A stretch of 64,000 nucleotides of DNA from Pseudomonas bubulae (GTDB lineage Bacteria; Pseudomonadota; Gammaproteobacteria; Pseudomonadales; Pseudomonadaceae), in NCBI RefSeq assembly GCF_900618535.1, contig NZ_UYJA01000001.1, positions 1 through 64,000 on the forward strand, written 5' to 3'. The translations under genes and the position numbers were made by a program. A model generated the notes under the pieces. That model made no database searches, was not told the DNA's origin, and saw only the letters and a program-made list of their open reading frames with translations. Below are positions 1-64,000 of the stretch, one piece after another (the stretch's first letter is position 1; the number at the start of each line of letters is the position of its first letter).

Positions 1-2
1 CA

Positions 3-128
3 CTGCTGCTGACCGAAGACATCGTCACCGAGGCGCCGCAGTACCGTGATTTTGAGCTGCATATCCCGCGCACTCCAGGCCTGGGCCTGACGCTGGACGA
101 AGAGCGCCTGGCCCGTTTTAGCCGCTGA
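3..128 (+). CDS. catB: Muconate cycloisomerase CatB, C-terminal end (partial)
   Basis: The open frame entering from the left edge encodes the last 41 residues of a protein ending in LDEERLARFSR. This matches, from memory, the C-terminus of Pseudomonas muconate cycloisomerase, which converts cis,cis-muconate to muconolactone in catechol ortho-cleavage. The identification rests mainly on position: catC and catA follow on the same strand in the usual catBCA order. The 5' part and the expected divergent catR regulator lie outside the window. Confidence 0.85.
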   Translation: MLLTEDIVTEAPQYRDFELHIPRTPGLGLTLDEERLARFSR

Positions 129-144
129 CACTCTGAAAAACCCC

Positions 145-223
145 TGTGGCAGCGGGCTTGCTCGCGATGCAGACGACTCGGTGCATCCGCGCTGATGCTA
201 TCGCGAGCAAGCCCGCTGCCACA
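145..223. repeat. REP-type inverted repeat (REPIN) between catB and catC
   Basis: Two 24-base arms (145-168 and 200-223) are perfect inverted copies around a 31-base spacer. The arms carry the GCGGGCTTGCTCGCGAT core familiar from Pseudomonas REP sequences. A close relative of the same element lies at 30168-30252. It sits inside the cat operon between the catB stop and the catC ribosome-binding site, so its hairpin could affect message stability or processing there. Confidence 0.9.
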
Positions 224-255
224 GCCACTTCCCCTATTTCTTCAAGGAGAGCCCC

Positions 256-546
256 ATGCTTTTCCACGTAAAAATGACCGTAAATCTGCCCCTGGACATG
301 GACCCGACCAAGGCCGCAAAACTCAAAGCCGACGAAAAGCAACTGGCTCAACGGCTGCAGCAGGAAGGCACCTGGCGCCATCTGTGGCGCATCGCCGGGC
401 ACTACGCCAACTACAGCGTGTTCGACGTGGTCAGTGTCGAAGAACTGCATGACACCCTGCTGCAATTGCCGCTCTTTCCCTACATGGATATCGAGATTGA
501 AGGGCTGTGCCGCCACCCGTCCTCGATCCACAGCGACGACCGCTAA
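256..546 (+). CDS. catC: Muconolactone delta-isomerase CatC
   Basis: A 96-residue protein starting MLFHVKMTVNLP, the usual size and N-terminus of muconolactone isomerase. It converts muconolactone to beta-ketoadipate enol-lactone in the cytoplasm and is known in the family as a small oligomeric ferredoxin-like enzyme. A clear AAGGAG site precedes the ATG by about 8 bases. It lies between catB and catA, as expected for the muconate-induced cat operon of pseudomonads. No anomaly is seen apart from the REP element in its upstream gap. Confidence 0.95.
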   Translation: MLFHVKMTVNLPLDMDPTKAAKLKADEKQLAQRLQQEGTWRHLWRIAGHYANYSVFDVVSVEELHDTLLQLPLFPYMDIEIEGLCRHPSSIHSDDR

Positions 547-588
547 CGCTTTCTATCCCTTGCACAAGAACAAGATGAGGTGAGCCCC

Positions 589-1515
589 ATGACCGTGAAA
601 ATTTCCCACACCGAAGTCATCCAGCGCTTCTTCAAGGAAGCCGCAGGTTTTTCCAGCGATAACGGCAACCCGCGCCTGAAAAGCATCATCCTGCGCATCT
701 TGCAGGACAGCGCCAGAATCATCGAAGACCTGGACATCACTGAAGATGAATTCTGGAAGTCCGTGGACTATCTCAACCGCCTGGGCGGCCGCTCGGAAGC
801 CGGGCTGCTGGTGGCCGGGCTGGGCATCGAGCATTTTATCGACCTGTTGCAGGACGCCAAGGACGAGCAGGCCGGTCAGACTGGCGGCACCCCGCGTACC
901 ATCGAAGGCCCGCTGTATGTGGCCGGTGCCCCGGTGTACGAAGGGTTGGCACGGATGGACGACGGCAGCGAGGAGGGTGTTGCCACCGTGATGTTCCTCG
1001 AAGGGCAGGTGTTCGATCTTTCGGGCCAACCGCTGGCCGGTGCCACGGTTGATCTATGGCACGCCAACACCAAGGGTACCTACTCGTTCTTTGACCAGAG
1101 CCAGTCCGAGTACAATCTGCGCCGACGTATCATCACCGATGCCCAGGGCCGCTACCGTGCCCGCAGCATCGTGCCCTCGGGCTATGGCTGCGACCCGCAG
1201 GGGCCGACCCAGGAATGCCTTGACCAACTGGGCCGTCACGGCCAGCGTCCGGCCCATGTGCACTTCTTTATCTCGGCTCCCGGTCACCGTCACCTGACCA
1301 CCCAGATCAACCTGTCCGGGGACAAGTACCTGTGGGACGACTTTGCCTATGCCACCCGCGACGGCCTGGTGGGTGAAGTGCAGTTTCGCGACGACGGTGC
1401 CCGTGGTATTGCCGGGCGTTATGCCGAGTTGAGGTTTGACTTCCAGTTGCAACAGGCCGTTGCGCCTGCTGCCGAACAGCGCAGCCATCGCCCGCGGGCC
1501 TTGCAGCAGGTTTGA
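589..1515 (+). CDS. catA: Catechol 1,2-dioxygenase CatA
   Basis: Encodes 308 residues of an intradiol dioxygenase that opens catechol to cis,cis-muconate using non-haem Fe(III). The expected iron ligands are visible: Tyr165 in HANTKGTYSFFD, Tyr199 in SIVPSGYGCD, and His223/His225 in RPAHVHFF. The N-terminal helical segment (1-100) is the dimer linker known for this family, and length is typical. A GTG at 580 is in frame, but the ATG at 589 is preferred because ATGAGG sits about 8 bases before it. It is the last cat gene here; about 190 bases follow before the transporter. Confidence 0.96.
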   Translation: MTVKISHTEVIQRFFKEAAGFSSDNGNPRLKSIILRILQDSARIIEDLDITEDEFWKSVDYLNRLGGRSEAGLLVAGLGIEHFIDLLQDAKDEQAGQTGGTPRTIEGPLYVAGAPVYEGLARMDDGSEEGVATVMFLEGQVFDLSGQPLAGATVDLWHANTKGTYSFFDQSQSEYNLRRRIITDAQGRYRARSIVPSGYGCDPQGPTQECLDQLGRHGQRPAHVHFFISAPGHRHLTTQINLSGDKYLWDDFAYATRDGLVGEVQFRDDGARGIAGRYAELRFDFQLQQAVAPAAEQRSHRPRALQQV

Positions 1516-1707
1516 CAGCAGGCTGCAGCGAGGCCTGAGAACCCGTCGGTCTGCAAGTGTTTGCCCGGCAACAGTGGTCCGACAGACTGTTGGCAAACAG
1601 GCAGCTCTGGGAACCGTGCCACAGCGCTGCCCGCCGGCGCCACTGGCTCAAAGGGCTGCGGCATGGTCTGTGCAAAGCTCCTGGAAATACCCTTCAGGAA
1701 CACTGTC

Positions 1708-2712
1708 ATGCCTGCAGCCACCTCGCGCAAACCGCACTTTTTCCCTACACGCTTCTGGCAGGCCATGGCGCTGGCGGTGGTCAGCGTCGGGCTGGGCACA
1801 CTGGCCCATGCCGACGACAACGATGTGCCTTCCCTGGCCGGCAAACGCATTGCCATCAGCATGACCGGCACCAGTCACTACTTTGATGTCAAAGCCTTCG
1901 ACGCCCAGGTTGCCGAAGTCAGGCGCCTGGGCGGCACACCGATCACCCTGGATGCCGGGCGCAACGATAAAAACCTGGTGACCCAACTGCAAACCGTGGT
2001 CACCCAGAAACCCGATGCGGTGATCCAGACCCTGGGCACCCTGAGCGTGATCGATCCCTGGCTCAAGCGTATCAGCAAGGCCGGCATTCCTCTGTTTACG
2101 ATTGATGCGCCGTCGCAATACAGCCTCAATAACACCACATCGGACAACGTCGCCACCGGCAAGCATCTGGCCGACCAGTTGGTAGCCGACAGTGGCGCCA
2201 AGGGCAATATTCTGGTGTTCAACGGCTTTTACGGGGTGCCGGTGTGTGCGATCCGCTATGACCAGCTCAAACTGGCGCTCAAGGATCATCCCGAGCTGAA
2301 AATCATTGATCCCGAACTGCGTGATGTGATCCCCAATACCGTGCAGGACGCCTACAGTCAGGTCAGTGCACTGCTCAACAAATACCCCAAGGGCAGCGTA
2401 ACCGCGATCTGGTCTGCCTGGGATATTCCGCAATTGGGCGCGAGCAAGGCGTTGGTGGATGCCGGGCGTACGGAGATCAAGACCTATGGCGTCGATGGCA
2501 CGCCCGAAGTGCTGGAGTTGCTCAAACGCAGCGACTCGCCGGTCGGTGCGGTGATAGCCCAGCAACCGGCTTTGATCGGCAAAACCGCTGTGCAAAACGT
2601 GGCGCGCTATCTGGCCGGGCAACATGACCTGCCCAGGGAAACCCAGGTGTCGACCCTGCTGACCACTGCTGCGAACCTTGAGCAGGTGCAAAAGCTGCGA
2701 GGCGATCAGTGA
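1708..2712 (+). CDS. Periplasmic substrate-binding protein of a CUT2-type ABC importer
   Basis: 334 residues with a signal peptide (positive start, hydrophobic run WQAMALAVVSVGLG, likely cleavage after AHA near residue 34). The mature part reads as a type I periplasmic binding fold: alternating segments such as KRIAISMTG, DAVIQTLGT and IPLFTIDAPSQ resemble RbsB/sugar-binding proteins. The ATG at 1708 follows AGGAA by 7 bases; longer in-frame starts would bury the signal peptide. Its stop overlaps the ATPase start (GTGA), so the transporter is one operon. The family binds sugars, autoinducer-2 and other small molecules; the ligand here is unknown. Confidence 0.85.
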   Translation: MPAATSRKPHFFPTRFWQAMALAVVSVGLGTLAHADDNDVPSLAGKRIAISMTGTSHYFDVKAFDAQVAEVRRLGGTPITLDAGRNDKNLVTQLQTVVTQKPDAVIQTLGTLSVIDPWLKRISKAGIPLFTIDAPSQYSLNNTTSDNVATGKHLADQLVADSGAKGNILVFNGFYGVPVCAIRYDQLKLALKDHPELKIIDPELRDVIPNTVQDAYSQVSALLNKYPKGSVTAIWSAWDIPQLGASKALVDAGRTEIKTYGVDGTPEVLELLKRSDSPVGAVIAQQPALIGKTAVQNVARYLAGQHDLPRETQVSTLLTTAANLEQVQKLRGDQ

Positions 2713-4253
2713 CGTCTCCCGCCCTGCATTTGCAGGGCATCACCAAGTCTTTTGGGGCCACCCGGGCGCTGGATGGCGTTGATCTGCGCGTCGAGCAAGG
2801 CTCCATTCACGGGTTGGTCGGTGAAAACGGCGCCGGTAAATCAACCCTGATCAAAGTGCTGGCAGGTATCCATCGGGCCGACAGCGGTACCCTGGCAGTG
2901 GACGGGCAGTCTTTTGCGGCGTTGAGCCCGCGGCAGATTGAGGCGCTGGGCGTGCATTTCATTCACCAGGAACGCTTGTTGCCCGCCAGTTTTACCGTAG
3001 GTGAAGCGCTGTTCTTCGGCCGCGAACTCCGGTGCGGGCCTTTTATCCGCCGGCGTGCCCAGGACCGCGAGGCCGCACGGTTGTTGCGTGAGTATTTCGA
3101 CCTGGAGTTCCCCGCCGGGGCGCTGGTCAGCGAGCTGGACAGCGCCCGGCGACAGATTCTGCAAATTACCCGGGCCTTGCTGGCCAAGCCGAAAGTCCTG
3201 GTGTTCGACGAGCCCAGCGTGTCACTGGTCAAGCGCGAGGTTGACCAGTTGCTGGCCATTATCCGCCGTCTGCGCGATCAGGGTCTGACGATTGTGTATA
3301 TCTCCCATTATCTGCAAGAAATCCAAAGCCTGTGCGACCGGGTCACCGTGTTGCGCAATGGTCGTGCCGTGGCCGTGGTCGATCCACGCAGCACTTCAAC
3401 CGCGCAGATTGCCCGGTTGATGGTCAATCGCGAGGTCGGCGAGATGTACCCCAAGGCCGTGGTAACGCCGGGTGAGGTGGTGCTCGAACTGAAGGGGCTC
3501 AGTGCTGGTCTGGCGTATCGCGATATCCACTTGAGCCTGCGCAAAGGTGAAGTGTTGGGGCTGACCGGGCTGGTGGGTTCTGGTGCCAAGGAACTGCTCA
3601 AGACTTTGTTTGGTCTGGTGCAGCCCGAGCAGGGCAGCGTGCATTTGCAGGGACGCCTTACGCGCCTCAAGTCGCCCCGCGATGCGGTGCGCAAAGGTAT
3701 CGCGCTGGTGCCCGAAGAACGCCGCAGCCACGGGGTTGCACCACTGCTTTCGGTCATGGAAAACCTGACCCTGGCCGGGTTGTCGCGCTTTAGTCGCTGG
3801 GGGCTGTTGAGTTCTGCGGCACAGGTTCGGGAAAGCGATCGGCTGATTGCCGAACTGGGGATCAAGACCGCCGGACATGACGCCAGGGTCTCGCAGTTGA
3901 GTGGCGGCAATCAGCAAAAAGTCGCGCTGGGTAAATGGCTAGGGAAGGGCTGTGCGGTGTATCTGCTCGACGAACCCAGTGTCGGCATCGATATCGGCGC
4001 CAAGGTCGAGATCTATCGCCTGATCGGCCGCTTGGCCAAGCAAGGTGCGGCGGTGCTGGTGCTGTCTTCTGATTTACCGGAGCTGATTGGCATTAGTGAC
4101 CGGATTCTGGTGATGCACCGTGGTGCGCTGGCCGGTGAATTCGATGCCCGTGAGGTCGACAGCGATCGTTTGCTGGCCTGTGCCACGGGGGCGCGGGAAT
4201 TAGCCACTGTGGCCCTTGAATGCGAGCGGGAGCCTGCACATGCCTTCGTCTGA
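2709..4253 (+). CDS. ABC importer ATPase with two fused nucleotide-binding domains (RbsA/CUT2 type)
   Basis: 514 residues, GTG start overlapping the previous stop by 4 bases. Domain 1 has Walker A GENGAGKSTLIK and Walker B VLVFDEPSVSL; its signature is degenerate (LDSARRQ). Domain 2 has a degenerate Walker A (GLVGSGAKELLK), a good signature LSGGNQQK and Walker B VYLLDEPSVGID. This asymmetric duplicated layout and length are typical of CUT2 ATPases such as RbsA and MglA. It energises uptake with the two permeases encoded next. Substrate cannot be read from the ATPase. Confidence 0.92.
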   Translation: MTSPALHLQGITKSFGATRALDGVDLRVEQGSIHGLVGENGAGKSTLIKVLAGIHRADSGTLAVDGQSFAALSPRQIEALGVHFIHQERLLPASFTVGEALFFGRELRCGPFIRRRAQDREAARLLREYFDLEFPAGALVSELDSARRQILQITRALLAKPKVLVFDEPSVSLVKREVDQLLAIIRRLRDQGLTIVYISHYLQEIQSLCDRVTVLRNGRAVAVVDPRSTSTAQIARLMVNREVGEMYPKAVVTPGEVVLELKGLSAGLAYRDIHLSLRKGEVLGLTGLVGSGAKELLKTLFGLVQPEQGSVHLQGRLTRLKSPRDAVRKGIALVPEERRSHGVAPLLSVMENLTLAGLSRFSRWGLLSSAAQVRESDRLIAELGIKTAGHDARVSQLSGGNQQKVALGKWLGKGCAVYLLDEPSVGIDIGAKVEIYRLIGRLAKQGAAVLVLSSDLPELIGISDRILVMHRGALAGEFDAREVDSDRLLACATGARELATVALECEREPAHAFV

Positions 4254-5235
4254 AATCCTCGTCCAACCGCTGTCCCGACGGCTTGGCTTGCTACTTCTGA
4301 GGCGCGGCTCACTGCTGGCGCTTTTGCTGATCCTGGCGGTGTTCGCCGTGAGTGCGCCAAACTTCCTCAGCCCGGGCAATATCGCCAACGTGTTTGCCCA
4401 GTCGGCGATCCTCGGCATTCTCGCCTTCGGCCTTACCTGTGTGGTGATTGGTGGTGGTTCCAATGTGGTTTCGGGTGGCCTTGACCTGTCGCTGGCGGCC
4501 AATCTGGGCCTCTGTGCAGCGGTCTACAGCAGCCTGAACAATGCGGGGCTGAACGCCGCGCAAGCAATTGGCCTGACCTTGCTCTGCGGGCTGGCGGTGG
4601 GTGCCCTGAACGGTTTTACCGTAGTGGTGCTGCGTCTGCCGCCGCTGCTCGCCACCCTGGCGAGCATGAACCTGATTGCCGGGCTGGAGCTGGTGCTGAC
4701 CCAAAACAGCGTGCTGCCCACCGACTCGGCCTTGCTCGACATCCTGGCCACTGGTGAATGGCTGCGGGTACCCGTACTGGCCTGGGTGTTGCTGGGGGTT
4801 GCCTTGCTGCTGGGCTTGTTGATTCAGCACAGCCCTTATGGCTTGCGCCTGTATGCGGTGGGCGAATACCCCCAGGCGGCGCGGGCGGCCGGGCTGGGCG
4901 TAGGCCGCTATGTGTTTTCCAGCTACCTGATTGCCGGGCTGTGTGCAGCGGTTGCAGCATTTTGTTCGGCGGCATTTTTCAGCGGCAGCACCACCGGTTC
5001 CGGGGACATGCTGCTGTCGGTAGTGGCCATTGCTTTTCTCGGTGTGGTGTTCTCCCGGCGGCTGGTGGCGAATATCCCCGGCACCTTGTTGGCAACGTTG
5101 CTGCTGGGTTTCTTGATTAACGGTTTCCAACTGCTGAACATCGCCAGCTTCTGGGTCAACGGTGTGCAGGGGGTGCTGATTCTATTGGTGGTGGCCATGT
5201 CCAGTGCCTTGCGCAAAGAGGAGGGTGGACAATGA
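4240..5235 (+). CDS. ABC importer permease subunit 1 (RbsC-like)
   Basis: 331 residues, almost entirely hydrophobic helices separated by short loops, as in the RbsC/BPD_transp_2 permease family. The segment GSNVVSGGLDLSLAANLGLC matches the family motif around 'GGIDLSVG'. The ATG at 4240 is preferred over the in-frame TTG at 4216 because GGGAG lies about 8 bases upstream; it overlaps the ATPase end by 14 bases. Together with the next gene it forms a heterodimeric membrane channel. Confidence 0.9.
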   Translation: MPSSEILVQPLSRRLGLLLLRRGSLLALLLILAVFAVSAPNFLSPGNIANVFAQSAILGILAFGLTCVVIGGGSNVVSGGLDLSLAANLGLCAAVYSSLNNAGLNAAQAIGLTLLCGLAVGALNGFTVVVLRLPPLLATLASMNLIAGLELVLTQNSVLPTDSALLDILATGEWLRVPVLAWVLLGVALLLGLLIQHSPYGLRLYAVGEYPQAARAAGLGVGRYVFSSYLIAGLCAAVAAFCSAAFFSGSTTGSGDMLLSVVAIAFLGVVFSRRLVANIPGTLLATLLLGFLINGFQLLNIASFWVNGVQGVLILLVVAMSSALRKEEGGQ

Positions 5236-6209
5236 CTACGCTCGCTGCAACGCCGGTATCCGCGGTGCTTATATCCCGCCTGCTGCGCGGTATTCTGCCG
5301 CTCTTGATCGTTGTGATCGTGGTGTTTTTCGCTGTGGCTGCGCCGGGATTTTTGACCCTGGGCAATTTGAGCAGCCTGCTGCTGAACAACTTCGTGCTGT
5401 TGGCGATTGTCGCCATTGGCATGACCTGGGCTGTGGCGGCAGGGGGGATCGACCTGTCGGTGGGCACCGCGGTGGATTTCGCCAGCCTGGCCTTTGTCGT
5501 GCTGTTAAATGGCGGTCATGGCCTGCCCGTTGCCATCCCCGGCGCCCTGCTGGCCGGGGCGCTGGTGGGTGGTTTTAATGCGGGGCTGATCGCGGGTCTT
5601 GGCATCACGCCATTTCTGGCGACACTGGGCACATTGTTTATCGGCACCAGTATTCAGCAGTTGCTGTCCGAGGGTGGGCAGCCGATCTATATCGCGCAGA
5701 ACCTGTTGCCGGGGCTTAGCGCGATGTCATGGTTGGGTGTGCCCTTGCCTTTGTGGCTGGTGCTGGGTGTGGCGACGGTATACGGGGTGATTCTGGCCCG
5801 AGGGCGGTTGGGACGAGAAATTCTCGCGATTGGCACTCAGGTGCAACTGGCGCGATATTCGGGCCTGTCGATCCGTCAGATCAGCCTCAAGGTGTTTATT
5901 GCCAGCGCGCTGGCCTGTGCCGTGGCCGGGGTTGTGCTCAGTTCCACGGTCAACGCTTATGTACCGATGTCGGGCAATGCGTTTTTGATCAATGCCATCG
6001 GCGCGGTGTTTATGGGCACCACCTTGAGCCGAACCGGGCGCGCCAACATCCCCGGCACGCTGCTGGGGGTGTTGTTTATCAATGTGATTGCCAATGGGTT
6101 GCTGTTGATCGGCTGGAATTTCTATTGGCAACAGGTGGCGACCGGGGCGCTGATTTTGCTGGTGCTGGCGTTCAGTTTTGGCAGTCGGCGATTGCAGGCG
6201 CAGCAGTAA
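5232..6209 (+). CDS. ABC importer permease subunit 2 (RbsC-like)
   Basis: 325 residues of the same permease family as its neighbour, with the hallmark WAVAAGGIDLSVGTAVDFAS near residue 65. It starts with an ATGA overlap onto the previous stop. Two different permeases are usual in some CUT2 systems. The operon ends here: about 94 bases separate it from a convergent gene, and that gap contains a degenerate REP-like sequence but no clear T-rich terminator. Confidence 0.9.
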   Translation: MTTLAATPVSAVLISRLLRGILPLLIVVIVVFFAVAAPGFLTLGNLSSLLLNNFVLLAIVAIGMTWAVAAGGIDLSVGTAVDFASLAFVVLLNGGHGLPVAIPGALLAGALVGGFNAGLIAGLGITPFLATLGTLFIGTSIQQLLSEGGQPIYIAQNLLPGLSAMSWLGVPLPLWLVLGVATVYGVILARGRLGREILAIGTQVQLARYSGLSIRQISLKVFIASALACAVAGVVLSSTVNAYVPMSGNAFLINAIGAVFMGTTLSRTGRANIPGTLLGVLFINVIANGLLLIGWNFYWQQVATGALILLVLAFSFGSRRLQAQQ

Positions 6210-6303
6210 GCCTGAAGGGGCTGGTTTGCCTGCGGTGGCAGCCCTGTGCTGGTGCGAATGCCCCGCGCTGTCTGCATCGCGAGGCCCGCGGCCACACCGC
6301 TGT

Positions 6304-7530
6304 CTAGCCTGCTTTGAGGCTATTGCCGATCTGCCAAACATACAGCGGCGCAGTACCGTTAACCGCCCAGTCCCCGACAATCCGCGCCTTGTAGATCCAC
6401 GGGTTGTGGGAGGCCGCAGTGCGAGCATTGCGCCAGTGGCGATCCAGCGCCTTGCTGACGCTGACCCCGGAGGCTCCCAGCGCATTGAACAGATCGCTGG
6501 TGGCCCGCAGAATCAATTCCGACACCACTACCTGGGCTTTGGAAGTCTCGATTTCGGCGTCGATATTGGCCAGGCGCTCGGCCTCAATGTCCTCGGCCAG
6601 GCGTGCGACATAGGCCCTCTGCAGCGGTACGGCCGAGCGTAGGGTCAGCGCCTCGGCTGCGTAGACCTGAGCCGATATCTGCCCGACCACTTGCAGGATT
6701 TGCGCATCGCCACTGGCGGTCTCGGCATTGCCGTGGCTGAACACCCGCTTGCGTTCACGCACTTCTTGCGCAATATCGCGCTCCACCGCACGACCAATAC
6801 CCGCGAGTACGGCCAGCAGCACCAGTTGGTAAAAAGCGGTCTGGTATTTGAAACGTGTTTCGAAGGGGATTACGTGTTCGGCGCTCAGCGGCACGTCAAC
6901 ATACACCGAGGTGCCGCTGCCCGTGGTGCGCTGGCCAAAGCCGTCCCAGTCATCGCTCTGGGTGACGCCGGGGTGATGGGCATGCACCAGGGCAATCACA
7001 TCGGCGCCGTTGTCCGAACGCTGGGCATAGACATCTATCCAGTCGGCAAAGAGGCTGCCGGTACTGTAGTACTTGGCGCCGTTGAGGAGGTACTTGTCGC
7101 CGTGGGGGGTGATCCTGGTGAGGATTTCCCCCAGTTTTACCGCGCCCACTTCAGTCCAGCCATTGCCCACCAGCTCGCCCGCCACAAAACGTGCGAACCA
7201 TGCCCCGCGTTCCGGGCTTGGCGAAGCGTTGAGACGGTCTTCGACAAAGGCAAAATGGCCGCGCAGGGCTTGCGGGATATTGGAGTCGGCCTCGGCCAGC
7301 TCGATCAGCAACTGGAACAATTGGCCGATGGACGCTCCGGAGCCGCCGTATTCAACCGGCACCCGCACTGCACCAAAACCTGCCTGCTTGAGCCAGCGGA
7401 TAGGTTCATGGGGCAACTCGCGGGCCTGTTCGCGTTCAAGCGTGCCGGCGGCGATTTTGCGAAACAACGGGCGAAAACGATTCGCCAGGGTCTCGTAGTC
7501 GGTGCCCACGGACAGAGGTGATGCGGTCAT
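6304..7530 (-). CDS. Acyl-CoA-dehydrogenase-fold flavin monooxygenase (DszC/SfnB-like)
   Basis: 408 residues starting MTASPLSVGTDYE, with AGGAG 5-6 bases before the ATG. The fold is that of acyl-CoA dehydrogenases (N-terminal helices, FGAVRVPVEYGG, central beta domain around GNGWTEVG, C-terminal helices). Features such as GAKYYSTGSLFADW and the ending SHNPWIYKARIVGDW are those of the DszC/SfnB branch, FMN-dependent monooxygenases known for sulfur compounds and related oxidations. It probably uses FMNH2 from a separate reductase. It is divergent from the LLM monooxygenase at 7792, which supports a joint pathway. The substrate is not known. Confidence 0.8.
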   Translation of the reverse strand: MTASPLSVGTDYETLANRFRPLFRKIAAGTLEREQARELPHEPIRWLKQAGFGAVRVPVEYGGSGASIGQLFQLLIELAEADSNIPQALRGHFAFVEDRLNASPSPERGAWFARFVAGELVGNGWTEVGAVKLGEILTRITPHGDKYLLNGAKYYSTGSLFADWIDVYAQRSDNGADVIALVHAHHPGVTQSDDWDGFGQRTTGSGTSVYVDVPLSAEHVIPFETRFKYQTAFYQLVLLAVLAGIGRAVERDIAQEVRERKRVFSHGNAETASGDAQILQVVGQISAQVYAAEALTLRSAVPLQRAYVARLAEDIEAERLANIDAEIETSKAQVVVSELILRATSDLFNALGASGVSVSKALDRHWRNARTAASHNPWIYKARIVGDWAVNGTAPLYVWQIGNSLKAG

Positions 7531-7791
7531 GGCAGTTCTCCTGAAATGGAAGGTTCCTGTCGTGGGGGGTTGCAGGGTTTGTGCCGCAGGCGACGAGCCC
7601 GCAAAACCGGGAGTCAGGCCTTGGCAACTGACTGCTGAGCAACAGTTAACAATCAGGTTGTACGCAAATCGCACAGCAATGAGCACCAAGAATCCTTGCG
7701 CGGGCAAGCAGGCTCGTACTCGCAAGGCAGGGGCATGTCCGGCACGGCCTGTGCAATAGCGCTTTCAAAAGCCTTGCCGTGGAGTAATTGA

Positions 7792-9192
7792 ATGTCCCGT
7801 GAAATCCGTCTCAATGCCTTCGATATGAACTGTGTCGGTCATCAATCCCCGGGCTTGTGGGCCCACCCCCGTGATCGCTCGTGGCAGTACAAGGACCTTG
7901 AATACTGGACAGACCTGGCCAGGATCCTTGAGCGTGGCAAGTTCGACGGACTGTTTATCGCCGATGTGCTGGGAATCTATGACGTGTATCGCGGCAATGG
8001 CGATGCGGCGATCCGCCAGGGCGTGCAGGTGCCGGTCAATGACCCGCTGCAACTGATCCCGCCGATGGCGCTGGTGACCGAGCACCTGGGGTTTGGCCTG
8101 ACCGCCTCATTGTCGTTTGAGCATCCGTATCCGTTCGCCCGTCGGCTGTCGACCCTTGACCATCTGACCAAAGGCCGTGCAGGGTGGAATATTGTCACTT
8201 CGTATCTGGAAAGCGGCGCCAGGAACATCGGGCAGCAAGCGCTGACCGAGCACGATGCGCGCTATGACTATGCCCAGGAATATCTGGAAGTTTGCTACAA
8301 ACTCTGGGAAGGCAGCTGGGAAGAGGGCGCCATCCTGCGCGACCGCGAGCGACGGGTGTTCAGCGACCCGGGCAAAATTCATGAAATCCACCACTACGGC
8401 AAACATTTCCAGGTGCCGGGCATTCACCTCTGTGAACCCTCGCCGCAGCGCACTCCGGTGCTCTATCAGGCAGGGGCGTCCGGCCGGGGCAAGCAGTTTG
8501 CCGCTGAACAGGCCGAGTGCGTGTTTGTCGCGGCGCCGTCCAAGGTGCTGTTGAAAAAAACCGTCGCCGATATCCGCCGCCGTGCGGCCGAAGCCGGGCG
8601 AGACCCTGCCAAAATCCTGATTTTCAATCTGCAGACAGTGATCCTCGGCGAGACCGATGCCCTGGCCAAGGCCAAGTTCGAAGAATACAAAAGCTACGTC
8701 AGCTACGAAGGCGCAATGGCCCTGATCAGCGGCTGGACCGGCATTGATTTCAGTCAGTTCAAGCCTGACGAGCCGCTCAAACATGTGCACACCAATGCCA
8801 TTCAGTCGGCGGTCGAGACCTTTTCCACGGCGGACCCCAACACTGTCTGGACCCCCAATGCCCTGGCCGACTGGGTGGGCATCGGCGGCTTTGGCCCGCT
8901 GTTTGTCGGCAGCCCGGAAACCGTGGCTGACCTGCTCGAAGAATGGGTGGCCGAGACCGATGTGGACGGTTTCAACCTGGCTTACGCCATCACCCACGAG
9001 ACCTTTATCGATGCCGTCGAGCTGTTGGTGCCGGAACTGCAAAAGCGCGGCGTGTACAAGAAGGACTACGCGCCGGGCACCCTGCGCGAGAAGCTGTTTG
9101 GCGAAGGTCCGCGTCTGGCACACGGGCATCCGGGGGCGGGCTACCGCAACCTGGGCGAACTCAACCGCAGCCGCGCAACAGAGCCTGCTTGA
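7792..9192 (+). CDS. LLM-class flavin monooxygenase (NtaA/SnaA/DszA family)
   Basis: 466 residues starting MSREIRLNAFDMNCVGHQSPGLW, a typical opening of the NtaA/SnaA/DszA family of luciferase-like FMN-dependent monooxygenases. Other family markers are GLTASLSFEHPYPFARR, RAGWNIVTSYLESGARN and PVLYQAGASGRG (flavin phosphate region). GGAG lies about 8 bases before the ATG. Known members attack chelators, sulfones and similar compounds. With the DszC-like enzyme opposite and the FAD protein downstream it likely forms an oxidative catabolic unit fed by the ABC importer; that link is inference. Confidence 0.88.
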   Translation: MSREIRLNAFDMNCVGHQSPGLWAHPRDRSWQYKDLEYWTDLARILERGKFDGLFIADVLGIYDVYRGNGDAAIRQGVQVPVNDPLQLIPPMALVTEHLGFGLTASLSFEHPYPFARRLSTLDHLTKGRAGWNIVTSYLESGARNIGQQALTEHDARYDYAQEYLEVCYKLWEGSWEEGAILRDRERRVFSDPGKIHEIHHYGKHFQVPGIHLCEPSPQRTPVLYQAGASGRGKQFAAEQAECVFVAAPSKVLLKKTVADIRRRAAEAGRDPAKILIFNLQTVILGETDALAKAKFEEYKSYVSYEGAMALISGWTGIDFSQFKPDEPLKHVHTNAIQSAVETFSTADPNTVWTPNALADWVGIGGFGPLFVGSPETVADLLEEWVAETDVDGFNLAYAITHETFIDAVELLVPELQKRGVYKKDYAPGTLREKLFGEGPRLAHGHPGAGYRNLGELNRSRATEPA

Positions 9193-9266
9193 AACCAGGG
9201 GCTGGACACAGGCAGGGTCAGTGACTGACTCTGCGTTCAGCGCTCAATAAATCCAGGAACGAGTGA

Positions 9267-10694
9267 ATGACCTCAAGTGATGTGCCAAGCGGACAGGCAA
9301 CCCCTGCCATCCGCACGGCCGATATTCTGATTGTTGGCGGTGGCCTGAGCGGTACCTTGCTGGCCATGCAACTGCTGCGCTTGCCGGGTGCCCGGCATAT
9401 CGTGGTGCTGGAACCCCGGGCCGAACTGGGCCGGGGCGAGGCCTACAGCGCCACCGAGCTGGGCCATACCCTTAACGGCAATGCCGCGCGCATGAGCGTC
9501 GAACCGGATGATGCCGACGACCTGACCCGCTGGCTGCAGGCTCATATCGCCGGGGGTGGCTGGCCCGAGTCCGGGGTGCAGCAGGTGCCGGTTGCCGAGC
9601 TGTTCCCGCCGCGAGGGCTGTTTGGTGTGTATGCCCGCCAGCGTCTGGCCGAAGCACAGGCCATCGGCGCAGCGCAGGGCTCAAGCCTGAGCCATGTGCG
9701 TGATGAAGTGATCGATCTGCAAACCCCGGGGCAGGGTGTTATCGCCACACTCAAGGACGGTAGCCAGTGGCAGGCCGGTGTTGCGGTCCTGGCCACCGGC
9801 ATGTTCCCGGCGGCCCGCACGGCGCAGCGCCAGTCCAGTGGCCTCAACGCGGCAGCGCTGGACCCTTGGGATGTCCAGGCTTTGCGTGCGCTGCCGGTGG
9901 ATGCCCGGGTACTGATTATCGGCTCGGGGCTGACCATGGTGGATGCCCTTGAGTCCCTGAACCAGGCGGGACACCGAGGGCCGATCGAGGTTTTTTCCCG
10001 GCATGGCCTGTTGCCCCATGTGCGACGCCAGCCGCCGGTATGGGAAGATTTTCTCAGCCAGGCCCCGGACCTTCGCAGTCCTTTGCAGCTGCTGCGTGAA
10101 CTGCGCCGCCAATGTGCCCTGGCCCAGTCCCTCGGGATCGACTGGCAGGCACCGCTGGACACCGTGCGCGTGCATATCGCCAGGCTCTGGAGTCAGGCCG
10201 ATGATACCCAGCGCCGTCAGTTTGTACGCCATGTGCGGCCCTGGTGGGAGAGCCATCATCACCGTTCGCCGCCTCAGGGTGATGCCTTGTTGCAGCGTCT
10301 GCTCGAGGAAGGGCGGCTGACCATCCATGCGGCGTCGCTGCAAGGGGTTGATAGCTCAGGGCCACGGATCCGGCTGCGTTATCGCGGGCAATCCGAAGCG
10401 GTATGGATTGAGGGTGATGGCCTGATCAACTCCACCGGCATCGAGTACGACTGGCGCCGGGTGGATAAACCCTTGCCACGCCAGCTGTTGCAGCGCGGGT
10501 TGATACGGCCCGGCAATCTGGGGCTGGGCATTGCCGCCGATGCGGGCGGGGCGGTTTTGAATGCGCAGGCCGAGCCCGCACAGCGGTTGTTTGCGATGGG
10601 CCCGCCATTGCGCGGCATGTGGTGGGAAAGTACCGCGGTAACCGATGTTGCCTTGCAGGCCAAGGCATTGGCTGAGCGATTGGCGTCGCTGTAA
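9267..10694 (+). CDS. FAD/NAD(P)-binding protein (YdhS-like oxidoreductase)
   Basis: 475 residues with an N-terminal dinucleotide-binding motif ILIVGGGLSGTLLAMQLL (near residues 20-37), a conserved 'LNGNAARMSVE' segment, and a second glycine-rich motif VLIIGSGLTMVDALESL near residue 215 for NAD(P). This arrangement fits the FAD/NAD(P)-binding domain family that includes the uncharacterised YdhS. It follows the LLM monooxygenase by 74 bases on the same strand and may supply a reductive or oxidative step. Activity cannot be deduced. Confidence 0.8.
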   Translation: MTSSDVPSGQATPAIRTADILIVGGGLSGTLLAMQLLRLPGARHIVVLEPRAELGRGEAYSATELGHTLNGNAARMSVEPDDADDLTRWLQAHIAGGGWPESGVQQVPVAELFPPRGLFGVYARQRLAEAQAIGAAQGSSLSHVRDEVIDLQTPGQGVIATLKDGSQWQAGVAVLATGMFPAARTAQRQSSGLNAAALDPWDVQALRALPVDARVLIIGSGLTMVDALESLNQAGHRGPIEVFSRHGLLPHVRRQPPVWEDFLSQAPDLRSPLQLLRELRRQCALAQSLGIDWQAPLDTVRVHIARLWSQADDTQRRQFVRHVRPWWESHHHRSPPQGDALLQRLLEEGRLTIHAASLQGVDSSGPRIRLRYRGQSEAVWIEGDGLINSTGIEYDWRRVDKPLPRQLLQRGLIRPGNLGLGIAADAGGAVLNAQAEPAQRLFAMGPPLRGMWWESTAVTDVALQAKALAERLASL

Positions 10695-10696
10695 TA

Positions 10697-10741
10697 CCCC
10701 CCCCGACCCTCTCCCGCAGTCAGGGGGTTGGGGGGGCTTTT
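10697..10741 (+). terminator. Likely rho-independent terminator after the FAD protein gene
   Basis: A run of eight C (10697-10704) followed by GACCCT pairs with AGGGGGTT and a run of seven G (10730-10736), then CTTTTG. The hairpin lies immediately after the stop codon of the upstream gene and before the convergent enoyl-CoA hydratase. The short T tract makes the call moderate. Confidence 0.6.
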
Positions 10742-10753
10742 GTTTGAAATGAC

Positions 10754-11539
10754 TTAATTGCCCTCAAAGCGAGCCGCCCGTTTTTCGATAAACGCCTGCA
10801 TGCCTTCTTTTTGATCTCTGGAGGCAAACAGCAGTGCATTGGCTTTGCGCTCCAGCGCCAGGCCCGTTTCCAGTGGCCCGTCAACCCCGGCCAAAATCAC
10901 TTCTTTGATCTGTTCTGCTGCCAGCGGCGGCATGGCGGCGATCAGCTGCGCCATCTCCAGGGCATAGGCCTGGACCTCGGCATCGTCCACAACGTTGCTC
11001 ACCAGTCCCGAAATCCAGGCCTCTTCAGCGGTAATCGGCTGCCCGGTGAGGGCCATGCGCATCGCCTTGGCCTTGCCGACCGCCCGCACCAGCCGTTGAG
11101 TGCCGCCGATACCCGGCATGATGCCGATGCGAATTTCCGGCTGGCAAAATTTGGCGCTGCGCCCGGCCACGATGATGTCCGCCAGCATCGCCAGTTCGCA
11201 GCCACCGCCATAGGCATAGCCGCACACCGCCGCAATCACCGGCTTGGGGCAATGCTGGATGGGTGCCCACAGCCGTTCGGTATGACGCTGGTAAATATCG
11301 ATCGGGCCGACTCCGGCCATGCTGTTGATATCGCCACCGGCGGCAAACACTTTGTCGCCACCGGTCAACAGGATGCAGCGCACGTTCGGGTTCTCGGCCA
11401 GCTCGGTGAAGTGACGCGACAGCAGCGCTTGCAGCTCAAGGCTCAGGGCGTTGGTGGCCTGGGGGCGGTTCAGACGCAGCAGGGCCACGCCCGGGCTCGG
11501 GAATTCAAGTAGTACCGGCGCGGCAGATGGATCTGTCAT
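10754..11539 (-). CDS. Enoyl-CoA hydratase/isomerase family protein
   Basis: 261 residues of the crotonase fold. The oxyanion-hole segment GGDKVFAAGGDINSM and the signature [36 protein letters not shown] region are clear, including the glutamates usual in hydratases. The ATG at 11539 is chosen because GAGGAA directly precedes it; an in-frame ATG 12 bases upstream forms part of that ribosome-binding site. It is divergent from the acyl-CoA operon that starts at 11683 and may share its control region. It probably hydrates an enoyl-CoA made by the neighbouring dehydrogenases. Confidence 0.88.
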   Translation of the reverse strand: MTDPSAAPVLLEFPSPGVALLRLNRPQATNALSLELQALLSRHFTELAENPNVRCILLTGGDKVFAAGGDINSMAGVGPIDIYQRHTERLWAPIQHCPKPVIAAVCGYAYGGGCELAMLADIIVAGRSAKFCQPEIRIGIMPGIGGTQRLVRAVGKAKAMRMALTGQPITAEEAWISGLVSNVVDDAEVQAYALEMAQLIAAMPPLAAEQIKEVILAGVDGPLETGLALERKANALLFASRDQKEGMQAFIEKRAARFEGN

Positions 11540-11682
11540 GGGGTTCCTCATTGACGGGGGCTGTCACCACAGCATGCGCTGGATTGTTGCGTTCACCCGG
11601 TCGTGATTCATCGTCCGTTCAGACGACGAGCAGCCCCCGGATTGCCCCTAGAGTGGCTCCATCAGTAGAAAAGGAGCATGTC

Positions 11683-12456
11683 ATGGGTCAACTCTCAGGG
11701 CTGGATTACAGCGCCAAGGTGGTGCTGGTCACCGGCGGCACCAAAGGCATCGGCGCCGGAATCGCCCGCAGCTTTCTGCAAGCCGGGGCACGGGTGATCG
11801 TGTGTGGCAGGACAACCCCCGAGGTGTTGCCCCGGGCGGGGTCGGCACAGGCGGTGTTCATGGCCTGCGATGTGCGCGACCCGGACTCGCTCCAGGCACT
11901 GTTCGAAGGCATTCGCGCCGATTTCGGCCGCCTCGATGTGCTCATCAACAATGCCGGCGGCAGCCCGCCGGCCGATGCGGCCAGCGTCTCGCCGCGTTTT
12001 CACGAAAGCATTATCCGTCTCAACCTGATCGCCCCGCTGAACGTTGCCCAGCAGGCCAATGCCCTGATGCAGCAACAGGACGAGGGTGGTTGCATCGTGT
12101 TTATCGGCAGTATCAGTGCCTTGCGCGCATCGCCGGGCACCGCCGCGTATGGCGCGGCGAAGGCCGGGGTGCTGGCTTTGGTGCAGTCGTTGGCCGTGGA
12201 GTGGGCACCCAGGGTGCGGGTAGTGGCGGTCAGTCCGGGGCTGGTACGCACCGAGCAGGCTCACCTGCATTTTGGCAACGAACAAGGCATCGCAGCGGTC
12301 AGCGCCGGGATCCCGGCCGGGCGCATGGCGCTGCCCGAAGACATCGGCAACGCCTGCCTGTTTATCGCATCACCCCTGGCCGGCTATGCCAGCGGCTGCA
12401 ACCTGTTGTTGCACGGCGGCGGCGAACGCCCGGCTTTTTTGAGCGCTGCGCACTGA
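11683..12456 (+). CDS. Short-chain dehydrogenase/reductase (first gene of acyl-CoA operon)
   Basis: 257 residues of the classical SDR family. The cofactor motif TGGTKGIGAGIA is at residues 18-29, NNAG is present near residue 90, and the catalytic Ser...Tyr-x3-Lys is visible in GSISALRASPGTAAYGAAKAG. AAGGAG lies 7 bases before the ATG. It is the first gene of a long same-strand cluster of CoA-thioester enzymes, so a role as hydroxyacyl-CoA or alcohol dehydrogenase is likely. The substrate is unknown. Confidence 0.85.
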   Translation: MGQLSGLDYSAKVVLVTGGTKGIGAGIARSFLQAGARVIVCGRTTPEVLPRAGSAQAVFMACDVRDPDSLQALFEGIRADFGRLDVLINNAGGSPPADAASVSPRFHESIIRLNLIAPLNVAQQANALMQQQDEGGCIVFIGSISALRASPGTAAYGAAKAGVLALVQSLAVEWAPRVRVVAVSPGLVRTEQAHLHFGNEQGIAAVSAGIPAGRMALPEDIGNACLFIASPLAGYASGCNLLLHGGGERPAFLSAAH

Positions 12457-12509
12457 CGACCTTCAGCGGCGACCACCCGGTTGCTGCACTTGACACGCAG
12501 GAGACGAAC

Positions 12510-13487
12510 TTGGCTGATTCTCAATTGCTAACCGACGTGCGCGCCCTGGTGGGGCGTGAATATGGTCGCGTCTACGCCTGGGACGAAGTCAACGCCCCGA
12601 TGATCCGCCAGTGGTGCGAGATCATGGGCGTCGACAACCCGCTTTACACCGACCCGGCCTTTGCCGCCAACAGCGCCCAGGACGGGCTGGTGGCGCCGCC
12701 TGCGATGTTGCAGGTGTGGTGCATGGAAGGTTTTCACATAAACAACTATGCGCCCGGCTCGACCACCGAAAACCCCTATGAAGTGCTCAAGCTGATTGAG
12801 TCCTACGGTTATCCGTCGGTGGTCGCGGTCAACTCCGAACTGACCTTCGAGCGCAACCTGCGTCCGGGTGAAAAGCTCTACTACACCACGCGGCTTGACT
12901 CGGTGGGCGACGAAAAAACCACCGGTCTGGGCACCGGCTTCTTTGTCACCCTGGTGATGGACTACTTCGTTGAACACAAAAGTGGCGACGAGGCCGTTGG
13001 CCAGTTGCTGTTTCGCGTATTCAAGTTTCGCCCGGCCAACAACCATGCGGTCGAGGCCGCTCCGGCCAAGGCCGAAGCGGCTGCGGTGGTCAAACGGCCG
13101 AAGCCGGGCATGAGCGATGACACGCGGTTTTTCTGGGAAGGCTGTGACGCCGGCAAGCTGCTGATCCAGCGCTGCACCCAGTGCCAGACCTTGCGTCATC
13201 CGCCGGCGCCGGTGTGCATCGAATGCCACTCGTTTGATTGGGACAGTGTGCAGGCCAGCGGCCGCGCCAGCCTGTATTCGTTTGTGATCATGCATTACCC
13301 CGAAGTTGCCCCGTTCGACCATCCCAACCCGATCGGCCTGATCGAGCTGGAGGAGGGCGTGCGTCTGGTGGCGGGGCTCGCGGGCGCCAAGCGCGAGGAC
13401 CTGCGTATTGGCCAGCCCTTGCAGCTTGAGTTCCAGACCTTCGATGGCGAGTTGACCTTGCCGCTATTCCGACCTGTGGTCGAGTAA
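12510..13487 (+). CDS. MaoC-like hydratase fused to DUF35 zinc-ribbon/OB domain (ChsH2-like)
   Basis: 325 residues in two parts. Residues 1-170 form a hot-dog/MaoC-like domain (DNPLYTDPAFA, FERNLRPGEKLYY). Residues 205-325 are a DUF35 domain whose zinc ribbon has Cys222, Cys225, Cys236 and Cys239, followed by an OB fold. This architecture matches ChsH2, which in mycobacterial cholesterol side-chain degradation pairs with ChsH1 as hydratase and carries the aldolase Ltp2 on its DUF35 part. A TTG start at 12510 is inferred: GGAG lies just upstream and the frame further upstream overlaps the SDR gene. Both predicted partners are encoded at 14603 and 15040. Confidence 0.85.
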   Translation: MADSQLLTDVRALVGREYGRVYAWDEVNAPMIRQWCEIMGVDNPLYTDPAFAANSAQDGLVAPPAMLQVWCMEGFHINNYAPGSTTENPYEVLKLIESYGYPSVVAVNSELTFERNLRPGEKLYYTTRLDSVGDEKTTGLGTGFFVTLVMDYFVEHKSGDEAVGQLLFRVFKFRPANNHAVEAAPAKAEAAAVVKRPKPGMSDDTRFFWEGCDAGKLLIQRCTQCQTLRHPPAPVCIECHSFDWDSVQASGRASLYSFVIMHYPEVAPFDHPNPIGLIELEEGVRLVAGLAGAKREDLRIGQPLQLEFQTFDGELTLPLFRPVVE

Positions 13488-13497
13488 GGGAGCCAGC

Positions 13498-14631
13498 ATG
13501 GATTTCGACATTAGCGAAGACCAGGGCGCCATCGCCGAAATGGCCGGCAGCGTGTTTGCCGACTATTGCACCGATGACCGCCTGCGCCAGTTCGATACCA
13601 GTGAGCAGGCCTATATGCAGCCGCTGTGGGAACTGTGCGTGGAAACCGGCCTGCAAGCCCTGGCCATCCCTGAAGCACAGGGTGGCAGCGGCCTGGGCAT
13701 GACCGAATTGATGCTGGTGTTACAGGCTCAGGGCCGTGCGTTGGGGCAGGTGCCGCTGTGGCGCCATCAACTGGCGGCTGCCACTGTCGCGCAGTTTGCC
13801 GATCCGTCATTGCAGGCGTGGGCTGAGGAGGCCGCCGCGGGCAGGGCATTGCTGACCCTGGATTTGAGCGGCCTGTTCAACGCCCATGGCATTCAATTGC
13901 ACGGGGTAGAGACTGACGGTGGCTGGCGTGTCAAAGGCCGGGTGGGCGCTCTGGCGCTGGCCGAGCAATCGCAGGCGGCGTTGCTGCTGGTCAGTGTTGA
14001 CGGGCAGCCGCGGTTGGCGCTGGTCGAGCTGGGCGACAAGGCGATCACTCACGTGCCCGGGCGCATGACCCATGGTGAGGCCATTGCCGATGTACATATC
14101 GACGGGCTGCTGATCCGCGCCGAGTGCCTGCTCCCGCCAGCCGCGCTGGACTGGCTGGAGCCGCGCAGCATCGCGGCACTGGCGGCGCTGCAGCTGGGCG
14201 TCAGTGCCGAGCAGATCCGCCGCACCGTGGAATACGTCACCGAGCGGCGCCAGTTCGAACGCAGCATTGGCAGTTTTCAGGCGGTGCAAATGAGCATGGC
14301 CAACGCCCATATCGCCCTCGAAGCGCTGCGCAGCACCCTGTGGCAGTTGTGCTACCGCCTGGACGCCGGTTTGCCGGCGCCCAGCGAAGCACTGGCCACA
14401 GCCTGGCAAGCCTGTGAAGCGGGGCATCTGATTGGGCACAACGCCCAGCACGTACATGGCGGCATAGGTGTCGACCTGACCTACCCGATACACCGCTTCC
14501 TCTACTGGAGCCGCGCCCTGGGTTGTGCCCTGGGTGGATCGGCAGCATGCCTTGAACGCCTCGGCGACTGGCTGAGCCATAACGACAAGCTGGGATGGAA
14601 ATATGACCTTGCAGAACACCAAGCGCTTTGA
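13498..14631 (+). CDS. Acyl-CoA dehydrogenase subunit (ChsE2-like)
   Basis: 377 residues of the acyl-CoA dehydrogenase fold, starting MDFDISEDQ. The C-terminal half has the QFERSIGSFQAVQ and HVHGGIGVDLTYPIHRFL segments seen in family members, but no C-terminal 'GGTNEIQ' FAD-contact segment. The complementary segment is found in the ACAD at 16219. This split is typical of heterotetrameric ACADs, in which the FAD site is built from two different subunits. It starts 10 bases after the MaoC-DUF35 stop and overlaps the next gene by 29 bases, so cotranslation is likely. Confidence 0.85.
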   Translation: MDFDISEDQGAIAEMAGSVFADYCTDDRLRQFDTSEQAYMQPLWELCVETGLQALAIPEAQGGSGLGMTELMLVLQAQGRALGQVPLWRHQLAAATVAQFADPSLQAWAEEAAAGRALLTLDLSGLFNAHGIQLHGVETDGGWRVKGRVGALALAEQSQAALLLVSVDGQPRLALVELGDKAITHVPGRMTHGEAIADVHIDGLLIRAECLLPPAALDWLEPRSIAALAALQLGVSAEQIRRTVEYVTERRQFERSIGSFQAVQMSMANAHIALEALRSTLWQLCYRLDAGLPAPSEALATAWQACEAGHLIGHNAQHVHGGIGVDLTYPIHRFLYWSRALGCALGGSAACLERLGDWLSHNDKLGWKYDLAEHQAL

Positions 14632-15022
14632 CGATGTGCGCCCCGGCGAAACCCTGCCGGAACTGGCGATCCCGATCACCGTGGGCCTGATCGCCGGTGG
14701 TGCCATCGCCACCCGCGACTACTTCCCCGGCCATCATGATGTAGAGGCGGCGCGGGAGTTGGGCTCGCCACATATCTTCATGAATATCCTCACCACCAAC
14801 GGCCTGGTGCAACGCTATATCGAAGACTGGGCCGGCCCCGAGGCGCGTTTTGCCTCGCTGAAGATCAAGCTTGGCGCGCCGAATTATCCCGGCGACAGCA
14901 TGACCTTCAATGGCGCGGTCACCCGTCAGGATGCCACTACCCGCACGGTGGAAATCACCCTCAGCGGCAAAAATTCCATGGGTAACCACGTGACCGGTAC
15001 GGTCGCGCTGGTTCTGCCCTGA
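14603..15022 (+). CDS. Small MaoC-family enoyl-CoA hydratase (ChsH1-like)
   Basis: 139 residues of a single hot-dog domain. The segment RDYFPGHHDVEAA contains an Asp39-x4-His44 dyad matching the hydratase motif of MaoC/ChsH1 proteins. In the mycobacterial system ChsH1 supplies the catalytic residues and ChsH2 the partner domain; both types are encoded in this operon. The start overlaps the upstream ACAD gene by 29 bases. Predicted to hydrate an alpha,beta-unsaturated branched acyl-CoA before aldol cleavage; that substrate role is inference. Confidence 0.85.
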   Translation: MTLQNTKRFDDVRPGETLPELAIPITVGLIAGGAIATRDYFPGHHDVEAARELGSPHIFMNILTTNGLVQRYIEDWAGPEARFASLKIKLGAPNYPGDSMTFNGAVTRQDATTRTVEITLSGKNSMGNHVTGTVALVLP

Positions 15023-15039
15023 TCGCGGAGACAGTACTC

Positions 15040-16218
15040 ATGACGCAATCGTCACTTTCCGGCAGCGCGGCTATTGTTGGCCTGGGCGCGACCGAATTTT
15101 CGAAAAACTCCGGGCGCACCGAACTGCGTCTGGCGCTGGAGGCCACTCTGGCTGCGTTGAAAGACGCCGGTATTGAACCTTCCGAGGTCGAGGGCTTCAG
15201 CTCGTACTCGGTGGATAAAGTGCCGGAATATGAAATCGCCCGGTTACTGGGGTGCAAGGACGTCAAGTTCTTCTCCCAGGTGCCCCACGGCGGCGGTGCT
15301 GCCTGCGGGCCGATCATGCACGCAGCCATGGCCGTGGCCACCGGTGTGGCCAAAGTGGTGGTGGTGTACCGTGCCATGAACGAGCGCTCGTGGTATCGCT
15401 TCGGCAGCGGCAGCTACGGCTTTGCCTCGACCCCGACGTTCGAGAACGTCAACTACGGCTGGTATATGCCCCACGGCCTGCACACGCCAGCATCCTGGGT
15501 CGGGATGTTTGCCCAGCGTTACATGCATACCTACGGGGCCACCTCCGAAGACTTTGGCCGCGTAGCGGTAGCCGTACGGGATTTTGCCGCCACCAACCCC
15601 CAGGCGTTTTTCTACGGCAAGCCGATCACCCTGGAAGAACACCAGGCTTCGCGCTGGATCTGCGAGCCGCTGCACCTGCTCGATTGCTGCCAGGAATCCG
15701 ACGGTGCCGTGGCGATGGTGATCACCTCGGCCGAACGTGCCAGGGACTTGCGCCAGAAGCCGGTGATGATCAAGGCCGGTTCCCAGGGCATTACCTCGGG
15801 CCAGCAGATCATGACCTCGTTCTACCGCGACGACATCACCGGACTGCCGGAAATGGGCGTTGTCGCCAAAGAGCTGTATCGCCAGTCGGGACTTGGCCCC
15901 GAGGCGCTGCAAACGGCGATCATTTATGACCACTTCACCCCGTTTGTACTGCCGCAACTGGAAGAATTCGGCCTGTGCGAACGCGGCGAGGCCAAGGAGT
16001 TTATTCGCGCCGGGCACCATGCCCGTGGCGGCAAATTCCCTATCAATACCCATGGTGGGCAACTGGGCGAGGCTTATATCCACGGCATGAACGGCGTGGC
16101 CGAAGCGGTGCGGCAGGTTCGCGGCAGCTCGGTCAACCAGGTCGACAATGTCGAGAACGTATTGGTGACGGCCGGCACCGGTGTGCCAACCAGCGGCCTG
16201 ATTCTGGGAGCAGCCTGA
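15040..16218 (+). CDS. Thiolase-fold lipid-transfer protein, probable Ltp2-like retro-aldolase
   Basis: 392 residues of the SCP2-thiolase/lipid-transfer family (SAAIVGLGATEFSK start). It departs from true thiolases. The C-terminal GHP histidine motif is replaced by HGGQLGEAYIHGMNG with Tyr346, the second conserved segment reads IIYDHFT with Tyr296, and the final glycine loop (VTAGTGVPTSG) has no cysteine. Replacement of thiolase Cys/His residues is known for Ltp2-type aldolases, which release propionyl-CoA from 3-hydroxy-acyl-CoA with a branched chain. Position directly after the ChsH-like pair fits that role. A thiolase activity is not excluded, since Cys89 lies near the usual nucleophile region. 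Confidence 0.8.
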   Translation: MTQSSLSGSAAIVGLGATEFSKNSGRTELRLALEATLAALKDAGIEPSEVEGFSSYSVDKVPEYEIARLLGCKDVKFFSQVPHGGGAACGPIMHAAMAVATGVAKVVVVYRAMNERSWYRFGSGSYGFASTPTFENVNYGWYMPHGLHTPASWVGMFAQRYMHTYGATSEDFGRVAVAVRDFAATNPQAFFYGKPITLEEHQASRWICEPLHLLDCCQESDGAVAMVITSAERARDLRQKPVMIKAGSQGITSGQQIMTSFYRDDITGLPEMGVVAKELYRQSGLGPEALQTAIIYDHFTPFVLPQLEEFGLCERGEAKEFIRAGHHARGGKFPINTHGGQLGEAYIHGMNGVAEAVRQVRGSSVNQVDNVENVLVTAGTGVPTSGLILGAA

Positions 16219-17388
16219 ATGTTCGTCGACCTGACGCCAGAACAACATGCCCTGCGTTTGAAGGTGCGGGACTACTTCCAGAACCTGATGACCCCGCAGT
16301 TGCGTGAGCAATTGCGCGGCAAAGAGGGCGGCCAGCTGTACCGCGACACCATCCGCCAGATGGGCCGTGACGGCTGGCTGGCGGTGGGTTGGCCCAAGGA
16401 ACACGGCGGCCAGGGCTATGGCCCTACCGAGCAGTTTATTTTCTTTGAAGAGGCCAATATCGCCGGTGCGCCGTTGCCGTTCGTAACCATCAGCACCGTG
16501 GGGCCGGCGTTGATGGCCCACGGTACCGAGCAGCAAAAGGCGCGGTTTTTGCCGGGTATCGCGGCAGGGGAAATCATCTTCGCCATCGGCTACTCCGAGC
16601 CGGATGCAGGCAGCGATCTGGCTGCGCTGAAAACCACGGCGCGCCTCGAAGGCGACGCGTTCGTGGTCAACGGCAACAAGCTCTGGACCTCGGGTGCGGA
16701 GTCGGCTGACTACATCTGGCTGGCGGCGCGCACCGATGCCGAGCGGCCGCGGCACAAAGGCGTGTCGATCCTGATTCTCGACACCCGCGCGCCGGGCTTT
16801 GCCAGCACGGTGATCCCGACCACCAGCATCCCGACGGCGGCCACCTACTACGACAACGTGCGGGTGCCCACCGACATGCTGGTGGGCGAGTTGAATGGCG
16901 GCTGGAAACTCATCACGGCACAACTTAACCACGAGCGTCTGGGCCTGGGCGCCTGGTCGGACAAGGTCGTGGGGCTGTTTGGCCGGGTCTTGAAGTGGGC
17001 CAATGCAGCCGATGAACGTGGCGTGCGTGCCACCGACAAGGCCTTGGTGCGTGCGGGACTGGCGCAGTGCTACGCGCGGCTGGAAGCCATGCGCCTGATC
17101 AACCTGCGCATTGCCGCCGACCTCGAGCGCGACCGCATGGACGTGGCGCTGGCGTCGACCACCAAGGTCTACGGCTCGGAGTCGGGGATCGAGATATTGC
17201 GAGTCCTGAGCAACATGGTCGGTGCCGCGGGCTTGATACGCAGCGGTTCACCGGCGGCGCTGCTGCACGGCGAACTGGAGTACGAAGTGCGTGCTTCAGT
17301 GACCCTGACCTTTGGCGGTGGCACCAATGAAATCCAGCGCGAGCTGATCGCCCAGTTCGGTTTGGGCATGCCGCGTACCCAGCGTTAA
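16219..17388 (+). CDS. Acyl-CoA dehydrogenase subunit (ChsE1-like)
   Basis: 389 residues with all parts of an ACAD: N-terminal helices, WPKEHGGQGYGPTEQ, the FAD/substrate strand GYSEPDAGSDLAALKTTA, NGNKLWTSGAESADY, and C-terminal FGGGTNEIQRELIAQFG. It begins immediately after the aldolase stop. With the 13498 gene it likely forms an alpha2beta2 enzyme that desaturates the branched acyl-CoA. An inverted repeat follows its stop, and the cluster then continues on the same strand. Confidence 0.87.
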   Translation: MFVDLTPEQHALRLKVRDYFQNLMTPQLREQLRGKEGGQLYRDTIRQMGRDGWLAVGWPKEHGGQGYGPTEQFIFFEEANIAGAPLPFVTISTVGPALMAHGTEQQKARFLPGIAAGEIIFAIGYSEPDAGSDLAALKTTARLEGDAFVVNGNKLWTSGAESADYIWLAARTDAERPRHKGVSILILDTRAPGFASTVIPTTSIPTAATYYDNVRVPTDMLVGELNGGWKLITAQLNHERLGLGAWSDKVVGLFGRVLKWANAADERGVRATDKALVRAGLAQCYARLEAMRLINLRIAADLERDRMDVALASTTKVYGSESGIEILRVLSNMVGAAGLIRSGSPAALLHGELEYEVRASVTLTFGGGTNEIQRELIAQFGLGMPRTQR

Positions 17389-17403
17389 ACAATGCCGAAA
17401 ACC

Positions 17404-17509
17404 TGTAGCCGCTGGCGAGGTACGAGGCTGCGACAAGGGGCGCAGGCCCTGCAGATCACCGGGGCTGCTGCTCATCCCGTCGCAGCCTCGTACCTCGTCA
17501 GCGGCTACA
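17404..17509. repeat. Long inverted repeat, second REP-like type
   Basis: Two 31-base arms (17404-17434 and 17479-17509) are inverted copies with a single mismatch, each containing GAGGTACGAGGCTGCGAC. They flank a 44-base spacer. The sequence differs from the GCGGGCTTGCTCGCGAT type at 145 and 30168, so it is a different family. It fills the gap between two acyl-CoA dehydrogenase genes. Confidence 0.85.
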
Positions 17510-17530
17510 AGAACCGAAAGGTGAAACAAC

Positions 17531-18721
17531 ATGAACGCGATTGACCAGTTCAGAGAACAGACCCGCAGCTGGCTTGAGGCCAATTGCCCGCCATCGCAAC
17601 GCAAGGCCATCCCTGAAGGCGAAATGGTGTGGGGGGCCCGCAAGATGGAGTTCCCCAGTGAAGATGCGCAATTGTGGTTCGAGCGCATGCGCGACAAAGG
17701 CTGGTTCTGCCCCGAGTGGCCCGTTGAATACGGTGGCGCCGGGCTGAGTGCGGAGTACAACGCCGTGCTCGAAAGCGAGCTGCGCCGCCTCAAATGCCGC
17801 CCGCCGCAAATCAACCTGGGCATCTGGATGCTGGGCCCGGTGCTGCTGGAGTTCGGTACCGAAGAGCAGAAAAAACAGCTGCTTACACCCATGACCCGTG
17901 GAGAGGTGCGCTGGTGCCAGGGCTTCTCCGAGCCCAATGCCGGTTCTGATCTGGCCAGCCTGAAAACATCGGCCCGGGATGCCGGCGATCACTTTGTGGT
18001 CGATGGCAGCAAAATCTGGACCTCCTACGGCGACAAGTCGGACTGGATGTACGCTCTGGTGCGCACCGATGCCAAGGCCAGCAAGCACACGGGCATCAGC
18101 CTGATCGTACTGGACATGAAGAGCCCCGGAGTCAGCGTTGCGCCGATTGATTTGATCAGCGGCAAGTCGGCGTTCTGTCAGGTGTTTTTCGATGGCGTCA
18201 AAGTTCCGAAAAGCCAGTTGATCGGCCCGCTGCACGGCGGCTGGAACCTGGCCAAGCGTCTGTTGCAACACGAACGCAAGGCCATGTCCAAGTTTGGCGA
18301 GTTCAGCTTGCCGACCCATTTTCATTTGTTGCCCCTGGTCAAACAGTACTTGCCCGAGGCCACCGGCCAGAGCGAGTCGGCACTGGTTGCACGAGCGGTG
18401 GCCACGGCCATGAACGAGCACAGCTACAACCTGACCGTGCAGCGCATGGGCGAAGCCGGCCGCGTCGGGCAGGACGTCAGCGGGCTGATGTCGATCATGA
18501 AGCTGGTGCACACCGAACAGGAGCGCGACAAGTTCGAAGTGCTGCTCGATGTCATGGGCTATCAGGGACTGGGCTGGGAGCCGGATGCTTTCAGCCCCCA
18601 GCAACAGGCAATCACCCGCGGCTGGTTGAACAGCTTCGCCCTGACCATCTCTGGCGGCTCGTCGGAAGTGCAGCTCAACGTTATTGCCAAGCGGGTCCTG
18701 GGCCTGCCTGACGTGAAGTAA
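17531..18721 (+). CDS. Acyl-CoA dehydrogenase, large-subunit type with C-terminal GG(S)SEVQ
   Basis: 396 residues of an ACAD with WPVEYGGAGLSAEYN, GFSEPNAGSDLASLKTSA, DGSKIWTSYGDKSDW and ISGGSSEVQLNVIAKRVLGLP. The insertion-rich N-terminus (PPSQRKAIPEGEMVWGARK) is like steroid- and long-chain-type ACADs of actinobacteria and proteobacteria. It pairs with the next gene, which lacks the C-terminal GGSSE segment but has HGGIGV, mirroring the 13498/16219 pair. An AAAGGTG site lies upstream of the ATG. Confidence 0.85.
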   Translation: MNAIDQFREQTRSWLEANCPPSQRKAIPEGEMVWGARKMEFPSEDAQLWFERMRDKGWFCPEWPVEYGGAGLSAEYNAVLESELRRLKCRPPQINLGIWMLGPVLLEFGTEEQKKQLLTPMTRGEVRWCQGFSEPNAGSDLASLKTSARDAGDHFVVDGSKIWTSYGDKSDWMYALVRTDAKASKHTGISLIVLDMKSPGVSVAPIDLISGKSAFCQVFFDGVKVPKSQLIGPLHGGWNLAKRLLQHERKAMSKFGEFSLPTHFHLLPLVKQYLPEATGQSESALVARAVATAMNEHSYNLTVQRMGEAGRVGQDVSGLMSIMKLVHTEQERDKFEVLLDVMGYQGLGWEPDAFSPQQQAITRGWLNSFALTISGGSSEVQLNVIAKRVLGLPDVK

Positions 18722-18732
18722 GGAAACTCACC

Positions 18733-19872
18733 ATGAACCTGCTTTACAACGAAGATCAACGACTGCTGGCCGACAGCGCCGGCGAATTTCTCGCCGCGCG
18801 CAGCCCGGTGTCCCGTCAGCGCGCCTTGCGGGATGAAGCGCAGGTGGACGGCTTTGACCCGCTACTGTGGCAAGACGCGGTGGCGTTGGGCTGGAGTGCA
18901 ATTCCTTTCCCGGAAAACCTCGGCGGGCTGGATTTTGGCTGCATGGGCCTGGGGCCGATTTTTGAAGCCATCGGTTGTAATCTCAGTGCCACGCCGTTGC
19001 TTTCGAGTGTGGTGCTCAGCGGATCGCTGCTGCACCTGCAAGGCAATGCACAGCAGCAGGACCGCTGGCTGTCGGCGACCATCAGCGGGGGGCAGCGGGT
19101 GGCGCTGGCGCTGGACGAACAGCCACGGCACAACCCGGCGAAAGTGGCGTTGCAAGCTGTGGCCAATGGCGACGGCTACAGCCTGAGCGGAGATAAATAT
19201 TTCGTTATCGACGGGGTGGGGGCCGACGCTTATCTGGTGGCGGCACGCACCGGCACGGCAGGCATCAGTCTGTTTCTGCTGCCGGCAGATGCCCCGGGCC
19301 TGACCGTCAGCCCGTTGCCGCTGATTGACTCGCGCAACCATGCGCGCTTGCAGCTGGATCAGGTACAGGTCGGGGCTGATGCCTTGCTGGGTGCCGCCGG
19401 GTCTGCCATGCCGGCCTTGAATATCGCCCTGGATCGCGGCCGCGTGTGTCTGGCTGCCGAGATGCTGGGCATGTCTGAAAAGCTGTTTGAACTGACCCTC
19501 GACTACCTCAAGACCCGTGTGCAGTTTGATGTGGCGATAGGCACCTTCCAGTCCCTGCAACATCGCGCGGCGCAGTTGTATGTGGATCTGGCGCTGGCAC
19601 GCAGCGCCGTGATGGCCGGTCTGGCGGCGCTGGACGACAGCAGCCTGAGCGAGGCCGAGCGTCAGCGCCTGGCCAGCCTGGCCAAGTGGAAGGCCGGGCA
19701 GACGGCGATCAAGGTGGCCAACGAGGCGGTGCAGATGCACGGCGGCATCGGTGTCACCGACGAGCTGGATGTGGGCCTGTTTCTCAAGCGTATCCGGGTG
19801 GCCCAGGCAACCCTTGGCGATGCCGATTATCACTGCGAGCGCTATGGAGCTCTGGAGCTGGCGCACGCTTGA
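18733..19872 (+). CDS. Acyl-CoA dehydrogenase, partner subunit
   Basis: 379 residues of an ACAD starting MNLLYNEDQRLLADSAGEFL, 11 bases after the previous stop. It has FPENLGGLDFGCMGLG, GDKYFVIDGVGADAYLVAARTG, QFDVAIGTFQSLQHRAA and MHGGIGVTDELDVGLFLKR, but ends soon after (RYGALELAHA) without the GGTNE segment. The features fit the second subunit of a heterotetrameric acyl-CoA dehydrogenase. It desaturates an acyl-CoA in the same pathway, perhaps in a different cycle from the 13498/16219 pair. Confidence 0.85.
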   Translation: MNLLYNEDQRLLADSAGEFLAARSPVSRQRALRDEAQVDGFDPLLWQDAVALGWSAIPFPENLGGLDFGCMGLGPIFEAIGCNLSATPLLSSVVLSGSLLHLQGNAQQQDRWLSATISGGQRVALALDEQPRHNPAKVALQAVANGDGYSLSGDKYFVIDGVGADAYLVAARTGTAGISLFLLPADAPGLTVSPLPLIDSRNHARLQLDQVQVGADALLGAAGSAMPALNIALDRGRVCLAAEMLGMSEKLFELTLDYLKTRVQFDVAIGTFQSLQHRAAQLYVDLALARSAVMAGLAALDDSSLSEAERQRLASLAKWKAGQTAIKVANEAVQMHGGIGVTDELDVGLFLKRIRVAQATLGDADYHCERYGALELAHA

Positions 19873-19909
19873 GCCTGTAGCGGGCAGTTCGAGTCAGGAG
19901 AATAACAAG

Positions 19910-21598
19910 ATGAAACTTGAACAATGGCAGAGCGCCTGGCAGCAACTGATTGGTGCCGGCTCGCCTTTTGAAGTACAGACACCCGCCGATGGCGGGCCGA
20001 AATTTTTTCGTCATACCGCCGCCAGCGTCTGGGCCGCGATTGATAGCGGGCGCATCCACGGTGACCGTGAATTTCTGGTGTGGGAGCAGCAGCGCCTGAC
20101 ATTCAGCCAGTTTTTCGATCAGGTGGATCGCCTGGCGGGGCAACTGGTCGAGACCTTTGGCTTGCGCAAGGGTGATCGCGTGGCCATTGCCATGCGCAAT
20201 CAGCCCGCCTGGCTGGTGGCGTTTGCCGCCATCCAGCGTTGCGGTGCGGTGTGTGTACCGCTCAACAGCTGGGGGCTGCGTGACGAACTGTTCCACGGTC
20301 TGCAGGACAGCGGCGCATCCCTGTTGCTGTGCGACGAGCCACGCTTGCAGTTGCTCGCCAATGACCTGCGCCAGCAGGGGCTGGCAACCGTGGTGGCGGG
20401 GCTGCGCGCAGGCGTGCCGCTGGAGGAGCATTGCCATCGGCTGGAGGACCTGCTGGCAGCCCCGGCGCTGAGCGTGCCGGTACAGTCGGTCAGTGCCAGT
20501 GATCCGGCGATGATCCTCTACACCTCGGGCACCACCAGCCTGGCCAAGGGCGTGTTGTCGACCCATGGCGCAGTCTGCCAGGCGCTGGTCGCCCTGGAGT
20601 TTCAGGGGGCATTCTGTGCGGTCAGTTCGCCGGAACGCATCAGTGTGGTAATCAATAGCGGCTATGCTCCCGCCACCCTGATGGCGGTGCCGCTGTTCCA
20701 TGTCAGTGGCCTGCATGCCCAGTTTCTGCTGGCCTTGCGCAGTGGGCGGCGCTTGCTGCTGATGTACAAGTGGGACGTGGAAAAAGCCCTCGACCTGATC
20801 CGTGACGAACAATGCACCCAGTTCAACGGTGCGCCGGTGATGATGCAGCAACTGCTGGCTTCGCCACGTTTTGGCAGCTCCGACACTGCGAGCCTGTTCG
20901 GGCTGGGCCTGGGCGGTGCGGCACCCTCCAGCAGCCTGCTGGACAACCTGACCCGGCGCAAGCCCGAAGCAATCGGTGGCAGCGGCTATGGCCTGACCGA
21001 AAGTAATGGCATCTGTGCGGCCCATGGTGGCGACCAGTTCGTCTACAAACCGGCATCGGCCGGGTGGCCCTTGCCGATTGTCGATGTGCGTATCGGTGAC
21101 AGCCCGGATCGCCCCGTGCCGGCCGGGGTCAGCGGGCTGATCTGGATGCGCTCGCCAACCCTGATGAGCGAATACTGGAACCTGCCCGAAGCCAGTGCGC
21201 GGACCCTGTGCGATGGCTGGCTCGACACCGGCGATATCGGCTTGCTGGATGACGAAGGCTTCCTCTACATCACGGATCGCGCCAAGGATCTGATCAATCG
21301 CGGCGGCGAGAAAATAGCTGCTGCCGAAGTTGAGTCCTGTGCCTGTGAAATGCCCGGGGTGATTGAAGCGGCAGCATTTGCCGTACCTGATGATGTGCTG
21401 GGTGAAGTGGTGTTTCTGGTGGTGCGGGGCGAGCCGGATGCAACCCCAGGCAGCGAAGCCGTGCGCAGTTTTATCGCCCAGCGCCTGGCCAGCTACAAGG
21501 TGCCGGCGCAGATCCATGTGCAGCACACACCCTTTGCCCGCAATGCCTCGGGCAAGACGCTAAAAAGTGTGCTCAAGGAACTGCTGGTAACGGCTTGA
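19910..21598 (+). CDS. Acyl-CoA synthetase (AMP-forming, class I adenylate-forming family)
   Basis: 562 residues. The ATP-loop MILYTSGTTSLAKGV, the A5-like motif GSGYGLTESNG, LDTGDIGLLDDEGFLYITDRAKD and the C-terminal NASGKTLKS lysine motif are all present. It activates a carboxylic acid to its CoA thioester, the probable entry step of this cluster. CAGGAG lies 9 bases before the ATG. Chain length and ring preference cannot be judged by eye; steroid or terpenoid acid CoA ligases are a reasonable class given the neighbours. Confidence 0.88.
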   Translation: MKLEQWQSAWQQLIGAGSPFEVQTPADGGPKFFRHTAASVWAAIDSGRIHGDREFLVWEQQRLTFSQFFDQVDRLAGQLVETFGLRKGDRVAIAMRNQPAWLVAFAAIQRCGAVCVPLNSWGLRDELFHGLQDSGASLLLCDEPRLQLLANDLRQQGLATVVAGLRAGVPLEEHCHRLEDLLAAPALSVPVQSVSASDPAMILYTSGTTSLAKGVLSTHGAVCQALVALEFQGAFCAVSSPERISVVINSGYAPATLMAVPLFHVSGLHAQFLLALRSGRRLLLMYKWDVEKALDLIRDEQCTQFNGAPVMMQQLLASPRFGSSDTASLFGLGLGGAAPSSSLLDNLTRRKPEAIGGSGYGLTESNGICAAHGGDQFVYKPASAGWPLPIVDVRIGDSPDRPVPAGVSGLIWMRSPTLMSEYWNLPEASARTLCDGWLDTGDIGLLDDEGFLYITDRAKDLINRGGEKIAAAEVESCACEMPGVIEAAAFAVPDDVLGEVVFLVVRGEPDATPGSEAVRSFIAQRLASYKVPAQIHVQHTPFARNASGKTLKSVLKELLVTA

Positions 21599-21686
21599 GT
21601 AGTCTCTGTGGACGATGTGCTCGCCGCTGATTGGCGAAGAATGGATGCACACCCCCAGCAAGCCTTATTCGCGTAGGAGGCAATAC

Positions 21687-23069
21687 ATGAAAATAACAAG
21701 AACAGGCGTAATGCTCGCAGCCGCCATGGCCGTCAACGTGGTCGCCATCGGCACGGCATCTGCTCAGGTATCGCCCGCAGAAGCGGCCAAACTGGGCAAG
21801 GAGCTGACCTGTGTAGGGGCAGAGCAGGCGGGTAACGCCGCGGGCACCATCCCTGCGTATACCGGCAAGTACCTGGGCGAAGTGCCGGGTTGGAACCATG
21901 TGAAGTTTTCCGGCGACCAGCCGGTTGACCCCTACGCTGCGGAGAAGCCGATTCTGGTGATTACCGCGCAGAACATGGCCCAGTACGAAGACAAACTGAC
22001 CGAAGGCCAGAAGGCGCTGCTCAAGCGTTATCCGACCACCTACAAGATGAACATCTACACCGGTCACCGTGACTACCGCTACCCGGATTACGTGTGCCAG
22101 CGGGTCATGAACAACGCCTTGAACGCCAAGCTGGTCAATGATGGCATGGGCTTTGAAGGGCTGGGACAAGTGCCGTTCCCGATTCCTAAAAACGGCATGG
22201 AAGCGCTGTGGAACCACCAGCTGCCGGCCCGTGCCTGGACCGAAGAAAAAACCAGTGACCTGGCCTCCGTGCTGCCCAACGGCAGCATTGGCTGGGGCCG
22301 TGCCTATGCCCGCAACCTGGCCATGGCCAACTCGCCTACGGTAGAACCCAGGACTGAAAACAAGCTCCAGGCCATGAGCAACAACATGACCCTCAAGCCG
22401 ACCCGTGACAACGGCACGCTGAGCATCTCCCACGAACCCTACAACTTCGCCACCGACCCGCGCCAGGCCTGGAGCTACAGCCCTTCGACCCGTCGTGTGC
22501 GACTGTTGCCGGGCTACGGCTACGACCAGCCGATGATCGGTACCAATGGCACCATGACCGTGGACGAAGACCGTTTGTATAACGGCTCGCCGGAGCGCTA
22601 CAACTGGAAGCTGCTGGGCAAGCGCGAAATCTACATTCCGGCCAACGCCTACAAGCCCAACGCAGGTACGGTGAAATACGCTGACATGCTGACGCCCAAT
22701 CACCCCAATCCGGACTTGATGCGTTATGAGCTGCGCCGGGTGTGGGTGGTTGAAGCCGACCTCAAGGAAGGCTACCGCCACGTATACGGCAAGCGTGTAC
22801 TGTTCCTCGACGAGGACACCTGGAACTCGGTGCTGGCGGACAACTACGACGCGCGTGGCCAGTTGTGGAAACACGCCATGATCAACTACTACTACCACCC
22901 GGACATGAGTGGCTGGCAGGCCGGTTCACAGTTCTTCATGGACTTGAACTCGGGGCAGTACACCGGCTACGGCATGACCAACGAAGCCAAGAAAGGCCCG
23001 ATCCTCAACGAAGGCAAGTTCACCCCTGACCAGTACACCGCTGATGCGGCGCGGGCGATGGGGAGGTAA
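21687..23069 (+). CDS. DUF1329 envelope protein
   Basis: 460 residues with a Sec signal peptide (MKITRTGVMLAAAMAV..., cleavage after ASA near residue 26) and TAGGAGG before the ATG. The body matches the DUF1329 family (YKMNIYTGHRDYRYPDYVC, DPRQAWSYSPSTRRVRLLPGYGYD, YELRRVWVVEADLKEGYRH), exported proteins with a probable lipid-binding barrel fold. DUF1329 genes often lie beside steroid or hydrophobic-acid catabolic genes together with DUF1302 proteins; no DUF1302 gene is in this window. It probably helps bring a hydrophobic substrate through the envelope. Confidence 0.85.
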   Translation: MKITRTGVMLAAAMAVNVVAIGTASAQVSPAEAAKLGKELTCVGAEQAGNAAGTIPAYTGKYLGEVPGWNHVKFSGDQPVDPYAAEKPILVITAQNMAQYEDKLTEGQKALLKRYPTTYKMNIYTGHRDYRYPDYVCQRVMNNALNAKLVNDGMGFEGLGQVPFPIPKNGMEALWNHQLPARAWTEEKTSDLASVLPNGSIGWGRAYARNLAMANSPTVEPRTENKLQAMSNNMTLKPTRDNGTLSISHEPYNFATDPRQAWSYSPSTRRVRLLPGYGYDQPMIGTNGTMTVDEDRLYNGSPERYNWKLLGKREIYIPANAYKPNAGTVKYADMLTPNHPNPDLMRYELRRVWVVEADLKEGYRHVYGKRVLFLDEDTWNSVLADNYDARGQLWKHAMINYYYHPDMSGWQAGSQFFMDLNSGQYTGYGMTNEAKKGPILNEGKFTPDQYTADAARAMGR

Positions 23070-23087
23070 ACCGCAGGGTTGCAGGTA

Positions 23088-23122
23088 AAAGCCCCGTCGG
23101 TGTAACGCCTGCGGGGCTTTTT
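23088..23122 (+). terminator. Rho-independent terminator after the DUF1329 gene
   Basis: AAAGCCCCG (23088-23096) pairs with CGGGGCTTT (23112-23120) around a 15-base loop and continues into a T run. It closes the acyl-CoA operon and may work in both directions, since the convergent antitoxin gene ends at 23130. Confidence 0.85.
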
Positions 23123-23129
23123 CATGGGC

Positions 23130-23432
23130 TCAGGTCAGTGAGGCAAACGTCATTCCGGTGGCATGGACGACCTGACGCATGGTGCGCAGTGTCGGGTTGC
23201 CCTTGGGCGAAAGGGCGCGGTACAGGCTTTCGCGGGAAAGCCCGGCCTTTTCGGCTATTTGTGCCATGCCGCCCCGTGCTTCGACAACATGGCGCAACGC
23301 GGTCAGAAAGCTGGCCTGGCCACCTTCTTCATCGAGCTCATCAATGGCGATACGCAGGTATTCAATGGCAAATTCGGGATCCTGGCGGATCATCTCGATA
23401 ACGGATTCGTCGTGATTCTTGGTTTTGTTCAT
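23130..23432 (-). CDS. HTH antitoxin of a type II toxin-antitoxin pair (COG3636-like)
   Basis: 100 residues: a helical N-terminus (FAIEYLRIAIDELDEEGGQASFLTALRHVVEARGG region) then a Cro-like helix-turn-helix, MAQIAEKAGLSRESLYRALS, and the ending NPTLRTMRQVVHATGMTFASL. This is the usual make-up of the 'putative addiction module antidote' family. The start overlaps the toxin stop as ATGA. It neutralises the upstream-encoded toxin and probably represses the operon through the palindrome at 23760. Confidence 0.88.
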   Translation of the reverse strand: MNKTKNHDESVIEMIRQDPEFAIEYLRIAIDELDEEGGQASFLTALRHVVEARGGMAQIAEKAGLSRESLYRALSPKGNPTLRTMRQVVHATGMTFASLT

Positions 23433-23752
23433 GGCTTCCTCTTCTGATACTCGTTCCAGCAGCGCACGGCTTTTTCGATATCGGCCTGTTGCTGGCGCTT
23501 GTCGCCACCCAGCAGCAGCAACACCAGTTTTTTGCCGTCCCGAGCGTAATACAGCCGATAGCCTGGTCCGTGATCTATACGCAATTCCCATACGCCCTGG
23601 CACAGGGCTTTGCAATCACCAAAAGCGCCCGCTGAAAGCCGGTTGACCCGCACGGTGATGCGTGCCTTGGCCGTGCGATCCTTTAAGTGGTCCAGCCACT
23701 GCTGGTAGGGGTCGTTACCTGTTTCGCTGAGGTAGTGTCTTATCTCTAGCAT
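23429..23752 (-). CDS. RelE/ParE-family toxin (addiction module killer protein, COG3657-like)
   Basis: 107 residues, starting MLEIRHYLSETGNDPYQQWLDHL and containing CQGVWELRIDHGPGYRLYYA and LLLLGGDKRQQQADIEKA, hallmarks of the killer-protein family related to RelE/HigB. Family members are usually ribosome-dependent mRNA interferases. The toxin gene comes first and overlaps the antitoxin by 4 bases, as in higBA-type operons. No truncation is visible. Confidence 0.88.
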   Translation of the reverse strand: MLEIRHYLSETGNDPYQQWLDHLKDRTAKARITVRVNRLSAGAFGDCKALCQGVWELRIDHGPGYRLYYARDGKKLVLLLLGGDKRQQQADIEKAVRCWNEYQKRKP

Positions 23753-23759
23753 TTGAAAT

Positions 23760-23775
23760 GTAGCTTTGAAGCTAC
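23760..23775. promoter_or_regulatory. Palindromic probable operator of the toxin-antitoxin operon
   Basis: GTAGCTT and AAGCTAC form 7-base inverted arms around a 2-base centre, 8 bases upstream of the toxin start codon. The location fits an antitoxin binding site that autoregulates the pair; binding itself is inferred. Confidence 0.6.
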
Positions 23776-24017
23776 CCTTTGGTCAATTATTTTTAACCGC
23801 CAAGCACGGCTGTTCGTCAGTGCAGACCCACATTCAATGTGATTGAAGGTGGCCGTGGCAAAGCTAGGGCTGCGGTGTAGCGAGGGCAATTAGGATGGAT
23901 CGCAAGGTTGTGCAGGTTTTATTACATAGGCGCATTTGCGGCGCAGCGGCAGACCCCGGTAATGCAACACGTCATTGCCGGGGGAGGGGGAGGGTTGTGT
24001 CGAAGGGGAGTGATTAA

Positions 24018-24377
24018 TTATGCCTGCGACCACACGGCCAATTCGTAGCCATCCAGGTCGGTGAAGTGGAAGCGGCTGCCGCCGGGAAACTTGAATTCAG
24101 GTCGGCTGATGAGACCTCCGGCAGCGCTGATGGCTTGCTGAGCCTGGGCCAGGTCGTCGGCGTACAGAATGATCAGCGGGCCACCGGGGCGTACAGGTTC
24201 GCCAGTGGTGAAGCCGCCGCTCAGGCGCCCATCGCTGAATTCGCTGTAGGTGGGGCCAAAGTCGGTGAAGGTCCAGCCGAACACGGCGCCATAAAAGACT
24301 TTGCTGCGCGCGATGTCATGGACGTTGAATTCGATGTTGTCGATTCTATTGTGGCGGTTGTCAGTGGTCACGGGCAT
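24018..24377 (-). CDS. VOC-family (glyoxalase/bleomycin-resistance-like) protein
   Basis: 119 residues of one VOC module pair: IDNIEFNVHDIARSKVFYGAVFGW at the start and FHFTDLDGYELAVWSQ at the end, with metal-type positions partly replaced. The ATG at 24377 directly abuts AAGGAG, so translation may really begin at the GTG six bases later (24371). It stands alone, divergent from the fadDx-like gene. The family includes lyases, isomerases and resistance proteins; function is unassigned. Confidence 0.8.
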   Translation of the reverse strand: MPVTTDNRHNRIDNIEFNVHDIARSKVFYGAVFGWTFTDFGPTYSEFSDGRLSGGFTTGEPVRPGGPLIILYADDLAQAQQAISAAGGLISRPEFKFPGGSRFHFTDLDGYELAVWSQA

Positions 24378-24578
24378 CTCCTTATGAGGCTCAAATATAG
24401 ATAAGTGACTGGCTGAATGCCATCCGGTTCTTATCAGCACAGGAAGCTCGTAGCCATTGGCCAAAGCAGTCACCCAGCTTGAGTGTTTTGACCATTGTTG
24501 CAGAGCCTTCGCAGGGCGATTATCAGCAGGATTTTTCACGGTTCCCATCCTAAAAATAAAGACCGAGGGATTCTGCTG

Positions 24579-26237
24579 ATGCGCGACTATCTGAGTTCGA
24601 TGACTGATTTTGACTACCAACGCACGGTAGCCGGTGCGCTGGATGGCCATCTGGCAGCGATCAATGCCTGTGTCGAGTGCTGCGACCGTCATGCCTTGCC
24701 GGGCCGCATTGCGTTGTTCTGGGAGGGGCGCGATGCCAGCAGCGCGACTTATACCTTCACTCAGTTGCAGGAGCAGGCCGCGCGCTTTGCCAATTTTCTC
24801 CTCGCCCAGGGTGTCAAGCAGGGCGACAAGGTGGCAGGTTTGCTGCCACGCAATGTCGAGTTGTTGATCGTCGCATTCGCCGCCTGGCGCATTGGTGCCA
24901 TCTACCAGCCCCTGTTCACTGCATTCGGGCCAAAGGCCATTGAACACCGGCTTAACAGCTCGGGGGCCGTGCTGGTGGTCACCGATGCGGTCAACCGCGT
25001 CAAGTTGGACGAGGTCAACGACTGTCCGGCCATTGTCACGGTGGCGGGAGCCAAGGGGCAGGGCCTGGTACGTGGCGACTTCAGTTTCTGGGCAGAGCTG
25101 GACAACTACCCGGCTACCTGTGAGCCGGTGATGCTGAGCGGCGAAGATCCGTTCCTGCTGATGTTTACCTCAGGCACTACCGGGCCAGCCAAGCCGCTGC
25201 TGGTACCGCTCAAGGCCATCGTTGCATTCCAGAGCTACACCCGTGATGCAGTGGGGCTGCGCCCCGAGGATTCGTTCTGGAACCTGGCAGATCCGGGCTG
25301 GGCCTATGGCATTTATTTCGGCATCACCGGGCCACTGTCGATGGGCCACCCGATCACCCTGTACGACGGTCCGTTTACGGTCGAAAGTACCTGCCGGGTC
25401 ATCAGGAAGTACGGTATTACCAACCTGACCGGTTCGCCCACCGCCTATCGCCTGTTGATTGCGGCCGGTGACGCCTTCGCCAGCAAGATCAAGGGCCAGT
25501 TGCGCGTGGTCAGCAGTGCCGGGGAGCCGCTCAACCCCGAAGTCATCCGCTGGTTTGCCGATGAACTCAACGTCACCATCCACGACCACTATGGCCAGAC
25601 CGAAGTCGGCATGGTGCTGTGCAACCATCACGGGCTCGATCATCCGGTGCATATGGGCGCCGCCGGTTTTGCCTCGCCGGGCCACCGCATCGTGGTGCTC
25701 GATGACAATCATCAGGAGCTGCCCGTTGGCCAGCCGGGGATTCTGGCGGTTGATCGCAGCCAGTCGCCGATGTGCTGGTTTGGTGGCTACGAAGGCTTCA
25801 AGACCAAGGCTTTTGTCGGCAACTATTACCTGAGTGGCGATACCGTGGAGCTGAACCCGGACGGCAGCATCAGTTTTGTCGGGCGCAGTGATGACGTGAT
25901 CACCACGTCCGGTTACCGCGTCGGGCCTTTTGATGTGGAAAGCGCCATGATCGAACACCCGGCGGTGGTAGAGGCCGCCGTGGTGGGCAAGCCGGACCGT
26001 GAGCGCACCGAGCTGGTCAAAGCCTTTGTGGTGTTGAACCCTCAGTATCTGGGGGATGCACAACTGGCTGAAACCCTGCGCCTGCACGTGCGTCAACGGC
26101 TGGCTGCCCACGCTTACCCCCGTGAAATCGAATTTGTCAGCGAATTGCCGAAGACACCCAGCGGCAAGTTGCAGCGCTTTATTTTGCGCAATCAGGAAAT
26201 CGCCAAGGCTGAGCTGGCCGCAAGCGCCAGCGTCTAA
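24579..26237 (+). CDS. fadDx: Short-chain acyl-CoA synthetase (FadDx-like)
   Basis: 552 residues of the acetyl/acyl-CoA synthetase type. The P-loop is LLMFTSGTTGPAKPLL, with HDHYGQTEVGM, YLSGDTVELNPDGSISFVGRSDDV and the C-terminal lysine motif KTPSGKLQR. CGAGGG lies about 8 bases before the ATG. It leads a five-gene same-strand set whose order (ligase, SDR, thiolase, ACAD, hydratase) is the one remembered for P. putida PP_2213-PP_2217 (fadDx, fadB2x, fadAx, acyl-CoA dehydrogenase, fadB1x). The symbol is assigned on that synteny. Confidence 0.82.
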   Translation: MRDYLSSMTDFDYQRTVAGALDGHLAAINACVECCDRHALPGRIALFWEGRDASSATYTFTQLQEQAARFANFLLAQGVKQGDKVAGLLPRNVELLIVAFAAWRIGAIYQPLFTAFGPKAIEHRLNSSGAVLVVTDAVNRVKLDEVNDCPAIVTVAGAKGQGLVRGDFSFWAELDNYPATCEPVMLSGEDPFLLMFTSGTTGPAKPLLVPLKAIVAFQSYTRDAVGLRPEDSFWNLADPGWAYGIYFGITGPLSMGHPITLYDGPFTVESTCRVIRKYGITNLTGSPTAYRLLIAAGDAFASKIKGQLRVVSSAGEPLNPEVIRWFADELNVTIHDHYGQTEVGMVLCNHHGLDHPVHMGAAGFASPGHRIVVLDDNHQELPVGQPGILAVDRSQSPMCWFGGYEGFKTKAFVGNYYLSGDTVELNPDGSISFVGRSDDVITTSGYRVGPFDVESAMIEHPAVVEAAVVGKPDRERTELVKAFVVLNPQYLGDAQLAETLRLHVRQRLAAHAYPREIEFVSELPKTPSGKLQRFILRNQEIAKAELAASASV

Positions 26238-26252
26238 CTTTCAGGAATCATC

Positions 26253-27020
26253 ATGCAAATCGAAAACAAGGTTTTTATCGTCACCGGTGGTGCATCGGGG
26301 CTGGGTGCCGCCACGGCGCACATGCTGGTCAAGGCAGGTGCCAAAGTGATGCTGGTGGACCTGAACGCCGAAGCAGTGGCCGCCCAGGCCCTGGCGTTGG
26401 GCGAGCAGGCGCGCAGCGCTGTGGCGGACATCAGCCAGGCAGATGCCGCCCAGGCGGCCGTGGCCGCTACAGTGGCCGCCTTTGGCGCGGTCAACGGGCT
26501 GGTCAACTGTGCCGGCATTGTGCGCGGTGAAAAGATCCTCGGTAAAAACGGCCCCCATGGGCTGGACACATTCAGCCAGGTGATCAACGTCAACCTGATT
26601 GGCAGCTTCAACATGTTGCGTCTGGCTGCAGCGGCGATTGCCGAAACCACTGCCGATGCCGAGGGCGAGCGCGGGGTGATCATCAACACGGCTTCGGTCG
26701 CGGCATTCGACGGTCAGATCGGTCAGGCAGCTTATGCCGCATCCAAGGGCGCGATTGCCAGTCTGACCTTGCCTGCAGCCCGTGAACTGGCACGCTTCGG
26801 CATTCGGGTAATGACCATCGCCCCGGGTATTTTTGAAACCCCGATGATGGCTGGCATGACGCCTGAAGTGCGTGCATCGCTGGCCGCCGGTGTGCCATTT
26901 CCACCACGCTTGGGCAAGCCTGACGAGTACGCCTCGCTGGTGCGTCAGATTATTGAAAACAGCATGCTCAATGGTGAGGTGATCCGACTCGACGGTGCCT
27001 TGCGCATGGCCGCGAAATAA
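26253..27020 (+). CDS. fadB2x: Type II 3-hydroxyacyl-CoA dehydrogenase (SDR; FadB2x-like)
   Basis: 255 residues of the classical SDR family with TGGASGLGAATA near residue 11, and TASVAAFDGQIGQAAYAASKGAIASL holding the catalytic Tyr-x3-Lys. The segment FGIRVMTIAPGIFETPMM is typical of type II (HSD10-like) 3-hydroxyacyl-CoA dehydrogenases, which oxidise 3-hydroxyacyl-CoA with NAD+. It sits between the ligase and the thiolase, completing the third step of the cycle. Confidence 0.87.
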   Translation: MQIENKVFIVTGGASGLGAATAHMLVKAGAKVMLVDLNAEAVAAQALALGEQARSAVADISQADAAQAAVAATVAAFGAVNGLVNCAGIVRGEKILGKNGPHGLDTFSQVINVNLIGSFNMLRLAAAAIAETTADAEGERGVIINTASVAAFDGQIGQAAYAASKGAIASLTLPAARELARFGIRVMTIAPGIFETPMMAGMTPEVRASLAAGVPFPPRLGKPDEYASLVRQIIENSMLNGEVIRLDGALRMAAK

Positions 27021-27030
27021 GAGGTGAGAT

Positions 27031-28224
27031 ATGACAATCAGCAATGATCCGGTTGTAATCGTAAGTGCTGCGCGTACGCCCATGGGCGGCTTTCAGGGGG
27101 ACTTCAAGGGCCTGACCGCGCCGCAACTGGGCGCTGCGGCGATCCGTGCAGCGGTTGAACGCGCGGGTGTTGCTGCCGATGGTGTGCAAGAAGTGTTGTT
27201 TGGCTGTGTGCTGTCGGCAGGCATCGGCCAGGCACCTGCCCGTCAGGCCGCCCTGGGGGCCGGGCTGGACAAGGGTACCCGTTGCACCACACTGAACAAG
27301 ATGTGCGGCTCGGGCATGGAAGCGGCCATTCTTGGGCACGACAGGCTGCTGGCCGGCAGTGCCGATGTGGTGGTGGCAGGGGGCATGGAGAGCATGTCCA
27401 ATGCGCCATACCTGCTTGATCGCGCCCGCAGCGGTTACCGCATGGGCCATGGCCGGGTGCTGGATCACATGTTCCTCGACGGCCTGGAAGACGCCTATGA
27501 CCGTGGCCGCCTGATGGGGACTTTTGCCGAAGACTGCGCCCAGAATCACGGTTTTACCCGTGAAGCTCAGGATGCATTTGCCGTGGCCTCCCTGACCCGT
27601 GCGCAGCAGGCCATCAAGGACGGCAGTTTTAGCAGCGAGATCGTCCCGGTGCAGGTGACCGTGGGTAAAGAGCAGCGCCTGATCAGTGATGACGAGCAGC
27701 CGCCCAAGGCCAATCTGGCAAAAATTCCAACCCTGAAACCGGCGTTCCGCGAGGGCGGTACGGTGACGGCGGCCAACTCCAGCTCGATTTCCGACGGTGC
27801 GGCGGCGCTGGTACTGATGCGTCGCAGCGAAGCGCAAAGACGTGGCCTCAAGCCGTTGGCGGTTATCCACGGCCACGCCGCCTTTGCCGATGAGCCGGGG
27901 TTGTTTCCGACTGCACCGGTGGGGGCAATCAAGCGCCTGATGAGCAGCACTGGCTGGGATCTGAATCAGGTCGATCTGTTTGAAATCAACGAAGCCTTCG
28001 CTGTGGTCAGCCTGGTAACCATGACTGAGCTGGATATCCCCCACAGCAAGGTCAATATCTACGGCGGCGCCTGTGCGCTGGGGCATCCGATTGGGGCTTC
28101 GGGTGCGCGAATATTGGTGACTTTGCTCTCGGCATTGCGCCAGCAAAAGGCTACACGCGGTGTTGCCGCCATCTGCATCGGCGGCGGTGAAGCCACGGCA
28201 ATTGCCGTGGAATGTCTGTATTAA
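27031..28224 (+). CDS. fadAx: Acetyl-CoA acyltransferase (thiolase; FadAx-like)
   Basis: 397 residues with an intact thiolase active site: nucleophile Cys92 in [19 protein letters not shown], the [10 protein letters not shown] histidine motif and the C-terminal AICIGGGEA with its second cysteine. It cleaves 3-ketoacyl-CoA to acetyl-CoA and a shortened acyl-CoA. GAGGTG lies upstream of the ATG, 10 bases after the SDR stop. In contrast to the 15040 gene, all thiolase residues are retained. Confidence 0.93.
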
Positions 28225-28233
28225 GGATTTTGT

Positions 28234-29361
28234 ATGCTGCCTACACCCGAACAATTACAAATACGCGAAGCAGCCCGAGAGTTTGCCCAGGAACGCCTCA
28301 AACCCTTTGCCGCCGAGTGGGACAAGCAGCATCGGTTTCCTCGTGAGGCAATTGCCGAGATGGCTCAATTGGGATTTTTCGGCATGCTGGTGCCCGAGGA
28401 GTGGGGCGGTTGTGACACGGGTTATCAGGCCTATGCCATGGCCCTTGAAGAAGTCGCCGCCGGTGACGGCTCGTGCTCCACGATCATGAGCGTGCATAAC
28501 TCGGTGGGTTGCGTGCCGATTCTCAAATACGGCAGCGAGGCGCAAAAACAGCAATTTCTGATCCCCCTGGCCAGCGGTGAAATGCTCGGCGCGTTTGCCC
28601 TCACCGAGCCGCAGGCCGGCTCCGATGCCAGTGACCTGAAAACCCGAGCCCGCCGCGAAGGCGATCATTACATTCTCAATGGCTGCAAGCAGTTCATTAC
28701 CTCAGGGCAAAACGCCGGAGTGGCGATCGTGTTTGCGGTGACGGATCCGGCGGCGGGCAAGCGTGGCATTACCGCATTTATCGTACCCACGGATACTCCG
28801 GGTTACAGCGTGGCCCGGGTTGAAGACAAACTGGGGCAGCATGCATCGGACACCTGCCAGATTCTGTTTACTGACCTGAAGATACCGGTGGCCAACCGCC
28901 TGGGCGAAGAGGGGCAAGGCTACAAGATTGCCCTGGGCAACCTGGAAGGCGGGCGCATCGGTATTGCCGCACAAGCCGTAGGCATGGCCCGTGCAGCCTT
29001 TGAAGCGGCCCGCGACTATGCCCGCGAACGCGTGACCTTTGGCCAGCCCCTGGTGGAGCATCAGGCGGTGGCGTTTCGCCTGGCCGATATGTCGACGGAA
29101 ATCGCCGTCGCCCGGCAGATGGTCCATTACGCTGCGGCACTGCGTGACAGTGGGCAATCGGCGCTGGTCGAGGCCTCGCAAGCCAAGCTGTTTGCATCGG
29201 AAATGGCCGAGCGCGTGTGCTCCAAGGCGTTGCAAACCCTGGGCGGTTATGGCTATTTGAGCGACTTCCCGCTGGAAAGGATCTACCGCGATGTGCGGGT
29301 GTGCCAGATCTATGAAGGCACCAGTGATATTCAGCGCATGGTCATTTCGCGCAATCTTTGA
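28234..29361 (+). CDS. Acyl-CoA dehydrogenase, short-chain type
   Basis: 375 residues of a complete homotetramer-type [56 protein letters not shown], the catalytic-Glu region [18 protein letters not shown] and [16 protein letters not shown]. The position matches the PP_2216 gene of P. putida, remembered as a short-chain-specific enzyme. It forms enoyl-CoA, passing electrons to ETF. It starts 9 bases after the thiolase stop. Confidence 0.9.
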
Positions 29362-29377
29362 ATCGAGGACATTAGCG

Positions 29378-30151
29378 ATGAGCTACGAAACCATTCTGTT
29401 GGACATCCATGGGCAAGTGGGCCTGATTACCCTGAACCGGCCCCAGGCGCTGAATGCTCTGAATGCGCAATTGATCCGCGAAGTAAACCACGCGCTGGAC
29501 AGCCTGGAAGCCGATAACGGGATTGGCTGTATCGTTATCACCGGCTCGAAGAAATCCTTTGCTGCCGGTGCGGACATCAAGGAGATGGCCGACCTGAGCT
29601 ACCCGCAAATTTATCTTGATGACCTGTTTTCCGACAGCGACCGTGTGGCGGCCAGGCGCAAGCCGATTATTGCTGCAGTCGCGGGTTTTGCCCTGGGTGG
29701 CGGTTGTGAACTGGCAATGATGTGTGACTTTATTCTGGCCGGGGACAACGCCAAATTCGGCCAGCCTGAAATCAACCTGGGGGTGTTGCCGGGCATGGGC
29801 GGCACACAGCGCCTTACCCGTGCGGTGGGCAAGGCCAAGGCCATGGAAATGTGCCTGAGCGGGCGTTTGATAGGCGCAGAAGAGGCGGAACGTTCGGGGT
29901 TGGTGGCCCGTGTGGTGCCGGTGGATGAATTGCTCGACGAAGCGCTGAAGGTAGCGGCCACCATTGCCAAAAAGTCCCTGCCGGTGCTGATGCAGACCAA
30001 GGAATGCGTCAACCGTGCCTTTGAGGTGAACCTGGCTGAAGGTGTGCGTTTCGAGCGTCGGGTATTCCACGCCTTGTTCGCCACACAGGACCAGAAGGAA
30101 GGCATGGCGGCGTTTGTTGAAAAACGCGAGGCGCAGTTCAAGAACCAATAA
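29378..30151 (+). CDS. fadB1x: Enoyl-CoA hydratase (FadB1x-like)
   Basis: 257 residues of a crotonase. [17 protein letters not shown] supplies the oxyanion hole, and [38 protein letters not shown] region contains the two catalytic glutamates of true hydratases. GAGG lies 9 bases before the ATG. It closes the five-gene beta-oxidation set; a REP element follows 16 bases after the stop. Confidence 0.9.
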
Positions 30152-30167
30152 CTGCACATGCCTCTAT

Positions 30168-30252
30168 GTGGGAGCGGGCTTGCTCGCGATAGCCTCAACT
30201 CGGTGTGTGAGAAGCACCGAGCCGCCTGCATCGCGAGCAAGCCCGCTCCCAC
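30168..30252. repeat. REP-type inverted repeat (REPIN)
   Basis: Perfect 23-base inverted arms at 30168-30190 and 30230-30252, with the same GCGGGCTTGCTCGCGAT core as the element at 145-223. It fills the gap between two convergent genes and may also limit read-through between them. Confidence 0.9.
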
Positions 30253-30269
30253 TGGTTTTGAGCCAGTTT

Positions 30270-31421
30270 CTAAAGCAGGTAATTCTTCAACTCCCGCGCA
30301 ATCACCATGCGCTGAATCTCGCTCGACCCTTCATAAATCTGGGTAATCCGCGCATCGCGGTAGTAGCGCTCCACCGGATAGTCTTCAAGGTAGCCATAGC
30401 CACCGTGGATCTGGATGGCTTTGGAACACACATACTCGGCCATTTCCGAAGCAAACAGTTTGGCTTGCGAAGCTTCTGACAGACAGGGCTTGCCCGCGCT
30501 GCGCAGGCGCGCCGCATGCAGGATCAGCAGGCGTGCCGCATTGATGCGGGTTTGCATGTCGGCGAGCATATTGGCCACGCTCTGGTGCTCAATGATCGCC
30601 TTGTCAAATTGCACCCGGTCACGGGCGTAACCCAGTGCTGCCTCGAAGGCCGCACGGGCGATGCCCAATGCCTGGGCGCCAATGCCGATTCGCCCGCCTT
30701 CCAGGTTGGCCAGGGCAATGGCCAGCCCCTTGCCGCGCTCGCCGAGCATATTGGCTTCAGGCACGCTGCAGCTGTTGAGGGTTACCGCGCAGGTGTCCGA
30801 GGCGCGGATGCCCATTTTGTGTTCGGTGCGGTCGACAATAAAACCGGGGGTGGCGGTGGGTACCAAAAACGCCGAAATGCCTTTTTTGCCCAGATCAGGG
30901 TCGGTTACCGCAAAGACAATGGCCAGTTTGGCGCGCTTGCCATTGCTGACAAACTGCTTGGCACCGGTAATCACCCATTGACCGTCACGCAACTCGGCGC
31001 GGGTGCGCAGGTTATGGGCCTCGGAGCCGGCCTGGGGCTCGGTCAGACAAAAGCAGGCGATGGTCTGGCCGCTGGCCAGCTCCGCCAGCCAGGTCTGTTT
31101 TTGCTCCTCGCTGCCGTATTTCAGTATCGGCCCGCAGCCCACCGAATTGTGGATGCTCATCAGGGCGCCGGTAGCGGCATCGCCCGCTGAGATTTCTTCC
31201 ACGGCCAGGGCGTAGGCGACGTAGTCGACATAGGTGCCGCCCCATTCCTCCGGCACCACCATGCCCAGCAACCCCAGTTCGCCAAGCTTGGCCACCAGCG
31301 CGTCGTCGATCCAGCCGGCTTTTTCCCAGGCCTGGGCATGGGGGGCGATTTCACGCCGGGCAAAGTCGCGAGCCATGTCGCGGATCATCACTTGTTCTTC
31401 GCTCAGTTCGATGTCTTGCAT
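30270..31421 (-). CDS. Acyl-CoA dehydrogenase
   Basis: 383 residues starting [22 protein letters not shown]. It has [76 protein letters not shown] and [16 protein letters not shown]. It follows the HIBCH-like gene by 3 bases in one operon. Such a pairing is found near valine-catabolism genes in pseudomonads, so a branched-chain (isobutyryl-CoA type) dehydrogenase is plausible but not proven. Confidence 0.87.
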
Positions 31422-31424
31422 GGC

Positions 31425-32531
31425 TCAGGCTCCCTTGGCGTTGAATGCGGTGAAGAAACTGGCGACATGGGCTGGATCCAGTGCATCCAGGCTGGGCGGG
31501 TTCCACTGCGGTTTCTTGTCCTTGTCGATAATCAATGCACGCACGCCTTCCATCAGGTCGCCGCGATCAAACCACTGGCGATCCAGGTGCAGTTCCAGGG
31601 CGAAGCATTGCTCAAGGGGCAGCGCTCGGCCACGGCGCAGCATTTCTAGGGTCACGGCCATCGCCAGCGGCGAGCGGGTTTGCAACAAGTCGGCGTTTTC
31701 ATTGGCCCAGTCGCGAGTTTCCGGGGCTATGACAGCGCGCAGATGAGCGATAATCCGTGGCATGTCGACCTGGGCGAAAACGCTGTCAATCAGCGGGCGC
31801 AACCTGGCCAGCGGTGGGTCGGGCAATACGGTTACGGCGAATCGGGCTACCAGCGCGGTCAGGTCATCGATAGGGGATTTTTGCCAGTTGAGGCTGTCGA
31901 GGCCCTTGTCCAGTTCAGGCAGTGCGGTGCTTTCCAGATAGCCGTCAGCAAGCCCGCAGTACAAGGCATCGGCAGCGCGGATTTGGACCCCGCTGACGCC
32001 CAGGTAAGTGCCCAACTGACCTGGCGTTCGGGTCAGGAAGTAGCTACCGCCAACGTCAGGAAAATAACCGATGCCCACTTCCGGCATCGCCAATTTGCTG
32101 CGCTCGGTAACCAGGCGCAGATCCGCGCCTTGCACCAGGCCCATGCCGCCGCCGAGAACGAAGCCGTCCATCAAGGCCACAACGGGTTTGGGGTAGCGGT
32201 GCAGGGTCAGGTCGAGGGCATATTCCTCTTCAAAGAACAGGGTATGCAGGGTGTCGTTGTTTTGATAGCTGTCGTACAGCGAGCGTATATCTCCGCCCGC
32301 GCAGAAGGCTTTTTCGCCCGCGCCACGCAGTACCACGGCCTTGACTTGCGGGTCTTCGACCCAGGCATCGAGTTGCTGCTGGAGGCTGCGGACCATTTCA
32401 AGATTGATGGCATTGAGTCCGCCTGGGCGGTTCAAGGTCAGGTGGCCAATATGGTTGCGGACCTCGGCCAGAACGGTGCTTTGCAGCTGCGCGATATCCG
32501 GTGTCGGTGAGGAGGAAACCTGAGCAGTCAT
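31425..32531 (-). CDS. Enoyl-CoA hydratase/isomerase family, 3-hydroxyisobutyryl-CoA hydrolase-like
   Basis: 368 residues, about 100 longer than ordinary hydratases, the usual length of 3-hydroxyisobutyryl-CoA hydrolases. Markers are GAGEKAFCAGGDIRSLYDS, PKPVVALMDGFVLGGGMGL, TERSKLAMPEVGIGYFPDVGG and the C-terminal SPLAMAVTLEML and ALELHLDRQWFDRGDLMEGVRALI segments. It would release 3-hydroxyisobutyrate in valine breakdown. The start is the ATG at 32531 with GGGAG upstream; the GTG three bases earlier is less likely. Confidence 0.85.
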   Translation of the reverse strand: MTAQVSSSPTPDIAQLQSTVLAEVRNHIGHLTLNRPGGLNAINLEMVRSLQQQLDAWVEDPQVKAVVLRGAGEKAFCAGGDIRSLYDSYQNNDTLHTLFFEEEYALDLTLHRYPKPVVALMDGFVLGGGMGLVQGADLRLVTERSKLAMPEVGIGYFPDVGGSYFLTRTPGQLGTYLGVSGVQIRAADALYCGLADGYLESTALPELDKGLDSLNWQKSPIDDLTALVARFAVTVLPDPPLARLRPLIDSVFAQVDMPRIIAHLRAVIAPETRDWANENADLLQTRSPLAMAVTLEMLRRGRALPLEQCFALELHLDRQWFDRGDLMEGVRALIIDKDKKPQWNPPSLDALDPAHVASFFTAFNAKGA

Positions 32532-32565
32532 CACTAACTCCCTGCTTTATATTATTTTTAAGGGG

Positions 32566-32579
32566 GTTCACGGGTGAAC
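32566..32579. promoter_or_regulatory. Palindrome, possible operator upstream of the HIBCH-like/ACAD operon
   Basis: GTTCAC and GTGAAC are exact inverted arms around GG, about 35 bases before the start codon of the minus-strand operon. A 10-base palindrome GCAAATTTGC (32599-32608) lies further upstream. Either could bind a regulator; nothing identifies which one. Confidence 0.4.
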
Positions 32580-32614
32580 GATAACCGATGCTAACAGTGC
32601 AAATTTGCCCATTA

Positions 32615-32637
32615 CAACCCTGATAAGTGCAGGGTTG
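32615..32637. other. Inverted repeat downstream of 3-hydroxybutyrate dehydrogenase gene
   Basis: CAACCCTG and CAGGGTTG are 8-base inverted arms around 7 bases. It lies about 40 bases past the stop of the gene at 32679 on the minus strand. No T run follows, so it may be a weak terminator, an operator for the next operon, or an mRNA-end hairpin. Confidence 0.4.
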
Positions 32638-32678
32638 CTGTGCATTTTTGCATATTGGGCGTGCAGCAATGCGCGATC

Positions 32679-33449
32679 TTATTGCGCCAGCCAGCCACCA
32701 TCGACATTCCATGCCGCGCCCCGTACCTGACTGCCAGCCTCACTGCATAAAAACAGCACCAGCTCGCCCAGTTGCGGCGGGGTGACGAATTCCAGCGAAG
32801 GTTGTTTTTCGGCCAACAGGTCGTGCTGCGCCTGATAGGGGTCAATGCCCTGGCTGATGCGCTGATCAATCTGTTTTTGCACCAGCGGCGTCAGCACCCA
32901 GCCCGGGCAAATGGCGTTGCAGGTGATATTGCTGGTGGCGGTTTCCAGGCCCACCACTTTGCTCAGGCCGATTACCCCGTGCTTGGCGGCGACATAGGCG
33001 GCCTTGCCGACCGAGCCCACCAGGCCATGAACCGAGGCAATATTGACGATGCGCCCCCAGCCGCGCTTGCGCATGCCGGGCAGGGTGAGGCGGGTGCTGT
33101 GGAACACGCTGGACAGGTTAATGGCGATGATCGAATCCCAGCGCTCTACCGGGAACTCTTCGACGCTGGCTACATGCTGAATGCCTGCATTGTTGACCAG
33201 GATGTCGACGCCGCCGAATTCGCGCTCGGCATAATCGATCATGTCGGCGATCTGCGCCGGGTCGCTGACATCTGCGGGGTGGTGACCTACCCTGACGCCG
33301 AACTGTTCGACTTCGGCAATCACTTTGGCCGGATCGCCAAAACCGTTGAGGATCAGGTTGGCTCCGGCCTTGGCCAGGCTCAATGCGATACCCAGGCCGA
33401 TGCCGCTGGTGGAGCCGGTAACCAATGCAGTTTTACCTGTAAGGCTCAT
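32679..33449 (-). CDS. hbdH: D-3-hydroxybutyrate dehydrogenase
   Basis: 256 residues of the SDR family with TGSTSGIGLGIA (11-22), NNAG (87-90) and catalytic Ser139, Tyr152 and Lys156. Segments NIASVHGLVGSVGKAAYVAAKHG and ICPGWVLTPLVQKQI are characteristic of bacterial 3-hydroxybutyrate dehydrogenases, which interconvert D-3-hydroxybutyrate and acetoacetate with NAD. GAGGAA precedes the ATG by 8 bases. It stands alone between short intergenic regions and complements the neighbouring short-chain acyl-CoA genes. Confidence 0.88.
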   Translation of the reverse strand: MSLTGKTALVTGSTSGIGLGIALSLAKAGANLILNGFGDPAKVIAEVEQFGVRVGHHPADVSDPAQIADMIDYAEREFGGVDILVNNAGIQHVASVEEFPVERWDSIIAINLSSVFHSTRLTLPGMRKRGWGRIVNIASVHGLVGSVGKAAYVAAKHGVIGLSKVVGLETATSNITCNAICPGWVLTPLVQKQIDQRISQGIDPYQAQHDLLAEKQPSLEFVTPPQLGELVLFLCSEAGSQVRGAAWNVDGGWLAQ

Positions 33450-33572
33450 GATCAATTCCTCGGATGAGTCACGACGGATTCGTGAATGAGGAAACGTAGC
33501 ACGGGGATTTGCCGTTGCCCAAACGAAACGACCCGCCAAAAGGCGGGCCGTCTTCACGCAGCGCGCAGAGGA

Positions 33573-33854
33573 TCAGTCCTGGCGGCTGGTGACTTCCAGC
33601 AGGTGGTAGCCAAACTGGGTTTTAACCGGGCCTTGCACCACGTTGATTGGCGCGCTGAACACGACAGTGTCGAATTCTTTAACCATTTGGCCCGGGCCGA
33701 AAGAGCCCAGATCGCCGCCCTGACGGCTGGACGGGCAAGAAGAATTGGCCTTGGCAACTTCGGCGAAATCAGCGCCGCCTTCGATTTGGGCTTTCAGTTC
33801 GTTGCACTTGTCTTCGGTGGCAACCAGGATATGACGGGCAGTGGCTTTGGCCAT
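33573..33854 (-). CDS. ppiC: Parvulin-type peptidyl-prolyl cis-trans isomerase PpiC
   Basis: A 93-residue single parvulin domain without signal peptide. ATARHILVATEDKCNEL, DFAEVAKANSSCPSSRQGGDLGSFGPGQMVKEFD and PVKTQFGYHLLEVTSRQD are the expected active-site and closing segments. It is the size of cytoplasmic E. coli PpiC/Par10. A GGAGT site lies close upstream of the start. It assists prolyl isomerisation during folding. Confidence 0.95.
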   Translation of the reverse strand: MAKATARHILVATEDKCNELKAQIEGGADFAEVAKANSSCPSSRQGGDLGSFGPGQMVKEFDTVVFSAPINVVQGPVKTQFGYHLLEVTSRQD

Positions 33855-33960
33855 GAGGGTGTACTCCTTTCAAGAAAGTGCCGAGCCTACCGGATTCAGT
33901 AGGGTTTTTCTCGGCAAAAAGTGCGCTTAGCTATATTTCGTTGCGGGTTTGCCGGTGGGC

Positions 33961-34842
33961 TTATGCTCCCGCTGCCTTTAGTCGTCTGGCGTGATCGAGG
34001 TAATGGGCGACAGGGTCAATGCGTGTGCGGTTCATTCTGGCCAGGTGATTGATGGTGTCCAAGTGGTCCATTGCATAGTCCGAGCCGATCACATGGCCCA
34101 GATGCGAGCTGAAACGTCCGACCAGCCCGTCGTTCTGTTTGCTCTCGCGGGTAAAGAAACTGCCAAAGATGCGGCAGGCATTGTGTAGAGGGTCGAGCAG
34201 ATTTAGCGACTCCGACAACCGTGAGCCCTTGATGATGCCGCTCCATGAGTAATAAAGAACGTCATTGACCTGCTCGGGGCCCATGCCGCCCCATGTGGCG
34301 GGCAGGCCCTGGGGGTATTTCAGGTTGAAGGCGGCAACGCCTTCGGTGGTCAGCGCGTTGAGGGCTTCAAGGGCGTGTTGCGGTAATTGCCGGTGGCCGG
34401 TGATCGCGGACAGGAAACTGGAAAACGAGGTGGTCAGGGCGGCGGCGACGGTTTCGGGGAGCGATCCGGGCACGAAGGCCTGGCGCAAGCGGTCTGCTGC
34501 TTCGGAGCCATGATTCGGTCCGCTGACGGAGGTGACGGAGGCGATCAGAAGGGGGGCCACGGCTGCCGCATAGCGGGCTGTCAGGGCACCCTGGCTGTGG
34601 CCGATCAGGTTGACCCGTGTTGCCCCGGTGCGCGAGCAAACCCCGCGTATGTATTCAAGCAGCTGCTCGCCCCGGGTCTCGTTGTTGTTGGCGGCCGAGA
34701 TGATCGGTACGAAAACCCGGGCGCCCGATCCGCCGAGCGCTTGCTTGATGCCTTTGAAGTAGTTGAATGGGCCTATGCGGCCGAAACCGAAGAGGCCGTG
34801 TACCAGTAATATCGGATACTTGGTATTGGCTGAGTCGTCCAT
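33961..34842 (-). CDS. Triacylglycerol lipase, family I.1 type (P. fragi-like)
   Basis: 293 residues starting [24 protein letters not shown]. The nucleophile elbow is GHSQG with Ser83; the oxyanion region is HGLFG, and candidates for Asp and His lie in [10 protein letters not shown] and MDHLDTINH. Overall it closely resembles, from memory, the P. fragi lipase and lacks an obvious signal peptide, as that enzyme does. No lipase foldase (lif) gene is adjacent. It hydrolyses triglycerides; how it leaves the cell is unclear. Confidence 0.9.
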
Positions 34843-34951
34843 GGGCTATTTTCCAGGTGTTTTTGAACCATAAAAACACCTTAGTCGATACCGGCTTCGC
34901 GCAACCGTAGGCATTGTCCCTGGTTGCGCTGCGGTTTGCCGAACGCGTCTG

Positions 34952-36040
34952 TCAGGCGATGGCCTTGGCGGTGTGGCGCTGTGTTTGCAACTGATGTGCG
35001 GCGTTACGCAGCAGTTGCTCGGTCGCGTCCCAGCCCAGGCAGCCATCGGTCACCGAGACCCCGTAGCGCATGTTTGCACCCAGGGACTGGCAGCCTTCGA
35101 ACAGATGGCTTTCGAGCATCATGCCGATCAGCGAGTGATCGCCGGCAAGACGTTGTTCAAGCACATCATTGAAGACTTGCGGCTGGCGCAGCGGGTCTTT
35201 GCCACTGTTGGCGTGGCTGCAATCGACCATCATGCGGGCCGGGATGGCGGACTTCTCAAGCCCTGCACGAGCCTTGGCGACGTTGGCGCGGTCGTAGTTG
35301 GGACCGCTGTGGCCGCCGCGCAACACCAGATGGGTGTCGGGATTGCCACGGGTCTCGACGATTGCCGGGTGGCCCTGGCTGTCGATGCCGAAGTGACGAT
35401 GGCTGTGGGCGGCGGAACGCATGGCGTCGCAGGCAATGGCCACGCCGCCGTCGGTGCCGTTCTTGAAGCCCACCGGCAAATCAAGCCCGCTGGCCATTTC
35501 GCGGTGGATTTGCGATTCCGTGGTGCGGGCGCCAATAGCTACCCAGCCCAGCAAGTCGTCGAAGTAGCCGGCGGCGATGGGTTGCAATAGCTCGGTGGCG
35601 ACCGGCAGGCCCATGCGCAGCATCTCCAGCATCAATTCGCGCGAAAGGGTCAGGCCGTGGGCCATGTCATCGCTGCCGTCCAGGTGCGGGTCGTAGGCCA
35701 GGCCTTTCCAGCCCACGGTGGTGCGCGGTTTTTCAATGTAAGCACGCATTACCAGCAGCATGTCGTCGCGCACATCATGGGCGAGGGCAGCCAGGTTGCT
35801 GGCGTATTCCAGGGCGGCGACGGGATCGTGGATGGAGCAGGGGCCGACCACCACCAGTAAACGGGAGTCTTCACCGTCAAGGATGGCGCGAATGGCCTGG
35901 CGCTGGCTGCTGATCTGGACGCGCAGGGCATCGCTGAGGGGCAGTTGCTGTTTGAGTTGTGCTGCCGTGGGCAGGCGACGGGTCGTCACCGGGGCAGATA
36001 CGGCGTGTACGGTTGGCAGGGCGGATACGGATGCGTTCAT
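34952..36040 (-). CDS. 3-deoxy-7-phosphoheptulonate (DAHP) synthase, class I
   Basis: 362 residues of the AroF/G/H family, first enzyme of aromatic amino acid synthesis (PEP + erythrose-4-phosphate to DAHP). Active-site segments GPCSIHD, IEKPRTTVGWKG, GARTTESQIHREMASGL, GFKNGTDG, RGGHSGPNYD and VDCSHANSGK are intact. The ATG at 36040 follows AGGAA. Upstream on the same transcript lie two small aromatic-rich ORFs and a terminator, so expression is likely controlled by attenuation. Which amino acid inhibits the enzyme cannot be read here. Confidence 0.93.
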   Translation of the reverse strand: MNASVSALPTVHAVSAPVTTRRLPTAAQLKQQLPLSDALRVQISSQRQAIRAILDGEDSRLLVVVGPCSIHDPVAALEYASNLAALAHDVRDDMLLVMRAYIEKPRTTVGWKGLAYDPHLDGSDDMAHGLTLSRELMLEMLRMGLPVATELLQPIAAGYFDDLLGWVAIGARTTESQIHREMASGLDLPVGFKNGTDGGVAIACDAMRSAAHSHRHFGIDSQGHPAIVETRGNPDTHLVLRGGHSGPNYDRANVAKARAGLEKSAIPARMMVDCSHANSGKDPLRQPQVFNDVLEQRLAGDHSLIGMMLESHLFEGCQSLGANMRYGVSVTDGCLGWDATEQLLRNAAHQLQTQRHTAKAIA

Positions 36041-36087
36041 GGTTCGGGCTTCCTGGGCAGGCGGCGGGTTGTCCCGCGCGCTCAGCC

Positions 36088-36240
36088 CTAGTGGGGTGTT
36101 CGACAATTGGCCAGACTGGCTGTAAGTACGTGCGTGCCACCAATGTGGGTCCGTTCGGAGGCGGCAGGCTGTCCCGAACGGCGGCTGATAAATCGCCATG
36201 CAGTGCAAAGGTCGAAACGGTAATAAGTGGCGTAGTTCAT
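36088..36240 (-). CDS. Small aromatic-rich ORF between attenuator and DAHP synthase
   Basis: A 50-codon ORF starting ATG at 36240 with GAGGAT about 8 bases upstream. It begins MNYATYYRFDLCTAWRFIS and so has four aromatic residues in the first nine and more at Trp15 and Phe17. It ends 47 bases before the DAHP synthase start. It lies downstream of the leader terminator, so it is translated only on read-through transcripts. It could be a second regulatory peptide or a translational coupling element; no family is recognised. An 8-base stem (CCGTTCGG/CCGAACGG) can form within it. Confidence 0.55.
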   Translation of the reverse strand: MNYATYYRFDLCTAWRFISRRSGQPAASERTHIGGTHVLTASLANCRTPH

Positions 36241-36276
36241 GGGGTAAATCCTCAATTCAAGAAAATGTCAGGGGCC

Positions 36277-36314
36277 AAAAAAACAAAACCCCCGGTCGGG
36301 AAGCCGACCGGGGG
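36277..36314 (-). terminator. Rho-independent attenuator terminator upstream of DAHP synthase
   Basis: Read on the minus strand, CCCCCGGTCGG (36314-36304) pairs with CCGACCGGGGG (36299-36289) as an 11-bp stem with a 4-base loop, followed by a T-rich tract TTTTGTTTTTTT (36288-36277). It lies between the leader peptide and the DAHP synthase gene and so can stop transcription before the enzyme is made. Confidence 0.9.
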
Positions 36315-36363
36315 TGAGAATTCTCTGTCAGGCGACCCCTAAGTAGTGGGCGCCGTGTGGGTA

Positions 36364-36498
36364 TCAGGCGCGCCAGTGGCTAAACCAATACCCAAAATAA
36401 AATCGTGCTGTGGAGTGCATGTTGTTCGCGCACACAGCAGCAGCCAGACGCGATTGGCGTGTGGTCATGCAGATGGCGGTGGTGGCGTGATGCAACAT
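36364..36498 (-). CDS. Aromatic-rich leader peptide of the DAHP synthase attenuator
   Basis: A 44-codon ORF with ATG at 36498 and GGAG about 9 bases upstream. Residues 33-42 read FYFGYWFSHW: three Phe, two Tyr and two Trp codons in ten. This matches the logic of amino-acid leader peptides, where ribosome stalling at scarce aminoacyl-tRNAs decides between antitermination and termination. Codons 36-37 (GGGTAT) can pair with ATACCC just after the stop, as the 1:2 stem of an attenuator. The terminator follows about 50 bases later. Confidence 0.85.
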   Translation of the reverse strand: MLHHATTAICMTTRQSRLAAAVCANNMHSTARFYFGYWFSHWRA

Positions 36499-36663
36499 GG
36501 GTGGTCTCCGATTGATGGTTTGCAGCTTACGCGAGGCGAACGGGCAGATTCAATAAGAAAATACTATCTGGAACTCCCACGATCACTATTGACCTGTACG
36601 TGTGCAATGCCGGGGCAGGGCGCAGAGCCCTGTAATCGGGCCCCTGAGCCAGTATGAACACTA

Positions 36664-36684
36664 AATCGGGCCTGTCGCCCGATT
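36664..36684. terminator. Hairpin after the small HTH gene
   Basis: AATCGGGC and GCCCGATT form 8-bp inverted arms with a 5-base loop, ten bases beyond the stop of the minus-strand gene at 36695. The following tract has few T residues, so terminator function is uncertain. Confidence 0.5.
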
Positions 36685-36694
36685 AGGCGCATAC

Positions 36695-36937
36695 TCAAGC
36701 TAACTCATCATCCTTAGCTTCTGTCAGATGCGTGCCCTGGGACGGAATGATCCCGTCCTTCATGCCCAGAAGAACCGCTACCTTGTGGGCTTCACCACGT
36801 TTCCCCTTTTTGCGCCCGGCGAGCACTTGATAAGTGGTAGCCGGGTCTATGCCATGTTCCCGAGCGAACTCTTGAACGGACTTTCCCTGGTGTTCCAGCC
36901 ATGCCTTGGCTTGTGCAGCGGTACGAATTCCGGTCAT
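36695..36937 (-). CDS. Small phage-type HTH regulator
   Basis: 80 residues: an N-terminal TAAQAKAWLEHQGKSVQEFAREHGI followed by DPATTYQVLAGRKKGKRGEAHKVAVLLGM. The pattern fits a small DNA-binding protein of the phage gp16-like/Cro-like sort found in pseudomonad prophages and at single sites in their chromosomes. It is divergent from the XRE-type regulator at 37019 across an 81-base AT-rich gap, a repressor/Cro-like layout. No other phage genes are in the window. Confidence 0.7.
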   Translation of the reverse strand: MTGIRTAAQAKAWLEHQGKSVQEFAREHGIDPATTYQVLAGRKKGKRGEAHKVAVLLGMKDGIIPSQGTHLTEAKDDELA

Positions 36938-37018
36938 AGTTCAAAACCGTTCAAAGTTGTTTAATATTTATCGATTATACCATCCTTGTGGGTGTTTAAA
37001 ATGGGATCCTACATCCAA

Positions 37019-37399
37019 ATGAGTGGAATTGGTTTGCGCTTGCGGCAGGAGCGAGAGCGGCTAGGTTTGTCGCAAAAAACTTTTGGCGAAATCGGTGGTG
37101 TCGAGGCTAATGCCCAGGGCAAATATGAAAATGGTGACCGCGCACCCAAGGCAGATTACTTGTCGCGCGTTGCTGCCCGGGGTGTAGACGTGCTTTACGT
37201 GTTGACCGGCAGTCCAACCCCGACCCTGCTCGATAATTTGAGTCATCTTGAAGAGAAGGTGCTGATCAGTTACAGGGTGCTGCACAAGGAGGATCAGGAC
37301 GCCATTCGCCGCCTCACCACTACCCTGGCAGAATTATCGGCACCTCAAGCGGCAAAGGAACGCCGTGATCCTAAGGAGGTAGATCCCGTCAAGGAATGA
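37019..37399 (+). CDS. XRE-family transcriptional regulator
   Basis: 126 residues with an N-terminal helix-turn-helix: IGLRLRQERERLGLSQKTFGEIGGVEANAQGKYENG region, a typical Cro/CI HTH, followed by a short C-terminal helix-rich tail. The start is uncertain: ATG at 37001 is also in frame, and neither has a strong ribosome-binding site. It is divergent from the small HTH gene at 36695 and lies 116 bases before gacA. It may be a remnant of a prophage immunity region retained as a chromosomal regulator. Confidence 0.75.
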   Translation: MSGIGLRLRQERERLGLSQKTFGEIGGVEANAQGKYENGDRAPKADYLSRVAARGVDVLYVLTGSPTPTLLDNLSHLEEKVLISYRVLHKEDQDAIRRLTTTLAELSAPQAAKERRDPKEVDPVKE

Positions 37400-37515
37400 A
37401 TGTTTAAAAGGATTTAATGCTTTGGCAGGGATAGTTGACGCAAGTCGATAGGTTGGTGCTTTAGTTTTTGCTAAGGTGTCGGCAATCAACCAAGACCAAT
37501 TTGCGAGGTGTCGAC

Positions 37516-38154
37516 TTGATTCGGGTTCTAGTGGTCGATGACCACGATCTTGTGCGTACAGGGATCACACGAATGCTGGCCGATATCGAAGGTCTGCAGG
37601 TGGTCGGTCAGGCCGAGTCCGGCGAAGAGTCGTTGCTCAAGGCTCGTGAATTGAAGCCGGATGTGGTCCTGATGGATGTCAAAATGCCTGGCATTGGTGG
37701 TCTTGAGGCTACTCGCAAGATGATGCGCAGCCACCCGGATATCAAGGTTGTCGCTGTGACCGTGTGTGAAGAAGACCCTTTTCCTACGCGCTTGCTGCAA
37801 GCAGGCGCGGCGGGTTACATGACCAAAGGTGCCGGTCTGGCTGAAATGGTTCAGGCAATTCGCCAGGTGTTCGCAGGCCAGCGCTATATCAGTCCGCAAG
37901 TGGCACAGCAACTGGCGCTCAAATCTTTTCAGCCTGCCAGCGACTCTCCCTTCGATGCCTTGTCCGAGCGCGAAATCCAGATCACCCTGATGATTGTTGG
38001 CTGTCAGAAGGTTCAGGTTATTTCTGACAAGCTTTGTTTGTCGCCCAAGACGGTAAACACCTATCGCTACCATATTTACGAGAAGCTCTCGGTCAAGAGC
38101 GATGTTGAGCTGGCCTTGCTGGCCGTTCGTCACGGCATGGTTGATGCTGGTTAG
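37516..38154 (+). CDS. gacA: Response regulator GacA
   Basis: 212 residues of the NarL/FixJ type. The receiver domain has Asp8/Asp9, phospho-acceptor Asp54 in VLMDVKMPG, and Lys in GYMTKGAG; the C-terminal LuxR-type HTH is [40 protein letters not shown] region. The TTG start at 37516 is chosen because GAGGTG lies just upstream and the protein then begins [11 protein letters not shown] like other GacA proteins. With sensor GacS it activates small RNAs that sequester RsmA. uvrC starts 2 bases after its stop, the conserved arrangement. Confidence 0.96.
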
Positions 38155-38156
38155 AG

Positions 38157-39980
38157 ATGACAGACGTGTTTGATGCAAGTGCATTTCTTTCGACCTGCAG
38201 TGGTCGACCCGGCGTGTATCGCATGTTCGACAGCGATGCGCGGCTTCTCTATGTGGGCAAGGCCAAGCACCTGAAAAAACGCCTGGCCAGCTATTTTCGC
38301 AAAACCGGCCTGGCGCCCAAGACGGCTGCACTGGTTGCGCGTATCGCGCAAATTGAAACCACTATTACCGCCAACGAAACCGAAGCGCTGTTGCTTGAGC
38401 AGACGCTTATCAAAGAGTGGCGTCCGCCGTACAACATCCTGTTGCGCGACGACAAGTCCTACCCCTATGTGTTTTTGTCGGATGGTCAATACCCGCGGCT
38501 GAGTATTCACCGCGGTGCCAAAAAACTGAAAGGCAAGTATTTCGGGCCTTACCCCAGCGCCGGCGCCATCCGTGAAAGTCTGAGTATCCTGCAGAAGACT
38601 TTTCTGGTGCGTCAGTGCGACGACAGCTACTTCAAAAACAGAACGCGACCTTGCTTGCAGTACCAGATCAAGCGTTGCAAGGCGCCTTGCGTCGGCCTGG
38701 TTGACCCGCAGGAATATGCCGAGGACGTACGCCATTCGATCATGTTCCTTGAAGGGCGTAGCAGTGCCCTGACCGATGAGTTGAACGCAGCCATGGAACA
38801 GGCTGCCAGCACGCTGGACTTCGAGCGTGCTGCTGAGGTGCGTGACCAGATTTCCTTGCTGCGCCGGGTTCAGGACCAGCAAAGCATGGAGGGCGGTAAC
38901 GGCGACGTGGACGTGATTGCCGCTTTCGTCAACCCGGGCGGCGCCTGTGTGCACCTGATCAACGTGCGCGGCGGGCGTGTGCTGGGCAGCAAGAATTTTT
39001 TCCCTCAGGTAGGTATTGAGGAAGATGTCGCCGAAGTCATGGCGGCCTTTCTTGGCCAGTACTACATCAGCAGCCCCGAGCGCGACCTGCCCAGCGAGTT
39101 GATCGTCAACGTGGAGCATGAGAGCTTCGGCGCGATTATCGATGCAATCGCCGAGCTGCGTGGCCGAGAGCTGGCGATCAGCTATCGTGTGCGCGGCACC
39201 CGGGCGCGCTGGCAGCAGTTGGCGGTCACCAATGCCGAGCAAGCGCTGATGGCCCGCCTGACCAATCGCCTGCATGTGGCGGCGCGTTTTGAAGCCTTGG
39301 CCCAGGTATTGAAACTCGACGAGATTCCGCAGCGCCTGGAGTGCTATGACATCAGCCACTCCAGCGGCGAGGCCACTGTGGCGTCCTGCGTGGTGTTTGG
39401 CCCCGAGGGGCCGATCAAGTCCGACTACCGGCGCTTTAACATTGAAGGTGTCACGCCAGGCGACGACTATGCCGCCATGCACCAGGCACTGATGCGGCGC
39501 TTCAGTCGACTCAAGGAGGGAGAGGGTAAACTGCCGGACATTCTTCTGGTCGACGGTGGCAAGGGGCAGATGTCGATGGCCCGTGATGTGCTGAATGAAT
39601 TGGCAGTACCCGACCTGATTTTGCTTGGCGTGGCCAAAGGTACGACGCGCAAGGCCGGTTTTGAAACGCTTTACCTGAATGATGCGGCCCATGAATTCAC
39701 CCTCAAGGGTGACTCGCCGGCCTTGCATCTGATCCAGCAAATCCGTGACGAGGCCCACCGCTTTGCAATTACCGGGCACCGGGCGCGACGCGGAAAAACC
39801 CGTCGAACCTCAACGCTGGAAGGCATTGCAGGGGTAGGGCCGACCCGCCGCCGAGATTTATTGAAACATTTTGGTGGCTTACAGGAGCTATCTCGTGCAA
39901 GCATCGAGGAGATCGCCAAAGCACCCGGGATCAGTAAAAAGCTCGCTGAGTTGATTTATGCAAACCTGCACAGCGAGTAG
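38157..39980 (+). CDS. uvrC: Excinuclease ABC subunit C (UvrC)
   Basis: 607 residues. The GIY-YIG nuclease domain is N-terminal ([26 protein letters not shown]), with the four-Cys-like region around [15 protein letters not shown], a UVR domain near residues 200-235 ([18 protein letters not shown]), an RNase H-like nuclease domain ([22 protein letters not shown]) and a C-terminal helix-hairpin-helix pair ([21 protein letters not shown]). It makes both incisions around DNA lesions in nucleotide excision repair. It is cotranscribed with gacA. Confidence 0.97.
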
Positions 39981-40012
39981 AATGCCACCTCACCTCGTAG
40001 CCAGTTGTGCCG

Positions 40013-40570
40013 ATGAATATCCCTAATTTGATCACCGTACTACGCGTTCTACTTATTCCTTTCTTCATTTTGTTGTTTTACCTGCCTTACAGCTGGAGTT
40101 ATGCAGCCGCCAGCTCAGTCTTCGCCTTTGCGGCGGCGACCGACTGGCTTGACGGCTACCTGGCCCGCCGGCTGGAGCAGAGCACGCCTTTTGGTGCCTT
40201 TCTGGATCCGGTGGCCGACAAGTTGATGGTGGCTGTGGCTTTGGTGTTGCTGGTGCAAGAGCATCACAACGTGTGGCTGACCTTGCCGGCGGCGGTGATT
40301 ATTGGCCGTGAGATCGTCATCTCCGCGTTGCGCGAGTGGATGGCGGAGCTGGGGGCACGGGCCCAGGTAGCGGTCTCGAACATGGGCAAATGGAAAACCG
40401 CAGCGCAAATGCTCGCTCTGGTCATACTGCTGGCCAATCCGTCGGACTTCAGCTTCTGGGTATTGGTAGGGTACGGGTTGCTGTTGGTAGCTGCCGGCTT
40501 GACCCTGTGGTCGATGCTCCAGTATTTGCGGGCTGCCTGGCCGCATCTGAAGACCACCTCGGTAAAATAA
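40013..40570 (+). CDS. pgsA: CDP-diacylglycerol-glycerol-3-phosphate 3-phosphatidyltransferase PgsA
   Basis: 185 residues, several membrane helices, with the CDP-alcohol phosphotransferase motif visible in [20 protein letters not shown] continuing to LDPVADK (D-G-x2-A-R-x8-G-x3-D-x3-D). It makes phosphatidylglycerophosphate in the inner membrane. The ATG at 40013 gives the standard [11 protein letters not shown] start; an in-frame GTG lies 6 bases before. It follows uvrC by 32 bases in the conserved gacA-uvrC-pgsA order. Confidence 0.96.
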
Positions 40571-40592
40571 ATAAAACTTTTAAAACAAAGGC

Positions 40593-40620
40593 TTGACGCG
40601 TTATTAGATTTCTATAGAAT
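40593..40620 (+). promoter_or_regulatory. Probable sigma-70 promoter of tRNA-Gly
   Basis: TTGACG (40593-40598) and TAGAAT (40615-40620) are spaced by 16 bases and end 12 bases before the tRNA 5' end, with a GC-rich stretch GCGC after the -10 that could act as a stable-RNA discriminator. Confidence 0.7.
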
Positions 40621-40632
40621 GCGCATCACCAA

Positions 40633-40708
<76 letters not shown>

Positions 40709-40750
40709 AACATGGCCCAGTGAATTCAATCGGATTCGCAAGGGCAGAAC

Positions 40751-40774
40751 AAAGGACCTTCGGGTCCTTTTTTC
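40751..40774 (+). terminator. Rho-independent terminator after tRNA-Gly
   Basis: AAAGGACC (40751-40758) pairs with GGTCCTTT (40763-40770) around the stable TTCG tetraloop and continues into TTT. Confidence 0.9.
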
Positions 40775-41246
40775 GTTTCTGGCGTTTTATTCGGGGATGC
40801 TGAATCGCTCTTCTGAAGCCGCGGGCTGAAAATGATGTGCGCCCGACACAGCGTATTGATCTATTAAATGCCCAACCGTTTGCTATTCCCTGGCCTGTTT
40901 GATTGAGACGTTGAATATGGGTTTATTTAAAGTTCGCAGCTCTTTCAAGAAAAGCGCACTTGCCCCGCCAGCGACCCACTTCACTCAAGTCCGGCGCCAT
41001 CAGCTCCCGGACAGCAGATTGCGATTTCATGTTTAGTGCATCATGTTTAATGATCTTTAGCGCTTTAATATGTTAGCGAAATCAATCAGTTGATCAGCTC
41101 TGCCCATCAGCGGGTATTCGCCCGCTGAATAACGGCGCGCTCTTGTTGTATTGTCCTACAAGGCAATTGATTTCTATATAACAGGCTCTGGCAACGGATC
41201 AGGAATATTGGTAGTTTGCGCCCCGTTGATCACTGGACCTCTAATA
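40775..41246. other. Intergenic region upstream of the FadL-like gene; no gene seen
   Basis: About 470 bases between the tRNA terminator and the porin start. No convincing ORF or RNA gene is visible. CATGTTTAGTG and CATGTTTAATG occur as an imperfect direct repeat near 41030-41053, possibly a regulator site. An in-frame extension of the porin reading frame back to 41151 has no ribosome-binding site and would destroy the signal peptide. Confidence 0.6.
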
Positions 41247-42518
41247 ATGAAAAAACTATTCTTCAAGACCACCCTCGGTCTTGCCGTTGCACTTGCGTCG
41301 TCTCAGCTACTTGCCAGCGGTCTTGCAATCAATGAACAAAGTATCAGCGGTATGGGCACCGGTTTCGCCGGTCGATCGTCCTCCGCGGATGATGCCAGTA
41401 CCGTTTACGGCAACCCTGCCGGCATGGCGCGCCTGAAACAGGAGCAGGTGAGTGCAGGTGCTGCCTTGCTCGTGGCGAAAACCGATATCAGCCATACCCG
41501 CAGTACCTTTGGCGGCAAGGAAGACGGCGATATGGTGCCGTTGACTGCGGTGCCAATGGGTTATTACGTCAAGCCGATTGATGAACACTGGGCTTTCGGT
41601 GTCGGTTTCTATGTGCCGTTTGGTTTGATTACGGACTATGGCAGTGGTTTCGCCGGCCGCTACTTCGCCAATAAAAGCAAGATTCAAGTCATGACGTTCC
41701 AGCCTACGGTCAGCTATGCCTTCAATGACAAGGTCTCGATCGGGTTTGGTCCGACCATCAACCGCATTGACGGTGAACTGACTTCACAAGTGCCAAATGC
41801 CCTTACCCCGGGCAGTAACGACGGCAAGGTGAAGATCAGCGGCGATGACACGGCCATCGGTTTCAACGCCGGTATCCTGGTACAGGCCACTGACAGCACC
41901 CGTGTGGGCCTGACGTATCACTCCAAGGTCAGTTACAACCTCAAGGGCACTACCAAGGTCACTGGCGGTACCTTCAGCCTGCTGGGCCTCAGCGGCCAGA
42001 GCTACGATGCCAAGCTGGACCTGGACACGCCGGAGTCCGTGGACTTCTCGGTCACTCACCAGCTCAATGATGACTGGACTCTGTATGCGGGGAGCACCTG
42101 GACCCGCTGGAGCCGCCTCAAGGACATTACCGCTCAGAACAGTGATGTCAGCCCGCGTCTTGGCGGCTCGTTGAGCACCATTACCGAGGAGCAGAACTGG
42201 CACGACACCTGGGCCCACGCCATTGGCGTCGCGTATCAGTTGAATCCGCAATGGGTGTTGCGCACGGGCTTGTCAGTCGATGAGTCGCCGACCAACAACA
42301 GCAACCGTTCGCCGCGTATCCCCACCGGTGACCGTACCGCCATCAGCTTCGGCGCTGGCTGGACGCCGGTGAGTAACATGACGATCGACCTGGCGTACTC
42401 CTACCTGTGGGAAGACAGTACCAAGGTCAACGACAGTTCGGCTTCCAAGGGCGCGTACAGCTCTACCTACAAAAACAGCGCGAGCGGTTTTGGTACTTCG
42501 ATCACCTATCGTTTCTGA
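41247..42518 (+). CDS. FadL/OmpP1-family outer membrane transporter
   Basis: 423 residues with a signal peptide (MKKLFFKTTLGLAVALASSQLLA, cleavage near residue 23) and the FadL hallmark GLAINEQSISGMGTGFAG followed by ASTVYGNPAGMA. The rest is a beta-rich barrel ending in ITYRF, with a C-terminal phenylalanine as in outer membrane proteins. The family moves long-chain fatty acids and other hydrophobic molecules across the outer membrane. It stands alone before cdiA; a supply role for the acyl-CoA clusters in this window is possible. Confidence 0.92.
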   Translation: MKKLFFKTTLGLAVALASSQLLASGLAINEQSISGMGTGFAGRSSSADDASTVYGNPAGMARLKQEQVSAGAALLVAKTDISHTRSTFGGKEDGDMVPLTAVPMGYYVKPIDEHWAFGVGFYVPFGLITDYGSGFAGRYFANKSKIQVMTFQPTVSYAFNDKVSIGFGPTINRIDGELTSQVPNALTPGSNDGKVKISGDDTAIGFNAGILVQATDSTRVGLTYHSKVSYNLKGTTKVTGGTFSLLGLSGQSYDAKLDLDTPESVDFSVTHQLNDDWTLYAGSTWTRWSRLKDITAQNSDVSPRLGGSLSTITEEQNWHDTWAHAIGVAYQLNPQWVLRTGLSVDESPTNNSNRSPRIPTGDRTAISFGAGWTPVSNMTIDLAYSYLWEDSTKVNDSSASKGAYSSTYKNSASGFGTSITYRF

Positions 42519-42830
42519 TCTGCGGGTTTACGCAATATCACTGCAGTGATCTGAAGCAGAGTAGGGCCAGATATGTTTCGCATTTATTGCGGCGCATATC
42601 TGGCTCAAACCCTAGGGCGTGCTACGACAGATCAAATTTATGGCAGTGACAGTCAGTTGCTCTGAAGAGACGTTTCGCTATTGATATCGGAAGCGTCCTA
42701 ACTCTTTTCATTCAAACATATCCAAGACTTACCCCACCCGGAGACGCGCCAAGGCTTTTGCCTGCGAATTGTCTCGTTGAAAAGACTTTGCCTCACTCAT
42801 CAAGTTTGGCGAATCACGGATGGAGTAAGC
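42519..42830. other. Intergenic region between FadL-like gene and cdiA with two inverted repeats
   Basis: 312 bases without a gene. A perfect 14-base palindrome ATCACTGCAGTGAT occupies 42537-42550. GCCAGATATG (42566-42575) and CATATCTGGC (42595-42604) form a 10-bp inverted repeat, perhaps a terminator for the porin without a clear T run. The remaining 220 bases should hold the cdiA promoter, which is not evident by eye. Confidence 0.6.
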
Positions 42831-45800
42831 ATGTTTGGATGTTATCTCGGGATGAGGTCATTAATTCCGGTTGTACCGGGCAGCCTGGCCAAGCTGGGTT
42901 TGTTATCCCCAGAAACCGACAGGGATGATCGGCATTCAGCCTTCTTGGCCCGCCAGTCTTCAGCAGCACTCCATGCCCGGGAATCTTTCCTGGGCATGCC
43001 TAAACGTGGCCTGGCCTTTATTTTGGCCAATGCGCTGTTCTGGCAACCACTGCTGGTGCAGGCCGAAGGCATCGTTGTCAGCGGGCCAGGCACCAGCCTG
43101 GGAGCGGCGGGTAATGGCGTTCCGATCGTCAATATTGCTGCACCCAATGGCAGCGGTCTGTCGCATAACCAGTTCAATGACTACAACGTCGGTGCCAATG
43201 GCCTGATCCTCAACAACGGCATTGACCGTACCCAGTCGACCCAACTGGGCGGCATCATCCTAGGCAACCCGAACCTGCAGGGCAACGCCGCCCATATCAT
43301 CCTCAACGAAGTCAACGGCGTCAGTCCCAGCCAGTTGCGCGGTTATACCGAAGTGGCGGGGCAGTCGGCCAAGGTGATCGTGGCCAACCCCTACGGTATT
43401 ACCTGTAATGGCTGCGGTTTTATCAATACTCCCAGTGTCACGCTTAGCACGGGCAAACCCCTGTTTGATAATGGTCGTCTGGATCGTTATCAGGTTGATG
43501 GCGGTACGGTGACCATTGACGGTCAGGGTTTGAACGCCAGTAATATCGATCGCTTCGACATCATCACCCGCTCGGCGAAGATCAACGCCCAGATCAATGC
43601 GCGTCACTTGACGGTGATTGCCGGTCGCAACGACGTCAATGCCCGGACCCTGCACGCCACTGCGCGCGCGGATGACGGCAGCGCCAAGCCGCAGTTGGCA
43701 ATTGACTCCAGCGCCTTGGGCGGAATGTATGCGGGCGCCATCAGGCTGGTGGGTACCGAGGCCGGTGTCGGGGTCAAGCTGGATGGCACGCTGGCGGCCA
43801 GTGGCGGGGATATACAGCTCGATGCCAATGGGCATTTGCGTATGGCTCAAGTCACGGCCAGCAGTGCGATCACAGGCAAGGCTGGAAGTCTCGATGCCCA
43901 AGAGGCGATCTATGCTGGCAGCACACTGGATATGCAGGCTCAAGGCGACCTGAGCAGCCGTAAAAACCTTATCGCACGTGACAGCATCAAGCTCTCCAGC
44001 GGCGCGCAGTTGACCAATCGCGGCATTATCGAGGCCGGGGTCAATGCCGACCATTCCCGCAACAGTCATGGCGATGTGTACATCGACGCAAAAACGCTTG
44101 CGAACACAAACGCCAGCATCATTGCCAGTCGTCACCTGACAGCTAGCGCCCAAATCCTGAGCAATCAGGGTGGCACGCTGAGCGCCAAACAGGCCGCCAG
44201 CATCCGTGCAGACACTCTGGATAACCAGAACAAAGGGCGGATTCTGAGTAGCGCCAGTCTCGACCTCAAAACTGATCGGTTTCTTAACAGCCAAGGTCTG
44301 GTTTCAGCCAGCAGCATCGACGCCCGGATCGGCAGCCTGGACAACCGCACTGGCATGCTCAGCAGTCAGGGTGAGATGCGCCTGGCCGTTGATGGCACAT
44401 TGCATAACTACAGTGGCGTAGTGATAGCCGACGGCAACGCAAGCGTAACTGCAACCCGCCTCGATAACAGCAGCGGCCGGATTTCCGGCAAGCAGAACCT
44501 CAAGGTTCAAGTGCAGGATCTAAACAACCAGCAAGGTCAACTGATCGGCCAAGGTGCCGTCCAACTGAGCAGTAATATCCTGGACAACCGTCATAAAGGC
44601 CTGGTCGGCGGCGCTCAAGGGCTGACGCTTGATGTGGCCGATATCGATAACCGTGAAGGCGAAGTGTCGAGCCAGGCTGGTTTGTCGTTGACGGGTTTTC
44701 GCCTGGACAACACGGGCGGCAGGCTTACCAGCGAAAAACACAGCCGTCTTGAGCTTAGTGCCGGCGTGGCAAACACCTTGGGCCTGATCAGCAGTGACGG
44801 CGGGTTAAGCCTCTCTGCGACTGAGTTGTCCAACCACCTGGGCAGCATTTCCAGCGCAGGCCAACTTGCTATCAGCAGTGGTGGGTTGAACAACGAAAAG
44901 GGTTCGCTGCAGGGCAAGGCCATCACGCTCGACTTGGGTACTGCCACAGGCGATCTCAACAATATGGGCGGCCTGATCACCACAGCAGGCCCTTTGACCC
45001 TCAAGCACCTGCGTGACCTGAACAACCGTGGCGGCGAGATTTCCACTACGCAAACCCTTAGCCTGAGTGTCCGCAACCTTGATAATACGGGCGGCAAGCT
45101 GATCAGCAACAACCTGTTGGTCATCAATGGTGACAACCTGCTCAATCAGGGCGGGCTGATCTCCGGCTGGCAGGGTTTGAATGCCACCGGTACAACGCTC
45201 GACAATCGCAACAGCGGCAAACTGTCCAGCCTTTACGGCAACCTTGATGCCCATCTCAGCTCCAGCCTTCTCAATAGCGGTACAGGTATTCTGGTCAGCC
45301 AAAAAAACCTGACCGTCACAGCGGCCAACCTGGACAACAGCGGTCAGGGCAATATAACCAGTGCTGGCGCCCAAAGCCTTGATGTCAGTGGTTGGCTGAA
45401 CAACGCCGAGGGCGGGGTGATTGACAGTGGTGCGGCTCTCTATCTGAGTGCGCGTGATCTCGACAACAGTGCTGGCAGTATCAAAGGTGCCGCCGCCACA
45501 ACCCTCGACCTGCCTGGCACCTTGACCAACACCCGCGGCAAGCTGTCCAGCGGTGGCCCGCTATTGATCCAGCGGGCGGCGCAGATCGACAACCAGGGCG
45601 GTGAGCTGGTCAGCAGAAGCGTGCTGAGCCTGATGACCGCTGGCCTGGACAACCGCAATCGCGGCACAGTCGCGGCAGATGGCAAGTTGGACATTAGCGT
45701 CAGTGGCCTGGTGCAAAACAGCAATGACGGCCTGATCTACAGCCAGGACGGCGAGCTCAAACTTACCGCTAGCCGCCTGGACAACGCCAAGGGCAAGGTG

Positions 45801-48800
45801 CAAGGCAAGACCGGCTTAGAACTGGACATTACTGAAAATATCGACAATCAGGGTGGCAAACTGATTGCCCAAAACGGTGATTTGGCGATCAAGGCCGCCA
45901 ACCTGGATAACCGTGGTGGTGAGCTTGGCAGCCTCAAGCAAGCCCTCAATGCTCGCGTAGTCGGTGTACTGCGCAACGGTGTGGCAGGGATCATCCAGGG
46001 CCTGCGTCTGAATCTGATCGCGGGCAGTATCGATAACGTCGGCGGGAAAATCTCAGCGCAAGTGGGCGATGCCCTCGTGACCACCGACGCTTTTGACAAT
46101 CGCGACGGCAATCTCTACGTCAAGCGTCTGCTGACAATAACCGGCAACGCCTTCGACAACAGCGGCGAAACAGGTGGGCGTGTGGCAGCAGAGCACGTCA
46201 GCCTCGATCTGAGCAACGCCCTGAATAACCATAAAGGCCTTATCGAAAGCACAGGAACCCTGAGTGTCAGCGCCGCCAGCGTGGATAACCGGACGGGGCA
46301 GTTGCGTACGCTGGGTACCAGCGGCGATACCTTGTTCCAGATTGGCGGGCTGCTGGACAACCGCAACGGCACCCTGGAAAGCGCCAATACTGAGTTGACG
46401 TTACTCGCGGGCAGCTTCCAGAACGCGGGTGGCAAGGTACTGCATTCCGGCAGCGGCACTTTCGCCATTGATCCGTCGATCCTCGACAACGTTGGCGGCA
46501 GTCTGGAGAGTCGAGGTGGCCTGACCCTCAACCAGGACAGCTGGACCAACAGCAGCGTGATTCAGGCCGCGCGCCTGACAGTCAACGTCAACAGCCTCAA
46601 TCAAGTTGCGGGCGGCCAGTTACTGGCATCCAACAGTTTTGTTGGCGCAGGCGGGAACTGGTCCAACAACGGTTTGCTCGCCAGTGACGGCACTCTGAGT
46701 ATCAACCTGGAGGGTACTTATTCGGCCAGTGGTCGGCTGAGCAGCCTCGGATCCCTGGATCTGCGCGCCGCGCAACTGCACTTCAGCGAAACCGCCACCC
46801 TGGTCGGTGGTGACGGCACCCGGGTCACAGTGGCAGGACAGTTGAACAACGCCGGGCGGATGACGTCTGCGACCGACCTCAACCTCATTGCCAATGAGGT
46901 GTCCAACACCGGCACACTGGGGGCTGGCGCGAACCTTATGCTCACTGCCGACACAGCACTCAATCGCGATGGTCTGATTTTCAGCGGCGGTGACATGCAG
47001 CTGCTGACCACCACCTTCACCAATGCCTATGCGACGGTCTATGGCCTGGGCGATGTGCTGATCGCCAAAGATACAGATCACAACCAGGCCGATTTGCTGG
47101 ACAACCGCTCCGGCACGGTGGAAAGCGCGCAGAACCTGAGCATCCGCGCCATGACCGTGAATAACGTGCGGGATGTGCTGGAATACACGGCCCAGGAAAA
47201 AAGCTCGGTGACCATCACTGAGCTCGATTGCAACTTGATACCTGGTGCCGGGTGTGACTTTCGTCGTAAAGGGCGGCGAAACGGCCTGTGGCAAATCGAT
47301 GAAACCGATCGCCTGAACGTTACCCGAAGCACAGCGGCTTCGCTCTTGGGCAGTGGCGCGGACCTCCAGATCCACGCCGGGACGCTCAATAACCACAGCA
47401 GCACCATTGCCGCCACAGGCAACGTGACGGCCACCGCAGAGACCCTTAACAACCTGGGCGTGCAAGGGCAGGAGATCACCACCACCCGCACGTACTGGAA
47501 CTATGTCACACAGATTTTTGCGGCCATCCCGGCGGCTGCCAATTTCAATGCCAAAAACAGCCCCACACCCTCGGCCACCGTTGAGTCTGACCTGAGTTAC
47601 TTTATTGGCCTGCTGGGCGGTGGCAAGCTATCGCACACCACCCGCACCCAAAACATCGACGGGCAGGCCCATGACGCTGTGATCCAAGCCGGGGGCGACG
47701 TCAACCTCAGTGCCGGGCAAAGCCTTAACAACAGCGTGATCCGGCCGTACTACGGTTATGTCGCTGCCGGCCGTACGCCAACCGACACGGGCGCGGGAAG
47801 TGGCTACTCCACACCGATCCACATCAACGCCCAATTGCCAGCGGATGTGGCCCAGCAACAAGTGAACCCGGTAGAGCTGCCCGGCTTCAGCTTGCCTGAG
47901 GGCCAGAACGGCCTGTTTCGCCTGAGCGGGCAGGGCAGCAGCACTGTGTCGGCCGTTCACTCTCCCTCCCTACCGGTCGACCTCTCAGGTGCAGCAGGTT
48001 CTGCAACAGCGATTGACGGCCTGACCATCAACCGTGTTCAGGGCTTGCCTGACACAAACGTTGTAACCAGCCCGCACAAATACCTGATCGAAACCAACCC
48101 GGCTCTGACCCACCTCAAACAATTTATGGGCTCGGACTACCTGCTGGCGAAGTTGGGTTACGACCCGGACCAAAGCCAGAAGCGCCTGGGTGACGGCTTT
48201 TATGAACAGCGCCTGATTCAGCAAGCCCTCACCGCCCGTACTGGCCAGCGTTTTATCGACGGCCGAACCAGCGATGCGGCGACGTTTAAATACCTGATGG
48301 ACAATGCTGTCGCCAGCAAGCAGGCGCTCAACCTCTCGGTGGGTATCACCCTGACAAGCGAACAGATAGCGGCCCTGACCCACGATATCGTCTGGTTGGA
48401 AAGCACCACGATCAACAACCAGCAAGTGCTGGTTCCGGTGTTGTACATGGCCCAGGCGAACAAACGCCTGGCCCCTAATGGCGCATTGATTGCCGGAAAC
48501 AACGTCAACCTGATCACAGGTCAAGACCTCAAAAACGTCGGCACCTTGCGGGCCACAGAAAACCTGTCAGCCAACGCAGGTAACCACCTGATCAACAGCG
48601 GCCTGATCGACGCCGGCAACCGCCTCGACCTGCTGACGGGCAATAACCTGAGCAACAAGGCGGGCGGCATCCTTGCCGGGCGCGATATCAGCCTAACGGC
48701 CAGCAAGGGTGATCTACTCAATGAGCGCACCGTTATCCGTCATAACAGCAGCAACGGCTATCGCAGCGAACGCACCGACTTCATGGACAGCGCCGCTCGC

Positions 48801-51800
48801 ATTGAAGCGGCGAACAACCTGTCTCTGCACGCGGGCCGCGACGTCCACAGTGTTGGTAGCGTAATCAAAAGCGGCGCAGACACCACCATCAAGGCAGGTC
48901 GTGACGTCAACCTTATTGCCACAGAACAACGCAACAGCCAGGTTGCCGGCACACTGTCGCGTGGCGAGAGCGTGACCCAATATGGCTCTGTCATTGAAGC
49001 GGGTCGCGACTTCCAGATTGTTGCCGGGCGGGATATCAGCGCTATCGCCAGCCAGATTGCAGCCACCCGCGACCTGGCCATGGCCGCATCGGGCGACCTG
49101 ACCCTGGCCTCGGCTGCAAACGAGCAGCACAGCGCGCTCAACACCAATAAAGTCAAAACCCGGGACGATCGCGTCAGCCAGGTCTCGAGCGTGGTCAAGG
49201 CCGGTGGCGATGTGACGCTGAGTGCCGGGCAGGATATGGCGGTAATTGGCAGTCGGGTGGAGGCGGGCGGTGAAGCATACCTGGTGGCTGGCGCAAGCCT
49301 TGAGCTCAAGTCCGCAGAGGAACTGGATTACAGCTTCTATAGCAAGAGCAAAAAAAGCTCGTCCGGAAAATCCTTCCGCCTGAACGAAACCGACACCCTC
49401 ACTAACGTTGGCAGTCTGGTCACCTCGGGGGGTAACAGCACCTTGGTGGCGGGTGATGACCTGCTCTTGCAAGTCAGTGCGGTCAATGCAAAGCAAGGTG
49501 CTGCCAAGCTGCTTGCGGGCAACAATATTCAGATCCTCGCCGCCAGTGATTCCAGCAGTGTGCGCCACGAGAACAGTCAAAGTAAAAGCAGTTGGGGTGG
49601 CCTGAACTCGAGCAAGGCCAAGCGTCAGGTCAGTGAAGCCAGCACGACAGCTGTAGGAAGCACTGTCTCGGGTGACACGGTCAATGTGGCTGCCAGGCGA
49701 GACGTAAAAGTCACGGGTTCGGCGCTGGTCAGCACCGATGACCTTACTGTTCAAGCCGGGCGTGACCTGACTGTTGATGCTGCAATCAACACGTTTTCGC
49801 GAACTGAGATGCGCAAGGAGAAAAAGCGCGACCTCACAGGTGTGCTGACCGGGAACAACCTTGGGTTGGACGATATTAGCGGCAACCTGCATCTTTCCAA
49901 CAGTGGCCAAAAGCACAACGGCACTGCACAGGAGAGCACCTTGCAGGGCAGCACCCTGGGCTCCAGCGTCGGTCACGTGATCCTGACTGCGGGTCGTGAG
50001 TTGAAGGTGATAGCCAGTGACTTGGTCAGTACCCAGGACATGGGCCTGAGCGGTTCCAATGTCACCATCGCCGCGGGTACTGAAACCGCGTACCAGACCA
50101 CTCGAGACAGCTCCAGGAGTATGGGCGTGGGGCGGGTAGTGGGTGGCATGGTGGTCGATACGGTCACCAGCATTCGTAACGACGTGCGGGCTTCGCAGCA
50201 GGCTGACGACAGCCGTCTCAAGGCAGTCAAGGGCGCGCAGGCGTTGCTGTCTGCTTACAACGCCGCAGGCAATATGGATGCCAGTGCCGCGAATGTGTCA
50301 GAAGGTAAGCCAGCCAATAGCGGTGGCGCGCTGATAAAAATCGGTACCGAACTGGGCTCCACTAACAAGAAAAGCAGCAGTGAGTACAACGCTGAAACAG
50401 CCAGGCAATCCACCCTCAACAGTGGCGGCAATCTGGCCATTGTGGCAACAGGCAATGCCCCCGACACCCAGGGCGATATTCATGTCATTGGCAGCAGCCT
50501 CAAGGCTAGAGACACCCTGTTGCGGGCAGAGCATGACATCACCCTGGAAAGCGCCCAAGACCGGAAAAGCTGGGACAACCAAAGTAAAAACGACAAAACC
50601 AGTATGGGTGTCAGCTTCAATGTGGGTGAACAAACGGGTTTCACCCTCGACCTTGGCGCACAACTGGCCAAGGGCATGGGTAAAGGGCGGGAAGTCAGCC
50701 AGGTCAACAGCACGTTAGACACTGGACTGCTGGTGCTCAAAAGCGGCCAGGACACTGCGTTGGCCGGTGCTCAAGTGCGGGCGGATGCCATCAAGGCTGA
50801 TATCAGTGGCAATCTGAGCATGGCTTCACGTCAGGATGAAGCCCGCCAGAAGAACAGGCAAACCAGCGCTGGCGTGGGCGGCAGTATTTGTGTGCCCCCG
50901 TTTTGTGTGGGCGCTCCGGTATCCGCTTCGGCCAATATCGCTGGCAGCAAAATGAACAGCGATTATCAGGCTGTGACCGATCAGACGGGCCTGTCTGCGG
51001 GCACAGGTGGTTACGACATCAACGTCGGAAAAACCACCGCGCTTCTAGGCGCCGTGATTGCCAGCGATGCGCCGGCTGACAAAAACCATCTCAGCACTGA
51101 TCGCCTGTTGGTCAGTGACATCAAAAATAAAAGCGCCATAACAAGTCAGGCCGGGAGTTTGAGCTATTCCGGGGCCTTGGCAGGGGGCGGGGTGGATGCC
51201 CGCTCGGTCGCTGGCGGCACGCTGCCGGTGTTTCTCAAGGACTCTGAGAAGAGTAAAACCCAAAGCGCCATCAGTGAAGGCACCATCACCGTGCGCAACG
51301 CCGATGGCGGCAATGACCTGGTGGGGTTGAACCGCGACACCGTGAACGCCAATCAGCATCTGGATCGGCCTGATGAAAAGGCCATGCAAGCACGCATCGA
51401 CCTGATTCAAAGCTCGGCGCAGCTGTCCAGCAGCGTAATTAATAGCGTGGCCAAAGCCAAGGCTGATGCGGCAACCAAACAGGCCAATGAGGCAACTACC
51501 CCAGAGCAACAACAAGCGGCTGCGCTTGCGCTGGATGACGCCAGGAGCTGGCAGGTCGGGGGCGATAAACGGCTGATGGCCAATATTGCATCGGGCCTGA
51601 TCGCGGCGGGCCTGGGAGGGGCAACGGGCAGTACGGCTGTGAGTGTTGTTGCGAACGTATCATCCAGTGAGATTTTTAAAAAAATCGGTGATTTCGCTAC
51701 CGCGCAAAGAGATAAATCTACGGACAGTGCAGTAAAGGCAGCCTGGGATGAAGGCGGTGCAGCTCGTGTCTTGCTGCATGCGTTGGCGGGTGCGGCAATA

Positions 51801-53024
51801 GGTTTGTCCAGCGGCAATGCGCAGGCGGGTGCTCTGGGAGCTGGAGCCTCTGCGGCGTTGATGCCATCGGTGGGTCAGGCGCTGAAAGACAGTGGGCTGT
51901 CTCGTCAGGAACAAGATGCTATAGCTGCATTGATTGCGACAGGCGTTGGAGCCTCTGCGGGGGCTGGAAGTGGGCCCGGCGAGGCTGTGGTGGCAGGTGG
52001 GGCAGGGTTTGGTGTGGAAGCCTTCAATAGGCAGCTGCATAAGCAACAAGAAATTCCGGTTCTGGAGAAAAAGGCCGAAGAGCTTTACAAAACCCTGGGA
52101 GCGCCAAGATCCAGTGCCCTTTGGCTGGATTTGTTGATGATTGCTGCGGGTGGCGCCCTGGATGCTGCTGATGAAGCCCGTTTGAGCGGTTTGGTTGCGC
52201 AATCCACAGGCAATGATCCGCAGTCCCGAAATTTTATCGATGACCTGAATATTGCCAAAGGGATTATTGGGCAACTGGCGGCAGAGAAAATCCCTCTGAA
52301 GTGGGGCGATGGAAGCCAAGTTGTTGCCAATGGCGAGAAAGTCTTCGCGTTCAGAGCAACCGAAAATCAGTTCAATGACTCAACCCTGTTCAATGCGTCA
52401 GTCTTGCATGGTCAAGGCGTGGTGTATGAGCAATGGCGGCAATACGGCCAGGAGCAAACCAGCGCGCATTCGAAAGAAATGGGTGCGTTGTCCAGTACTG
52501 AGTCAGCTATAAAATCGGCTACCCAGCGTTTGTCAGATTTGGCAGGCAAAGGGATTACAACCATAGCGCCCGAGTTTGATGCTGCTATGCTGTTGATGCC
52601 GGCAGGTAAGTGCGCCAAGGTTGTTGTTGAGGCGGTTCTTGCCAAATTGGCGGCTGGTAAGGCTGCTGCGGGTGTTGGTGCAAAAGCAAATGTGGGGTCA
52701 ATTAGTCATATCTCTGGAGTGAATCTTCCTAAAAGTCAGTCTAAGATGATTGCTAATTTTGAAACAGCAGGGTACCCAACAAAACCAGTAGTTTCTCCGA
52801 CCAGCGGAAATGTGGTCGGAACTCAATACATCTTGCCTGATGGTTCGCGAGTTCGGGTGATGCAGGCGGATGGTCGGAGTCCTCGGCGCGCGTCATTCGA
52901 GAACGCTAATGGCGGACCTGTTGACCCTACTACTGGAAATCCGCCGCAGCCCCCGCAAGGTTTATCGAAGGCTGAGCGGAAGCAGTGGATTAGAAAGCGT
53001 ACGCATATTGAGCAAGTGGACTAA
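42831..53024 (+). CDS. cdiA: Contact-dependent growth inhibition toxin CdiA (two-partner-secretion exoprotein)
   Basis: 3397 residues. An extended signal region runs to about residue 78 (hydrophobic LAFILANALFWQPLLVQA). The TPS/haemagglutination domain follows (about 79-205), with ILNEVNGVSPSQLRGYTEVAG and VANPYGITCNGCGFINTP. Then come many filamentous-haemagglutinin repeats of the LDNxxG type (about 330-1350), a mid region with a short cysteine-containing insert (LDCNLIPGAGCDF), a second repeat block (about 1900-2500), a pretoxin region (SICVPPFCVGAPVSASANI), GVEAFNRQLH near residue 3062 in place of a VENN motif, and a variable toxin domain from about residue 3284 (GAKANVGS). GGAG precedes the ATG; an in-frame TTG lies 54 bases upstream. 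GC content falls sharply in the last few hundred bases, the usual sign of a swapped toxin end. Confidence 0.92.
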   Translation: MFGCYLGMRSLIPVVPGSLAKLGLLSPETDRDDRHSAFLARQSSAALHARESFLGMPKRGLAFILANALFWQPLLVQAEGIVVSGPGTSLGAAGNGVPIVNIAAPNGSGLSHNQFNDYNVGANGLILNNGIDRTQSTQLGGIILGNPNLQGNAAHIILNEVNGVSPSQLRGYTEVAGQSAKVIVANPYGITCNGCGFINTPSVTLSTGKPLFDNGRLDRYQVDGGTVTIDGQGLNASNIDRFDIITRSAKINAQINARHLTVIAGRNDVNARTLHATARADDGSAKPQLAIDSSALGGMYAGAIRLVGTEAGVGVKLDGTLAASGGDIQLDANGHLRMAQVTASSAITGKAGSLDAQEAIYAGSTLDMQAQGDLSSRKNLIARDSIKLSSGAQLTNRGIIEAGVNADHSRNSHGDVYIDAKTLANTNASIIASRHLTASAQILSNQGGTLSAKQAASIRADTLDNQNKGRILSSASLDLKTDRFLNSQGLVSASSIDARIGSLDNRTGMLSSQGEMRLAVDGTLHNYSGVVIADGNASVTATRLDNSSGRISGKQNLKVQVQDLNNQQGQLIGQGAVQLSSNILDNRHKGLVGGAQGLTLDVADIDNREGEVSSQAGLSLTGFRLDNTGGRLTSEKHSRLELSAGVANTLGLISSDGGLSLSATELSNHLGSISSAGQLAISSGGLNNEKGSLQGKAITLDLGTATGDLNNMGGLITTAGPLTLKHLRDLNNRGGEISTTQTLSLSVRNLDNTGGKLISNNLLVINGDNLLNQGGLISGWQGLNATGTTLDNRNSGKLSSLYGNLDAHLSSSLLNSGTGILVSQKNLTVTAANLDNSGQGNITSAGAQSLDVSGWLNNAEGGVIDSGAALYLSARDLDNSAGSIKGAAATTLDLPGTLTNTRGKLSSGGPLLIQRAAQIDNQGGELVSRSVLSLMTAGLDNRNRGTVAADGKLDISVSGLVQNSNDGLIYSQDGELKLTASRLDNAKGKVQGKTGLELDITENIDNQGGKLIAQNGDLAIKAANLDNRGGELGSLKQALNARVVGVLRNGVAGIIQGLRLNLIAGSIDNVGGKISAQVGDALVTTDAFDNRDGNLYVKRLLTITGNAFDNSGETGGRVAAEHVSLDLSNALNNHKGLIESTGTLSVSAASVDNRTGQLRTLGTSGDTLFQIGGLLDNRNGTLESANTELTLLAGSFQNAGGKVLHSGSGTFAIDPSILDNVGGSLESRGGLTLNQDSWTNSSVIQAARLTVNVNSLNQVAGGQLLASNSFVGAGGNWSNNGLLASDGTLSINLEGTYSASGRLSSLGSLDLRAAQLHFSETATLVGGDGTRVTVAGQLNNAGRMTSATDLNLIANEVSNTGTLGAGANLMLTADTALNRDGLIFSGGDMQLLTTTFTNAYATVYGLGDVLIAKDTDHNQADLLDNRSGTVESAQNLSIRAMTVNNVRDVLEYTAQEKSSVTITELDCNLIPGAGCDFRRKGRRNGLWQIDETDRLNVTRSTAASLLGSGADLQIHAGTLNNHSSTIAATGNVTATAETLNNLGVQGQEITTTRTYWNYVTQIFAAIPAAANFNAKNSPTPSATVESDLSYFIGLLGGGKLSHTTRTQNIDGQAHDAVIQAGGDVNLSAGQSLNNSVIRPYYGYVAAGRTPTDTGAGSGYSTPIHINAQLPADVAQQQVNPVELPGFSLPEGQNGLFRLSGQGSSTVSAVHSPSLPVDLSGAAGSATAIDGLTINRVQGLPDTNVVTSPHKYLIETNPALTHLKQFMGSDYLLAKLGYDPDQSQKRLGDGFYEQRLIQQALTARTGQRFIDGRTSDAATFKYLMDNAVASKQALNLSVGITLTSEQIAALTHDIVWLESTTINNQQVLVPVLYMAQANKRLAPNGALIAGNNVNLITGQDLKNVGTLRATENLSANAGNHLINSGLIDAGNRLDLLTGNNLSNKAGGILAGRDISLTASKGDLLNERTVIRHNSSNGYRSERTDFMDSAARIEAANNLSLHAGRDVHSVGSVIKSGADTTIKAGRDVNLIATEQRNSQVAGTLSRGESVTQYGSVIEAGRDFQIVAGRDISAIASQIAATRDLAMAASGDLTLASAANEQHSALNTNKVKTRDDRVSQVSSVVKAGGDVTLSAGQDMAVIGSRVEAGGEAYLVAGASLELKSAEELDYSFYSKSKKSSSGKSFRLNETDTLTNVGSLVTSGGNSTLVAGDDLLLQVSAVNAKQGAAKLLAGNNIQILAASDSSSVRHENSQSKSSWGGLNSSKAKRQVSEASTTAVGSTVSGDTVNVAARRDVKVTGSALVSTDDLTVQAGRDLTVDAAINTFSRTEMRKEKKRDLTGVLTGNNLGLDDISGNLHLSNSGQKHNGTAQESTLQGSTLGSSVGHVILTAGRELKVIASDLVSTQDMGLSGSNVTIAAGTETAYQTTRDSSRSMGVGRVVGGMVVDTVTSIRNDVRASQQADDSRLKAVKGAQALLSAYNAAGNMDASAANVSEGKPANSGGALIKIGTELGSTNKKSSSEYNAETARQSTLNSGGNLAIVATGNAPDTQGDIHVIGSSLKARDTLLRAEHDITLESAQDRKSWDNQSKNDKTSMGVSFNVGEQTGFTLDLGAQLAKGMGKGREVSQVNSTLDTGLLVLKSGQDTALAGAQVRADAIKADISGNLSMASRQDEARQKNRQTSAGVGGSICVPPFCVGAPVSASANIAGSKMNSDYQAVTDQTGLSAGTGGYDINVGKTTALLGAVIASDAPADKNHLSTDRLLVSDIKNKSAITSQAGSLSYSGALAGGGVDARSVAGGTLPVFLKDSEKSKTQSAISEGTITVRNADGGNDLVGLNRDTVNANQHLDRPDEKAMQARIDLIQSSAQLSSSVINSVAKAKADAATKQANEATTPEQQQAAALALDDARSWQVGGDKRLMANIASGLIAAGLGGATGSTAVSVVANVSSSEIFKKIGDFATAQRDKSTDSAVKAAWDEGGAARVLLHALAGAAIGLSSGNAQAGALGAGASAALMPSVGQALKDSGLSRQEQDAIAALIATGVGASAGAGSGPGEAVVAGGAGFGVEAFNRQLHKQQEIPVLEKKAEELYKTLGAPRSSALWLDLLMIAAGGALDAADEARLSGLVAQSTGNDPQSRNFIDDLNIAKGIIGQLAAEKIPLKWGDGSQVVANGEKVFAFRATENQFNDSTLFNASVLHGQGVVYEQWRQYGQEQTSAHSKEMGALSSTESAIKSATQRLSDLAGKGITTIAPEFDAAMLLMPAGKCAKVVVEAVLAKLAAGKAAAGVGAKANVGSISHISGVNLPKSQSKMIANFETAGYPTKPVVSPTSGNVVGTQYILPDGSRVRVMQADGRSPRRASFENANGGPVDPTTGNPPQPPQGLSKAERKQWIRKRTHIEQVD

Positions 53025-53027
53025 AAG

Positions 53028-53387
53028 ATGAGTGAATTGTTGCAAGCCGTGGCTCTTTTGTTGCCTATTAAAATTGAAAGAGTATTTTGGGATGGCGATA
53101 CTTTGATGCTTTTTTCGGCGGACTGGAGCTTTCGGACTGAGAGTGCGTGGCGCGTTTCTAAGGGGCGGGAACTGCTTTTCGGTTGTTGGGATGACGACGC
53201 CCTTGACCATGTTTCTGATCTTTTAGGTTTGTCTATTATTGAGGTGGGTTGGCTTATTGATTCTCAGCCAATCGATCCATTTTTCAAATTGTCTGATGGC
53301 CGCATCTTGAATGCATTTTGTTCGTTATCAACTGAGCCTTGGCTGATGGAGTTCTCGGACGGGGCCGTTTATTTAGGTAATACTTAA
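53028..53387 (+). CDS. cdiI: Probable CdiI immunity protein
   Basis: 119 residues, AT-rich, starting 4 bases after the cdiA stop. No family is recognised; it is acidic with several Trp residues (RVFWDGDTLMLFSADWSF, GWLIDSQPIDPFFKLSDG). Position directly after the toxin domain is the main evidence: CDI immunity genes always follow the toxin end and protect against it by direct binding in the cytoplasm. No signal peptide is present, as expected. Confidence 0.8.
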   Translation: MSELLQAVALLLPIKIERVFWDGDTLMLFSADWSFRTESAWRVSKGRELLFGCWDDDALDHVSDLLGLSIIEVGWLIDSQPIDPFFKLSDGRILNAFCSLSTEPWLMEFSDGAVYLGNT

Positions 53388-53404
53388 TGCTATAAGATTT
53401 TTTT

Positions 53405-53572
53405 GGTGCAAAAGGATCGGCAATTGCTCTCCAGAATTTCGGTGGACGCACTAGTAACGTACTGATCGCTACGACGGGTGAACCTATCAACAAAGAAGGC
53501 TTGACTAAAGCTGCTAGAGCGCTAACAAAGCATGCTTGGTGTGGAGGGCATAAAGACGGTGCTGATCAATGA
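53405..53572 (+). pseudogene. Displaced CdiA-CT fragment, N-terminal half
   Basis: An open stretch beginning at the junction sequence GGTGCAAAA reads GAKGSAIALQNFGGRTSNVL, then TTGEPINKEGLTKAARALTKHA, before ending in unrelated residues and TGA. It has no start codon or ribosome-binding site, as expected for a toxin end separated from its cdiA. The GLTKA(A/G)RAL(T/Q)KH segment is recalled from RNase-type polymorphic toxins. The expected C-terminal half is absent here but a matching type occurs at 54756. Confidence 0.7.
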
Positions 53573-53988
53573 GGTGTTGCACGATGTCAGAGTCCGCTCA
53601 TTTTTTATGGTTGGTGATCTGTTTTGTGAGTTCTTGATATTTTTTAAGTTGTGTGATTCAGGCTGGGTCTCATTAACAGTTAGCGAGGGAGTGTCAAAGT
53701 TTTTTAAAGCTGGATTCAGATCTGGAATTGCTGAAGCTGTCTGAGATAAATGATGAGTTTGCGTATCCAATCAAGTCACTAAGTGGGGTCGATAAATACC
53801 CGGGGTTGAAATTATTGCCGGTATATGAGTATAGGATAAGTGATGTAGGCGAAGTCCGTGTTGGCGTTTATTTGGGTTTCGGAGGCTGCGGTCTTAGCGT
53901 GACTGAGTCTGATGAGTGTCTGTCAGTTACAAAAGGTGTGGTTAAATTTTCAGATAGTAAAATTTCACTGCATAAACTAATAGTTTAG
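53532..53988 (+). pseudogene. Frameshifted immunity-like gene
   Basis: Two open frames join at a run of six T (53700-53705). Frame one reads IKTVLINEVLHDVRVRSFF through SLTVSEGVSKF; frame two continues KLDSDLELLKLSEINDEF and ends HKLIV at 53988. Removing one T would give an uninterrupted protein of about 150 residues. Start is tentative (ATG 53532). AT-rich, small and located between two toxin modules, it is best read as a displaced immunity gene with a one-base insertion, or a homopolymer sequencing error. Confidence 0.65.
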
Positions 53989-53990
53989 TT

Positions 53991-54281
53991 GGTGCAAAAC
54001 CCGGTAAGCACGTTGAGGATTTTGGCGGCAACGCGGCTAGCCCAAGAGATCGTAAAATGGTACTCGATAAAATTTATGACGTTGGAGGTAATCCTGAAAA
54101 GGTAATCCCCGGGACTTTTGCTGGGCAAGGTGTAAATGGCGCACGAGGTGATGTGTTTTTCAGAGTTAAGGGTAATGATGTGGTTGTTACCAAGCCTGAT
54201 GGAACGTTCGTTACTATACTGAAGGATGGGGTAGCTCTGAATCCATCTGTACAGAGTGCATTGAAGGAGGGCGTCAGGTAA
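53991..54281 (+). CDS. Displaced CdiA-CT toxin module, apparently intact
   Basis: A 96-residue open stretch starting at GGTGCAAAA: GAKPGKHVEDFGGNAASPRD, then KMVLDKIYDVGGNPEKVIPG and a C-terminal part ending SVQSALKEGVR. No start codon lies at its beginning; an internal ATG exists at 54057. Its stop overlaps the next ATG (TAATG). The arrangement equals an orphan CdiA-CT followed by its immunity gene, as described for CDI loci of other bacteria. The toxin activity is not recognised. Confidence 0.7.
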   Translation, partial: GAKPGKHVEDFGGNAASPRDRKMVLDKIYDVGGNPEKVIPGTFAGQGVNGARGDVFFRVKGNDVVVTKPDGTFVTILKDGVALNPSVQSALKEGVR

Positions 54282-54751
54282 TGAACTCTCCTGAGCTTAT
54301 GATTACCTGGCTGTTAACAGTGCTCGGGAAGAAATTACTGTCAGTAAATGCTCTATTCCATGTTTTCTGTTCCGAGAGGGATTCTGCCCCTCAAGAGGTT
54401 GGCCTTCTATTCGAACAGTCTGAATTTGGGAAGCTCTATGGAGGGCCTGATGGTGCGTCTCTCTGTTTTTCTTTGAGTCCGATTTCAAACTGCGATTTAG
54501 GTGAATACGGTAGGCAAGATATTTTTTGTATCTCTGGTGAGCTTTATTTCTCCGATGTTGTAGGAAGGAGGTTGGTGTCAGCATCACTTGTGCAGTCCTT
54601 AGCAGAAGACATAGTGGTGGGCGTTGCTCTTTCGTTTGATAACGGTTTTTGCCTATCCATTTTAAACTTAGGAGATGAGCTTTTTATCTATGATGAGATC
54701 CCAGAGGAAATAGTGATCAGTGAGGGGCTGAGCCTTATCTCTGTGAGTTGA
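54281..54751 (+). CDS. Orphan CDI immunity-type protein
   Basis: 156 residues, AT-rich and acidic, starting MNSPELMITWLLTVLGKK, translationally overlapped with the toxin module before it. No family is recognised. By position it should protect against the toxin encoded at 53991. GGAGG lies 9-10 bases before the ATG. It is uninterrupted, in contrast to the neighbouring immunity remnants. Confidence 0.65.
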   Translation: MNSPELMITWLLTVLGKKLLSVNALFHVFCSERDSAPQEVGLLFEQSEFGKLYGGPDGASLCFSLSPISNCDLGEYGRQDIFCISGELYFSDVVGRRLVSASLVQSLAEDIVVGVALSFDNGFCLSILNLGDELFIYDEIPEEIVISEGLSLISVS

Positions 54752-54755
54752 TGGG

Positions 54756-54983
54756 GGCAAAGAGGCATGTATCCTTGCTAGCGTCAAAGGCAGTCCTTCC
54801 GAAATCAATGCTCAAGGTCAAAAAATAGCTGATGATATTCTGAGTAATCCCGCGTCGACCGTAACCTACAAAGACTCCGGGAGGTTTGGGAAAGCTATAG
54901 ATGTAGTTGCTCCCGACGGAAGGGGGCTTCGCTACGATGCTAGTGGGGGATTTATTGGTCTGCTGGAACCACCGAAGCCATGA
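54756..54983 (+). pseudogene. Displaced CdiA-CT fragment, C-terminal half
   Basis: An open stretch reads GKEACILASVKGSPSEINAQ, then KIADDILSNPASTVTYKDSG, and ends APDGRGLRYDASGGFIGLLE before PPKP and TGA. INAQGQK...ILSNP...GRFG...APDGRG is remembered as the C-terminal half of RNase-type polymorphic toxins whose N-terminal half resembles the fragment at 53405. A degenerate junction (GGGGGCAAAG) marks its start. The stop overlaps the following ATG. Confidence 0.7.
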
Positions 54984-55231
54984 CACATCTATCCTCTTTG
55001 ATGAGCAGCCCTCCAGATCGAGAAAATTTAGTATTCGAAATCTGGATGGACGCTGATCAACTAGCTGAAGTATCCCACGAGCCTGGAAGATCAGTTGAGA
55101 TAGAAATATAACCGTCTGCTAAAGACGGGACTTGGAGTTTTGAGCTTGAAGAATTTATGTTTCTGTTGAATCAGGCAGTTGAAAAACTTAAAATAGTTAT
55201 AGTTAAGAGGGTGCAAAAGGAATATCTATAG
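54980..55231 (+). pseudogene. Immunity-like gene with premature stop
   Basis: ATG at 54980 overlaps the toxin fragment stop. The frame reads DRENLVFEIWMDADQLAEVS and VEIEI, then TAA at 55109-55111, and continues in the same frame as PSAKDGTWSFELEEFMFLLN and QAVEKLKIV. The downstream part looks coding, so a nonsense change (probably a Tyr codon to TAA) broke an immunity gene of about 75-80 residues. The last dozen codons before TAG at 55229 already belong to the next junction. Confidence 0.7.
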
Positions 55232-55327
55232 CAATCGAGTCAAAAAATTGCCGGTCAAATGGGTAAACGAGGATGGACGGAAAATGCTATCCAGTCTGTA
55301 ATTGAAATCCAGCAAAAACTATTGTGA
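55210..55327 (+). pseudogene. Short CdiA-CT remnant (RGWT-type toxin)
   Basis: GGTGCAAAA recurs at 55210-55218. Further on, the frame from 55232 reads QSSQKIAGQMGKRGWTENAI and QSVIEIQQKLL before TGA at 55327. The QKIAGQM..RGWT segment is remembered from colicin E5-like RNase domains of polymorphic toxins. The junction and this segment are in different frames, and the domain is cut short, so it is a decayed remnant closing the array. Confidence 0.6.
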
Positions 55328-55353
55328 CGACAGATCCTCGTTTTGATTGCATT

Positions 55354-56550
55354 TCAGGCAGCTGCTTGAATGATTCCGCCACAGCGTATATTACTCTGCG
55401 GGCTGAAAATCCGCGTCAGTAGCAGCATTGCAACAACCGCCACAACCAGAACCCACCAGGCAGTAACAAAACTCCCCGTGAGTTCGCGAAGCCAACCCGT
55501 CAGCCATGGCGAAACCGCATTGACAAGAAATCCCGCGCCTTGCACGAACCCTGCAAGCTGAGCGGCTTCGCTGGGTTTGCGGCAATGGTCCAGGGTCAGG
55601 ATCAGGCTCAGGGCGAAACAGGCACCCAGGCCAAAACCAATCAAGGCCACCCACACATACGGCGATTCCAGCGGCCACATGACCAGTCCGCTATAGCCCA
55701 GTGCCTGCGCTCCCAGGCTGACCGCCAAGAGCGGGCGCCTGTCCGTGCTGCGGTGGGCCAGCGCAGGCATCACCAGCGCAGCCAGTACCTGAAAAATGGT
55801 CATGAACGCCAGAAGCGAGCCGCTTTGTGCTGCACTCCAGCCCATCTGCAAATAGTAGGCGGGCAACCACGCCACCATGCTCATATAGCCACAGTTGACG
55901 AGGCCGAAGTACAGCGCCAGTAACCACGCGCGCCGGTTGCGCCACGGGCGCATGGCTGGCTCGCCCGCCGTTCGGGCAGCGCTGGCAAAGGGCAATAAGC
56001 CCCACAGCACCAGTGCGACCAGAGCAGGCGCAAGCCAAATCCCCAGTCCGGCCTGCCAATGGCCAAAATGGCCGGCCACCAGCGGGCTGACGAGTGCAGC
56101 CAGGCCGCCGCCGGCCATAAGGGAGGCGGAGTACACCCCTAAAGCCAGCGCAACCCGCTGCGCAAACTGGCGCTTGATCAGCGCCGGAACCAGCACCTGG
56201 ATCAGCGCAACCCCGGCACCGCCCAACAAGGCCGTGGCCATCAGGGTTTCTGCCCGATCGGCAGACAAGCGCCACAGGCAGGCGCCCAGGATCATCGACA
56301 AGCCCAGGGCCACGCCACGGCGCTCACCCAGGCCTGCCTGCAGGCGTACGCCGAGCAAGGCCACCAGACCCATGCAGATCACTGGCAGGCTGGTCAGCCA
56401 GGCACTGCTCTGGAAACTCATGCCCGTGTCATGACGTATCTCAAGCAACAGCGGGCTGATGGAGCTGAGCAGCGGACGCAGGTTAAGCCCCAGCACCACC
56501 AGCAATGCCCAATTGGCGAACACCCGCGCAGGGTGTTTATCCAGGCTCAT
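55354..56550 (-). CDS. MFS transporter, CynX/NimT type
   Basis: 398 residues, about 12 hydrophobic helices. The opening NWALLVVLGLNLRPLLSSISPLLLEI region (Asn/Arg-Pro rich) is typical of the CynX/NimT branch of the major facilitator superfamily. The ATG at 56550 lies inside the end of the upstream deaminase gene (14-base overlap); an in-frame GTG at 56568 is an alternative. The operon (ankyrin protein, deaminase, transporter) suggests uptake or export of a small nitrogen compound. Confidence 0.88.
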   Translation of the reverse strand: MSLDKHPARVFANWALLVVLGLNLRPLLSSISPLLLEIRHDTGMSFQSSAWLTSLPVICMGLVALLGVRLQAGLGERRGVALGLSMILGACLWRLSADRAETLMATALLGGAGVALIQVLVPALIKRQFAQRVALALGVYSASLMAGGGLAALVSPLVAGHFGHWQAGLGIWLAPALVALVLWGLLPFASAARTAGEPAMRPWRNRRAWLLALYFGLVNCGYMSMVAWLPAYYLQMGWSAAQSGSLLAFMTIFQVLAALVMPALAHRSTDRRPLLAVSLGAQALGYSGLVMWPLESPYVWVALIGFGLGACFALSLILTLDHCRKPSEAAQLAGFVQGAGFLVNAVSPWLTGWLRELTGSFVTAWWVLVVAVVAMLLLTRIFSPQSNIRCGGIIQAAA

Positions 56551-56998
56551 GGCAGGCTTTCCAGTCACTGTAGATCTCGACCATGGCCGGTTGGGGTATG
56601 TGTTGTATCGCCAGTGTCTGTTCGCTCAACGGCAGCGCCAGTTGCTGATAAATCGCTGCCGTAGACAGCCCGAAGGGTTCCCCCTGCGGGTTGCTGGCGG
56701 CATACACCACTCGGGTTACGCCACACAGGTGCATGGCACTCAGGCACATGGGGCAAGGCTGGCCACTGGCATAGATCACGCAACCCTCCAGGCGCGGGCC
56801 CAGTTGCTGGCTGGCAGCCCGTATGGCCAAGAGTTCTGCGTGTGCAGTCGGATCCTGGCTGATATGGAGGGTGTTGACGGCCTCAACGATCACCTGGTCG
56901 TCTTTGACCAGTAGCGCAGCAAAAGGCCGGCCACCGCCGGCAACGTTGTTGGCGGCCAGGGCCACGGCGCGTTGCAGGTAAAACTCATCGCTATGCAT
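56537..56998 (-). CDS. Nucleoside/guanine deaminase-like zinc enzyme
   Basis: 153 residues of the cytidine-deaminase-like fold. The zinc motif is visible: DPTAHAELLAIR (His-Ala-Glu) and SGQPCPMCLSAMH (Pro-Cys-x2-Cys). FAALLVKDDQVIVEAVN precedes it. The sequence fits guanine deaminase-type or tRNA-deaminase-related proteins. GGAG lies about 5 bases before the ATG. It deaminates an amino-purine or similar base; the exact substrate is open. Confidence 0.85.
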   Translation of the reverse strand: MHSDEFYLQRAVALAANNVAGGGRPFAALLVKDDQVIVEAVNTLHISQDPTAHAELLAIRAASQQLGPRLEGCVIYASGQPCPMCLSAMHLCGVTRVVYAASNPQGEPFGLSTAAIYQQLALPLSEQTLAIQHIPQPAMVEIYSDWKACHEPG

Positions 56999-57017
56999 AA
57001 CAACTCCAGGGTGTGAT

Positions 57018-57677
57018 TCAGTGCGCGCCGGCATCACGCAGCAATTGTGCGGTCACGCCCTGGCCGCGCTGCTGCGCTTGTTGCAGGGGGGTGTGGCCGT
57101 CGCTGTCCGGCAGGTTCAGGTCGGCACCGGCATTGATCAGCTGGGTGATGATCTGCTGATGCGCCGGGCCGCCGTCGGAGAGCACGATGGCTTCCATCAG
57201 GCAGGTCCAGCCCAGGCGATTGACATGGTTCAGATCAACCCCTGCTGCGATCAGCAGGCGTACCGTTTCAACATGTCCGCGCTCGCATGCCGGGATCAGG
57301 GCGGTGCCGCCATAGCGGTTGGTACTCTGCAGATCGGCACCGTGGGCCAGGGTCATTTGCAGGATTTCGTTACGCCCACTGGCGCCTGCCAACAGATAGG
57401 GGCTGTCACGCATCAGGTTCTTCTGGTTGACGTCGGCCCCAGCCTGGATCAAGGCCCGGGCGATTTCGATCTGGTTCGATCGGGTTGCCAGCAGCAGCGC
57501 GCTGCTGCCATCCAGCGCCTGTACGTTGAGGTCCGTGCCTTCACTGATCAGTTGCTGGACCCTGTCCAGTTCGCCGTCGCTGACGGCATTGAGGAGTGTC
57601 TTGTCGCTTGCCATCACCGCTCCCATTATCAACAGCGCGACCGTTAGCAGGCCGCATTTGCGTGTCAGGCTGCCCAT
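57018..57677 (-). CDS. Exported ankyrin-repeat protein
   Basis: 219 residues with a short signal peptide (LTRKCGLLTVALLIMGAVMAS, cleavage near residue 23) and about five ankyrin repeats (DGSSALLLATRSNQIEIARALIQAGADVNQ region, GGTALIPACERGHVETVRLL, DGHTPLQQAQQRGQGVTAQLL). It is probably periplasmic and mediates protein contacts. GAGGG precedes the ATG. The deaminase gene starts 19 bases after its stop. Confidence 0.88.
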   Translation of the reverse strand: MGSLTRKCGLLTVALLIMGAVMASDKTLLNAVSDGELDRVQQLISEGTDLNVQALDGSSALLLATRSNQIEIARALIQAGADVNQKNLMRDSPYLLAGASGRNEILQMTLAHGADLQSTNRYGGTALIPACERGHVETVRLLIAAGVDLNHVNRLGWTCLMEAIVLSDGGPAHQQIITQLINAGADLNLPDSDGHTPLQQAQQRGQGVTAQLLRDAGAH

Positions 57678-57786
57678 GGTTGAGCCCTCTTTTACATCCC
57701 GTGAAAAGCCAGTATGGTCAGCGCAGCAGGTATTCTGAAATTAAATATAGCCATGCCTTTAAGTGGCAATGTGAATGGTGAGGCGG

Positions 57787-58680
57787 ATGCTTGATCCCAT
57801 ACTGTTACGCAGTTTTGTCGCGGTGGTGGACTGCGCCAATTTCACCCGGGCGGCGCAGCGTCTGCATCTCACCCAGTCGACGGTCAGCCAGCAGATCCGC
57901 CGTCTGGAGGACAGCCTTGGCTGCAAGCTGCTCGACCGCGAACAGCGCCGGGTGATTGCCACCCCTGAAGGTGAGCGCCTGCTGGCCTATGCGCGGCGCA
58001 TTCTGGCGCTTGATCAGGAAGCCCGCGATGTGCTGTTCAACCAGGCCAGTGAGGGGGTGTTGCGCCTCGGCGTGCCTGAAGACTTTGCTGCCGAGCGCTT
58101 GATGCCGATCCTTTCGCGGTTCGGCCTGGAGCACCCGGGAGTGCGCCTGGAAGTCACCAGCGGCTTGGGGCCTGAACTGATGCGGCTTTATCGCCAGAAT
58201 GAATTCGACCTGTTATTGGTCAAGCAGATGGGGCAGGGCGATGATTGCCTGGCTTGCTGGCCCGAACCCATGTGTTGGGTCGACAGCCGTTCAGCGCCCG
58301 CACTGGGGCGCGAGCCCTTGCCGCTGGTGGCGTTTCCGGTGGGCGGTTTGTACCGCAATGAAATGCTCCATCACCTTGAAGTGGGGGGATGGCGCTGGCG
58401 CATCAACTACTCCAGCGCAAGTCTGGCCAGTGTCTGCGCCGCCGTGGCGGCGGGCCTGGGTATCAGCTTGTTGCCGTTGCGGGTGATCAGTCCGGAACAC
58501 AGGGTGATTGATGCCGGCAGCGGCCTGCCGGATATCCAGGGGGTATTTCTGGCGTTGTATGGGCAAAACGCTCTGAGCCATGCGGGCAAATTGCTGCAAT
58601 GCCAACTGCTGGATCTGTGCCAGACGCTTGCTAACGATGAGCAGGCTGGTGAACGAGCCCTTCAAAACGCGGCCAGTTGA
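57787..58680 (+). CDS. LysR-family transcriptional regulator
   Basis: 297 residues. The N-terminal HTH is LLRSFVAVVDCANFTRAAQRLHLTQSTVSQQIRRLED region, followed by a linker helix and an effector-binding domain (VLRLGVPEDFAAERLMPILS). The ATG at 57787 starts the usual MLDPILLRSF; an ATG at 57775 is in frame. It is divergent from the ankyrin/deaminase/transporter operon across about 110 bases and probably controls it. Confidence 0.88.
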   Translation: MLDPILLRSFVAVVDCANFTRAAQRLHLTQSTVSQQIRRLEDSLGCKLLDREQRRVIATPEGERLLAYARRILALDQEARDVLFNQASEGVLRLGVPEDFAAERLMPILSRFGLEHPGVRLEVTSGLGPELMRLYRQNEFDLLLVKQMGQGDDCLACWPEPMCWVDSRSAPALGREPLPLVAFPVGGLYRNEMLHHLEVGGWRWRINYSSASLASVCAAVAAGLGISLLPLRVISPEHRVIDAGSGLPDIQGVFLALYGQNALSHAGKLLQCQLLDLCQTLANDEQAGERALQNAAS

Positions 58681-58847
58681 GTGAGAGATAAAGAATTTGA
58701 TCCTGTGATTCCAGAATGTTTGGAATTTGTGGGTGATTATCTTGTGCTGGAACATGACTAAAGTAGAGGTTTTACAGGTCAGGAGCTGATTGTCCTGAGC
58801 AGCCCAAGCCTTCACAGGCAAGCCAGTTACTACAGAGGTCACAGGTT

Positions 58848-59291
58848 ATGGATACCAAACTCAAAGCGTTGCTTGATCGCGAAGAGATTCGCAATCTCAG
58901 AACCCTCTATGCACATCACCTGGACAGCAACACTATCGACGCCCTTGACGAAGTGTTCTCGGCAGATGCGGTGGTGGAGGTTACGGTCGGCAAAATGACG
59001 GGTATAGATGCCATCCGCAGTGGCCTCAATGATGCCTTCAAACTCTTCGATCGCGACCACCAGGGCAGTTATCCGTTTCTGCATGCGATCGCCAACCACT
59101 GGATCAAGTTGACCGGGCCCGATACCGCGCAAGGGCGTTGCTACCTGATTGATTTCGAGACCGCATCCAAGCCCGATCCGAACCCGCTGCTGTTGCTCGG
59201 GCTGTACGCCGACACGTACCGGCGTATCGATGGCGAGTGGCGTATCACCCATACCCGCCTTGAAGTGGTCTGGCCTGAGCGTGCAGCCTGA
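58848..59291 (+). CDS. NTF2-like/SnoaL-like protein
   Basis: 147 residues of the NTF2-like cone fold: LLDREEIRNLRTLYAHHLDS, FSADAVVEVTVGKMTGIDAI and YADTYRRIDGEWRITHTRLEVVW. The family includes small isomerases, dehydratases and ring-hydroxylating subunits as well as many proteins of unknown function. It stands between two LysR genes; no partner enzyme is adjacent. Confidence 0.82.
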   Translation: MDTKLKALLDREEIRNLRTLYAHHLDSNTIDALDEVFSADAVVEVTVGKMTGIDAIRSGLNDAFKLFDRDHQGSYPFLHAIANHWIKLTGPDTAQGRCYLIDFETASKPDPNPLLLLGLYADTYRRIDGEWRITHTRLEVVWPERAA

Positions 59292-59452
59292 TCCAGGGCC
59301 AGCTCCGAGGATTGAGCATGAACGATGCGCCTTTATCCAGGGCGCATTTTTGTTTGCGCAGAAGGTAAGCCTCGGGGTTTTACCCCTCTATTACTGCATG
59401 GCTTTGCTATTGTTCAGCTGCAGATCCTTAAACTTTAGCCTTGGACGCCACA

Positions 59453-60400
59453 ATGACGGGCAACCCATTTGACGGTATTCGTGAGTTTGTGTCTGCGGCC
59501 CAGTCACTGAGCTTTACAGCGGCAGCCCTGGAGCTTGGCGTGACCAGTTCCGCCGTTGGCAAGAGCGTGACTCGCCTGGAGGCGCGCCTTGGCGTCAAGC
59601 TTTTGCATCGCACCACCCGGCGCCTGAACCTCACCAGCGAGGGTGAGGCCTATCTGGCCAGTTGCCTGCGGGTAATGGATGAACTGGCCGAGACCCAGGG
59701 CTTTTTGACCACCGGCCAACAGGAACCTGTCGGTCGGTTGCGGATCGATCTGCCGGCGGCCTTTGGTCGCCGACATATTTTGCCGACCTTGATCGATATG
59801 GCGGTGCGATACCAGCAGCTCGATCTCTCCATCAGCTTCAGTGAGCGGCTGGTGGATATCGTCAATGAGGGTATCGATCTTGTGGTCCGAATCGGTTCAT
59901 TGAAGGATGACGCTGAAATAGTGGCCCGCAAGCTGGGCAGCCAGAGCCTGTTGATTTGCGCGACCCGCGAATACCTGCACAGGCATGGCACGCCCCAGGC
60001 ACCGGCTGATCTCCTGCAGCATGACTGCATTGTCGGCTGGCGCAACGGCACTCGCAAAAGCTGGATGCTGGTGGATGAAAAGGGGCAGACCAACGAGCAC
60101 GACGTGCGGGTCAAGCATGAGGTGGGAGACGGTGAAATGTTGCTGGACATGACACTGGCCGGGGGCGGCCTGGCCCAACTGCCCACCTGGCTGGTGCAGA
60201 CGCATATCCAGCAGGGGTTGCTGGTGCCCGTACTTGAGCAATATGCCGGTGCCGAGATGCCTATTCACGTGATCTGGCCACGCACGCGCTACATACAGCC
60301 CAAGATCAGAATGGTCGTCGATGAACTGCTGGCACTGGCCCGACGCGATGCCGGGATTTTTCGCCCGGATCAGGGCGCGCCCAACCCCCAGGGTTCATGA
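59453..60400 (+). CDS. LysR-family transcriptional regulator
   Basis: 315 residues. The HTH is IREFVSAAQSLSFTAAALELGVTSSAVGKSVTRLEARLG region; RTTRRLNLTSEGEAYLASC and VGRLRIDLPAAFGRR follow, typical of the CrgA/DmlR-like branch. An in-frame TTG at 59441 is less likely than the ATG at 59453. It is convergent with the old-yellow-enzyme gene; regulators of this branch often control such reductases, although they are more often divergent. Confidence 0.86.
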   Translation: MTGNPFDGIREFVSAAQSLSFTAAALELGVTSSAVGKSVTRLEARLGVKLLHRTTRRLNLTSEGEAYLASCLRVMDELAETQGFLTTGQQEPVGRLRIDLPAAFGRRHILPTLIDMAVRYQQLDLSISFSERLVDIVNEGIDLVVRIGSLKDDAEIVARKLGSQSLLICATREYLHRHGTPQAPADLLQHDCIVGWRNGTRKSWMLVDEKGQTNEHDVRVKHEVGDGEMLLDMTLAGGGLAQLPTWLVQTHIQQGLLVPVLEQYAGAEMPIHVIWPRTRYIQPKIRMVVDELLALARRDAGIFRPDQGAPNPQGS

Positions 60401-60448
60401 ATGCAGCGCCTCAAGCTCCATGACGTGAAGCGCTGCAGCTGAATACCG

Positions 60449-61552
60449 TTACAGGTTCGGCGAGTGGAAGGGGTAATCGACATAGCCTTTTTCGCCGCTG
60501 TTGCCGTAGAACGTGGCGCGGTCCGGGGTTGCAATCGGCCAGTTATTTTTCATCCGCTCCACCAGATCCGGGTTGGCAATAAAAGGCCGCCCAAACGCGA
60601 CCAGGTCCAGGGCGCCTGATTCCAGTGCGGCTTGCGCCGACTCGCGATCAAAGCCGCCAGCGGCAATCAGTGTGCCTTGATACGACTCGCGAAAAGTCTG
60701 CGCAAAGCCTTCGGGCATGCGCTCGGCGCCAATGGTTAATTGATCGCTCAAGTGCACGTAGGCAATGTCGCGTTGATGAATGGCGTGAGCCACCGCGACC
60801 CAGGTCTGGGCTTCGTCATCAAACGGCGCCATGTCGAACAGGCGACCAAACGGCGAGATACGCACGCCAACCTTGCCACGCCCAATGGCGTCGGCAACCG
60901 CATCAATGGTTTCCAGCAGCAGGCGAATGCGGTTTTCGATTGAGCCGCCATAACGGTCGGTACGATCGTTTACACACGGATTGATAAACTGCTCGAACAG
61001 GTAGCCGTTGGCGCCATGAATTTCGACCCCGTCAAACCCCGCCTCGATAGCCCGGCGGGCAGCCTGAACAAAGTCATTTTTGATCGCTCCGACTTCTTCG
61101 GTCGACAGCGCGCGCGGCTGGCTGGCCTGGATCGGGCCCGGTTGACCGTGCTCGTCATAGGCATAGGTCATGGAGTTGGCCGCCAACTTGTTGCTGGATG
61201 ACACCGGCGCACCGCCGTCCGGTTGCAGCGTGGTGTGGGATACCCGGCCGACATGCCAGAGCTGGGCGAAGATCTTGCCGCCGTCCTCATGCACGGCCCG
61301 GGTGACGTGCTTCCAGCCTTCCACTTGTTCCTGATTATAAAGGCCGGGGTTGAACAGATAGCCGCGGCCCTGGATGGAAACCGGCACACCTTCGCTGATG
61401 ATCAGGCCGGCGCTTGCACGCTGGCGGTAGTACAGCACCGTCAAAGCGTCAGGAATATCGTTCAAGGCGCGGGCACGGGTCATGGGCGCCATCACGACAC
61501 GATTGTTCAGTTCCATTCCCGACAAGGTGTATGGAGAAAACAGAATACTCAT
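60449..61552 (-). CDS. Old yellow enzyme-family alkene reductase (NemA-like)
   Basis: 367 residues of a TIM-barrel FMN reductase. It has LNNRVVMAPMTRARA, GLIISEGVPVSIQGRGY, IFAQLWHVGRVSH, GFDGVEIHGANGYLFEQFINP, DRYGGSIENRIRLLLE and ALDLVAFGRPFIANPDLVER. It reduces activated C=C bonds, nitro groups or quinones with NAD(P)H. It lies 130 bases downstream of the class II aldolase gene on the same strand, so it may share the TetR-linked operon or have its own promoter. Confidence 0.92.
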   Translation of the reverse strand: MSILFSPYTLSGMELNNRVVMAPMTRARALNDIPDALTVLYYRQRASAGLIISEGVPVSIQGRGYLFNPGLYNQEQVEGWKHVTRAVHEDGGKIFAQLWHVGRVSHTTLQPDGGAPVSSSNKLAANSMTYAYDEHGQPGPIQASQPRALSTEEVGAIKNDFVQAARRAIEAGFDGVEIHGANGYLFEQFINPCVNDRTDRYGGSIENRIRLLLETIDAVADAIGRGKVGVRISPFGRLFDMAPFDDEAQTWVAVAHAIHQRDIAYVHLSDQLTIGAERMPEGFAQTFRESYQGTLIAAGGFDRESAQAALESGALDLVAFGRPFIANPDLVERMKNNWPIATPDRATFYGNSGEKGYVDYPFHSPNL

Positions 61553-61682
61553 AGGGCAGGGACCTCCGGTGTGGGGCGCTGCGTGGCGCCAGTCCGGGTC
61601 AATATACGGTGATATTGATCCCGGATAATCGGTCCTGGATTCCAAACATTGCGGAGTTGAATTCCATAATTTGCGGGGTTAA

Positions 61683-62453
61683 TTACTCCAGAACAGTCGG
61701 GTCGCGGCGGATTTCTTCCCGTGCCATGGCTTCCCACAGAAACGGGAAACCGTTGGCATCGGTGCGCTCTCCAGTGGCGAGGGCGACATGGGCAGGAAGC
61801 GGCGCGCCGCCACCGAGTGCCTCGACATGCCAGGCCAGGCGGCTGCGCCACTCCAGTGTGATCGCGCGCAAATGGGCCTGGCGAATGCCATTGGCGACCA
61901 CTAGCACACCGTGGTTGGCGAGCATGGCCCATTTCTGGGCTCCCAGTGCCGTCACTACGGCGCGGCCGAGGACGGTGTCCTCGACGGTACCGCGATATTC
62001 GTCGTAGAGCACCGGGTCGCTATCAACCAGGGCGGAGGTCTGGTCGTAAACCGGCGGGATGCGCCCCGCGGCTGACCAGACGCCTGCCCAGCGCGGGTGG
62101 TTATGGATGACCACCTCAACATCATGGCGCGCGGCATGTAAATCCATATGCAGGTTGATCGCCGGGGTGATGTTCCATTCGCCTTCGATGACCTTGCCGG
62201 TCTGGTCGAGGCGCAGGATGTCCGAGGCGGTTACTTCGCCCCAGGTGAGCTCCCAGGGGTTGGCCAAATAGGTGCCATCGTCCTGCTTGACGGTGACATG
62301 ACCGGCAATATGGTCGTTATAACCCTCTCGATACAGCACCCGGCACAGCAGCGCCACGCGTTGGTGCGCAGTCAGTTCGGGCAACAGTGCATACCGGCCT
62401 GGCCTGGGAATGTAGCGGGCCAGGAGGTCGTGATTAAGTTCATCGTTCATCAT
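61683..62453 (-). CDS. Class II aldolase/adducin-family protein
   Basis: 256 residues with the zinc site of class II aldolases: VVIHNHPRWAGVW (two His) and WAMLANHGVLVVANG (third His). LYREGYNDHIAGHVTV and LANPWELTWGEVTASDIL are family segments. These enzymes act as aldolases, epimerases or decarboxylases. It lies 51 bases after the TauD-like gene, and the pair is likely cotranscribed; the reaction is unknown. Confidence 0.88.
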   Translation of the reverse strand: MMNDELNHDLLARYIPRPGRYALLPELTAHQRVALLCRVLYREGYNDHIAGHVTVKQDDGTYLANPWELTWGEVTASDILRLDQTGKVIEGEWNITPAINLHMDLHAARHDVEVVIHNHPRWAGVWSAAGRIPPVYDQTSALVDSDPVLYDEYRGTVEDTVLGRAVVTALGAQKWAMLANHGVLVVANGIRQAHLRAITLEWRSRLAWHVEALGGGAPLPAHVALATGERTDANGFPFLWEAMAREEIRRDPTVLE

Positions 62454-62504
62454 TCTGGTGTGCTCCTCTGCAGCGGTTGTGATCCGTGAATGTTCCTTCA
62501 GAAC

Positions 62505-63344
62505 TCACGCCTGCAAGGGTTCGCGGGCGAATACCGAGGTGCGCTGCATGCGCCGTTGATGGGGTTGGTAGTCCAGAATGGCGTTGTGCAACACGCTTCG
62601 GTTGTCCCAGAGCACCATGTCACCGACACGCCAGCGATGGCGAAACCCGAATTGCACGTGCTGGCAGTGCGCGTGGAGATAGTCCAGGATCGCGTCGCTT
62701 TCAGAGGGGGCCATACCTTCGATATGGGTGGTGTAGGTCGGGCTCAGATACAGGGCTTTGCGACCGGACACCGGGTGCTGGATCACCAGCGGGTGCAGGT
62801 GGCGGCGGTTCATCTGCACGACCTCGGCATAGCGCTCATGGCTGACGACGCTCTGGCGCAGCGCTGCCGTCATGGGCCCGTTCATGTCGTGCCAGGCGCT
62901 GAGCCCGTCGAGGTAGTGCTGCATACGCCCGGACAGGCTGTCATAGGCCGTGGTCATGCTGATCCAGCATGTATCGCCGCCACAGGGGGGAAGGATCTGG
63001 GCGTGGGTCATGGTGACAATCGGCGGGTCGGGCAGGAAGCTCTCGTCGTGGTGCCACATATCCGCCCGGTCACCCAGCCTGGAGTCGATCACGGTGATCT
63101 GTTCAAAGCCTGCGCCCAGGTTGGGATAGAACGTGTGAACTTCGGGCTCGCCGAAATATCGTGCAATGGCCAGGTGTTGTTCTGGCTGTAGCCATGGGGC
63201 GTGCAGTACCAGGGCTTCATGTTTGACCAGCGCAGCTTCCAGTGCCGCCAGGGTTTGCGGCTGAAAAACAGTGGCAGGATCCAGGTCAAGCACTTCGGCG
63301 CCCAGGTGTGGGCCAAGGGGCTGGAGGGTGAGTGGTGAAGGCAT
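62505..63344 (-). CDS. TauD/TfdA-family 2-oxoglutarate dioxygenase
   Basis: 279 residues of the Fe(II)/2-oxoglutarate family. The iron ligands are His98 and Asp100 in MWHHDESF and a distal His in WDNRSVLHNA; RRMQRTSVF offers the 2-oxoglutarate arginine. The ATG at 63344 is chosen because GGGAG lies about 8 bases upstream; an in-frame TTG is 6 bases earlier. It oxidises a small substrate (sulfonates or aromatic-ether acids are known for the family). It is first in an operon divergent from a TetR regulator. Confidence 0.9.
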   Translation of the reverse strand: MPSPLTLQPLGPHLGAEVLDLDPATVFQPQTLAALEAALVKHEALVLHAPWLQPEQHLAIARYFGEPEVHTFYPNLGAGFEQITVIDSRLGDRADMWHHDESFLPDPPIVTMTHAQILPPCGGDTCWISMTTAYDSLSGRMQHYLDGLSAWHDMNGPMTAALRQSVVSHERYAEVVQMNRRHLHPLVIQHPVSGRKALYLSPTYTTHIEGMAPSESDAILDYLHAHCQHVQFGFRHRWRVGDMVLWDNRSVLHNAILDYQPHQRRMQRTSVFAREPLQA

Positions 63345-63557
63345 GGGCAATCTCCCGGCAGGCTGAAATATCCGATCTTATAGAGGGCGTATCACTACAC
63401 GTTTGGACGATGTCCGAGCGTCTCCAAAGATCATACTGACGTCATCAGGGTTGAGATATTCGCATTCTGCGGGCATCTGATTGTGTGTTTAACCTACTGA
63501 TATAAAAGGAAAATATCTGAAATTAAGAACAGCAGTAAATACTCCGCTCGGGTTCCC

Positions 63558-64000
63558 ATGAGCAAGCCAGCCGATGACAATACAAAGGGTCTGATGCCTG
63601 CGCTGCGCAAGCGGCCGGTGCAATCCCGCTCACGGGCACTGGTCGATGCTGTTGAGCAAGCCTGCCTGCAGATTCTGGATGAAGCAGGAGAGGCGGCGCT
63701 GACGGTCGCCCGCATCGCCGAGGTATCTGGTGTCGCGGTCGGCTCGATCTACCAGTATTTTCCCAGCAAGGACGCCATCGTGGCTTTGCTGTACGAGCGT
63801 GTGCTCGACGAAGAGTCCGAGCAGATGCTGAAGGTGCGGGAAAAGTTGATTGGCGTGCCCCTGAAGTCGGCGCTGGAACAAATTCTGGCCAACATCATTC
63901 GCGTCGAAACACGCTTGTTCAGGCTGAACAAGGTGTTTCATTTGCGCTATCACTCGGCCTTGCACCTGGGCATGTGGCGCGGGCCATATACCACCACCGG
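63558..64000 (+). CDS. TetR-family transcriptional regulator (partial, cut by window end)
   Basis: The open frame from ATG 63558 runs off the window after about 147 codons. The HTH is visible in AALTVARIAEVSGVAVGSIYQYFPSKDAI, the standard TetR pattern with YQYF, preceded by a basic RKRPVQSRSRALVDAV segment. It is divergent from the TauD/aldolase/reductase operon across about 210 bases and probably represses it. Confidence 0.88.
   Translation, partial: MSKPADDNTKGLMPALRKRPVQSRSRALVDAVEQACLQILDEAGEAALTVARIAEVSGVAVGSIYQYFPSKDAIVALLYERVLDEESEQMLKVREKLIGVPLKSALEQILANIIRVETRLFRLNKVFHLRYHSALHLGMWRGPYTTT

Follow-up and report, generated by a model that had tools for sequence, protein, structure and literature searches.

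In bacterial competition, the way in which polymorphic toxins come by new ends is still an open question, on which the locus described here bears. In the window, by which we mean the whole stretch of 64,000 nucleotides of Pseudomonas bubulae DNA that was analyzed, a giant surface-protein gene of the cdiA type is followed by a short series of fragments, each opening at the nine bases GGTGCAAAA or a degenerate version of them. These are predicted toxin/immunity modules, one of them resident and four of them orphans in partial decay, and we consider it likely that new modules enter at the GGTGCAAAA junction, displacing the old ones downstream. The features concerned, with modules numbered M1 to M5 and other Pseudomonas genomes given handles such as G244, are as follows.

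42777..53024, plus strand: cdiA-type TpsA gene (3415 aa counted from the first TTG), with TPS domain and hemagglutinin repeats
51915..52676, plus strand: conserved pretoxin region 5' of the junction, matched by 51 of 398 genomes of the genus
52674..52685, plus strand: resident junction GTTGGTGCAAAA; its nine-mer (52677-52685) codes GAK, and homology to the G244 cdiA drops off here
52677..53024, plus strand: M1, resident CdiA-CT (115 aa), C-terminal in 15 clusters of CdiA proteins, counting that of the window
53028..53387, plus strand: predicted immunity gene of M1 (119 aa, ORF intact), 84-89% to the G136 and G032 copies
53405..53413, plus strand: junction 2, GGTGCAAAA, from the exact-match search
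53405..53572, plus strand: M2, orphan CT remnant (55 codons and a stop), second half missing; first 44 aa 73% to the G099 resident CT
53532..53988, plus strand: predicted immunity gene of M2, split into the pieces 53532-53744 and 53728-53988, which are out of frame with each other; both 72-76% to G051 and G287
53991..53999, plus strand: junction 3, GGTGCAAAA, from the exact-match search
53991..54281, plus strand: M3, orphan CT (96 aa), 91% to the G244 resident CT
54281..54751, plus strand: predicted immunity gene of M3 (156 aa, ORF intact), present in 21 of 398 genomes and, at the protein level, in 49 clusters (own counted)
54754..54762, plus strand: junction 4, degenerate GGGGCAAAG, a near-match to the nine-mer
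54774..54983, plus strand: M4, orphan CT remnant, sharing 86.6% with the CTs resident in G105 and G135
54980..55111, plus strand: remnant of the predicted M4 immunity gene, cut short by a stop codon in frame
55210..55218, plus strand: junction 5, GGTGCAAAA, from the exact-match search
55210..55391, plus strand: M5, CT remnant, probably Colicin E5-like, 73% DNA identity to G244 7060-7257

Tandem CT/immunity fragments in the same orientation 3' of cdiA define an orphan cdiA-CT/cdiI array, and five such traces lie here on the plus strand. An earlier, sequence-only reading had described a compact array of about five modules, with the nine bases at the resident junction, at 53405-53413, 53991-53999 and 55210-55218 and in degenerate form near 54751. 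All of this was borne out: the four copies are exact and on the plus strand, the degenerate one is GGGGCAAAG at 54754-54762, and each junction opens one module, so that the orphans start at the resident CT's motif exactly in three of four cases and in altered form in the fourth. The resident junction and M3 have even a 12-bp repeat, GTTGGTGCAAAA, in common. The proposed array end at 55327 has to be moved, since the similarity of M5 to G244 continues to about 55391. The same reading held that each junction encodes GAK plus a different toxin-like domain. The GAK frame is indeed open from all five (115, 55, 96, 24 and 18 codons, respectively); however, M3 lacks 108 nt (36 codons) right after the nine-mer, and M4 about 124 nt of its 5' part, both relative to G244, and we therefore regard them as clipped modules. 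The M1 pair is whole and M3 combines a clipped CT with an intact immunity ORF; these two immunity ORFs are the only intact ones, because M2 to M5 are clipped or decayed, and no immunity gene was seen for M5 at 55210..55391.

Toxicity and immunity of the modules are predictions. None of the Pfam and NCBIfam models detects the window's own modules; the intact G105 copy of M4 matches PDB 6d7y_A (E 1.3e-4, alignment of 81 residues), and a G200 protein that resembles M5, as judged by eye, matches PF12106 at 3e-30. PDB 6D7Y is the CdiA tip of P. aeruginosa PABL017, a toxin listed against tRNAs in a review (PMC9086364). The likeness of the G105 relative to it is weak, the window's M4 copy is broken, and such an activity of M4 is a candidate one.

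The protein that carries these ends has the TPS domain, hemagglutinin repeats and variable CT of a complete cdiBAI system (PF05860 1.2e-52, PF13332 4.5e-60). Neither PT-VENN (PF04829) nor DUF637 matches it at E 0.01, and it thus lacks the PT-VENN domain that precedes the CT in the E. coli type. No cdiB adjoins the window's cdiA, the ShlB matches in its own genome being only C3:593026 and C5:43896; in G244, cdiB is adjacent to cdiA. In E. coli and Yersinia, tandem CT/immunity fragments behind cdiA usually code the junction motif VENN, and in the comparison of EC869, which has eleven orphan pairs, with 254, homology spans one VENN to the next (Poole 2011, PMC3150448). The window array is the Pseudomonas counterpart of these arrays. 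In contrast to them, however, its junction is a 9-12 bp GAK-coding word, found behind several pretoxin types. The variable CT followed by a small immunity ORF agrees with Pseudomonas CDI classes I-V, for which the motifs WVHN, VENN, LYVT, DAMV and NEALV/NEVLA have been named (Mercy 2016, PMC4725963). GAK occurs nowhere in the text of that survey, which describes orphan modules in P. aeruginosa and states them to be limited to it, whereas we see orphan modules in P. bubulae, the window's species, and in P. karstica.

Could the repeated word simply be a chance product of AT-rich remnants? The array has indeed a lower GC content (0.39-0.50) than cdiA (0.58). However, the window holds seven exact nine-mers against 1.08 expected, a number reached in 0 of 100 shuffles; those outside the array lie at 2685, at 32875 (minus strand) and at 45710, the last out of the cdiA reading frame. 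Among 3000 first-order Markov sequences of the composition of 52677-55327, 2928 lacked the word, 72 contained it once and no sequence contained it more than once, and the whole genome (5,027,139 bases) contains 79 copies (49 + 30), about one per 64 kb, with 50 of the reversed pattern. The array proposal had been said to fall if the GAK stretches had no homologues among CdiA-CT domains and the word were equally frequent elsewhere at random in related genomes. Neither is the case: M1, M3, M4 and half of M2 have relatives that are resident CdiA ends (see below), and behind 40 resident CT ends (at most 6.5 kb each, 229,394 nt), we counted 36 sense copies and one antisense. These strand counts, together with the edge counts given below, refute chance, to which we assign next to no probability.

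Where the modules begin and end can be read from homology blocks between genomes, the limits of which coincide with the nine-mer even though the scaffolds before them are unrelated. The block common to G244 (4810-5451) and G287 (3769-4410; 87.9%) extends from one nine-mer through the end of the next, and that between G244 (5434-6375) and G023 (71.7%) begins 8 nt before one nine-mer and ends at the next. For M4, identity over 30 nt is 0.94 inside and 0.29 outside the left edge (15 pairs, 6 loci), and 0.85 and 0.33 at the right edge (28 pairs, 8 loci); G105, G135, G228, G244, G374, G050 and G287 share this right edge and then differ. We also surveyed 46 loci that came from a protein search and not from nine-mer selection, leaving out G344 and three same-genome duplicates. 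The nine-mer, allowing one mismatch, stood at 20 of 26 left and 23 of 38 right intact edges, with two loci counted twice; once these are removed, the figures are 18 of 24 and 22 of 36, with 6 and 14 edges, respectively, lacking it. The backgrounds are 0.8% and 1.7%. These alignments identify the nine-mer as the usual boundary of the predicted modules, on both sides; this holds for numerous genomes of Pseudomonas and also where the pretoxins are unrelated. The suggestion that this microhomology is the point of toxin-end exchange thereby holds as far as the boundary goes; physical recombination at it is something we infer.

Among right edges that have the nine-mer, its offset is constant for each module: 20 nt in 3 of 3 cases for M1, 4 nt in 9 of 11 for M3 (20-21 in the others), and, for M4, 6 nt counted from the final codon of the immunity gene in 8 of 9 loci, with 8 nt in the window. 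This regularity speaks against homology-facilitated illegitimate recombination, a route put forward for the CDI arrays of Acinetobacter and the T6SS arrays of Vibrio cholerae, in which the left end would pair in the pretoxin, the right end would join randomly and regular junctions would be inherited from donor arrays; random joining predicts variable offsets. On the other hand, the clipping of M3 and M4 would fit it, as would the alignment of the M3 nine-mer with a GGTAAAAAG that lies within the G244 copy, a pattern to be expected from a slipped deletion or from the joining of an incoming end within the old CT. We hold this route to be possible but rather doubtful. Acinetobacter type-II CDI orphans, for which illegitimate joining was hypothesized, resemble the present array in stepwise displacement and predominance of immunity genes (De Gregorio 2019, PMC6336857), but the Pseudomonas edges lie mostly at a repeated word. 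The V. cholerae arrays likewise keep immunity genes after sequential displacement; they belong to another secretion system, and a repeated junction word was not found in the portions of that paper considered here (Kirchberger 2017, PMC5361080).

The units are also compact. Of 47 orphan junctions, 40 have the end of an ORF of 60 aa or more in the 400 nt before them, and in 19 of these cases the distance is only -1 to 5 nt. Such packing would suit a site-specific recombinase recognizing the junction, as in an integron-like cassette system. However, no integrase gene adjoins the array, the 18 PF00589 matches of the genome all lie outside the window (the nearest at C1:67736, 12 kb beyond the array), and the 19 compact junctions lack the stop-to-junction space for an attC-like hairpin, so that we deem this mechanism improbable.

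The earlier reading had proposed to check whether displaced domains occur as resident cdiA ends in other genomes. Relatives of the modules do: G244 has such an end for M3, G105 and G135 have one for M4, G099 has one for the first half of M2, and M1 relatives terminate further CdiA proteins, while none was shown for M5. Since relatives of several modules form cdiA tails in other Pseudomonas, the nine-mer is likely the seam at which toxin ends are swapped. Thirteen module clusters span more than one genome; 8 of them have both resident and orphan members, and 4 of 8 still do when the five clusters of window modules are left out; in G363, the M1 relative is a frameshifted orphan. Relatives of one predicted module are, on these alignments, resident in one genome and orphan in another. 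The pretoxin region is 97% identical to the window in G344, a genome of the same species with the same array (99.3% over 4702 columns), and 83% in G244, which has a related array of ten modules. Between the window and G244, pretoxin homology stops at the junction, and the orphan M3 is the resident CT there (91.5% DNA). The order of M3, M4 and M5 is kept in G244 with other modules interposed, while M1 and M2 have no match within its stretch L044; elsewhere, order is not conserved, a GTPAW module following M4 in G244 and preceding it in G050. Between the window and G244, the dS values of the M3 CT (0.245) and immunity gene (0.162), as against 0.86 in the adjoining pretoxin, indicate that modules move separately, and by this measure M3 moved more recently than the scaffold carrying it.

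It is nevertheless conceivable, at somewhat below even chances, that the nine-mer is a passenger, the modules being swapped by long-tract homologous recombination between pretoxins on the left and common orphan modules on the right, with GGTGCAAAA marking the end of homology because GAK is a conserved CdiA-CT boundary peptide. M1 occurs behind scaffolds that have DUF637 and behind others that lack it, and of its 15 protein clusters 10 have GAK directly before it and 2 have GPK. The M4 and GVPS modules common to G244 and G287 are possible anchors flanking a differing middle module. Pretoxin pieces ahead of GAK in the G051 and G287 orphans and tracts of 42-45 nt in common around the internal junctions of G287 mean that longer homology is available there. 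However, in the sequences before M1 and M4, identity over 30 nt outside the junction does not exceed what chance would give (mean 0.29-0.31), and the nine-mer is still present in orphans severed from cdiA. Synonymous choice is skewed as well, in-frame GAK near the CT start being coded by GGTGCAAAA in 17 of 30 cases, compared with 2 of 23 among ORFs of the window's genome (p 2.7e-4, with loci not fully independent).

For exchange at the junction, which we favor, an incoming piece of a donor array would join the recipient via the common 9-12 bp, or alternatively via longer flanking homology where pretoxins or neighboring orphans match. The displaced CT would lose its link to cdiA and then decay. 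Most species are represented by one genome and no before/after pair of near-identical strains was found; thus, insertion at the head is not told apart from loss of the head. More tentatively, GGTGCAAAA (with variants GGGGCAAAA and GGTCCAAAA) might be a genus-wide exchange seam, a 9-12 bp word selected at the DNA level that lets fixed-end antibacterial toxin/immunity cassettes move between unrelated CdiA scaffolds and stack in an integron-like manner without an integrase. Several observations weigh against exchange at the junction: the edges that lack the nine-mer, the longer homology in G051 and G287, the varying module order and the missing cdiB neighbor; moreover, the 14-mer AGTTGGTGCAAAAG is only about twofold enriched genome-wide (63 matches versus 33 for the reversed control, counted by hand), and a permutation test on array-wise junction variants was borderline. 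New features are a 9-12 bp junction common to several pretoxin classes, the mostly fixed right edges, and the occurrence of such arrays outside P. aeruginosa. So short a junction, combined with such edges, makes the exchange step directly testable, and the nine-mer offers a simple route to the orphan immunity repertoires of Pseudomonas. Intact orphan immunity genes may keep shielding the cell from relatives still using the old toxin; that of M3 has a dN/dS of 0.32 between the window and G244 and, by eye, an AAGGAGG 5' of its ATG.

Five traces of predicted toxin/immunity modules (M1-M5, 52677 to about 55391) lie between cdiA and an MFS transporter-like gene in the window, and their GC content is 0.39-0.50 vs 0.58 in cdiA. 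M1 is the resident module at the cdiA end and contains its C-terminal toxin domain (CT); M2-M5 are orphans, lying behind cdiA.

42777-53024, + strand: cdiA-type gene with TPS domain and hemagglutinin repeats
52677, 53405, 53991 and 55210: exact junctions GGTGCAAAA (the nine-mer), in-frame GAK
54754: degenerate junction GGGGCAAAG, opening M4, in-frame GAK
M1: resident CT, 115 aa, and intact predicted immunity ORF, 119 aa
M2: 55 CT codons left, and frameshifted predicted immunity ORF
M3: 96 aa of CT left, and intact predicted immunity ORF, 156 aa
M4: 5' part short by about 124 nt; predicted immunity ORF interrupted by a stop
M5: remnant of a CT, probably Colicin E5-like
55354-56568, - strand: MFS transporter-like gene (judged by eye), after the array

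The shared GAK junction that the sequence-only reading had claimed to open each module is borne out by the four exact copies of the nine-mer, and the degenerate version it had placed near 54751 is the one found at 54754. Seven exact nine-mers occur in the window vs 1.08 expected, a number reached by 0 of 100 shuffles, and 0 of 3000 Markov replicates of the array stretch contained two or more; the whole genome (5.03 Mb) carries 79 copies. Across 229,394 nt taken from behind 40 resident ends, at most 6.5 kb each, GGTGCAAAA was counted 36 times in sense and once in antisense orientation, GGGGCAAAA 10 and 2 times, and GGTCCAAAA 5 and 0 times, respectively; the 29 single-base variants beyond GGTGCAAAA and GGGGCAAAA sum to 54 sense and 30 antisense copies in the same sequence, each with seven or fewer. 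The base 3' of the nine-mer is G at 32/36 orphan and 17/17 resident exact junctions.

The pretoxin, the region just upstream of the CT, was matched in 51 of 398 genus genomes (G-numbers). The same array is carried by G344 of the same species (99.3%), and ten modules make up the array of G244, whose pretoxin is 83% identical to that of the window. The G244 junctions lie at reverse-complement positions 1378, 2248, 2897, 3545, 4123, 4810, 5442, 6366, 7075 and 7671, two of them being GGGGCAAAA; GGTGCAAAA-type junctions beyond these ten were absent from the next stretch scanned. G244 keeps the window order M3, M4, M5, with other modules interspersed. In P. karstica the resident junction is exact and one exact orphan junction follows 408 nt past the cdiA stop; arrays are present too in G287, G023, G051, G363 and others. 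Within the plasmids and phages searched, this array type was not found. In G051 (stretch L059) and G287 (L055), the pretoxin and the array tail are about 98-99% alike and the modules in between differ; some orphans there bear pretoxin pieces ending ADVVSGGAK.

DNA comparison places the limits of homology blocks at the nine-mer. G244 4810-5451 and G287 3769-4410 are 87.9% identical over a block that opens at one junction and includes the following one, and their flanks are unrelated; the block common to G244 5434-6375 and G023 stops at the next junction; and that of G244 2248-2884 and G341 852-1488, an orphan in one genome and resident in the other, begins at the nine-mer and ends 13 nt before the next G244 junction. 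To avoid selection on the nine-mer, we drew M1, M3 and M4 loci from protein searches (46 loci, intact edges). Allowing one mismatch, the nine-mer stood at 20/26 left edges (background 0.8%) and 23/38 right edges (background 1.7%), or at 18/24 and 22/36 once the G076 and G044 loci, entered twice, were reduced to single entries. Separately, a module common to G256 (L045, 1166-1981) and G287 (L055, 7276-8093; 92%) has 3' homology that stops just past a hairpin-like CAATCCTA...TAGGATTG, not at the nine-mer. In G315 (L111), the junctions around M3 at 921, 1791 and 2744 are all GGTCCAAAA (GPK), unlike in G244, G068 and G076, where M3 is flanked on both sides by GGTGCAAAA.

The sequence-only reading also asked whether displaced domains occur as resident cdiA ends elsewhere, and some do: M3, an orphan in the window, is the resident CT of G244, and M4 holds the resident position in G105 and G135, whose pretoxins differ from each other. 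M4 is an orphan in G228, G244, G374, G050, G044, G009 and G287, and a different sequence follows its right edge in each of seven genomes compared there. The M1 CT terminates 15 CdiA protein clusters (the window's own and a 100% match in Pseudomonas sp. FSL R10-0056 among them), some with and some without DUF637, from organisms including P. aeruginosa, Metapseudomonas and Microbulbifer; the adjoining residues are GAK in 10, GPK in 2, and GAT, GAQ or neither in the other three. Of ten upstream regions searched with Pfam, four carry DUF637, PT-VENN also appearing below threshold in one of them; five matched no family, and one gave only an unrelated sub-threshold match. When 108 modules from 41 loci were grouped into 72 clusters, 13 spanned more than one genome, and eight of these 13 held resident and orphan members together (four of eight without the five window-module clusters). 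Synonymous divergence between the window and G244 is 0.86 for the pretoxin, vs 0.245 for the M3 CT and 0.162 for the M3 immunity gene, and M3 was thus swapped after the scaffolds had diverged. Taken together, these comparisons establish the module boundaries, the reciprocity of resident and orphan states and the independent movement of modules.

We envisage that a new module would enter at the junction, older modules being displaced downstream. The word common to identical junctions within one array has a median of 10-12 bp in seven arrays, with maxima of 23 bp (G244) and 45 bp (G287). RecA pairing usually needs longer homology than most of these words offer, which makes microhomology joining or slippage more likely as the means of exchange; longer homology may serve instead where pretoxin pieces or common orphans exist. 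The nine-mer of window M3 aligns with a GGTAAAAAG that lies inside the G244 copy, 36 codons being absent, which is the trace of either an imprecise right end or a later slipped deletion. With both lineages taken together, dN/dS is 0.32 for the M3 immunity gene, a constraint that would fit retention for protection without proving it; the CT remnant is also low (0.18), so constraint predating displacement could explain both values.

Orphan arrays are already known in the genus, since P. aeruginosa is cited in a 2022 CDI review (PMC9086364) with as many as 15 orphan immunity genes; background on CDI and arrays is found in Poole 2011, Mercy 2016, De Gregorio 2019 and Kirchberger 2017, and the comparison literature included an E. 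coli CDI surveillance paper (PMC4927057). Among the matches listed, titles and abstracts on Pseudomonas CDI orphan modules, from a coverage with few subscription journals, leave the junction undescribed. What is new is the junction word and the fact that pretoxins of different classes share it.

As for the surroundings, domain searches ruled out VENN-type CDI for the window cdiA, and a complete cdiBAI locus was likewise ruled out, with ShlB-type matches only on contigs C3 and C5 of the same genome. No integrase adjoins the array; a tyrosine integrase lies 12 kb past it (G000:C1:67736-68215). A REP-associated transposase-like frame (by eye) sits in or directly behind the P. karstica orphan module (L009, about 11700-12500). 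No cdiB lies upstream of cdiA (40633-42777), where tRNA-Gly is followed by a gene judged by eye to be FadL-like and then by cdiA; in G244 the order is a tRNA-stretch match, cdiB, cdiA and the array, with the FadL-like gene downstream. Judging from gene order, the cdi locus has been rearranged. A second cdiB-cdiA pair occupies C3 (L218:8280-10103 and onward), with a different cdiA end, and no GAK array was seen in L229. Because the C3 cdiB is 83% identical to the cdiB adjoining cdiA in G244, it might act in trans for the solitary cdiA of the window.
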